Part shown: positions 1-33,354 of the stretch, piece after piece | Layout of the letters: every line of letters starts with the position of its first letter | How positions within the stretch are numbered: the first letter of the stretch is position 1 | Assembly: GCA_029974225.1 (NCBI GenBank) | Contig: JARKSP010000016.1 | Span: forward strand, 1-33,354 | Source: Erysipelotrichaceae bacterium | GTDB taxonomy: Bacteria > Bacillota_I > Bacilli_A > Erysipelotrichales > Erysipelotrichaceae | Length of the DNA: 33,354 nucleotides | Direction of reading: 5' to 3' | Made by a program: the position numbers and the translations under genes | The notes under the pieces: model-generated | Told to the model about the DNA's origin: nothing | Seen by the model: only the letters and a program-made list of their open reading frames with translations | Databases searched by the model: none

Positions 1-542
1 TGCAGTTCAATCGCCAGTTTCTGATAATACTCCGCTACCTGTTTACCCAGATTACGACTGCCGGAGTGAACAACAAGATATTTGTTGCCAGCACTGGAAA
101 CACCAATTTCAATAAAGTGATTTCCCCCGCCCAGTGAACCCAGGCTTCTTTCCAGACGCTTGGTATCCTTGAGTTCTCTATAGCAGCGTAATGCCGGCAG
201 ATCGAAATATTCTAAACGTGATTTCCAGACATTTTTACCACTGGGAATATAGTTGCAGGCCTGGTCAACTTTTCTGAAATCAATATCAACTTTGCCCAGT
301 TTGACAGTATACATGCCACAGCCAATATCCACCCCTACAATATTAGGTACTGCATTATCGACAATTGTCATCGTGGTACCGATGGTGCAGCCCTTGCCGG
401 CATGAACATCGGGCATAATTCTTATTTTTGAGTCTCTGGTAAATTCCTGGTCACACATTCTTCTAATCTGATCAATAGCTTCCTTTTCAACTACTGAAGC
501 ATAGCATATGGCAGTATTTACTTTGCCCTTTATTTCTAACAT
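1..542 (-). CDS. rtcB: RtcB-family RNA ligase, C-terminal part outside window
   Basis: This is the N-terminal 180 residues of an RtcB-type 3'-phosphate RNA ligase. The family joins RNA 2',3'-cyclic phosphate or 3'-phosphate ends to 5'-OH ends using GTP and Mn2+ in the cytoplasm, in RNA repair. Visible signatures are MPDVHAGKG, GVDIGCGM (metal-binding Asp and Cys), GSLGGGNHFIEI (metal and catalytic region) and VHSGSRNLG. The ATG at 542 is preceded by AGGAGTG about six bases upstream. The reading frame is open to the left edge, so the C-terminal half, including the guanylylated His, is not visible. It looks like the short bacterial form of about 400 residues. The family call is secure; the physiological RNA target is unknown. 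Confidence 0.95.
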   Translation of the reverse strand, partial: MLEIKGKVNTAICYASVVEKEAIDQIRRMCDQEFTRDSKIRIMPDVHAGKGCTIGTTMTIVDNAVPNIVGVDIGCGMYTVKLGKVDIDFRKVDQACNYIPSGKNVWKSRLEYFDLPALRCYRELKDTKRLERSLGSLGGGNHFIEIGVSSAGNKYLVVHSGSRNLGKQVAEYYQKLAIEL

Positions 543-650
543 TCTGTCACTCCTTTCCATCTGTTCTACACAATAATTAATAGCTGTTATTTAAACTGAC
601 TTTATCTATCATAGCTTATTTTATCAGATTAAGCAGCCGGTTTAAAAGAC

Positions 651-703
651 AAAAAGAGTCTCTATCTCTTTGGGTAAACCACAACTGTCAGGGACTCTTT
701 TTT
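651..703 (-). terminator. rho-independent terminator after the anchored-protein gene
   Basis: AAAAAGAGTC at 651-660 pairs with GACTCTTTTT at 693-702. A T-rich tract follows in the minus direction. It lies just downstream of the gene ending at 728 and upstream of rtcB, so rtcB probably has its own promoter. The stem is A/T-flanked and could work in both directions. Confidence 0.75.
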
Positions 704-727
704 AACTGTTTAAAAAATTAATCTGGT

Positions 728-1942
728 TTAGTCTTCTTTCCTTTTCCTGGCAGCTGTCTTTATGACAACCAGGGCAATCAGCGATGTTACGGCTGCAACT
801 GCCATGACTGTAACTACCATTTTAGTTAATCTGTCACCGGTAGGCGGTACTTCTTCTTCCACTACCGGCGGTTTATAATGCATTACAAATTCACTGCAGT
901 GGTAAGAAGGATCATATTCATAATCATTTTCGCTGTAGAAAGCCGTAGCCTGTTCGACAGTATCAAAAATCCTTACAATTGCATAGCCCCATTCACTTAC
1001 AAATACATCCATAATTTTTTCCTGCTGGTTGATTTCAAAGTGTTCATCTGCTGGTGCCGCTGGTTTTAAGATAAATCTATAAAGTTTTCCTACATCCTGA
1101 GGAGGATTTTTTTCTAAGATCTGATCAATCAGTCTTTCAACATCCCCAGGACCAAACATCGATTTAGAAACCGAAAGATAATTTCCCTCCGCATCTAAAC
1201 TGTTTTTCAAAAGAATATCCTTATTATAATCATTAACGATAAAGCCTATACTTCCTCTTTCCAGCAATCCAAACTGCTGAGAGTATCTAAAGGTATTGAA
1301 ATCATAGTCATATAGACATTCGTTATCAGTAAATGGATAGATAGAGCGATATCCGATAACATCTTCCGGCCAGTTATTGTCTCTGCCCAGCTGCATCAGG
1401 GCTTCGTCGGCTTTCTCTTCTGCGGTAGGAGCTCTAAAAAATGCTTTTTCTGATTCGTTATCAGTCAGTAGTTCTCCCCAGGCGTTTTTTAGCAGAGAAT
1501 CGAAAACAAGATGTCTGGCACTCAGATTATCATAGTCAATGATGTCGCCATTTAGAAACTGGCCAATATCATCAAAATACTGGTCGTTTTCATTAAAAGT
1601 GACATCACTTACATGAATTGCCAGTCCATCGGTATTTCCTCTTTCAATAATCAGAGGGTCAAAGCCATAAAGTGAAGGGATTTCCTGGCCAATACCCCAT
1701 TTGGCATCATCATTTACCTCTATTACTTCAATGCTGAAAGTAACATTTGGTATTTTAGTATTGTCCGGTGCATAAGTCATATCAATTTTGAAAGAATTAA
1801 TCAATCTTGTCACAACCGCTGGTCCGAAATGGACATTGTCATCGGTATTGGCTTTCAAATTAATAGCAAAAGTTGAAATGAACATTGATATCACTAAGAA
1901 TATGCCTAATATCCTTATAAACTTTCTGTCAGTACTTTTCAT
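728..1942 (-). CDS. secreted protein of unknown function with PPTG-type wall-anchor tail
   Basis: I do not recognise a known catalytic or binding domain in this 404-residue protein. The chosen ATG at 1942 has AGGAGGAAACATT in front. An in-frame start 24 codons further up (2014) lacks such a site and would disrupt the signal peptide. The N-terminus (KSTDRKFIRILGIFLVIS...) is a basic and hydrophobic Sec signal peptide. The C-terminus has VPPTGD at about residues 365-370, then a hydrophobic segment (VVTVMAVAAVTSLIALVVI) and a basic tail ending ARKRKED, the layout of a sortase substrate. The central part is acidic and rich in Asp/Asn/Tyr. It may be wall-anchored, or simply held by its C-terminal helix if no sortase reads PPTG. 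No sortase gene is in the window. It is probably monocistronic. Confidence 0.75.
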   Translation of the reverse strand: MKSTDRKFIRILGIFLVISMFISTFAINLKANTDDNVHFGPAVVTRLINSFKIDMTYAPDNTKIPNVTFSIEVIEVNDDAKWGIGQEIPSLYGFDPLIIERGNTDGLAIHVSDVTFNENDQYFDDIGQFLNGDIIDYDNLSARHLVFDSLLKNAWGELLTDNESEKAFFRAPTAEEKADEALMQLGRDNNWPEDVIGYRSIYPFTDNECLYDYDFNTFRYSQQFGLLERGSIGFIVNDYNKDILLKNSLDAEGNYLSVSKSMFGPGDVERLIDQILEKNPPQDVGKLYRFILKPAAPADEHFEINQQEKIMDVFVSEWGYAIVRIFDTVEQATAFYSENDYEYDPSYHCSEFVMHYKPPVVEEEVPPTGDRLTKMVVTVMAVAAVTSLIALVVIKTAARKRKED

Positions 1943-2014
1943 AATGTTTCCTCCTAATTTTTTTAAAAAAATACAACTTCTATAATTAAAACTCTTCTTT
2001 GCTCTCCCTAACAA

Positions 2015-2201
2015 AATATCAGCTTTCTACACAAATAATAGAAAGTCAGAGTGTTTGAATGTTCAATTTTAAAATTTAAAACCCCATAACTACCGAGATA
2101 ATTGTATTATATATAGTTTTAAAAGTAAAACACTTAATTATTGGGATTAACTTTTTTCCCTTAACTTGTAACTTAAACTTCCTTTTAGCATTAACAGTTT
2201 T
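2015..2201. other. non-coding spacer
   Basis: With the terminator that follows, this forms about 300 bases between the anchored-protein gene and the dehydrogenase gene. It is AT-rich and should hold the promoter of the anchored-protein gene. I see no gene or repeat in it. Confidence 0.5.
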
Positions 2202-2231
2202 AAAAAAGCGACACCTCTATAAAAGTGTCGC
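2202..2231 (-). terminator. rho-independent terminator of the short-chain dehydrogenase gene
   Basis: GCGACAC at 2208-2214 pairs with GTGTCGC at 2225-2231. On the minus strand the stem is followed directly by a run of six T (2202-2207), the classical intrinsic terminator layout. It lies about 90 bases past the stop of the dehydrogenase. Confidence 0.85.
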
Positions 2232-2316
2232 CTGTCCGTACTTGATGATATCTGATGCCCCTTTAACTTTGTATGTGAAGCTGATTAATCAGAATATTCA
2301 GTTACTGATAAATAGA

Positions 2317-3102
2317 TTAGATACAGGTATAGCCACCATCAACGGCGATAATCTGGCCGGTGACATAACTGGATTCTTCAGCACCTAAGAAGATAGCTGC
2401 CGAGTTTAATTCACCTTCATTACCATAACGTTTCATCGGAACAGTTCTGTTGGCAAATTCCTGGAAGAACTCACTGTTTAGTGTATCTGTTGTCAGTTCT
2501 GTATAGAAGTAACCCGGACAGATAGCGTTTACTGTAATGCCAGCGGTAGCCAGTTCAGCAGCAGCACCTCTGGTAAAGTTGACAACAGCACCTTTGGTTG
2601 CGTGATAGGCAATAGTAGGAAGTGCCAGATTACCTACCAGACCATAGATGGAAGAGATATTAATAACACGACCATAGGTCTGATTGCCGGCTGCAATATT
2701 TTCTTTCATATAACCGGCAAAGGCCTTGGTAACAGCGAATACTGAAGTCAGATCCAGATTGACAGTAAAGTCCCAGTCTTCTCTTTTAAAATCGACAAGC
2801 GGTGTTCCAGTTCCTCTTTCTCCGCCGGCATTGTTGATTATTACTTCACAGCGACCGAAAACCTCTTTGGTTTTACTGACTGCCTTAGCAATTGATTCAG
2901 CATCTGTAATATCACAGGCTACCGGAAGAACCTTAACACCATATTTTTCTGACCATTCCTTGGCACTTGCTTCCAGACGGTCTAATCTTCGAGCCATAAT
3001 AACCAGATTGGCGCCACATTTCGCAAATCCTTCAGCCATCTGTTTTCCCAGCCCCGAAGAAGCTCCGGTAATGGCTACAACTTTTCCTTTATAATCAAAC
3101 AT
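2317..3102 (-). CDS. short-chain dehydrogenase/reductase (SDR family)
   Basis: This 261-residue classical SDR is an NAD(P)-dependent oxidoreductase of alcohols or ketones. The cofactor motif TGASSGLG is at residues 12-19 and NNAG is near 90-93. The catalytic set is Ser151 in NISS, Tyr166 and Lys170 in YHATK, and CPGYF follows at about 195. Its length is typical of hydroxysteroid dehydrogenases, gluconate 5-dehydrogenases and 3-oxoacyl-ACP reductases. Sequence alone does not separate these. It diverges from the flavoenzyme gene at 3361 across a 258-base region with a dyad and repeats, which suggests shared control and a common pathway. A steroid or bile-acid role is conceivable from that pairing but is inference. 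AGGAGG lies upstream of the ATG at 3102. Confidence 0.9.
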   Translation of the reverse strand: MFDYKGKVVAITGASSGLGKQMAEGFAKCGANLVIMARRLDRLEASAKEWSEKYGVKVLPVACDITDAESIAKAVSKTKEVFGRCEVIINNAGGERGTGTPLVDFKREDWDFTVNLDLTSVFAVTKAFAGYMKENIAAGNQTYGRVINISSIYGLVGNLALPTIAYHATKGAVVNFTRGAAAELATAGITVNAICPGYFYTELTTDTLNSEFFQEFANRTVPMKRYGNEGELNSAAIFLGAEESSYVTGQIIAVDGGYTCI

Positions 3103-3180
3103 ATATAATAACCTCCTTTTGGTATTAAACCTTTTTTATTTATACGTTCTTAATAATTTTACACTTTTTCAGCTGCCATT

Positions 3181-3202
3181 TCAATCGTTCCCTGTCGATT
3201 GA
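3181..3202. promoter_or_regulatory. inverted repeat between divergent SDR and flavoenzyme genes
   Basis: TCAATCG at 3181-3187 and CGATTGA at 3196-3202 form a perfect 7-base dyad with an 8-base spacer, about 80 bases upstream of the SDR start. The position between divergent genes fits a transcription-factor operator. No regulator gene adjoins, so the protein is unknown. Confidence 0.45.
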
Positions 3203-3208
3203 TAGAAA

Positions 3209-3310
3209 CTTGTGAATGTTAATAAAATAAACCCTGATTTTATTGACTTATCTGCTTTGAAAGGTAAATAAACGGACTTGTGAAAATATTTTGTCAAATT
3301 GAGTTGTGAA
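3209..3310. repeat. three TTGTGAA direct repeats in divergent promoter region
   Basis: TTGTGAA occurs at 3210-3216, 3278-3284 and 3304-3310, twice preceded by C. The last copy overlaps the proposed -35 box of the flavoenzyme promoter. The repeats may be regulator half-sites. Spacing is uneven (68 and 26 bases), so chance in AT-rich DNA remains possible. Confidence 0.35.
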
Positions 3311-3333
3311 AAAATTGTTTAACATTGTACAAT
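3304..3333 (+). promoter_or_regulatory. putative sigma-A promoter for flavoenzyme gene
   Basis: TTGTGA at 3304-3309 and TACAAT at 3328-3333, separated by 18 bases, lie 28 bases upstream of the ATG at 3361. GGAGG follows just before the start codon. The -10 box is close to consensus and the -35 box is weaker. Confidence 0.45.
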
Positions 3334-3360
3334 AAGGGTAATGAAGATGGAGGATAATAT

Positions 3361-5298
3361 ATGAAATATGAAAAGTTATTTACTCCTATGAAAATAGGAA
3401 ATATGGAAGTAAAAAACAGACTGGTCATGTCTCCAATGGGAACAAATTCTGCTTTTACCAGCGGACGTAAGGATGATCAGGAAATTGATTACTTCGTACG
3501 GCGAGCTAAAGGCGGTGTCGGCATGATTATCAATGGCTGTCAGATGCTCAACGAAGCTATTGCTCAGGTAACAATGGAAGGTTACCTGGATAGCTACAGT
3601 GTTTTGCCTGCTCTAACTTCAATGGTTGATGCTGTTCAACGATATGGTACAAAAATTGTCTGTCAGATTTCTCCAGGAACCGGTAGAAATGCTTATCCTG
3701 ATACTTTAGGTCAGCCACCAATCAGTGCTTCAGCAATTCCAAGTGCTTTTGATCCGAACATTATCTGTCGGGCTTTAACCAGAGAAGAAATTCAGGAAAT
3801 TATGAAAGGAACTGAATTTGCCGCTGGCCTGGCTAGAGATGCTGGTTATGATGCTATTGAAATTCATGCTCATGCCGGTTATCTGATTGACCAGTTTATG
3901 AGTGCCTGCTGGAACTTCAGGGAAGATGAATATGGTGGAAGTCCGGAAAATCGCGCTCGTTTCGCTAGAGAAATGGTTGCTGCCTGTCGCAGGGCGGTTG
4001 GACCGGATATGCCAATCTTATTCCGCATTGCCTTAGACCATCGTTCGGAAGGCGGAAGAACCATTGAAGAATCTATGGCCTTACTTGAAGCATTGGATGA
4101 TGGCAATATTGATGCATTCGACATTGATGCAGGATGTTATGATTCTTTAGACTACATCTTCCCTCCTTCATATCTGGGAACTGCCTGTATGGATTATGTC
4201 TGTAAAGAAGCTAGAAAACATACTGATAAACCATTGTTAAATGCTGGTAACCATGATCCGGAATCAGCTGTTCGTTTAATTGAATCAGGAGAAGCTGACT
4301 TCGTTATGATGGGACGTCCACTGATTGCTGATCCGGACTTACCGAACAAACTGATGAATGGCTTACGAGATGAAGTTCGTCCATGTATTCGTTGTAATGA
4401 GTTCTGTATCGGACGTATCTGGAACAATCACACCAAGCTAGGTTGTGCAGTCAACGTTGAAGCGATGGAAGAAGTTCGTTTCCAGATTGAAAAAACTGAA
4501 AATCCATTAAATGTCGTTATTGTAGGTGCTGGACCTGGCGGTCTAGAAGCTGCTCGTGTGGCAGCAACAGCCGGCCATAAGGTGGCTATCTATGATAAGG
4601 GTTCTGTTCTTGGAGGCACAATGCGTACAATCGCAACTTCAAACTTCAAAACAAAGATCGCGGAACTGGCAAGATACTATGAAGTCATGCTGAATAAACT
4701 AGGTGTTGAAATTCATTTGAATACTGAAGTTAAGGGCGATGAGGACTTCTTAGAAAAAGCTGACAGGATTATTGTCGGTACTGGTGCTGTTCCATTCAAG
4801 CCGAATATTCCTGGCGTTAACTGTGACAAAGTAATTGACATTGTCTCTGCTCATGCTAATGAAGAGTTAATCAAGGGTGATAACATCGTTATTTGCGGTG
4901 GTGGCTTATCTGGTTGTGAAGCCGCTCTTGAGTTAGCCGAAGAAAAAGGAAAGAATGTGACTGTTGTTGAGATGCTGGGTGAATTTGCTAAAGATGCTAT
5001 GTTTATCAATAAGATTACTCTATTCAATAAACTGGCTGAAAATAATGTTACATTATTAGCTAATACCAAAGTAGTGGGAATTACTGATGAAGGTGTAGAA
5101 GTTGAAACAGCAGATGGCAGAAAATTCTTGCCGGCTGATACTATCATTTCATCATTCGGTATGCGAGCTCTTACCTGTGTTGCTGATAAGATTGATGCTA
5201 AATATCACAATAAGACCAGAAAAGTCGGCGACTTATACAAGATGGGTAAGATTGGCGATGCAATTCGTCAGGGCTACTACGCAGGCTCTTCAATCTAG
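3361..5298 (+). CDS. NADH:flavin oxidoreductase, 2-enoate/2,4-dienoyl-CoA reductase type (OYE family with Fe-S and FAD domains)
   Basis: This 645-residue multidomain flavoenzyme reduces activated C=C bonds in the cytoplasm. An FMN TIM barrel (about 1-330) starts KLFTPMKIGNMEVKNR and contains HAHAGYLIDQF and DEYGGSPENR. A 4Fe-4S cluster motif C-x2-C-x3-C-x11-C follows (CIRCNEFC ... GC) at about 342-361. A dinucleotide-binding fold with VGAGPGGLEAA is near 385 and a second with CGGGLSGCEAA is near 510. Order and length match 2,4-dienoyl-CoA reductase (FadH), 2-enoate reductase and the BaiCD/BaiH bile-acid reductases. It is the only large plus-strand gene in the window and is divergent from the SDR. 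The substrate (enoate, cinnamate-like, steroid or bile-acid 4-ene) cannot be read from sequence. It has its own promoter and terminator. Confidence 0.93.
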   Translation: MKYEKLFTPMKIGNMEVKNRLVMSPMGTNSAFTSGRKDDQEIDYFVRRAKGGVGMIINGCQMLNEAIAQVTMEGYLDSYSVLPALTSMVDAVQRYGTKIVCQISPGTGRNAYPDTLGQPPISASAIPSAFDPNIICRALTREEIQEIMKGTEFAAGLARDAGYDAIEIHAHAGYLIDQFMSACWNFREDEYGGSPENRARFAREMVAACRRAVGPDMPILFRIALDHRSEGGRTIEESMALLEALDDGNIDAFDIDAGCYDSLDYIFPPSYLGTACMDYVCKEARKHTDKPLLNAGNHDPESAVRLIESGEADFVMMGRPLIADPDLPNKLMNGLRDEVRPCIRCNEFCIGRIWNNHTKLGCAVNVEAMEEVRFQIEKTENPLNVVIVGAGPGGLEAARVAATAGHKVAIYDKGSVLGGTMRTIATSNFKTKIAELARYYEVMLNKLGVEIHLNTEVKGDEDFLEKADRIIVGTGAVPFKPNIPGVNCDKVIDIVSAHANEELIKGDNIVICGGGLSGCEAALELAEEKGKNVTVVEMLGEFAKDAMFINKITLFNKLAENNVTLLANTKVVGITDEGVEVETADGRKFLPADTIISSFGMRALTCVADKIDAKYHNKTRKVGDLYKMGKIGDAIRQGYYAGSSI

Positions 5299-5304
5299 TA
5301 GATT

Positions 5305-5362
5305 AAAAAAGGTTGTAAACTACTCTTCAGATGGGAGTGAGGCTTACAGCCTTTTATTTTTT
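5305..5362 (+). terminator. rho-independent terminator of flavoenzyme gene
   Basis: AAAAAGGTTGTAAACTACTC pairs imperfectly with the segment ending GGCTTACAGCCTTTT. The 3' side runs into TTTTATTTTTTC. It lies seven bases after the TAG stop at 5298. Confidence 0.85.
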
Positions 5363-5407
5363 CTTTTATAATTATTAAATAGATAGAAAGGAATTCATAA
5401 CTCAAAT

Positions 5408-5692
5408 ATGAAAAGCAGCGGTTTATTTTTTGGCTATAAAGATGACGGATCTGTCTATCTTGGTTATGAAGATTATGATGTCGAGTTTTTTGATGGCTAC
5501 GACTATGAGGTTACCTATATTTTAAACCGAGCTAATTTTGATATCTTATGCCAGTGCCTTAAGATAGTTGGTGATCAAGATGTTAGGGATGTCTTAATCA
5601 GCACATTCGGTTACTATTTTGATTCCATTAAATTTGAAAATTTCTGTCAGCAGAATGGCATTATTTTCAATCGTTATATACACATTGGGTAA
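5408..5692 (+). CDS. small acidic hypothetical protein
   Basis: This is a 94-residue protein with no family I recognise. It is strongly acidic and aromatic: the first 40 residues carry many Asp, Glu and Tyr (GYKDDG, GYEDYDVEFFDGYDYE). It has no signal peptide or membrane segment. An AAAGG sits about 17 bases upstream of the ATG at 5408, which is far for a ribosome binding site, so translation may be weak or the start wrong. It follows the flavoenzyme terminator and converges on the Fic fragment, whose stop begins at the next base. It could be a real small gene of an accessory locus; confidence is moderate. Confidence 0.5.
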   Translation: MKSSGLFFGYKDDGSVYLGYEDYDVEFFDGYDYEVTYILNRANFDILCQCLKIVGDQDVRDVLISTFGYYFDSIKFENFCQQNGIIFNRYIHIG

Positions 5693-5902
5693 TCATAAAT
5701 TAAACACATCAAAACCTTCATGAATCAAAGCCGATGCATCACGATAACCAGCTATCTCTTGCTCAGTGTGATTTTGAGAAGTAGTTTTTTCTTGGGCCAA
5801 TTGTTCATACAGATATTAGTTGCTATGATACCCTCGATAGCATTAAAAGATTCTATGGACTGAATTCCAGCAATCTCAGCCAGTTTTCCATTGCTTCATT
5901 TT
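5693..5902 (-). pseudogene. degraded Fic/DOC-family protein fragment
   Basis: Read on the minus strand, one frame gives LAEIAGIQSIESFNAIEGI, the typical N-terminal motif of Fic-domain AMP-transferases (the S/T-x-x-x-E-G inhibitory-helix region). After a frame change near 5795 another frame gives NHTEQEIAGYRDASALIHE, which normally follows about 30 residues later in intact Fic proteins. It then stops at 5693-5695. A stop also lies directly upstream of the first segment, and the catalytic HPFxxGNGR motif is absent. This is therefore a frameshifted, doubly truncated relic of a protein of about 250 residues or more. Confidence 0.7.
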
Positions 5903-6026
5903 TTTAACTGATAGTTGCGTAATTAAAATTTCTAATTCCCCTGTTTTATTTTCTTTCCCTTAATTTATAGTTAAATTAAAAGACACAAGTAATATACAAA
6001 CTCATTTATATCTGATTTAATACTAA

Positions 6027-6050
6027 AAAATCACCTAATGCGGTGATTTT
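6027..6050 (-). terminator. rho-independent terminator of metallophosphoesterase gene
   Basis: AAAATCACC at 6027-6035 and GGTGATTTT at 6042-6050 form a 9-base stem with a 6-base loop. A T stretch follows in the minus direction. It lies about 50 bases past the stop at 6099. Confidence 0.8.
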
Positions 6051-6098
6051 AGTTTATCTGACCAAGATGTCAGGTTTTTACTCCTTTAAAAATAATTG

Positions 6099-7820
6099 TT
6101 ACTCATTCTTCTGGGCAAAAAGAGGCATCTCAAAAACTTTCTGTGGCTCATCAGGATAATAGAGATTGCAGACTAAAACAGTTTCACCGTTAGAGTTGAC
6201 ATATCTGGCTTTTTGTGTTCCCTTTTTCAAATCGACTGTCAAATGCATTCCCACATAGCGGTCTAAAGCCAAAGGCTTATCCTTTGACAGCTGATCCAGC
6301 ACAAAAGGTCTGCCGACCAGAAAGCCATAGAAGTTAAAGTCCGTCAGATAGCCATCATAGGTGGCATTCTCTTTTCCGGAATAATTCGGATTGTAGGTCA
6401 GCTGCTTATTGGCTTCAACTAAACCCGGCACAAACTGACATAAATCATGCTGATGACCATATAAGGCTAAGTCAACACCTATTTCATTTAACAGCTGCGT
6501 CCACTCTGCCTTGGAATATTCATGATTGTGTCTTCTATTGACAAAGGTTATGGGAATATGGCATAAAGCCAGCGTGTAGGAGTATTCCTTATTTTCCTGA
6601 CTGCTGATAATCTCTTTCAGCATTTTGGCCTGCTCATCACGATATGACTGAAACCTGCTGGTATCATAGTATTCCCACCAGTCATCATCATGGTCTTCAC
6701 CGATATCCAGAACAATGCCGTAAATATCAGCTAAGGTAAAGGTATAGTAGAAGTTCTGATTTTTAGAACCGACATATCTGTAGAGATCTTCTGCCTCTTT
6801 TCCCTTTATCTCGTGATTGCCGCGCACATAGATTACCGGTATCTCTCCTTTAGTGATTTCATAAGCCAGAACATTAGCAAAGTTGGCATTGCCGGGATAT
6901 TCAACCATTCCGACAAGATTTCCTAAAAGAATCAGAAAATCAAGCTCACCGACACTTTTAGCAGCATTACTGGCTCCTTCCAGACAATGGTGGACATCGC
7001 TCAAGGCAAAATAGCTGATTCCATCAGTGGTGTCAACCGGTTTAAACTGATACTGCTGAGATATCAGTTTCCCTTTAAAACCACCAAATGGACCACGATA
7101 AATCATCTGCTGAACATAGACAGTATAGCCTTTAGCTTTATCAAGAACAGCCTGTGGTACGACAACCTTATGGATATGATCTTTAGAGCGCATACTGCCG
7201 GCATACAGATCATAGTAATCCTGACCATCAACATTGACCCAGACTATTGCATCGTTGCTGGTAGTAAAGACAATCTGATATTCATCTTCGACAGCATAGA
7301 CAACGGCACCGGTAGTTATTCTGTTTCCTTTAAGACGAAAAGCGATGATAGAAGCCGACAATACTATCATTAAAATCAAAAAAACCTTAAGCACTCTGGC
7401 CCACTTCTTTTCCGTAAACATCAGCCAGCTGAACACCATCATCAGAATACTGAAAGCCAGAGTGTTGATAAACTTAGGCAAGATAAAATACAGATAGTCA
7501 TAAGCACCATAAATAACTATAATGGCATTAAGTATCGTATTGACGATATTTAAAAGAAGCAGAACTATTCTAAGTGCTTTGCCGAATCTATTATTTAAGG
7601 GAAAGAAAAACTGCAGAGCGCTTATTAAAAGCACCAGTCCCATATAAAAAAGAAATAAGACCGGAAGATAGAGAATCAGAAAACTCTGATTGGTATCGGC
7701 CCCTAACTGCTTGGATATGCCGGCATAATTGACCCTTAAAGCCAGCCAGAACAAAAAGCACAGCAGACTGTGAAATAAGATAGAAAAACGAAACCATTTT
7801 TGTTTATTGCTCAATTCCAT
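6099..7820 (-). CDS. membrane-bound metallophosphoesterase with N-terminal five-helix domain
   Basis: The product is about 573 residues. ATG at 7820 is preferred because AGAGG lies nine bases before it; a second ATG two codons upstream (7826) is too close to that site. Residue numbers below count from 7826. Five hydrophobic helices fill about 12-165. A beta-rich segment with YQIVFTTSNDAIVWV (about 180-260) resembles the N-terminal domain of purple-acid-phosphatase-like enzymes. The calcineurin-like domain has LSDVHH (Asp277, His279), VRGNHE (Asn337, His338), CHIP and GHQH. Motif II, usually GDxxD or GDxxG, reads LLGNLVG, so the bridging-metal Asp is Asn303. Activity may be reduced or altered. 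Topology places the catalytic domain after the last helix, probably outside the membrane. The substrate is unknown. Confidence 0.85.
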   Translation of the reverse strand: MELSNKQKWFRFSILFHSLLCFLFWLALRVNYAGISKQLGADTNQSFLILYLPVLFLFYMGLVLLISALQFFFPLNNRFGKALRIVLLLLNIVNTILNAIIVIYGAYDYLYFILPKFINTLAFSILMMVFSWLMFTEKKWARVLKVFLILMIVLSASIIAFRLKGNRITTGAVVYAVEDEYQIVFTTSNDAIVWVNVDGQDYYDLYAGSMRSKDHIHKVVVPQAVLDKAKGYTVYVQQMIYRGPFGGFKGKLISQQYQFKPVDTTDGISYFALSDVHHCLEGASNAAKSVGELDFLILLGNLVGMVEYPGNANFANVLAYEITKGEIPVIYVRGNHEIKGKEAEDLYRYVGSKNQNFYYTFTLADIYGIVLDIGEDHDDDWWEYYDTSRFQSYRDEQAKMLKEIISSQENKEYSYTLALCHIPITFVNRRHNHEYSKAEWTQLLNEIGVDLALYGHQHDLCQFVPGLVEANKQLTYNPNYSGKENATYDGYLTDFNFYGFLVGRPFVLDQLSKDKPLALDRYVGMHLTVDLKKGTQKARYVNSNGETVLVCNLYYPDEPQKVFEMPLFAQKNE

Positions 7821-7894
7821 AATCATTTACCTCTGGTCTAATTTTAACAAACATCAGCTGTACAGACAACCGGAAAGAAAAACATCCGAAAAAG

Positions 7895-7918
7895 AAATCA
7901 GGCCCAAAAGCCTGATTT
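7895..7918 (-). terminator. rho-independent terminator of hydrolase/ATP-grasp operon
   Basis: AAATCAGGC at 7895-7903 pairs with GCCTGATTT at 7910-7918, and TTTCTTTTT follows in the minus direction. It lies just beyond the stop of the alpha/beta hydrolase at 7932. Confidence 0.85.
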
Positions 7919-7931
7919 ATCTTCTTCATCT

Positions 7932-8666
7932 CTATAACCTGCCTAAGAAATAAGGCATCTGAATTCGCCACCAGGGCCAGTCATGATTGACATCATAACC
8001 CCAGAAATCAATCCAGGCCGGAACACCTTTGTGATGCAGTACCTCTGCCAGCGCTCTGGTGTCTCTGATCGACTCTTCTTCCCAGGCTCCCTGACCGGTA
8101 CAGATAATGATATTTCCTTTCCGATATAGGTCCAGATAATAGGAATCATCCATTCCCTTCAAATAATCGACCGGACTATTCAAATACACATCGACATCGG
8201 AAAGATTTTCACCGACGAAAAATCTGGCATCATAGATACCGCTTAGGGCAATGACCGTATCAAAGACATCCGGATGTCTAAAGTAGAAGTTGGCACTGTG
8301 ATAGCCACCCATACTGCAGCCGGTTGCCACCATTGGTCCCTGCCAGCCAGAATGATGCTTGACAAAAGGAATAAATTCTTCAATGACATAGCGGTCAAAA
8401 ACATTATGCATTCTCGCCATATCACCTGCCCATTTACCTTTAGCCAGCCAGCTTTCATAATCCACACTGTCTAAAGTATAGAAAATGAATCGGCCGGCGT
8501 TAATGAAGTCCTGAACCGCCTCAATCATCCTAAAATCTTCGTATTCATAAAACCTTCCGCCAGAAGAAGGAAACACTATTACCGGTTTACCGCCATGGCC
8601 ATAGCTTTTAAAGGCCATTACTCTATTCAGATTTGAACTGTAAAACTCATGATATTCTATTTTCAT
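7932..8666 (-). CDS. alpha/beta-hydrolase fold esterase-like protein
   Basis: This is a 244-residue soluble protein of the putative-esterase (esterase D-like) group of alpha/beta hydrolases. The nucleophile elbow is GCSMGG with Ser118 and the catalytic His is His228 in VNHDW. VFPSSGGRFYEYEDF near 31-45 is the usual oxyanion-loop region. It has no signal peptide. It is the second gene of a two-gene operon: the ATP-grasp gene ends 14 bases upstream, and GGTGGAGG precedes this ATG. The coupling suggests it hydrolyses an ester, thioester or peptide bond related to the product of the ATP-grasp enzyme. That link is inference from context only. Confidence 0.85.
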   Translation of the reverse strand: MKIEYHEFYSSNLNRVMAFKSYGHGGKPVIVFPSSGGRFYEYEDFRMIEAVQDFINAGRFIFYTLDSVDYESWLAKGKWAGDMARMHNVFDRYVIEEFIPFVKHHSGWQGPMVATGCSMGGYHSANFYFRHPDVFDTVIALSGIYDARFFVGENLSDVDVYLNSPVDYLKGMDDSYYLDLYRKGNIIICTGQGAWEEESIRDTRALAEVLHHKGVPAWIDFWGYDVNHDWPWWRIQMPYFLGRL

Positions 8667-8680
8667 CGCAATCCTCCACC

Positions 8681-9850
8681 TTAAGAATCATTTCTAGCTG
8701 TTATGTATTCTGCTGCTGCCATTAATTCATTAAAGTATTTAGATCTGATGATATAACAGTAATTGCCCATTACTCCGGCAAAGATATCAGGCATAGGCCC
8801 GTTTTTAACAATCATATGACCATACTTATTCAGACTGTCATTATGATCATGCTTCAGTTCATTTTCCAGACCATATCTCACGCCAATAAAAGCCACATGG
8901 TATTTAGGTTCTGGTTTTTCAAATGGCTCATTTCCTAAAATCATTTTAGAATACAAGTCAAAGACACTGATGTCACCGGCATAGTTGAACATATCTATTG
9001 ACCAGCCTCCTGGAGGGCGGACATTGATTTCCAGAGCAACTATTTCATCTTTATCAGTTCTAAAGAATTCTAAATGAAAAAATCGGTTTCTGATGCCAAA
9101 TTCCTTAACAGCTCTTAATCCCACATCCATCAGGTCTGCCGGAATTTCAAACTGGTTGTAGTAAACAGTATCAACTTCATCTCTGACCATCTCCATGATG
9201 CCGCCATAGACAAAAGAGTTCAGATATAAAATGTTTCCATCCTTATCAACCAGACCATCAAAGGTATTGATGACTCCCGTGATAAATTCCTCCATGATAT
9301 AGTCAACCGGTGGTTTTAACAAATAAAACTGTTCCAGTTCCTGATCGTTTGAAATCTGATAGGCACCGGCAGCACCAACGCCAATATCCGGCTTGACACA
9401 GACTGGATAACCGACCTCTTTAATGAATTTTCTGGCAGTTTCAACATCGTTAATAACTTTACCTCTGGCTACAGGAATCTTAGCTCTCTGGAAGACCTTT
9501 TTCATCTCTGATTTTCTTTTTATCGGTGGCATGTCAGAGGTCTTTAAACCGGGAACATTAAAATCCGTTCTCAGCTGTGCTTCTTTTTCCAGCCAGTGTT
9601 CATTTTGTGATTCAATCATATCAATTTTTCCATATTTGAAAGTAAAGTGTCCACAGGCTCTTAACAGCTGATTGTAATCTTCCATATCCTCAACCTTGTA
9701 GTATTCGGTCAGCGCCTCTCTTAAATCCAAATCCAGATTAAAATAAGGTTCAGAAGCTATTCCCAGCACATTAATGCCATGGTTTCTCATCGAGATAACA
9801 AAATATTTGAAATTCTCCGGGAAATGCGGTGAAATAAACACATAATTCAT
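8681..9850 (-). CDS. ATP-grasp ligase of unknown substrate
   Basis: This 389-residue cytoplasmic protein has the carboxylate-amine ligase ATP-grasp fold. After an N-terminal Rossmann-like pre-domain (VFISPHFPENFKYFVISMRNHGINVLGI), the ATP-grasp core has FIKEVGYPVCVKPDIGVGAAGAY near 140-165, EEFITG near 195 and LEINVRPPGGWSIDMFNYAG near 275-295, holding the Mg-binding Glu-x-Asn. The family activates a carboxylate as an acyl phosphate and joins it to an amine or thiol, as in D-Ala ligase, biotin carboxylase and dipeptide ligases. AAGGAAGGAG precedes the ATG at 9850. It leads a two-gene operon with the alpha/beta hydrolase. The product is not predictable; a dipeptide or modified amino acid is possible. 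Confidence 0.85.
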   Translation of the reverse strand: MNYVFISPHFPENFKYFVISMRNHGINVLGIASEPYFNLDLDLREALTEYYKVEDMEDYNQLLRACGHFTFKYGKIDMIESQNEHWLEKEAQLRTDFNVPGLKTSDMPPIKRKSEMKKVFQRAKIPVARGKVINDVETARKFIKEVGYPVCVKPDIGVGAAGAYQISNDQELEQFYLLKPPVDYIMEEFITGVINTFDGLVDKDGNILYLNSFVYGGIMEMVRDEVDTVYYNQFEIPADLMDVGLRAVKEFGIRNRFFHLEFFRTDKDEIVALEINVRPPGGWSIDMFNYAGDISVFDLYSKMILGNEPFEKPEPKYHVAFIGVRYGLENELKHDHNDSLNKYGHMIVKNGPMPDIFAGVMGNYCYIIRSKYFNELMAAAEYITARNDS

Positions 9851-10055
9851 ACTGTTTCTCCTTCCTTAAAGTTCTTATCCTGAGACTTTAAAAATTTAAA
9901 TCTTTCGTCAATTTTAAACAATTATGACAATAATATCAACATCAAAATGATATTTTCTCTTTTTTTGTGCCTATTATCCGATAATGCCAGGAATTAAGAT
10001 ATGGAAAAAAGCCAAATGTTTATTAGAATGTTCATAAATGTTTATTTCTCAAAGA
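9851..10055. other. AT-rich non-coding spacer
   Basis: This stretch lies between the ATP-grasp start and the terminator of the repair gene. It should carry the promoter of the ATP-grasp operon. I see no gene, repeat or RNA element that I can support. Confidence 0.4.
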
Positions 10056-10059
10056 AAAA

Positions 10060-10088
10060 ACGATTACCTGAACTGTTACAGTAACCGT
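10060..10088 (-). terminator. rho-independent terminator after vsr
   Basis: ACGATTAC at 10060-10067 pairs with GTAACCGT at 10081-10088 (one G-U pair in the minus-strand RNA). In the minus direction it is followed by TTTTTTC. It lies about 35 bases past the vsr stop. Confidence 0.7.
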
Positions 10089-10123
10089 CTTGATATTAGT
10101 TCGCCGGCACAGCCATTAGCCCA

Positions 10124-10558
10124 TCATAGCATTTCATTTCTATTGATCAAATACTCAATTTCATCAATCAGAAAAGCCATTCTCTTCTCGAAGTCTTTTT
10201 GCAGTTCACACTCCCAGACGGTAATAACAGCGTAGCCCAGCTGTTCCAGTTCTATAATATTTTTCAGATCATTCTCTCGGTTTCTTTGAAATTTGCTCTG
10301 CCAGAATTCCACATTTGATTTTGGCATCGATCCTAATTGGCAGTCATGATGATGCCAGAAACAGCCATTGACAAAGATGACAATCATGTGTTTTGTCAGC
10401 ACAATATCCGGTTTGCCAGGCAGTTTACTGTAATTCTTACGATAGCGGTAGCCGTGATGCCACAGGTATTTTCTCACTTTTATTTCCAGGGCATTTTCTT
10501 TGCCTTTAATCCGGGACATATTCCAGGATCTTTTTTCTTTTGAGATTCTATCATCCAT
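10124..10558 (-). CDS. vsr: very short patch repair (Vsr) endonuclease
   Basis: This 144-residue enzyme nicks DNA 5' of the T in T:G mismatches left by deamination of 5-methylcytosine, starting very-short-patch repair. The match covers the whole family: NMSRIKGKENALEIKVRKYL, RKNYSKLPGKPDIVL with catalytic Asp51, IFVNGCFWHHHDC with His69 and structural zinc ligands, and VWECEL near the C-terminus. Such genes normally adjoin a C5-cytosine methyltransferase. Here the only visible one is in the island at 17915, over 7 kb away. The start at 10558 matches the usual Vsr N-terminus, although no clear Shine-Dalgarno is seen. It lies 21 bases after the ADP-ribosylglycohydrolase stop and is probably co-transcribed with it. 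Confidence 0.95.
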   Translation of the reverse strand: MDDRISKEKRSWNMSRIKGKENALEIKVRKYLWHHGYRYRKNYSKLPGKPDIVLTKHMIVIFVNGCFWHHHDCQLGSMPKSNVEFWQSKFQRNRENDLKNIIELEQLGYAVITVWECELQKDFEKRMAFLIDEIEYLINRNEML

Positions 10559-10579
10559 TTTATCTGTTTCTTATCTTTG

Positions 10580-11377
10580 TCATCCTACTTTGGCAGGATA
10601 TTTACTTTCAAATTCCGTCAATACCGCCAGCAGCTCTGCCGTTAAAAACAGGACAGCCTTTTCTCTGATGTCAGCAGGGATTCCATAATAAGCCTGGGCT
10701 ATACTTCCGGTAATAGCTCCGATGGTATCACTGTCTCCTCCGATAGAAATCGCATTTCTGATGGCATCTTCAAAACTGACCGATTCAAAGAAGGCTTCTA
10801 AAGCCTGAGGCACCGAGCCCTGACAGGAAACATCAAACCTATAGGTTTCACGAATATCAGCTAATGTAAAATCAATATTATAATAATGCCTGTTTATATA
10901 ATCCTTTATTTCTGCGATACTGCTTCCGGTTTTGGCCAGATAGATGGCTACTGCAGTTGCTTCTGCTCCCTTTATCCCTTCGGGATGATTGTGGGTGACT
11001 TCCGTGACCCTTCTGGATAATCTGACAGTTTCTTCTAAAGAGGCAGCCACCAGACCGCAGCCACTGACCCGCATGGCTGAACCATTGCCCCAGCTGTTAT
11101 AGGGCTTGGGATTTAAGGTATACAGCCACTGCCTGAAACTGCCGCCATAGCCGGCTGAAGGATATTTGCGGCCAAACTTCTGCATCCAGAAGATAGCCTT
11201 GTCCTTAAGATCTTCATAATCAACCGCACTTTCCAGCAGCGCCTTACCAATAGCAAGTGTCATCACCGTATCATCAGTAAAACGACAGTCGGCAGTAAAT
11301 AATTCAAACTCTTTTGACTTTCTGTTGTACCATTCAAAACGAGAGCCAACGATATCACCGATAATTGCTCCTAACAT
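10580..11377 (-). CDS. ADP-ribosylglycohydrolase family protein
   Basis: This is a 265-residue, all-helical, Mg-dependent hydrolase of the DraG/ARH family, which removes ADP-ribose from proteins, nucleic acids or small molecules. Metal-binding and substrate motifs are FTDDTVMTLA (Asp35, Asp36), GNGSAMRVS near 98, THNHPEGIKGAEA near 128 and GGDSDTIGAITG near 213, all intact. Length and complete motifs indicate an active enzyme. GAGGTGA lies before the ATG at 11377. It is followed after 21 bases by vsr. Whether the two share a function or just a transcript is unknown. The target of the hydrolase is not visible; no ADP-ribosyltransferase is in the window. Confidence 0.92.
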   Translation of the reverse strand: MLGAIIGDIVGSRFEWYNRKSKEFELFTADCRFTDDTVMTLAIGKALLESAVDYEDLKDKAIFWMQKFGRKYPSAGYGGSFRQWLYTLNPKPYNSWGNGSAMRVSGCGLVAASLEETVRLSRRVTEVTHNHPEGIKGAEATAVAIYLAKTGSSIAEIKDYINRHYYNIDFTLADIRETYRFDVSCQGSVPQALEAFFESVSFEDAIRNAISIGGDSDTIGAITGSIAQAYYGIPADIREKAVLFLTAELLAVLTEFESKYPAKVG

Positions 11378-11464
11378 ATATTATCACCTCTTTTTAGTAT
11401 CTATATATTATTCTACAATCATTTTTACCGGTTGGCAAAAGTCAATCTATTTGCTGATTGTGAT

Positions 11465-12094
11465 TTATTGCCGGTCTTTTTTCATCCAGTTGTAATAATT
11501 ATATATCTCAAGTTTTGGGCTTTCACCAGCTGTTATCTTTCCCTCAAAGTACTCCAGTACCGGATATTTACCGGCTGGTGCATAGCTTATGTAGGTAAAA
11601 GCGGTGGTATATTCATCTATCTTTCGATAATCAAAGTGATTAATGCTGTTGCCTGTAACATAATAGCTTTCCATCACTTCTTCTTTATCTTTTAAAGCAA
11701 CAAATGTTCCTGTAGCGACATACAGTCTTTTTGTCCTGGCTGAAAACGGAATCAGATAGAAATGAAAACCATTAATAAAAAAACCGTAACTGACATCTAT
11801 CTTCCCATTGACATACGAATCTATTCTGACCAGATTACCATTATGTCGATAGTATTTCAAATAGTTTTTTGTTTTTTTGGGCAGAGTGGTTTTTTCGACA
11901 ATTCCTTTCTTCCATATCATGTAATCATTGTAGGCTCCAGCCATTAAGCAGGTCATTTTATCCATTGGATTTTTTGAATAGGTAATCTCCATACCGGTTT
12001 CATCGACTTCCAAAAAAGAAACTGCTTTTATAAAGGCATTGGTACTTTCAATCAGTTCAGTCAGATATTTTTTTAAATCTTCAGTGATCACCAT
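11465..12094 (-). CDS. hypothetical protein
   Basis: I do not recognise this 209-residue soluble protein. It has no signal peptide or membrane helix. Its centre (about 75-160) alternates Tyr/Phe/Val-rich strands (KNYLKYYRHNGNLVRIDSYV, VSYGFFINGFHFYLIPF, RLYVATGTFVAL), suggesting a beta-sheet fold, and it ends in an aromatic, basic tail (YNYYNWMKKDRQ). GGGAGAAA precedes the ATG at 12094. The ADP-ribosylglycohydrolase starts about 90 bases beyond its stop, so they may or may not share a transcript. An immunity-like or sensor role would be guesswork. Confidence 0.65.
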   Translation of the reverse strand: MVITEDLKKYLTELIESTNAFIKAVSFLEVDETGMEITYSKNPMDKMTCLMAGAYNDYMIWKKGIVEKTTLPKKTKNYLKYYRHNGNLVRIDSYVNGKIDVSYGFFINGFHFYLIPFSARTKRLYVATGTFVALKDKEEVMESYYVTGNSINHFDYRKIDEYTTAFTYISYAPAGKYPVLEYFEGKITAGESPKLEIYNYYNWMKKDRQ

Positions 12095-12264
12095 CTATTT
12101 CTCCCAGCAGAATACAGCTTTTTTCAAAAGCATTATGGCACATTTCTTATATGAATTCTATGACTTGACACCGATTTAACAGAAACAATATTTTTTGTTT
12201 ACTCCTAAAAAATTCATGACAGATTCATCCTTCAGTTACTAATAAGGTTATTTCTTCCATAAAA

Positions 12265-12293
12265 AAACTTCGTTTCAATCATAAACGAAGTTT
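12265..12293 (-). terminator. rho-independent terminator of the thiol-redox operon
   Basis: AAACTTCGTTT at 12265-12275 and AAACGAAGTTT at 12283-12293 form a perfect 11-base stem with a 7-base loop. A T7 tract follows on the minus strand. It ends the DUF6132-ccdA-TlpA operon. Confidence 0.9.
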
Positions 12294-12297
12294 AATC

Positions 12298-12852
12298 TTA
12301 TTTTATCATATCAATTCCACGCTTTAAAGTGGTCTCATCAATAGCGCCCACCGCATAGGCTACCGGATAACCATCTTTGTCGATGAATAAGGTGGTTGGA
12401 AAGGACTGGATACCATAGGTATTAGATGCATCTAGCTTCAGATCATAGAAGACAGTGAAGGTATATCCTTTTTCCTTAATAAAATCAGAGGCTGATTTCA
12501 GGGTCTCTCTACCGCCATCAGTAACATTGATCATAAGAAAATGAATTTCTTCACCCATTTGAAGATACATCTTCTCGAAGTCCGGCATCTCCATCTGACA
12601 TGGTCCGCACCAGCTGGCCCAGAAGTTTAAGACAATCGGCTTGCCAAAATAATCAGTCAGATGTACTTCATTACCTTCCAGATCATAAACGATAAAATCC
12701 GGAGCTTTTTCCTTTTCTTCGATATCTTCATTCTGATCTACTAACTGATCGACATGGAATCTATCTTTTAACTGATTGTATAGAACGGTAGCGCCTCCGA
12801 CAACCAGCGCCAGTATCAGTAAGATGGTAAATAGTTTTTTATTATCTTTCAT
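12298..12852 (-). CDS. membrane-anchored TlpA/ResA-like thioredoxin-fold protein
   Basis: This 184-residue protein has one N-terminal transmembrane anchor (LFTILLILALVVGGATVLY, about 7-26), an acidic linker and an extracytoplasmic thioredoxin-fold domain. The redox motif is WASWCGPC, preceded by GKPIVLNF. The cis-Pro segment is SFPTTLFID. Such proteins reduce disulfides outside the membrane, receiving electrons from CcdA, whose gene ends 15 bases upstream. AAGGAG lies before the ATG. Targets could be a peptide-methionine sulfoxide reductase or other exported thiol enzymes; none is next to it. The family is secure and the specific partner unknown. Confidence 0.92.
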   Translation of the reverse strand: MKDNKKLFTILLILALVVGGATVLYNQLKDRFHVDQLVDQNEDIEEKEKAPDFIVYDLEGNEVHLTDYFGKPIVLNFWASWCGPCQMEMPDFEKMYLQMGEEIHFLMINVTDGGRETLKSASDFIKEKGYTFTVFYDLKLDASNTYGIQSFPTTLFIDKDGYPVAYAVGAIDETTLKRGIDMIK

Positions 12853-12867
12853 AATCTCTTTATCTCC

Positions 12868-13530
12868 TTAATTAAGTAGGGAAAGCAGTTTTCCCAGCAT
12901 CCCGGTAGCCATGAAAATACCGATAATTACCAGCAGCATACCGCTGACAGTGTTAATAATCTTATAATTTTTCTTAATCCAGTCAAAGGCACTTTTCAAA
13001 TAGTCAATCAGCACTGCACTGAGAATAAAAGGAATTCCCAGTCCTAGCGAATAGACAAAAAGCATCAGCATGCCCTCAACGGCATGAGCCTGCTGGGAAG
13101 CCAGCATCAGAGCCGAACCCAGAAAGGCTCCCACACACGGAGTCCAGCCGATTGAAAATATCATGCCAAACAGCACAGCTGAGAAAAATCCCCTGTTGTC
13201 AGTACTGACTGAACGCTGGTTACTGTTAAACAGATTAAATTTGAAAACTCCCAAGAAGTTCAAACCAAAGAAAATCACAATCAGCCCTGAGACAATGTTA
13301 ACCGCCAGCTGATATTCTCTTAGAAAACTGCCCACAGTTCCCGCTAAGGCTCCCAGCATGACAAAGACCACGGTAAAACCAGTAACAAAGCCAAAAGCCC
13401 CTTTTAAGGTTTTAGCAGTCGTTCTTTCTCCGCCACCGGCAAAGTAGGAAATATAAATCGGCAGCATCGGCAATAGACAGGGCGAAATAAAGGTGATGAT
13501 CCCCTCCAGAAAGGCAATTACATACTGCAT
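12868..13530 (-). CDS. ccdA: CcdA-type thiol-disulfide electron transporter
   Basis: This 220-residue integral membrane protein with about six helices moves reducing equivalents from cytoplasmic thioredoxin to extracytoplasmic TlpA-like proteins. The two conserved Cys/Pro motifs are FISPCLLPMLPIY near 15-27 and GWTPCVGAFLGSA near 128-140, matching the CcdA/DsbD transmembrane domain. Its ATG overlaps the stop of the upstream small gene by one base (TAATG), showing translational coupling. The TlpA gene follows 15 bases later. No cytochrome c maturation genes are nearby, so a thiol-repair role is more likely than cytochrome assembly. Confidence 0.93.
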   Translation of the reverse strand: MQYVIAFLEGIITFISPCLLPMLPIYISYFAGGGERTTAKTLKGAFGFVTGFTVVFVMLGALAGTVGSFLREYQLAVNIVSGLIVIFFGLNFLGVFKFNLFNSNQRSVSTDNRGFFSAVLFGMIFSIGWTPCVGAFLGSALMLASQQAHAVEGMLMLFVYSLGLGIPFILSAVLIDYLKSAFDWIKKNYKIINTVSGMLLVIIGIFMATGMLGKLLSLLN

Positions 13531-13730
13531 TATTTGACCCGCTCCCTATCAGAGGCACCAGAAAGCAGAAAACCCAATAGACCCATATAAGCCATAGAAA
13601 TATAAGGATTAGAGGTAATGATACAGCCCCCGGTTGGACAGCCGACCAATCTATAATATACATATCCTACCACGGCACCTATAACGATGAATATTGCTGT
13701 ACGCAGCCATTTTTTCTTTTTATCTTCCAT
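13530..13730 (-). CDS. small membrane protein, DUF6132-like
   Basis: This 66-residue protein has two hydrophobic segments (AIFIVIGAVVGYVYYRL and ISMAYMGLLGFLLSG) separated by GCPTGGCIITSNP, a Cys-containing loop I associate with the DUF6132 family. The two cysteines, spaced C-x4-C, could take part in the same thiol relay as the CcdA and TlpA products. It leads the operon, with GCAGGAGGTTT before the ATG at 13730 and a one-base stop/start overlap with ccdA. The family name is from memory of the motif and should be confirmed by profile search. Confidence 0.8.
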   Translation of the reverse strand: MEDKKKKWLRTAIFIVIGAVVGYVYYRLVGCPTGGCIITSNPYISMAYMGLLGFLLSGASDRERVK

Positions 13731-14095
13731 TTTTTAAACCTCCTGCCATATCAGGCAATCAATAATCATTTCGTTAACCTAATATCTGTAATAAACTGAT
13801 ATTATTTAACTAATAGCATTATAAACCGGAAAAGCTCTTGTTTCTGTGATAAAATCACCTAAAAAGCAAAATGGCTTACTGCCTGTGGCTAGGTCGAGAG
13901 TAAAATACCTTTTTTGGCTGTTTTTACATTAGTAAAACCTTGTGAAATCAAGCTTTTCCAAGTTTAATATTCATCTGACATCAAGGTTACATGAGGTTTC
14001 AGAACCACCAAACTGAAATTTGTCAATATACTACTTGTCGTATATTTTCTTCATATATTAAATATAAGAAATTACACTTGGAATAACAATCTAAG
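13731..14095. other. gene-free left flank of the island
   Basis: This stretch of about 365 bases contains the promoter region of the thiol-redox operon at its left end and low-complexity AT-rich DNA elsewhere. I find no open reading frame with a plausible start, no RNA gene and no clear terminator. It may be decayed mobile DNA, as it borders a regulator relic. Confidence 0.4.
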
Positions 14096-14194
14096 CTATA
14101 AGCCTGTTTGTTGCACAACATTAAATTTTACTTCCATTTCTTCTTGAGTGATTCCTTTAGATTTTCGAAAATACTTTATATTATCACTAATCAT
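14096..14194 (-). pseudogene. truncated XRE-type helix-turn-helix regulator relic
   Basis: From the ATG at 14194 the minus strand reads ISDNIKYFRKSKGITQEEME and then KFNVVQQTGL before a stop at 14096. This is the beginning of a typical XRE/Cro-type HTH domain (helices 1 and 2 and the Q-T of helix 3). It breaks off where the usual VSKWE motif should follow, after only 32 residues. The start of the gene lies just outside the left arm of the inverted repeat, so rearrangement may have removed the rest. Function is presumably lost. Confidence 0.6.
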
Positions 14195-14231
14195 AATTCT
14201 GTACCCTTTCTGTTTGATCCAAACAGTGTTA

Positions 14232-14999
14232 TGATACAAACAAGAAAAGGAGTAGCAGTAAGCTACTTCAAGTCAAAAAATATCTAATTGCTGAGTGTTT
14301 AGGATTTGAGAATCTGCTATCTTCTCAAATCCTGTAAGAACACTCGCAATGTGTAAAGACTCAACAATTTATACAATGCACCCTCTGTTAAAACATGGTT
14401 TAATTAATCAATTCTGAAAATGCATCATAGCACATTTCTTCTGTAACTACTATGCTACTTAATTCCTTTTTCTTTGCAAAACAAAGGGTATAATACTTTT
14501 TTGCCCAAGTAGCTTTAGTTTTATTTTTTGCGGATTTAGGATGGTTTTTTGAGAATACTTTGAATTGCTCGCGCCACTTTTTACACATTAACATAATTGA
14601 GTCATATATGGAAAATAGTTCTTCAGTACCAAAAACACTGGTATCCTTTTCCTTAAGATAAAGATGAAGTGCTTTTTCAAATTCTCTCCAGTCATCCTCT
14701 CTGATTTTTTCTGTCAGCTGCTTTATCCAATCGAAGATACGTTCATCTTCTCTATTGCCAACGCGATCAAGCAGGTCCTGCCACTGCCTCCAAGTTAATT
14801 TTTCAACAGTTTTTTTATCTTGTTGAGATAAAATATAGCATTGCTGATAAAAACTACGTGTCACAGAATGTGCACCTTCGTTACGCTTTCTTTCTTCTTT
14901 TGTAGCCAAATCTTTTATTTCGTCCCAAAATTTACGCCTCTCTGAAATAGTAATATTGTATTTTTCTAATAGTTCCCCAAGAAAAAGTCCTAAATGATA
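14232..14999 (-). repeat. left arm of large inverted repeat flanking the island
   Basis: This 768-base arm covers the 3' 600 bases of the helical-protein gene and its downstream hairpin region. It matches the opposite strand of 19929-20426 with few mismatches by eye (about 95% or better), except that the right arm lacks 270 bases. The deletion endpoints are both ACAGAA on the coding strand (TTCTGT at 14439-14444 and 14709-14714), a typical short direct-repeat deletion. Homology ends sharply at TGATAC (14232) on the outer side. Confidence 0.92.
14287..14350 (-). terminator. long hairpin, probable terminator of the ATPase operon
   Basis: A 64-base interrupted palindrome is present: ATTGC, GAGTGTT and AGGATTTGAGAA on one side pair with TTCTCAAATCCT, AACACTC and GCAAT on the other. 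On the minus strand, ATTTTTT follows a few bases after the stem. The same element recurs in the right arm at 20308-20371. A terminator is the simplest reading, though the stem is longer than most in the window. Confidence 0.6.
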
Positions 15000-15164
15000 C
15001 TTATACCAAACACCTTGGCCGTATTCCTCTTCCAAATCTGCCTCGATTGTCGGTATTTCTTCTTGTAGAACACGCAGTATTTCATCTATTGATGCTTTCT
15101 CTTTTGAGGATAATAAACCATCATATACAAGGTGACCATCTACTAGCCTAACAACATGTTTCAT
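14400..15164 (-). CDS. helical protein of defence operon, possibly DUF1016 N-domain-like
   Basis: This 254-residue, highly charged, mainly helical cytoplasmic protein has no signal peptide. Residues about 75-160 (SERRKFWDEIKDLATKEERK ... LTWRQWQDLLDR ... RIFDWIKQL) recall the N-terminal helical domain of DUF1016/YhcG proteins found around restriction systems. The similarity is weak and by eye. No PD-(D/E)xK nuclease motif follows. The C-terminal part (about 150-245) is Lys/Trp-rich. It is the last gene of the operon, 10 bases after the ATPase stop, with GAGGGG before the ATG. A truncated second copy on the plus strand lies at the other end of the island. It is probably an ATPase partner or effector. 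Confidence 0.75.
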   Translation of the reverse strand: MKHVVRLVDGHLVYDGLLSSKEKASIDEILRVLQEEIPTIEADLEEEYGQGVWYKYHLGLFLGELLEKYNITISERRKFWDEIKDLATKEERKRNEGAHSVTRSFYQQCYILSQQDKKTVEKLTWRQWQDLLDRVGNREDERIFDWIKQLTEKIREDDWREFEKALHLYLKEKDTSVFGTEELFSIYDSIMLMCKKWREQFKVFSKNHPKSAKNKTKATWAKKYYTLCFAKKKELSSIVVTEEMCYDAFSELIN

Positions 15165-15174
15165 GTATATCCCC

Positions 15175-17478
15175 TCACTTTAAGCTTAGAGCATAAACGC
15201 TTTCTATTCTTTCTAACACTTGGTCCGCTCCCTCTTGTGGGCCTAATTCTGCAAAATCTTTATCTGCCATTTTAAACATATCGTACTTTCCTTCGCCAAG
15301 ATAAAGAAGTACATACTGTTTTAACATTTGTTCTTTAAGATATTCATACTGAATATCAGGATAATCTTGAATTCTTTTGTAAGCATCATGACCGATGTTG
15401 ACATATATTGTTCTCCCAATTCCTGGAGTAAACCAAGAGCGTTTGAAGTTTTCTGGCGCATCAATACTTTTAACATCAAAGGCATCATCCTTTCCACTTT
15501 TCTCATCACGATTTAAATATAACTTAAAATGATAATGTGTTATTTTATCGCCTTTTTCAAATTCGCCATCATCTTCAGTAGCGATAAGTCTAGCCCTTAA
15601 CTCTAAGATGCCCGCAGTTAAATGCTGTTCAAATACGCTCTTAGTAAAAATGATGTCATCGAGATATTCTGTAACTATATCCTCAAAAGGCTTAACTGTT
15701 CCACTTAAAGAATCAATATCAATAATTTTAGGGCAAGTTATGTCACTAGCATTGTGTATGCTTATATTTAAGCGATAATTTAGTTCGTGATTGCGTTTGT
15801 TCTCAATTCTGTAGCACACTTTGCTTATTTTCTCATCAAAATTTATCCTACGACTCCCCTCAACTGGAAGTCTGCATTCATGAAGTGTGAGACTCACAAT
15901 GTCTCTGCTGTTAAAAGGGCGATCTATATCATAAAAATAAGGTAATTCCTTTTTCTTTTCTCTTCCACTACCCCTAACTTTCACAGAAAGAATTATGCGA
16001 TTCTCTGCTAAATACTCTGAATTTTCATTAGAAATAGTATGGGAAAATTGTTGTGTAAGAAAATTATTGGATTCAACAGTTACTTCACCATTTGATATTT
16101 TTGATATAACTGAACCAGTTTTAGGGTTTAGAACATATAGGTTATATTCGAATTTCTTATTGGTTGAGTATGAACTCTTTATTCTCATTTTAAAATCTAT
16201 TGTATCTCCCGTAGTAACCTTTTCAGAGCCTGTAATAGGATATTTAATATCCTGCCAACGAACATCGAAGTCCGATTTTTGAGGACCTTTACCCAGATCT
16301 TCAAATCCAAGCCTATCAAAAAGGTGTTGAATGTCGCCAGCAATTTCCTTAAGTTCATCGTTTAGCTTTTTATCTTCATGTTCTTTATCTTTTATGAAAC
16401 CCCACTCTATTAGATTTGCTCGCATCTTCTCGTTACAATAATTTTTGAGCTTTTGATAAGCAGAATTTAGCTTTTTGCCTTTACTAACACCAAAATGAAT
16501 CTTGTCCTCAATTTGAGAGAGTTCGTATTCCCACTCTTCATCAACTTCGATATATCCCCAAAACTTTCCTTTAATTTTTTCAGGTATATCCTTTATATCA
16601 ACTTCTCCTATTTTCATTCCTTTTCTATAATAAGATATTCCCTGCCAGTCATTTCCGCCCCCTTTAAAAACATAAAGTCCGAAATGCTTAACCCTATAAT
16701 TACTTTCATAGTATTCAGGCTTCTCAAGTTCAAAGAAGTGCGTAGCGTTTTTTATATTAGCAGGAATTTCTACAGGAGTTCTATTTATTGAAATTGATGA
16801 TGTATCATCTAAACGCCCAATGATTAGCCACCACGATTCTTGTATAAACTCAACTATTTTTCCGTTTTCAATAGATTCAACAAGCTCATCTTGCGGGTCT
16901 TTAATAATAATACGTGTACCTACAGTCATTTTCTCTGAAAGGCCAGTTTTATCTATAATGTATTTTTTTGCTTCATATCCTTCTAAAGCTTTCCGCATTA
17001 CTCGGCCGACATCGTTAATATTAGCTACATACTGTCCGTCTTCACGTAAGGAATCAAAATAATAAATATATTCTTTTGATGCTACCGAATATACACTCTT
17101 TCCGACTCCAAATAACCCTCCTCCAGTTTCATTCCCGCCGGAATTAAACATGGAAGTAAACCTCGAAAGTCTTTCTTCTGGAGGAAGAACGTCACCACGA
17201 TTCATTTGTTCATTAATTAAATCAGTATGGATGTTCTTTCCTGTTAGTCCAACTGTACCCGAATCCTCAACAACAAGAAATCGACCACAATCATTTTCCA
17301 TTAATGAAATATCACAGGACCAATTCTTCCATTTATTAGTCTTTCTTGCACCTGCAGCATTTTGTATTGCATCCTTCTGGAATCCATTAGGAAGTGTGAC
17401 ACCAGCATCAGTATATGCTCCCAAAATCCATTCTACATTTTTTTTATAATTCTGGGGAATCTGTGTCAAAGTCTTCAT
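15175..17478 (-). CDS. GHKL (MutL/MORC/Hsp90-like) ATPase of a restriction-like system
   Basis: This 767-residue cytoplasmic protein has an N-terminal GHKL ATPase domain. The N-box is QKDAIQNAAGAR (Asn40), the G1 motif is VVEDSGTVGLTG (Asp72), the ATP lid is GGGLFGVGKSVY (119-130) and the fourth motif is VGTRIIIKDP near 190. About 500 residues of no recognised domain follow, with beta-rich stretches around 420-640. No nuclease, helicase or methylase motif is seen. Comparative genomics (Iyer, Abhiman and Aravind, 2008) described MutL/MORC-type ATPases beside cytosine methylases in predicted restriction systems, and this neighbourhood fits. It probably dimerises on ATP binding and acts on DNA with its operon partners. 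AGGAGGT precedes the ATG at 17478. Confidence 0.85.
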   Translation of the reverse strand: MKTLTQIPQNYKKNVEWILGAYTDAGVTLPNGFQKDAIQNAAGARKTNKWKNWSCDISLMENDCGRFLVVEDSGTVGLTGKNIHTDLINEQMNRGDVLPPEERLSRFTSMFNSGGNETGGGLFGVGKSVYSVASKEYIYYFDSLREDGQYVANINDVGRVMRKALEGYEAKKYIIDKTGLSEKMTVGTRIIIKDPQDELVESIENGKIVEFIQESWWLIIGRLDDTSSISINRTPVEIPANIKNATHFFELEKPEYYESNYRVKHFGLYVFKGGGNDWQGISYYRKGMKIGEVDIKDIPEKIKGKFWGYIEVDEEWEYELSQIEDKIHFGVSKGKKLNSAYQKLKNYCNEKMRANLIEWGFIKDKEHEDKKLNDELKEIAGDIQHLFDRLGFEDLGKGPQKSDFDVRWQDIKYPITGSEKVTTGDTIDFKMRIKSSYSTNKKFEYNLYVLNPKTGSVISKISNGEVTVESNNFLTQQFSHTISNENSEYLAENRIILSVKVRGSGREKKKELPYFYDIDRPFNSRDIVSLTLHECRLPVEGSRRINFDEKISKVCYRIENKRNHELNYRLNISIHNASDITCPKIIDIDSLSGTVKPFEDIVTEYLDDIIFTKSVFEQHLTAGILELRARLIATEDDGEFEKGDKITHYHFKLYLNRDEKSGKDDAFDVKSIDAPENFKRSWFTPGIGRTIYVNIGHDAYKRIQDYPDIQYEYLKEQMLKQYVLLYLGEGKYDMFKMADKDFAELGPQEGADQVLERIESVYALSLK

Positions 17479-17493
17479 AGCATAACCTCCTGT

Positions 17494-17730
17494 TTATTCT
17501 AAAGTAAATTTGGAACCCTTGTTACTATCTATTCGATTAAATTTTTTCTTTGCTTCTCTAACCTCTGTTTCAATAGCATTAAAAATCTTATCTATATCCT
17601 GTTGAGTGTATTCATAAACATTTGAGTTAGAGCAATTACTTAGAAGTTGAATCATATTAATTATCTTGTTTGTTCGTGCTTCAGCTAATCTTACAAACCT
17701 TTCTCTTTTAGTTTCTTGTTTTTTTTCCAC
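17494..17730 (-). CDS. small charged protein leading the ATPase operon
   Basis: This 78-residue protein starts with GTG at 17730 (GGAG seven bases before). It is Lys/Glu/Arg-rich and predicted helical: ETKRERFVRLAEARTNKIIN and then TQQDIDKIFNAIETEVREAKKKF. I recognise no named family. Its start is close to the strong promoter at 17760-17788, and the ATPase gene follows 15 bases after its stop. The position and size suggest an accessory subunit or a small regulator of the ATPase; there is no direct evidence. Confidence 0.75.
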   Translation of the reverse strand: MEKKQETKRERFVRLAEARTNKIINMIQLLSNCSNSNVYEYTQQDIDKIFNAIETEVREAKKKFNRIDSNKGSKFTLE

Positions 17731-17759
17731 GATAGTTCTCCATTCTTTATTCTAATGAA

Positions 17760-17788
17760 ATTATATCACATTAAATATATTATGTAAA
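17760..17788 (-). promoter_or_regulatory. sigma-A promoter of the ATPase operon
   Basis: On the minus strand TTTACA (17783-17788) and TATAAT (17760-17765) are separated by exactly 17 bases. They lie about 30 bases before the GTG start of the small gene. This is one of the best promoters in the window and shows that the ATPase operon is transcribed separately from the methyltransferase. Confidence 0.75.
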
Positions 17789-17865
17789 CAATATTTTTAA
17801 TATATTATATATATTTTTCAAATATACGTAATATAATTTAATTAATTTCAAAATTAGTGTAAAAT

Positions 17866-17901
17866 AAATAGACATAAAAATAAAATATTTCATGTCTATT
17901 T
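17866..17901 (-). terminator. possible terminator of the methyltransferase operon
   Basis: AAATAGACAT at 17866-17875 pairs with ATGTCTATTT at 17892-17901 around an AT-only loop. T-rich sequence follows on the minus strand. The stem has few G-C pairs, so it may be weak and allow read-through into the ATPase operon. Confidence 0.5.
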
Positions 17902-17914
17902 GTAGTTTTTTATA

Positions 17915-19516
17915 CTATCTTATAATACTTAGCAAATGTTCAGCAATTCCTTTTGCTAGAAGTGGAGGCACCGCATTTCCAACTTGTTGATATTGAGAAT
18001 CTTTTGTACCCATAAACTCAAAATAATCTGGAAATGATTGTAGCCTTGCTGCCTCACGCACTGAAATCGCACGATCAAGCTTAGGGTGAATCCACATTGA
18101 TTTTCTTACATTTACTACAGTGCCGGACGGTTCATCCGGGTGTAATCGTAAATATATAGTATTCTGCGTTCTCTCTGGTTTTGTGTAGCTAGACTTCATT
18201 TCGATTGAAAGGCTATGGAAATTTTCCCCAGGTTTAATAACTTTAAATCTTTTCATTGCTGTATCAGTTGTTTTTGTAGTAATGTGATTTTTGACTGAAG
18301 TGCTATTCGTCCTCATTGTTTTCGCATACTCACTTATCGTATCATTTTCCCAGTAGGTAACAGCTTCATATTTGAACTCATATCCTACATCATACCCTTG
18401 CAAATCAAGGATTGCATCATCAACTGTGGGAACGCTTATATTTTTAGGTTCTTTCGGGAGTTTCGGAATAACATCAGGATGAATTTCTTTACGTATTCCC
18501 ATAACAATATAACGTTTTCGCTCTTGAGGAACTCCAAACCATTTTGCATTTAAAGTGTCTCCAACCTGTACATATTCTCCATTCAATATGGCATTTATAT
18601 AATCAATTACAGAATAAGAATGCGTTGTGAACACTAAAAAACCTTCATCATCAATAGTGTAATCGCCAATAATTCTGTTTTTATGAATTTCCTGAATAAC
18701 ACTAAACAGTTTATGTAGCGCAACTATATACTCTATTTCTTCTTTGAAGTTTGCAACAATGTTGTTTAAAAGGCCTCCCTTAATAATTTCTAATCTACTA
18801 ATAATCGCAATAATAGCTTTATCTTTTTGAGTAACGTAACTATTACAATAATTATCAATTAAAAGGATTACTCTTTTGGTTTGTTTTTCCAAAAAATTTG
18901 GAAGTCGTTTGGCATTTAATATGTTTTTATTCAAAACATTTAGAAGTTTAAATAAATCTTCAGGAATTAAATATTTGTCAAAATTTAAACTATTCACATC
19001 CGCAAAATCAATACCTTCGAAATTACTTTTGCCTAGACGAATAACATCTCTTCGCTTTGGAATCTTATAACCTTTTTGTCTTAGTTCATTTATGGTATGT
19101 TCATCCTTATATGATTCATAGAAACGATGCGTATCCGAACGTAACGAACTTACATTTTCCATTATAAATGCTTCTGGCTGAATTTCTTTGATTGCACGAA
19201 AATACTCTTTTATGAGGTCATTATTCATGCAAACGAGATTTTTCTTTTGTCTGTTTGCATTGGAAAAACCCTGGCATGGTGGACCACCAATAATTACATC
19301 AATACCCCCAAGTTTTTCTTTCAATGAAGTAAAATCATAACCTACTACATTATCTATAAAAGTAAAGTCTTCACATTTTTTAGCGATATTTACACTATAT
19401 GTAGCCCTTGCATTCTTGTCTATTTCAGCCGCTGCTAGGATTTTAAATTTACCAGCAAGTTGAAAACCAAGGCTTAGTCCTCCTGCGCCGGCAAACAAAT
19501 CAATTGTTTTTAGCAT
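17915..19516 (-). CDS. DNA (cytosine-5) methyltransferase
   Basis: This 533-residue C5-cytosine methyltransferase transfers a methyl group from S-adenosylmethionine to cytosine in a specific DNA sequence. Motif I is DLFAGAGGLSLGF (6-18). Motif IV is GGPPCQGFSNANR with catalytic Cys81. Motif VI is ENV (120-122), motif VIII is PQERKRYIVMG near 330, the RLQ region is near 490 and motif X is QVGNAVPP near 511. The stretch between motifs VI and VIII is about 200 residues, longer than usual, indicating an insertion. The target-recognition region lies roughly at 350-460. The start ATG overlaps the end of the HTH gene by 17 bases. It should protect self DNA in the island's presumed defence system. 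The recognition sequence cannot be read from the protein. Confidence 0.95.
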   Translation of the reverse strand: MLKTIDLFAGAGGLSLGFQLAGKFKILAAAEIDKNARATYSVNIAKKCEDFTFIDNVVGYDFTSLKEKLGGIDVIIGGPPCQGFSNANRQKKNLVCMNNDLIKEYFRAIKEIQPEAFIMENVSSLRSDTHRFYESYKDEHTINELRQKGYKIPKRRDVIRLGKSNFEGIDFADVNSLNFDKYLIPEDLFKLLNVLNKNILNAKRLPNFLEKQTKRVILLIDNYCNSYVTQKDKAIIAIISRLEIIKGGLLNNIVANFKEEIEYIVALHKLFSVIQEIHKNRIIGDYTIDDEGFLVFTTHSYSVIDYINAILNGEYVQVGDTLNAKWFGVPQERKRYIVMGIRKEIHPDVIPKLPKEPKNISVPTVDDAILDLQGYDVGYEFKYEAVTYWENDTISEYAKTMRTNSTSVKNHITTKTTDTAMKRFKVIKPGENFHSLSIEMKSSYTKPERTQNTIYLRLHPDEPSGTVVNVRKSMWIHPKLDRAISVREAARLQSFPDYFEFMGTKDSQYQQVGNAVPPLLAKGIAEHLLSIIR

Positions 19517-19721
19517 TTAAAATTGCCTCCCGATCTTCTTTTGTTAACTTATTGTTATCACACATCCATGCATCTATTTCGCTAATTTTGAACTTCCACT
19601 TCCTTTCAATTTTGTACGCAGGCATGTTTTGCGTTTTTATCATCTTTTTAATAGTATCTCTACTTAAACCAAGATACTTGCAAATTTCCTGCATAGAGAC
19701 CCAGCGTTCTTCTTGAAGCAT
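19500..19721 (-). CDS. excisionase-family helix-turn-helix protein
   Basis: This is a protein of about 73 residues with the MerR/AlpA-like winged helix of excisionases: WVSMQEICKYLGLSRDTIKKMI, then MPAYKIERKWKFKISEIDAWM. Two adjacent ATGs exist (19724 and 19721). AGGAGG lies six bases before the second, which I prefer. The gene overlaps the methyltransferase start by 17 bases. It may act as a controller of the methyltransferase operon, binding the dyad at 19767-19780, or be a recombination directionality factor. No integrase is present in the window, which favours the regulator reading. Confidence 0.85.
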   Translation of the reverse strand: MLQEERWVSMQEICKYLGLSRDTIKKMIKTQNMPAYKIERKWKFKISEIDAWMCDNNKLTKEDREAILNAKNN

Positions 19722-19749
19722 CATTCTCCTCCTATCTTAACATATTGAA

Positions 19750-19780
19750 ATTATAGCATACTTTAACGGTTAAACAACCG
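19750..19780 (-). promoter_or_regulatory. promoter and operator-like dyad of the HTH/methyltransferase operon
   Basis: On the minus strand TTGTTT (19772-19777) and TATAAT (19750-19755) are separated by 16 bases, about 30 bases before the HTH start. The dyad CGGTT-AAAC-AACCG at 19767-19780 covers the -35 box. A bound protein there would block RNA polymerase, consistent with autoregulation by the HTH product. Confidence 0.6.
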
Positions 19781-19928
19781 CTATATATCGCTTTTTTATA
19801 CTAATAAAAGCTAACAATTACTAACAATCATTATAATCACTTGCTTCTCATTTAGTTTTTAATAAGCGATTGTAGATTTTAAATTAATATAATCTCACAG
19901 TTTTTCATAAAAACGTCAGATTTCAGCT

Positions 19929-20258
19929 TATCATGAGGCTATTTTTCTTGGGGAACTATTAGAAAAATACAATATTTCTATTTCAGAGAGGAGTAAATTT
20001 TGGGACGAAATAAAAGATTTGGCTACTAAAGAAGAAAGAAAGCGTAACGAAGGTGCACATTCTGTGACACGTAGTTTTTATCAGAAATTCTATATTTTAT
20101 CTCAACAAGATAAAAAAACTGTTGAAAAATTAACTTGGAGGCAGTGGCAAGACCTGCTTGATCGCGTTGGCAACAGAGAAGATGAACGTATCTTCGATTG
20201 GATAAAGCTGCTGACAGAAGAAATGTGCTATGACACATTTTCAGAATTGATTAATTAA
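19929..20258 (+). pseudogene. truncated second copy of the helical defence protein gene
   Basis: These 110 codons, in one open frame and ending at TAA, match the helical protein at 14400-15164. They begin inside its YKYHLGLFLGELLEKYN segment, so the first 50-odd residues and the start codon are missing. They also lack 90 internal codons, joining IKLLTEEMCYD in frame. The deletion lies between two ACAGAA repeats that are still present in the intact copy. There is no ribosome binding site. The frame has stayed open with few substitutions, which suggests a recent origin or that the segment is sometimes expressed after recombination. Confidence 0.85.
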
Positions 20259-20307
20259 ACCATGTTTTAACAGAGGGTACATTGTATAAATTGTTGAGTC
20301 TTTACAC

Positions 20308-20371
20308 ATTGCGAGTGTTCTTACAGGATTTGAGAAGATAGCATATTCTCAAATCCTAAACACTCAGCAAT
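20308..20371 (+). terminator. second copy of the long hairpin
   Basis: This is the same 64-base interrupted palindrome as at 14287-14350, in opposite orientation, followed by ATTTTTT on the plus strand. It differs by one base in the loop (GCATATT against GCAGATT). It would end transcripts leaving the island rightwards. Confidence 0.6.
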
Positions 20372-20426
20372 TAGATATTTTTTGACTTGAAGTAGCTTAC
20401 TGCTACTCATTTTCTTGTTTGTATCA

Positions 20427-20742
20427 AGAATTTCAGTTTTGAAATGGTCACATATCGGGTATTTAGATTGACCGACACAGTTATAATGCATTTTCATAAC
20501 CATCAAATAATATGTGTATAGAAATTCTCTCAGTCTTTGCGAGAAAATAAAGCCACTTGTAAAACTTTATCTGAATTTCACAAATGTATTAAAGAGGAAA
20601 AGGATTGCTGTGTTGCTTAAGCAATACAGCAATTTTCAAATTTCGTGCTTTGCGAAAGCTCTGAAACCTTTTAGGTTACTAAGTTTCTCTCCTTTAGCAT
20701 TATTATGTCATTCTCCCCTGTAAATAGTACTTAAATCATGAC
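20427..20742. other. right flank of the island, no supported gene
   Basis: This 316-base stretch contains one clear element, the palindrome at 20604-20632. Short open frames on both strands have no ribosome binding sites or family resemblance that I can defend. It may hold decayed coding DNA. Confidence 0.4.
20604..20632 (+). terminator. bidirectional hairpin terminator
   Basis: ATTGCTGT-G-TTGC pairs with GCAA-T-ACAGCAAT around TTAA, an almost perfect 29-base palindrome followed by TTTTC on the plus strand. On the minus strand it is followed by CCTTTTCC. It may terminate the serine hydrolase gene ending at 20743 as well as rightward transcripts. Confidence 0.6.
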
Positions 20743-22503
20743 CTATATCAGCCAGAAACAGCCCATCTGCCAGTAAATAATATTAACAGCTGCTATCAGC
20801 AAGCAGATACAGATACCATACAGATCCCAAGGCTTAAGATAGGCTGTCTTGCCTTTCTTAAACTGTCTGAAGCCATAAACAATTAAAAACAGCATTACCA
20901 AAGCGGCTAAGCCAATTGCGGCAAAGACCAGACGGTAGGAAATTAAAAACCACTGTTTAAAAGATAATAAAGATGGAATAATCAAAACAAAGGCTATCAC
21001 CGGAAAAAGAACCAGGACTATCGCTAACGGATAGAAAAACGGCATTCTGTCGGGGCTGTTCTTTTTTCTGATTTTTCGAACAAGGAAAATTATCAGATGT
21101 CTTAAAATGTTTACCAGACAGTAAATAAGACTCAGCAGATACAGAACCAGCACTATGATATCCCAAATAATATCCCTGATTCCAATTTTAAGAAAATCAC
21201 AGTAAGGACCGGCGATAACATCAGTATCAAGCTCATCATTTCTGGTAATGGCGTACTCATTGAAATCATTTTCTTCAATACCCACCACCGACAGCAGACT
21301 GTAGATTTTCAAAGGTCCGTGACTAATGGTTCTGGCGACTCTGGCTAAACCGACATAAGCTGTTTTAGGTCCCTGATAGCTGCCGAAAAGCAGTTCCGGC
21401 AGCAGATAGTTGTAAATATGTTCACCGGCCTGATTGGTCTGAATGACCATGCCGATGCCATTTTCCAAGTCCAGCAGAATATGGCTGGAACAGCCGGCTG
21501 TATTACCGCCATGGCCAATTATAGGGCTGGCAAAGTTATCTAAGGCCCAGAAGCCATGATAGTTTCGGGGAATGTCGGTTTCTGGAAAGTATAGCGATGG
21601 TGAAAACAGAAGCTGATAGGTTCCCGGATTTTTAAACAGGACTGTCTCCTTTGATAAAAGGGCTTGGGCGAATTTCTGCATATCACCGATAGTTGAAGTA
21701 CAGGCTCCGGCCGGATACATGATAATGTAGTTCATGTTCGGTTCAATTTCCTTTAGACCCTGATATATTTTAAGCGCCATCCTTTTTTCCTTGACTGACT
21801 GATTATCACTTAAATCTGGTCTAATGGCGGTATCATTCATTCCTAACGGTTCAAAAATATGCTTTCTGACATAGCTGTCATATGAGATACCGGAAACACA
21901 TTCCACAATATAGGCCGCCAGAGTGGTACCCCAGTTGCTGTAGGCGCAGACTAATCCTGGTTTAAACACCTGTCTGGGCTGATAGGTCTGTAAATATTCT
22001 TTCAGAGAAATAATACGCTCTGCTTTATCGGTAGCCATGCCGATGATGGTTTCTTCAAAACCGGCATTGTGATTCATCAGATTAAGCATCGTTAGCGGTT
22101 CAGAAAAAACTCTGTTTTTCAGAAAACCTTCCGGCAGATATCTGTTAATATCCTCTTCCAACACTATTTTTCCCTGTTCAACCAGCTGCATTACACTTAC
22201 CCAGACTAAAAGCTTGGAAACGGAACCCCATTCCATTACACTATCTTCGGTAACAGGAACTTTATTGGCCATATCTGTATAACCAAATGAGTTTCGATAC
22301 AAAGTCTCTTTTTCACTAAAGACTGCAACACTCATTCCTGCTGTTGTTTCCTTGTTTTGAGCAACATATTCTTCAATTCTCCGACCAATGTCACTGAAAC
22401 TATCATTATCGATGTCAGCTGCCCTAACCTGATATGGGGCAATCAGGTTTACCATCAGCATACATATCAGACTGCATATAATAATCAAACTTTTTATCTT
22501 CAT
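20743..22503 (-). CDS. serine hydrolase of beta-lactamase/PBP fold with C-terminal membrane domain
   Basis: This 586-residue exported protein has a signal peptide (LIIICSLICMLMVNLIAPYQVRA) followed by a class-C-beta-lactamase-like domain. The nucleophile motif is SVSK (Ser94, Lys97), the second motif is YSN (188-190) and the third is HGG (331-333) in place of KTG. These mark the Beta-lactamase/esterase-EstB/DD-peptidase group. Four hydrophobic helices follow at about 435-586, so the enzyme is held at the outer membrane face. Members include D-aminopeptidases, esterases and peptidoglycan hydrolases; true antibiotic resistance is uncommon. It is monocistronic and lies just right of the island. 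The substrate is unknown. Confidence 0.9.
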   Translation of the reverse strand: MKIKSLIIICSLICMLMVNLIAPYQVRAADIDNDSFSDIGRRIEEYVAQNKETTAGMSVAVFSEKETLYRNSFGYTDMANKVPVTEDSVMEWGSVSKLLVWVSVMQLVEQGKIVLEEDINRYLPEGFLKNRVFSEPLTMLNLMNHNAGFEETIIGMATDKAERIISLKEYLQTYQPRQVFKPGLVCAYSNWGTTLAAYIVECVSGISYDSYVRKHIFEPLGMNDTAIRPDLSDNQSVKEKRMALKIYQGLKEIEPNMNYIIMYPAGACTSTIGDMQKFAQALLSKETVLFKNPGTYQLLFSPSLYFPETDIPRNYHGFWALDNFASPIIGHGGNTAGCSSHILLDLENGIGMVIQTNQAGEHIYNYLLPELLFGSYQGPKTAYVGLARVARTISHGPLKIYSLLSVVGIEENDFNEYAITRNDELDTDVIAGPYCDFLKIGIRDIIWDIIVLVLYLLSLIYCLVNILRHLIIFLVRKIRKKNSPDRMPFFYPLAIVLVLFPVIAFVLIIPSLLSFKQWFLISYRLVFAAIGLAALVMLFLIVYGFRQFKKGKTAYLKPWDLYGICICLLIAAVNIIYWQMGCFWLI

Positions 22504-22764
22504 AACTGACTTTTTTTCCTTCCCTGGCTATACATAAACATTTATATTTCATATTTTCTTATATTAGTGATAACTGGTAACGCCTGTCTTGCATCACCCG
22601 TCACAATTATGATACACACAGATTACATCATAAAAGCAAGTAAAATTCTGATAAAGATTTTCCCAATTCTGTATAAATTCTGATTTTAAAAACCGCTATA
22701 GCTAACACTGGCTTATCGCATCCGGGTATTAAATATTTATTTTATTTCCTGATAAGCACACCTA

Positions 22765-22799
22765 AAAAGAAGTGAATTTGTTTAAAAATCACTTCTTTT
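22765..22799 (-). terminator. rho-independent terminator, distal
   Basis: AAAAGAAGTGA at about 22765-22775 pairs with TCACTTCTTTT at 22789-22799. T runs occur on both sides, so it may act in either direction. It is the second of two hairpins after the PTS operon. Confidence 0.7.
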
Positions 22800-22807
22800 C
22801 TATTTAA

Positions 22808-22842
22808 GGTCAGATTTCATTCTGTTTTAAATTTATCTGACC
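22808..22842 (-). terminator. hairpin downstream of PTS operon
   Basis: GGTCAGAT at 22808-22815 pairs with ATCTGACC at 22835-22842, with AAG/CTT extending the stem outwards. No long T run follows, so termination may depend on the next hairpin. Confidence 0.5.
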
Positions 22843-22905
22843 CTTAAAAGGATGAAACAATGCCTAATACTTGTCAGCTACCTCTTTTTCAAATTCTATA
22901 ATTGA

Positions 22906-24231
22906 CTATTTTGCCGGTTTTCTATTTAACCAGCACAGCAGTATAAATGAGGCAACAATTATAGCGATACCAATATATGGCTGTTTCAGAATTGTCATTA
23001 TTACCATTACGTCGATACAGTCATGACCAACTCCGGCAGCTCCATAGGCAGCATAGTCAAAGATGGTAAACAGGAATCCTGAACCAACAATCAATAAGAA
23101 GCCATAGACAAATCCGGAAATAATAGCCCCACGGGTTCCACCTCTAGCATTACCGAAAATACCGGCAACACCACCGGTGAAGAAGGCACCGATAATTGAA
23201 ACCAGCGGTACGGATTTGAATAATACTGAAGAAGCCAGCATACCGACAATCATACCCACAACTGCTGTGACAAAGCCAATCATCAGACTGTTAGGTGCAT
23301 AGGCAAATAATGCCGGTACATCTAATGCCGGAACAGCACCAGGTACCAGTTTGTCAGAAATACCTTTAAAAGCCGGTACCAGTTCACCTAAGAACATTCT
23401 TACCCCCTGCAGTAATACCAGAATACCAGCGGTGAAGCCTAAGGCCTTTAAAATACCATATACGATATAATTGTGAGCCCCGGCATGAGCTGCTACCGCT
23501 TCCGGTCCAGCCAGCAGTACGACAATCAGATAGAAGATTCCCATAACGATTGCTACCGACATTGATGTATCTTTAAAGAAACTCAATGATTCCGGCAGTT
23601 TAATGTCTTCAGCATTCTTACTCTTGTCACCTAACAGTCCACCAATATAGGCAGCAGGAACCGTTCCTAAGGTTGTCAGATGAGCATAGGCAAACTGATC
23701 AGATTTGGTAATCAGTCTGATTGTAGGCTGAGCAATAGCCGGCAAAATTACCATCACCAGTCCCTGCAATATGGCACCGACAACAATGATCATTGTTTCA
23801 TTAAAGCCACCTACATATAAGCTTCCGGCAATTGCGACTGATAGAATCCACATCATATGTCCAGTCAGGAAAATGTATTTCAGCGGACTGAATCTGGCAA
23901 CAATCACGTTTACCAGAAAACCAACTGCCATAATCAGGGCACTGGTACTGGCAATTACCGGTACAGCACTCTGCATCGCTCCTACTACCGCTTCTGATGA
24001 AGTAGCAAACCCCTGCAGATTGAATACCAATGAAAATAAATCCACAAAAGGGAGAATCTCTCCAACAATTAACCCCGCTCCGGCACCAAGAACCAGCATC
24101 CCTAAAGCTGTCTTGACTGTACCAGAGAAAACCTGAGCCGCGCTTTTTCCCTGCAGCAATAAACCGATAAGCGCTACCAGACCCAAAACGATTGCGGGCG
24201 TTTCGAGAATGTTAATCAAGAAATCTAGCAT
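22906..24231 (-). CDS. PTS IIC permease, ascorbate/galactitol (UlaA-like) family
   Basis: This 441-residue polytopic membrane protein has about ten or more hydrophobic helices and forms the sugar channel of a phosphotransferase system. It begins ETPAIVLGLVALIGLLLQGK and then TVKTALGMLVLGAGAGLIVG, characteristic of the SgaT/UlaA (EIIC-GAT superfamily) permeases. FLTGHMMW near 135 and NARGGTRGAIISG near 365 are further conserved places. It is the last gene of a four-gene operon, 14 bases after IIB. AAGGAGGT precedes its start. The family transports L-ascorbate in enterobacteria, but many Bacillota members have other or unknown substrates, so I do not assign one. Confidence 0.9.
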   Translation of the reverse strand: MLDFLINILETPAIVLGLVALIGLLLQGKSAAQVFSGTVKTALGMLVLGAGAGLIVGEILPFVDLFSLVFNLQGFATSSEAVVGAMQSAVPVIASTSALIMAVGFLVNVIVARFSPLKYIFLTGHMMWILSVAIAGSLYVGGFNETMIIVVGAILQGLVMVILPAIAQPTIRLITKSDQFAYAHLTTLGTVPAAYIGGLLGDKSKNAEDIKLPESLSFFKDTSMSVAIVMGIFYLIVVLLAGPEAVAAHAGAHNYIVYGILKALGFTAGILVLLQGVRMFLGELVPAFKGISDKLVPGAVPALDVPALFAYAPNSLMIGFVTAVVGMIVGMLASSVLFKSVPLVSIIGAFFTGGVAGIFGNARGGTRGAIISGFVYGFLLIVGSGFLFTIFDYAAYGAAGVGHDCIDVMVIMTILKQPYIGIAIIVASFILLCWLNRKPAK

Positions 24232-24245
24232 TTAATATTACCTCC

Positions 24246-24527
24246 TTAAATAATTCCTTTCTCTTTTAAATACTGTTCTAATTTATTTTTAGCCTCGCTG
24301 GCATCTACCATATTCTCCAGGTAGACAACATTGTCCTGATCAGCGAAGTTTTTTCTGAATTCTTCAGTTGTAACAATGAAATCACATGGTTTACCTTTGA
24401 CAGTTCCCATATCCCAGTGCTCGATGTTACACTTAACTCCCAGTTGATTCATTGCCGAATCTACGGTCATCTTCATTATTAATGATGATCCTACCCCTAA
24501 TCCACAAACGGTAATAATTTTCAGCAT
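24246..24527 (-). CDS. PTS IIB component, ascorbate/galactitol type
   Basis: This 93-residue cytoplasmic phosphocarrier passes phosphate from IIA to the incoming sugar. The phosphorylated cysteine is Cys8 in ITVCGLGVGSSLI, the signature P-loop of the lactate/galactitol/ascorbate IIB group. Length is typical. It lies 12 bases after the SIS gene and 14 bases before IIC, and ATAGGAGG precedes the ATG. It works with the IIA and IIC encoded in the same operon. Confidence 0.92.
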   Translation of the reverse strand: MLKIITVCGLGVGSSLIMKMTVDSAMNQLGVKCNIEHWDMGTVKGKPCDFIVTTEEFRKNFADQDNVVYLENMVDASEAKNKLEQYLKEKGII

Positions 24528-24539
24528 TCCACTATCCTC

Positions 24540-25274
24540 CTATAAGCATGTGACCAAATCACGATATTGTTTTATATATTCTGCATTTATGACATCACCT
24601 GAATCTAAATTGGAACTTACATAAACAGGCGGTGTATATCCTCTTTCCACACACAGTTCAATTGTTCTAGCCATAATCGCATTCATAACCATCATACCCA
24701 GAATGGTAGAGGTACCGGAAAACTTATCTCTCATGCCCGGCATTGACAGACAGGCATCGCCGGATACACATTTAATATCAATAGCCACGTCAGCTGCATC
24801 TTTTAAATGCATACCCGAAGAATGACGACTTGATACACTGCCGGAGAATTCCTTTGATGTTAAGGCCACAACCTTCATGCCGATCTTTTTAGCTTCTAAC
24901 GCCATATCGACAACTCCAGCATTTCTACCGGAGATTGATACAATAATCATCGTGTCATCGGCTGAGGTGTTTTCCAGTTTTAAATACTCACCACTGAAGC
25001 CTTCCACCCTTTCCTGAATGGTGCTTAATTTAGCCTTAGGAAATAAAGCTAAATGAGGAATTATCAGAGCATTGACCGGCACCAGACCACCTGCCCGATA
25101 AAATACCTCCATGGCAAACATCTGAGAGTGACCGCAGCCAAAAACATGAATAACTCTTTTTTTGGTTATTGAATCAGCACAGTACTGAGCCACCTTCTCA
25201 ATATTCTCTGCCTCTTCTGTCATCTGACGTTCTAACTGTTCTTTAACGATTTCATAATACTCTAGTTGTTTCAT
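24540..25274 (-). CDS. SIS-domain sugar-phosphate binding protein (UPF0309-like)
   Basis: This 244-residue cytoplasmic protein has a single SIS domain, a fold that binds phosphosugars in isomerases and regulators. Visible motifs are VIHVFGCGHSQMFAMEVFYRAGG near 41-63, the phosphosugar loop MIIVSISGRNAGVVDMALEA near 108-127, and KVVALTS near 133. DKFSGTSTILGMMVMNAIMA near 184 completes the pattern of the UPF0309 group. It lies between IIA and IIB in the PTS operon, with AAGGAGGG before its ATG. It probably isomerises or otherwise handles the phosphorylated product of the transporter. The exact reaction is unknown. Confidence 0.88.
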   Translation of the reverse strand: MKQLEYYEIVKEQLERQMTEEAENIEKVAQYCADSITKKRVIHVFGCGHSQMFAMEVFYRAGGLVPVNALIIPHLALFPKAKLSTIQERVEGFSGEYLKLENTSADDTMIIVSISGRNAGVVDMALEAKKIGMKVVALTSKEFSGSVSSRHSSGMHLKDAADVAIDIKCVSGDACLSMPGMRDKFSGTSTILGMMVMNAIMARTIELCVERGYTPPVYVSSNLDSGDVINAEYIKQYRDLVTCL

Positions 25275-25287
25275 ATACCCTCCTTAG

Positions 25288-25731
25288 TTAGTATTTAGAT
25301 ATTTTTTCCATAATTGCCTCTTTTCCAGCATTATGGGTAATCATCTCAATGAATTCCCTGTCGCGTAATATACTGACTAAATTCACAAGCATTTCCATAT
25401 GTGAATCTTTATCAGTCGCCCCAAAGGCAAAGGCACAGTTGATCTGCTGATTAGCAAACTCCTTAAAATAGACCGGTTTTTCAAAAACAGCTAATGATAG
25501 ACAGTTTTCTTTGACATTAACCCCTGGCTCGCCGTGAAAAAAGCATACCTTAGGGACAAGAATCATATACGGACCATATTTGTTAACAACTTCAATCATA
25601 GAATCGATAAATTCTTCATTCACCTTATCTGCTTCCAGCAATATGTTTCCTGCGTATCTGGCTGCATCCTGCCAGGTATCGACACTGACATTAGTTATCA
25701 CTTTTTCCTCTGTTAAAAAGTCTTTAATCAT
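25288..25731 (-). CDS. PTS IIA component, mannitol/fructose/ascorbate type
   Basis: This 147-residue cytoplasmic phosphocarrier of the EIIA type-2 fold receives phosphate from HPr. The active-site histidine is His66 in KVCFFHGEPGVNV, where most relatives have PHARP. The neighbouring residues are therefore unusual, but the His is kept. YGPYMILVPK and CLSLAVFEKPVYF frame it. It is the first structural gene of the operon, starting 66 bases after the regulator stop. A palindromic GTTATAAC operator lies directly upstream and GGAGG is at the start. Confidence 0.9.
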   Translation of the reverse strand: MIKDFLTEEKVITNVSVDTWQDAARYAGNILLEADKVNEEFIDSMIEVVNKYGPYMILVPKVCFFHGEPGVNVKENCLSLAVFEKPVYFKEFANQQINCAFAFGATDKDSHMEMLVNLVSILRDREFIEMITHNAGKEAIMEKISKY

Positions 25732-25743
25732 TTTCCCTCCGTT

Positions 25744-25759
25744 GTTATAACGTTATAAC
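25744..25759. promoter_or_regulatory. GntR-type operator upstream of the PTS operon
   Basis: GTTATAACGTTATAAC is a perfect 16-base palindrome, 12 bases before the IIA start codon. It shares GTTATAAC with the operator upstream of the regulator gene, so both are probably bound by the GntR/UTRA protein. Its position next to the ribosome binding site would block transcription of the structural genes. Confidence 0.75.
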
Positions 25760-25780
25760 CACTTAATATGAAATTAAAAC

Positions 25781-25793
25781 TGGTTCTAAACCA
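25781..25793. promoter_or_regulatory. possible secondary operator
   Basis: TGGTT-CTA-AACCA is a 13-base dyad with the same TGGTT/AACCA arms as the regulator operator but with a shorter, odd-length centre. It lies between the regulator stop and the first operator of the structural genes. It may be a weak or decayed site. Confidence 0.4.
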
Positions 25794-25797
25794 TAAA

Positions 25798-26520
25798 TCA
25801 GCCAGTTAAGACTACTGTAAATTCAAATATATCTCCCTTGGAAACCAGTGATGAACAGCAGATAATCTTATCGTTACAATAAGATACACGTTTTACAAGC
25901 AGTCCGTACTGATTCTTCGGGCAATTCAGTAATTTGCATTCATTTGGGTTCAGTTGGGTGGCATTGAATGTTTCAATCGCCTTATTAAATCTGATGCCAT
26001 AGTCCTCATCCAAGGTCTTATATAAACCTTTTTCAGTGAAATCAATATCCAGTAAAAACGGTGTGACACTATATATAAACCATGTTTTTTCAACAACTAT
26101 CGGGACATTTTCAGCCAGTCTCAGTCTTTCAATGTATAAGAGTTTTTCCCCAATCGGCACTCTCAGTTTCTTGGCCAGCTTACTGTCAGCCTCTACTATC
26201 TTTCTTTTTATTATTCTGGTAGAAGACACTTTACCCTGCTTGTCCATTTCTCTTGAAAAACTATACACTTTGTTGAGACTCTGCACAATGCTTTTGGAAA
26301 GGACATAGGTTCCCTTCCCCTGGACCTTTTCCAGTTTTCCCTTTTTAACCAGTTCATCTATCGCCAGTCTAACTGTCATCCTGGAAACCCCATGCATTTC
26401 GCAAAGTTCTCTTTCTGAAGGTATTCTTTCACCTTTGGCATAGACACCATCATTGATCTGTTCCTCAAGAGTTTCAGCCAGCTTATAGTAAAGCGGAACC
26501 TTGTCATAGATATTAATCAT
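25798..26520 (-). CDS. GntR-family transcriptional regulator with UTRA domain
   Basis: This 240-residue regulator has an N-terminal winged helix typical of the HutC/FarR subfamily: LAETLEEQINDGVYAKGERIPSE, then LCEMHGVSRMTVRLAIDELVKKG and KVQGKGTYV. A UTRA effector-binding domain follows (about 90-235), with IGEKLLYIERLRLAENVPIVVEKTW and LYKTLDEDYGI. Such proteins usually bind a sugar phosphate and release DNA. It lies directly upstream of the PTS genes on the same strand. The palindromes at 26551-26566 and 25744-25759 are its likely targets, giving autoregulation and control of the operon. Confidence 0.93.
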   Translation of the reverse strand: MINIYDKVPLYYKLAETLEEQINDGVYAKGERIPSERELCEMHGVSRMTVRLAIDELVKKGKLEKVQGKGTYVLSKSIVQSLNKVYSFSREMDKQGKVSSTRIIKRKIVEADSKLAKKLRVPIGEKLLYIERLRLAENVPIVVEKTWFIYSVTPFLLDIDFTEKGLYKTLDEDYGIRFNKAIETFNATQLNPNECKLLNCPKNQYGLLVKRVSYCNDKIICCSSLVSKGDIFEFTVVLTG

Positions 26521-26544
26521 ATTTGCTCACCCTATTGTAATTTA

Positions 26545-26573
26545 ATTTTAACTGGTTATAACCAGTATGTCAA
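26545..26573 (-). promoter_or_regulatory. promoter of the GntR gene with operator filling its spacer
   Basis: On the minus strand TTGACA (26568-26573) and TAAAAT (26545-26550) are separated by 17 bases. Sixteen of these are the perfect palindrome ACTGGTTATAACCAGT (26551-26566). A repressor dimer bound there would sit between the two RNA-polymerase contact boxes. The -35 box is full consensus. Confidence 0.85.
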
Positions 26574-27102
26574 CACAATTTTTTACTTTTTTATCACAAC
26601 TCAAAAACTTTTTAAATGTAAAATTAATGATTATTTTAAATATAAACTCTAATTTTTTAGAATTCATCCATGCAAAAGTTATTTTGTTTATTCACGTCAG
26701 ATGTTGCACTCAATTTACAATAGATCTATTAAATTTAAAACTCTACAGCAATCGATTTTGTTTTTCTTATCAGCGCAAAAAGAAAATATCTTTTTAATTA
26801 GTGCTTATTATTTGAAAAACTCCTTTACAGCCTGCTTTTCTATTTCTCTATTAATTCTATATTATTGAAGTAAAATATAACGAAAAAAACTTCAAAAAAA
26901 TCATAAAAATTTGAATTTTTTTAATTATTTTTTCAAATCTAAGCTATGTAACTATATAATTAATACATTTCTAAAAAATTGAATTTAATTACGACAAATA
27001 ATGGAAATAGAAATCTACATAAATTGTATATGTAGTTAAGGTTATTAATACTATTAGTATTATCACAAGTCCATTGTTGATAAAGCCCTTGCTATAAACG
27101 TG
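26574..27102. other. AT-rich gene-free region
   Basis: This stretch of about 530 very AT-rich bases has runs of A and T and small AT-only palindromes. Open frames are short and lack ribosome binding sites. I see no RNA gene or identifiable mobile-element end. It separates the PTS operon from a block of small membrane-protein genes. Confidence 0.45.
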
Positions 27103-27131
27103 CTATTATGTGGTCTAGTTCAACATAATAG
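27103..27131 (-). terminator. hairpin after small membrane-protein gene
   Basis: CTATTATGT at 27103-27111 pairs with ACATAATAG at 27123-27131, directly at the stop of the gene ending at 27134. No strong T run follows, so termination by this stem alone is uncertain. Confidence 0.5.
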
Positions 27132-27133
27132 AG

Positions 27134-27601
27134 CTACTTATAATAATAGATTATCATTACTAAGGACATTATGAATAAGCTTCCAAACATCAGTACACAG
27201 AGAATAACACTCATTCTTTGAGTAAAAAGTTTGTTGCACCTTTTAGACATTTCCGAAATTCTGATTCGTCGCAAATCAGGAGGAAGAAAATCAATGATTT
27301 TTTGGTAAGTATCTCCAATGGCAGCCAAACGTTTTGTGTATCCCATAGAAACATAGAAAAATACAGCAGACATTATCAAAGCAATTATTGGGAAAACAAT
27401 GCTTGGGAATGATGCAAGATGTAAATCAACAAATATAGTTAGATTTGGTAAAAAAAGAACAATAAGCGTCGCATAAAAATAAGTATAAACCTGCTTCCAT
27501 AACAATTCATCTCTGTGACACCATTCAGATAGATAGATATTCATAAGTTTAAGTAAATCTTCTGTATTGAATTCCTTAAAATATTGTTCCTTACTTTCCA
27601 T
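27134..27601 (-). CDS. small membrane protein of unknown function
   Basis: The product is 155 residues from the ATG at 27601, which has AAAGGAG upstream; an in-frame ATG ten codons earlier lacks one. A charged, amphipathic N-terminal segment with a conserved-looking EWCHRDELLWKQ (near 25-36) leads into two helices (TYFYATLIVLFLPNLTIF and IVFPIIALIMSAVFFYVSMGY). A cytoplasmic-type basic loop and a third C-terminal helix (SVILCVLMFGSLFIMSLVMII) follow. The layout resembles small bacterial membrane proteins annotated near defence and toxin loci, but I cannot place the family firmly. There are no partner genes in an operon. Confidence 0.7.
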   Translation of the reverse strand: MESKEQYFKEFNTEDLLKLMNIYLSEWCHRDELLWKQVYTYFYATLIVLFLPNLTIFVDLHLASFPSIVFPIIALIMSAVFFYVSMGYTKRLAAIGDTYQKIIDFLPPDLRRIRISEMSKRCNKLFTQRMSVILCVLMFGSLFIMSLVMIIYYYK

Positions 27602-27631
27602 ATTAACAATTCTCCTTTCTGCATATTTCAT

Positions 27632-28011
27632 ATGAACATTATAATCTGTTGTAGCTTATTTTAAATGCATTTTTCAATTATCTTAAACAACTTATAAGTT
27701 TATACAATTCATCTGCTATAAAACTATCTTGCATCCAAACATGTCTAATAGATAAATATGGAATATTCATAAACGGATAATATATACTATTTTTTAAAAT
27801 TTTAAGTCCCCACCAAAAATTAAAGGTCACTTTTTCAAGTCCCCATTAAAGTTTATAGATTGTGCAAAGTTTTAGGGTCTTGTTTCATTTTATTTCATAT
27901 CCATCTCGCCCTAAAAGTGACTCTAAAAGATTGGAACAAACTCTAAAATTTCTCGGTTACCCTAAATTAATGAATAACTATTTCTTTATAGCCTCTTTTT
28001 ATTACTCCTAT
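27632..28011. other. gene-free region with repeat debris
   Basis: These 380 bases between two small membrane-protein genes contain a direct repeat of AAGTCCCCA and an inverted pair TTTTAGGG (27870-27877) and CCCTAAAA (27909-27916). No protein-coding frame is supported. It should carry the promoter of the gene at 27134-27601 at its left end. Confidence 0.45.
27804..27845. repeat. AAGTCCCCA direct repeats, possible insertion-sequence end relic
   Basis: AAGTCCCCA occurs at 27804-27812 and again at 27837-27845, 33 bases apart, each followed by an A-rich segment. Spaced short repeats of this kind occur at the ends of IS21-family elements. No transposase frame adjoins, so this could only be a remnant, and the assignment is tentative. 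Confidence 0.35.
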
Positions 28012-28446
28012 TTAATATGCTACACTTTTCTTTTTAGAAAATATATAGGTTACTAAAAAAATTGCTGTGGCAACAGAACATGATATACCTGTTTTAAATT
28101 GCCAATTTCTTCTCAGCTGTTTTAACCACCATTCAATTACATTATTTTCATAAACCATTCTTTCTAACATAATATGATTTAAGATTACATAGGTAAGTAT
28201 AAACGCAAAGCAAAACACTAATATTATTTTCAGCAGCGTAATTTTTTCACCATTGAAACACCATGTGAGGAGCGCTGCTATGGAAGCTGATGATAGAGTC
28301 TTAAATGCGAAATAACGACTTAAGTGGTGCAACCACCAATCAGCATTTCCTCCATCTATATGAGTTTTTTCCAACATAAAACGAGTAAATACAAAATATG
28401 TAAGAATAAATATGATTAAAAACATTAATATTGATTTCTTTTTCAT
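28012..28446 (-). CDS. small membrane protein made of two internal repeats
   Basis: This 144-residue protein is predicted to have four transmembrane helices. It consists of two similar halves. The first reads ILTYFVFTRFMLEK, ADWWLHHLSRYFAFKT, then SSASIAALLT. The second reads ILTYVILNHIMLER, IEWWLKQLRRNWQFKT, then SCSVATAIFL. Identical positions include ILTY, MLE, WWL, L-R and FKT, so an ancestral unit of about 65 residues has been duplicated. The N-terminus is MKKKS, then a hydrophobic stretch, and AAGGAGATTGAATA precedes the ATG. Each WWL segment lies in a loop between helices. I do not recognise a named family. It is monocistronic. Confidence 0.75.
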   Translation of the reverse strand: MKKKSILMFLIIFILTYFVFTRFMLEKTHIDGGNADWWLHHLSRYFAFKTLSSASIAALLTWCFNGEKITLLKIILVFCFAFILTYVILNHIMLERMVYENNVIEWWLKQLRRNWQFKTGISCSVATAIFLVTYIFSKKKSVAY

Positions 28447-28627
28447 TATTCAATCTCCTTTCCAGATTTTATATCTCAACTTACTCTCATTATACCACTT
28501 TAACTTTTTCCAAACAAATTATGTTTTTTTAAACATTTATTTTTGACATTCATATAAAATGAGGATAAACTCAAAAAATTATTTACCACCATTGCCCTAT
28601 TTTGGGGAAAAGTATCGAAAACTATTG

Positions 28628-28690
28628 ACATCAAAAAAGTGCACAAGCCATAAATTATAAGTTCTAAAATTGGGTACACTTTTTTGATGT
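28628..28690 (-). terminator. long-stem terminator of the SIS/UPF0047 operon
   Basis: ACATCAAAAAAGTGCAC at 28628-28644 pairs with GTACACTTTTTTGATGT at 28674-28690, 16 of 17 positions matching, around a 29-base loop. In the minus direction the 3' arm itself contains T6. It starts about six bases after the last stop of the operon. Confidence 0.75.
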
Positions 28691-28695
28691 AAAAT

Positions 28696-29106
28696 TTAAA
28701 AGTGAGGTATTATGATACAAATATCATCTTGACAAGAATAATCGTCTGACAGCATTGAAATATGCAACTCAACTTTTTCTTTTTTCTGATGGTTTAACAA
28801 GTATATTTCTTCATTAAATCTAAGTGATACTTTTGAATTAATGACTGGGATTTCTATTGCGTTACCAATCAGGTTACTAATAAAATTATTCAATAGCTTA
28901 TCTTCCTCATCATTTTTCAAAAGTCGAGGAAAAATATAATCCATTTGACTTTCAAAATCTGATATACTTCTTTCATCACTTGTTGTTATGACACTAATAC
29001 CTGAGTTCAAAGACTGGATGACTAAGAATCCTTCTTTCAGTTTATTTTTGCCTATCAATGTATTGATTTGTTTCGTTATATTAACATACTTTTTATAATT
29101 GTTCAT
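28696..29106 (-). CDS. degenerate UPF0047 (YjbQ-like) protein
   Basis: The product is 136 residues from the ATG at 29106; an upstream TTG in frame is less likely. It overlaps the end of the second SIS gene by 14 bases. The outline follows the UPF0047 fold: an ITKQINTLI-type first strand and helix, LKEGFLVIQSLNSGISVITTSDE where active members have GLVxVFxPHTTAxLxxxE, then a C-terminal strand pair. The conserved histidines and the EFDGPR motif are lost, so it is probably not an active enzyme. It is more like the N-terminal half of the UPF0047 double protein in the same operon than like classic YjbQ. A structural or regulatory subunit role is possible. Confidence 0.65.
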   Translation of the reverse strand: MNNYKKYVNITKQINTLIGKNKLKEGFLVIQSLNSGISVITTSDERSISDFESQMDYIFPRLLKNDEEDKLLNNFISNLIGNAIEIPVINSKVSLRFNEEIYLLNHQKKEKVELHISMLSDDYSCQDDICIIIPHF

Positions 29107-30262
29107 TAGGCTTCTCCCCAAATACAACTACTTTACTATATACAATTGTATTATCCTCTTCTTTAACAAGGTTTCCTCTAAATGGCTCCTCTTCTAGAAG
29201 TTCTGAAAGTTGATAAGCGAATAGCGTCATTGGTAAATATGAACATAAGGGTTGCATATAACTATTTTCAGATTTAGGCAACTTAATTACCTTACATTTT
29301 TTATTTAGTTTTTCAAAAGGAAAGTTTTCGTCAGCAAACAAAACTGCCGGTTTTTCAATATTAATCGTTTGCTCAATAGTTTCCATTATTCTAGAAATGT
29401 TTTTATGTTTACTGTTTCCAAAAAAGAACACCGGATTTTCTAATCCTGATAGATTATTAAAATAATTAATGTGACCCCACTCTTCCGAGTCATCCCATCT
29501 TGAATGGATACCAGTAAGCTCAATTACTTTACTTACAGCAAACCTGCAAGATGGCTCTTCATCTTTATCTCCAATTACTGTAACTGATTTTGCATTAACA
29601 AACTTTTCTGCCAGTTCACTCATCAATGTTTCATATTCTGTGTATTTTTCTTTATACAAATTAGTGTAATGATTTATTTCTCCCAGCATCTTTTCCAGGG
29701 CTTTTTTCTCATTTTTTTGATCACTGAACTTAGCTGCCATTAGATATAAAGAAACTACTGAAGCATAATATGTTTTAAGGGCTGATTTATGGAATTCATA
29801 ATCTGGAACATCCATAAATAATTTCATTGTAACTTCATTATAAACATATGAATTTTCATTGCTGGTAATTAGCAAAGTATCTACACCAACCTTTAAAGAC
29901 CTTTTGACCGCTTCTACTACTCTACTACCATTACCGGAAACACTTACAATAATTGCTAGTGTCTCGTTTTTATTGATATCGGTAAAATCCAGATATCTAG
30001 TATAGTCAGTGGCTTTAATTGGTATAAATTTTACCGCATACTTACTGGCAATGCTTTCAAATATTCTTATACCAGCTAGACAAGCGCTATATGAATCTCC
30101 AGTGGCGACAAAATATATTCTTCTATATTTAGCAACTACTTCTTCAGTTATTAACAAATCCACTTTTCTTGCTAACTCTTCTGTATAATCTGGTATTAAA
30201 TCAAATAAACTGATAACTTGTTGTTTAACATTGTTTTTACTTCTCATTTTCCTTACCCCCAT
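29093..30262 (-). CDS. tandem-SIS-domain protein (second of two)
   Basis: This 389-residue cytoplasmic protein has two SIS domains, the arrangement of GlmS-isomerase and of AgaS- or FrlB-like sugar-phosphate deglycases and deaminases. The first domain has IYFVATGDSYSACLAGIRIFE and IIVSVSGNGSRVVEAVKRS. The second has SVTVIGDKDEEPSCRFAVSKVIELTG and WDDSEEWGHINYF. An SE-x-W-x-H pattern is shared with the other SIS protein of the operon. The start at 30262 overlaps the preceding UPF0047 gene by 26 bases; an ATG five codons later (30247) is a realistic alternative. It probably acts on the phosphosugar delivered by a PTS. Amadori-product deglycation is one possibility, without direct proof. Confidence 0.85.
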   Translation of the reverse strand: MGVRKMRSKNNVKQQVISLFDLIPDYTEELARKVDLLITEEVVAKYRRIYFVATGDSYSACLAGIRIFESIASKYAVKFIPIKATDYTRYLDFTDINKNETLAIIVSVSGNGSRVVEAVKRSLKVGVDTLLITSNENSYVYNEVTMKLFMDVPDYEFHKSALKTYYASVVSLYLMAAKFSDQKNEKKALEKMLGEINHYTNLYKEKYTEYETLMSELAEKFVNAKSVTVIGDKDEEPSCRFAVSKVIELTGIHSRWDDSEEWGHINYFNNLSGLENPVFFFGNSKHKNISRIMETIEQTINIEKPAVLFADENFPFEKLNKKCKVIKLPKSENSYMQPLCSYLPMTLFAYQLSELLEEEPFRGNLVKEEDNTIVYSKVVVFGEKPNEQL

Positions 30263-31058
30263 AATATGTGGTTATAACCCTTCTGTTTCTTGGCCCATCA
30301 AACTCACAAAAATATATTGTTTGATCTTTAGGTAACTTTATTTTGCCATCGACTATCGCAAACATTCTTGCCACCCCCCACATTGCTGATTTTATATGAC
30401 CAGCAGAATCGGCTGGAGTTTCGCGATGTTTAAAATCTATTCGATCTGGTATTAAATGATTCATTATAATCTCTAGTTTTTTTACAGCTTCTATATTTTT
30501 ATCATAAACAGTTAACGCTGCGGTAGAATGTGGAACAAAGACATGTACTAGACCATTAATAATGTTTTTATTTTTTATTGATGCTTCAATCAAATCCTTT
30601 ATATCTATCATATCTTTCTTTTTTGTTTTAACCGCTATTACTTCATTATGATTGCTTTTAACACCATAAAGAAAACATTCAAAACCAACATCTTTAGGAC
30701 CATCAAAATCAAAAGCAATGATAGCTTGTGAAGAACCTAAGTTTACTTTTAAATCTTTAAAAGTTAGTGTTAATGATTCACCAAGAATTGTAGATTTTAC
30801 TCTTGCAGCAGCATTTCTAGGAGAAATAACTGTTGCATAATTTACCATTATTGGAAAATTTCGATTAACTTCGTCTACCACATCAGCATAGGTTTTATCA
30901 TCAAAACTATTTGTAAGAACTAAAGAAGCTGTATCTGAATCGGTTTTTATATGTATAAAACCTTCATCATATGAAGTTTTCTTTAATAAATCATTTATTT
31001 TATGAGTGATATTTTTCCCAACAGAATAGTCTAAACGCTCAATTATTTTTTGCATCAT
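30237..31058 (-). CDS. double UPF0047 (YjbQ-like) domain protein
   Basis: The product is 273 residues. ATG at 31058 is chosen because GAAAGG lies nine bases upstream; an in-frame GTG at 31082 abuts the previous stop. Two UPF0047 domains are fused. The C-terminal one (about 140-265) is complete: GLVHVFVPHSTAALTVYD, DFKHRETPADSAGHIKSAMWG and CEFDGPRNRRVITTYYG, keeping the conserved histidines. The N-terminal one (about 1-125) keeps the outline (FIHIKTDSDTASLVLT, SPRNAAARVKSTILG, AFDFDGPKD) but lacks the catalytic histidines. UPF0047/YjbQ proteins show thiamine-phosphate-synthase activity in some tests, but their real role is unclear. Here the protein is embedded between two SIS genes in a sugar operon, which suggests a metabolic role. 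Confidence 0.85.
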   Translation of the reverse strand: MMQKIIERLDYSVGKNITHKINDLLKKTSYDEGFIHIKTDSDTASLVLTNSFDDKTYADVVDEVNRNFPIMVNYATVISPRNAAARVKSTILGESLTLTFKDLKVNLGSSQAIIAFDFDGPKDVGFECFLYGVKSNHNEVIAVKTKKKDMIDIKDLIEASIKNKNIINGLVHVFVPHSTAALTVYDKNIEAVKKLEIIMNHLIPDRIDFKHRETPADSAGHIKSAMWGVARMFAIVDGKIKLPKDQTIYFCEFDGPRNRRVITTYYGGKENEK

Positions 31059-31082
31059 CTCTATATTCCTTTCATATATCAC

Positions 31083-32228
31083 TTACTGATTTATAATCGT
31101 TTCTAGATTCAAAACTTTACTAGATCTGGTTGTACCATACTGTAAGTGTTTTTTAGTGCAGAAATCATCGGTTTTAACAATATTTTGAACATAGCCAACA
31201 ATTAAACTCGCTGGAATATATTCATAATAAATATGCTGATATGAGCCTTTTTCAATATGTGGTAATTTAATTACTTCACATCCTTCAAAATCTTCTATAT
31301 TTATATCACCCATAACATACACGTCTCTACCGATTTTTCTAGCATGAGCAGCTGTTTCAATTAATCTAGAATAACTTCCCTGGTCCTTGTGAGCTAATAT
31401 AAAAGTTGGAATTGGTTTTGCAGCTTTCAGATAAGCATGAAGATGACACCAGGTCTCAGATTCTTCAATACTAAAGAGTTTCCCAGTACATTCTGAAAAT
31501 TTGGCGGCAATAAAATATGCTGAAGCCAAATGGCTATCATCCGCAATAAAATCAATAACAACTGAATCGTATATTTTTTCCGCTATTTTTTTAGCTTGGG
31601 TTTTATAGTCTTCATATTTGTTGTTATATTTTTTGAATAACTCTAATATTTCTTTTTTGACATTATTTTCATACATTGAACTGATTATGCCTCTAACTCT
31701 GCCAAATTTAACAACTAAGGCTGTTAAAGAAAACAGCATTGCTAAATAGCTGCGAAGTCCAACACTGACATATTCAGGTTTAGCTAAATCCATCAGCAAT
31801 GTTCTATCTGCAAGTTTCGCACATCTGCTTTCTTTATTATTAGTTATAGCTAACGTAAGGTAACCTAAATCATTACCAACTGAAAGTGCTTCAACAGTTC
31901 TTGAAGATTCACCGCCATTACTAATACCAATAAGTAATGTGCTTCCAGGGGAATCTTTTTCATAATTATCCTTACTAACATATCTAGTAAAATATATTTG
32001 CCTAACAATATCTACCCCGAATGTGTCTCCATATTTTTCAAAAAACTTTTTTAACGCTATGCCTGATGCATAGGAATCACCAGAACCTGTAATAATTACT
32101 CTTCTAACGTTTAATATATCTGAAAAAGATAAACATTCTTCGACATTTTCAAATGACATAGATAATTGATGTTCTACTAAATCAGTTAGACTATCTATTT
32201 GCATAATCAACTTATTTCCATGATCCAT
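31083..32228 (-). CDS. tandem-SIS-domain protein (first of two)
   Basis: This 381-residue cytoplasmic protein has two SIS domains. Domain one has VIITGSGDSYASGIALKKFFE near 42 and the phosphosugar loop LLIGISNGGESSRTVEAL near 98. Domain two has DFIADDSHLASAYFIAAKF near 228, then IEESETWCHLHAYLKAAKP near 252, and a C-terminal segment with SYQHIYYEYIPASLIVGY. It shares architecture and the SE-x-W-x-H segment with the second SIS protein, so the two are paralogues. Similar pairs occur in mannose-type PTS operons for glycated amino acids (gfr/frl type), fitting the IID gene upstream. It leads a tightly packed four-gene operon. AGGA precedes the ATG at 32228. Confidence 0.87.
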   Translation of the reverse strand: MDHGNKLIMQIDSLTDLVEHQLSMSFENVEECLSFSDILNVRRVIITGSGDSYASGIALKKFFEKYGDTFGVDIVRQIYFTRYVSKDNYEKDSPGSTLLIGISNGGESSRTVEALSVGNDLGYLTLAITNNKESRCAKLADRTLLMDLAKPEYVSVGLRSYLAMLFSLTALVVKFGRVRGIISSMYENNVKKEILELFKKYNNKYEDYKTQAKKIAEKIYDSVVIDFIADDSHLASAYFIAAKFSECTGKLFSIEESETWCHLHAYLKAAKPIPTFILAHKDQGSYSRLIETAAHARKIGRDVYVMGDINIEDFEGCEVIKLPHIEKGSYQHIYYEYIPASLIVGYVQNIVKTDDFCTKKHLQYGTTRSSKVLNLETIINQ

Positions 32229-32355
32229 TATTAATCCTGGTACGTTTATATCATTCGTTATATTGAATAATTACACATACCTTTTCCTTTCTTCATCCTC
32301 TTTTTCAGAGCAGAGGTAACTCTTTTTTAATATTTTATTTGCATAAAATCATAGA

Positions 32356-32369
32356 TAAAAACGCTTTTT
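32356..32369. promoter_or_regulatory. possible catabolite-responsive (cre-like) element
   Basis: On the minus strand AAAAAGCGTTTTTA matches the core of the CcpA operator consensus (WAARCGYTW) with mismatches only at the outer positions. It is centred about 135 bases upstream of the first SIS gene. The same segment is a small AT-rich dyad, so the match could be chance. Confidence 0.3.
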
Positions 32370-32422
32370 TATCCTTGAAACTTGACATTTATTTATTTGT
32401 ATTTAATACTTAAAAAGAAGGA

Positions 32423-32473
32423 AGCAACAACTTAGTCATAACGCTTGCATAACAGTTAGTATAAATTGTTGCT
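32423..32473 (-). terminator. rho-independent terminator after PTS IID gene
   Basis: AGCAACAA at 32423-32430 pairs with TTGTTGCT at 32466-32473. CTTCTTTTTA follows on the minus strand. It separates the PTS genes from the SIS/UPF0047 operon, so the latter needs its own promoter or partial read-through. Confidence 0.65.
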
Positions 32474-32525
32474 CCACAAATCTAAGGTGTTAATTTAACA
32501 AATAATTATTGTATCTTTTCTTTGT

Positions 32526-33354
32526 CTAAACAATTTTTAGGAACGATAAGAGTACTCCTAAGATGAACATTAAAAGAACAATCGTTTGTGCTTTAACACC
32601 TTTTCCTATTGCGTAGTATATTACCACAAAAATTACAGCAGGAAATAAATTAGGCATTATATCATCAATAAATGACTGAATTAAAACCGTTCTATCACCT
32701 ACAGTAATACATAAGGCTAGTTTAAACGAAACCATTGAAGCTACCATGCCACCAACAACCATTAATCCCATGATTGTTGCAGCTTTAGTAATATCTCCAA
32801 ATAAGGTTCTACTTTTTGCATCACTAAATAATTTAGCTCCATACTTCAAGCCATATTTTAGACCGAAATATCTAGAAAAAATAGCAGGAACATTAATGAT
32901 TAAAATAAACATCAAAGGCGCTAAGGCATTGCCTTGCATCGCTAACGAGATTGAAACACCTGCTGCAATAGTTTTTAAAGTTCCCCAGAAAAGTGAATCT
33001 CCAATTCCAGCAAGAGGACCCATCAAGCTTGATTTAACCGCACTAATACTGGTTTCATCGAAATCAGGGTTTTGAGCATTCTCAATTTCCATTGATGTTA
33101 CTATTCCATATAATAATGGAGAAAGATGCGGTGTGATGGCCATAAATTCCAAATGTCTATGTAGCGCTCTTTTAATATCATCCTTATCATCATATAGTTT
33201 TCTAGTTACATAACACATTGTGTATGACCATGCTAAATGTTGTTGACGCTCATAGTTCCAGCTTGCATCTAAAGGTAGCGACCTTAATAAGATTTTACGA
33301 AAATCTGTTTTCGTAATTTCATATCTGCTATTGTTAACTTCATTTGTACTAAAA
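32526..33354 (-). CDS. PTS mannose-family IID component, N-terminus outside window
   Basis: The frame is open to the right edge. Upstream of the first internal ATG (33218) the translation continues as ITKTDFRKILLRSLPLDASWNYERQQHLAWSYTMCY, the usual start region of IID proteins, so 33218 is not the real start. Further marks are KRALHRHLEFMAITPHLSPLLYGI, AVKSSLMGPLAGIGDSLFWGT and four to five C-terminal helices ending VLLMFILGVLLSFLKIV. IID forms the membrane channel with IIC of mannose/fructose/sorbose-type PTS, whose other genes must lie to the right. The sugar is unknown; the neighbouring SIS pair hints at an amino- or glycated substrate. Confidence 0.93.
   Translation of the reverse strand, partial: FSTNEVNNSRYEITKTDFRKILLRSLPLDASWNYERQQHLAWSYTMCYVTRKLYDDKDDIKRALHRHLEFMAITPHLSPLLYGIVTSMEIENAQNPDFDETSISAVKSSLMGPLAGIGDSLFWGTLKTIAAGVSISLAMQGNALAPLMFILIINVPAIFSRYFGLKYGLKYGAKLFSDAKSRTLFGDITKAATIMGLMVVGGMVASMVSFKLALCITVGDRTVLIQSFIDDIMPNLFPAVIFVVIYYAIGKGVKAQTIVLLMFILGVLLSFLKIV

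Follow-up and report, generated by a model that had tools for sequence, protein, structure and literature searches.

Proteins of the UPF0047 (YjbQ) family are found in bacteria and archaea, and apart from a weak thiamine-forming side activity, their job is not settled; nine distinct UPF0047/YjbQ sequences have been solved in the PDB. To our knowledge, the frl (fructoselysine) and gfr systems characterised so far do not include UPF0047. The gfr operon, which deals with glucoselysine, is laid out with a mannose-family PTS as the phosphorylating step and an SIS-type deglycase (PMC12136445). The locus described here brings SIS and UPF0047 genes together in one tight cluster, and its best explanation, to which we assign a probability of roughly 60%, is that the four genes form one operon, in which UPF0047 would be an enzyme partnered with an SIS isomerase or deglycase, its substrate being a phosphorylated sugar that derives from N-glycosides or glycated compounds.

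Organization of the locus

The window, i.e., the whole stretch of DNA that was analysed (33,354 nucleotides), is one entire contig (C90) from a 1.57 Mb genome of a gut-type member of the Erysipelotrichaceae. The features of interest are as follows.

32526..33353, minus strand: mannose-family PTS IID gene, truncated at the contig edge (Pfam EIID-AGA, 2.2e-89)
32421..32475, minus strand: hairpin followed by a T-rich stretch, candidate terminator between the PTS IID gene and SIS1 (-21 kcal/mol, z -2.8)
31083..32228, minus strand: SIS1, double-SIS protein (GlmS isomerase-like) of 381 amino acids (ORF list; Pfam SIS, 2.8e-12)
ORF 30237..31082, likely ATG at 31058, minus strand: UPF0047x2, two fused UPF0047 domains (Pfam, 4.6e-46)
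30690-31013, minus strand: N-domain of UPF0047x2, histidines lost
30267-30605, minus strand: C-domain of UPF0047x2, His triad intact
ORF 29093..30262, likely ATG at 30247, minus strand: SIS2, second double-SIS protein, 389 amino acids (Pfam SIS, 3e-13)
ORF 28696..29127, likely ATG at 29106, minus strand: third UPF0047 domain (Pfam, 7.1e-9)
28628..28690, minus strand: long hairpin directly behind the third UPF0047 gene, a candidate for the end of transcription (RNA fold -22.6 kcal/mol, z -4.9)

On the minus strand the order is SIS1 (SIS–SIS), UPF0047x2, SIS2 (SIS–SIS) and the third UPF0047 gene, which together make one tight unit, and the ORF list bears out the order, strand and coordinates of this alternation as given in the original prediction. 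The junctions had been described there as overlapping or of zero spacing, and the first half of that description stands: as read from the sequence, SIS2 overlaps UPF0047x2 by 11 nt and the third UPF0047 gene overlaps SIS2 by 14 nt, both counted from the probable ATG codons. Zero spacing after SIS1, however, holds for a GTG start only; the ATG at 31058, which has a ribosome-binding site, is the likelier start and leaves a gap of 24 nt.

The unit had also been placed beside a mannose-type PTS. A IID gene is indeed the upstream neighbor, 297 bp from SIS1, but the argument from the PTS is weak, as IID is the sole PTS gene visible and a hairpin lies in between. RNA folding gives this hairpin a stem of 14 pairs, and with the T-rich stretch that follows, it makes co-transcription with the PTS, and hence operon membership of the IID gene, doubtful. 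Since a terminator scan confined to loops of 3-8 lists neither of the two hairpins that bracket the unit, both are rated as candidates only. Within the window, no nucleoside hydrolase or PfkB gene adjoins the operon.

The two SIS proteins

The S-E-x-W-x-H segment predicted to be common to the two SIS proteins is present in both, as ESETWCH in one and DSEEWGH in the other. In a profile alignment with the GlmS chain 1moq, which begins at residue 241, a Glu and a His that are invariant in the family align to E488 and H504, catalytic residues of GlmS; both window SIS proteins have this pair. The AlphaFold model of SIS1 (pLDDT 88.6, pTM 0.88) found its best PDB matches in the isomerase domains of GlmS. 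The two proteins thereby qualify as GlmS-isomerase-type, SIS1 by its modeled fold and both by the aligned Glu and His residues.

Neither protein is GlmS itself: they scored 60 and 77 bits against a glmS equivalog cut-off of 418. Identity with FrlB, the fructoselysine-6-phosphate deglycase, was likewise rejected, as there was no match to NF008481 (cut-off 430 bits) at E values up to 1.

One intact and two degenerate UPF0047 domains

The assignment of the N-terminal and third domains to UPF0047 withstood a profile test, since in a whole-genome search the three domains, each taken alone, scored 97.7, 62.5 and 36.4 bits against the PF01894 cut-off of 27. As whole proteins, the tandem matched Pfam UPF0047 in two stretches with 156 bits (4.6e-46), and the third protein matched with 36.3 bits (7.1e-9); against TIGR00149 (YjbQ; cut-off 67.75), they reached 144.6 and 30.4 bits, respectively. 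It was also found, as the original prediction had it, that only one of the three domains has its histidines, namely the C-domain of the tandem. All three histidines are gone from the third protein, which is very divergent, with a tree branch length over 7. Across both of its domains, UPF0047x2 is 34% identical to the tandem proteins of two other loci (L092 and L100). The stand-alone and frl-type UPF0047 proteins that we aligned retain the three histidines. In the GAT-type protein, an insertion makes the second His site uncertain.

The same pattern is seen elsewhere. By manual count, 12 of the 21 measured modules with at least two UPF0047 copies hold at least one copy short of at least one histidine, and an intact copy is kept in all 21; among the single-copy loci, the eight whose gene is complete all have the histidines intact. 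The window, with one intact and two degenerate domains, belongs to this series. Considering that UPF0047 proteins are known as trimers, the three domains encoded per window operon would fit one trimer. Folding of the tandem protein from an alignment of three tandem proteins gave a poor model (pLDDT 62.7), the alignment being too shallow, and this model matches UPF0047 structures over one domain.

Frequent degeneration of UPF0047 copies would also agree with UPF0047 being a regulatory or scaffold subunit rather than an enzyme. It would then bind the sugar phosphate so as to tune or channel what the SIS enzyme does, and loss of the histidines would amount to loss of the ligand site. Such a subunit would fit the overlap of the SIS and UPF0047 genes and their matching copy numbers. 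One complete His triad is nevertheless always retained, and in the frl-type operons described below, several genes separate UPF0047 from the SIS gene and its neighbor is the amidohydrolase, and we hold the regulatory role to be rather unlikely.

Duplication of the module

In a tree of 78 SIS proteins, window SIS1 groups with the SIS proteins in first position at L092 and L100, and SIS2 with those in second position (SH-aLRT 98). A tree uniting all first-position SIS proteins was rejected (p-AU 8e-6), which rules out a single shared duplication of the module and means that it was duplicated independently at least twice; a separate duplication is found in the Oscillospiraceae/Erysipelotrichaceae branch. 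The duplication in the window is old, as it is common gene by gene to two other genomes. Long branches weaken the fine placement of the window sequences. A duplicated two-gene module of which one half diverged, as originally proposed, is the right description: the UPF0047 half diverged, while both SIS copies keep the Glu and His.

The tree of UPF0047 domains, made from a short alignment that left many forks open, unites the SIS-module domains, save for the third domain of the window, with those of a sister group from frl-type operons in one clade (SH-aLRT 91). Stand-alone YjbQ falls outside this clade, as does a group that ends GAT-type PTS operons.

SIS–UPF0047 pairing in other genomes

With the tandem UPF0047 protein as query, matches were obtained in 37 of 295 genomes sampled from the order. 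Inspection of 20 of these match regions revealed SIS–UPF0047–SIS–UPF0047 in eight genomes that belong to another genus in the family, one of the eight clusters being cut by a contig end. Those on long enough contigs lie between PfkB and TrpF-like genes, some with one extra gene between, and are accompanied by ABC permeases and a nucleoside hydrolase. Within the family, the relatives that bear the module are named Erysipelotrichaceae MAGs. When window SIS1 alone served as query, a scan of named genomes returned no match; the same kind of scan with an SIS alignment led by the other-genus relatives returned 76 loci, at which gene order was mapped with home-made HMMs and representative neighbors were confirmed by Pfam.

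SIS–UPF0047–SIS–UPF0047 was found in Erysipelotrichaceae, Oscillospiraceae, Candidatus Avilachnospira and Neobittarella, and with a further UPF0047 gene at the end in Bittarella (L094, L095). The exact order of the window, fused UPF0047 pair included, recurs in Lachnospiraceae (L092) and Clostridiales (L100). SIS–UPF0047 followed by a nucleoside hydrolase occurs in one Peptococcaceae and one Spirochaetaceae MAG; this order is that of L098 and L099, and of L097 with an intervening gene. In Anaerolineae, UPF0047, nucleoside hydrolase and SIS genes lie inside one cluster. The pairing spans three bacterial phyla, and the adjacency that was to be sought genome-wide is seen in many other genomes. 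The coupling is real and conserved, and we found no earlier report of it: the literature searched, which covers few of the subscription journals, contained no text joining UPF0047/YjbQ to SIS enzymes.

The coupling is a trait of a subfamily only, since ordinary YjbQ genes had no SIS neighbor in the regions examined; 29 of 47 UPF0047 genes were SIS-linked, a proportion biased upward, as the regions were chosen partly for resemblance to the window. Conversely, UPF0047 is dispensable to the SIS proteins, as the window SIS family is also found without it, adjoining BtpA, and two loci (L088, L089) hold an SIS pair without UPF0047.

Neighbors at the related loci comprise PfkB, IUNH, TrpF-like PRAI, ADP-ribosylglycohydrolase, nucleoside deoxyribosyltransferase and BMP-type ABC permeases. 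PfkB kinases stand beside most of the related SIS–UPF0047 pairs, and nucleoside-type ABC permeases or nucleoside hydrolases often do. The nucleoside hydrolases, the ADP-ribosylglycohydrolase and the TrpF-like isomerase point to ribosides.

The patchy distribution of the module, which within the family is carried only by the window genome and one other genus, could be taken to mean that SIS and UPF0047 serve separate pathways and are together only as a cluster moving between genomes. This is distinctly unlikely, given that the pairing persists across the three phyla while other neighbors change, that at least two duplications each copied both genes jointly, and that UPF0047 proteins from a related clade are found beside another family of SIS proteins.

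frl-type operons as a second setting

That other SIS family is met in about ten Erysipelotrichaceae loci (L062, L176-L180, L182-L184, L186), where UPF0047 is the last gene after FrlB-like SIS, BtpA, FrlD, FrlC and amidohydrolase genes; one further locus (L181) is cut before the SIS gene. At L176, FrlD scored 377.5 bits (cut-off 247) and FrlC 452.5 bits (cut-off 305), and FrlD was also checked in L062. Two other loci (L059, L063) have no kinase gene but a mannose PTS, alongside an amidohydrolase, UPF0047 and an FrlB-like SIS, and two more (L056, L057) have a PfkB kinase and an ABC transporter; a PfkB is present at the frl loci as well. This alternation of PTS and kinase between loci suggests that the SIS/UPF0047 pair would act after the phosphorylation step, on an already phosphorylated sugar. 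The frl-type operons point to glycated amines, and an N-linked sugar is what these have in common with ribosides.

Recurrence of the pairing across three phyla, beside genes that degrade nucleosides and glycated amines, indicates a sugar-phosphate role, and the lead to UPF0047 function that had been seen in its linkage to sugar-phosphate SIS enzymes is strengthened by these neighbors.

The thiamine label

NCBIfam names TIGR00149, which the tandem protein matches well above the cut-off, "secondary thiamine-phosphate synthase YjbQ", and overexpression of E. coli yjbQ compensated for loss of thiE (PMC11551756). It could accordingly be argued that UPF0047 supplies thiamine phosphate synthase activity and lies in this operon by chance. 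In nine draft genomes that carry the module, however, neither ThiE nor ThiM scored above cut-off, and ThiG gave one marginal match in one genome, so that nothing points to a source of the thiazole phosphate that a thiamine phosphate synthase needs along with HMP-PP; their draft state makes the absence of ThiE and ThiM less than certain. The genes around the module, moreover, concern sugars and nucleosides, and none of those seen is a thi gene. A thiamine role for the module UPF0047 is unlikely, and one in which the operon is incidental is very improbable.

In E. coli, a pdxB mutant was also rescued by overexpressed yjbQ, as by hisB and php, and it was suggested that the rescue routes lead into vitamin B6 synthesis (PMC7954711). 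Together with the neighbors, this rescue supports a role of UPF0047 on phosphorylated sugars.

Proposed role of the module

In the preferred reading, that of a partner enzyme, the duplicated SIS and UPF0047 pair would serve a carbohydrate catabolic pathway. SIS1 and SIS2 would be GlmS/FrlB-type enzymes that apply 1,2-enediol (or enaminol) chemistry to a phosphorylated sugar, whether as an isomerase, a deglycase or an amino-sugar deaminase. The intact UPF0047 domain, with its three histidines, would probably bind a metal and work on the phosphorylated intermediate that the SIS enzymes also handle, either ahead of their step or following it, and the two degenerate domains may be non-catalytic subunits that join it in a trimer whose active site is single. 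The compound at the start of the pathway would most likely be an N-linked sugar, either a nucleoside-like riboside or a glycated amine. The pathway class is fairly well supported, and the UPF0047 reaction is putative. More tentatively, we consider it possible that the SIS-linked UPF0047 clade as a whole is specialised as a catalytic partner of the SIS isomerases or deglycases that degrade N-linked sugars, namely ribosides and compounds of the Amadori type, the copies left by repeated independent duplication forming hetero-trimers with a single active site.

The conserved partnership with SIS narrows the search for UPF0047 function to phosphorylated sugars, and brings into focus ribosides, glycated amines and their phosphates in hosts that include Bittarella and Neobittarella strains. 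The recurrence of one intact copy along with several degenerate ones also makes the module a clear case of apparent pseudo-enzyme subunits evolving repeatedly.

Comparison with known systems

The window SIS proteins resemble the isomerase domain of GlmS in the double-SIS fold (TM about 0.78/0.83 to 3tbf for the SIS1 model) and in the Glu/His pair on the E488/H504 columns, which both have, but they consist of SIS domains only (381 and 389 amino acids) and lack the glutaminase domain. The frl and gfr systems share an SIS-type deglycase, with phosphorylation by a PfkB kinase in frl and by a mannose-family PTS in gfr, and relatives of the window UPF0047 end frl-type operons; the window SIS proteins, in contrast, are not FrlB, and FrlC and FrlD are absent beside them. 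With YjbQ/UPF0047 proteins of known structure (PDB 1xbf, 1vmh, 1vmf, 1vph, 1vmj), the likeness is one of fold and, in one window domain, of the His triad. Unlike stand-alone YjbQ, the window UPF0047 is fused in tandem, has two of its three domains degenerate, lies in an operon with SIS genes and belongs to a separate clade.

Other features of the window

A second carbohydrate operon, delineated by ORF calls and Pfam/NCBIfam profiles, lies on the same strand as the SIS-UPF0047 module, and comprises a GntR regulator, PTS IIA, an AgaS-like SIS_2 protein, PTS IIB and a GAT-type IIC:

22906-26520, minus strand, second carbohydrate operon

Elsewhere in the window, a short ORF was found to be a partial copy, on the opposite strand and with one stretch absent, of a 254-aa protein; it is a gene fragment, located near a cytosine methylase and a Vsr-like endonuclease, both assigned by eye:

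20019-20258, plus strand, 79-aa ORF
14400-15164, minus strand, 254-aa protein
17915-19516, cytosine methylase
10124-10558, Vsr-like endonuclease

An ADP-ribosylglycohydrolase family member adjoins the SIS-UPF0047 module in L104 and in L097 (a cluster that also encodes a nucleoside hydrolase), whereas in the window the ORF resembling this family, as judged by eye, is about 17 kb from the module:

10580-11377, ADP-ribosylglycohydrolase-like ORF

Related loci

The other UPF0047 gene of the window genome is the last gene of a GAT-type PTS operon on contig C97 that also contains class II aldolase, TpiA-like, SIS_2 and NanE genes; aldolase and TpiA-like genes also occur near UPF0047 in loci L190 and L191:

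L065 (G000:C97), 5540-14125, GAT-type PTS operon with terminal UPF0047

Near the module, the Lachnospiraceae (L092) and Clostridiales (L100) loci of identical module order both contain a second, diverged SIS pair that has no UPF0047 of its own:

L092, 15511-17891, additional SIS pair
L100, 4014-6446, additional SIS pair

Finally, in two related ABC-SIS operons, BtpA immediately follows the SIS gene, i.e., occupies the position expected for UPF0047; BtpA is also present in the frl-type operons:

L220, 3402-5413, ABC-SIS operon with BtpA
L221, 8371-10381, ABC-SIS operon with BtpA
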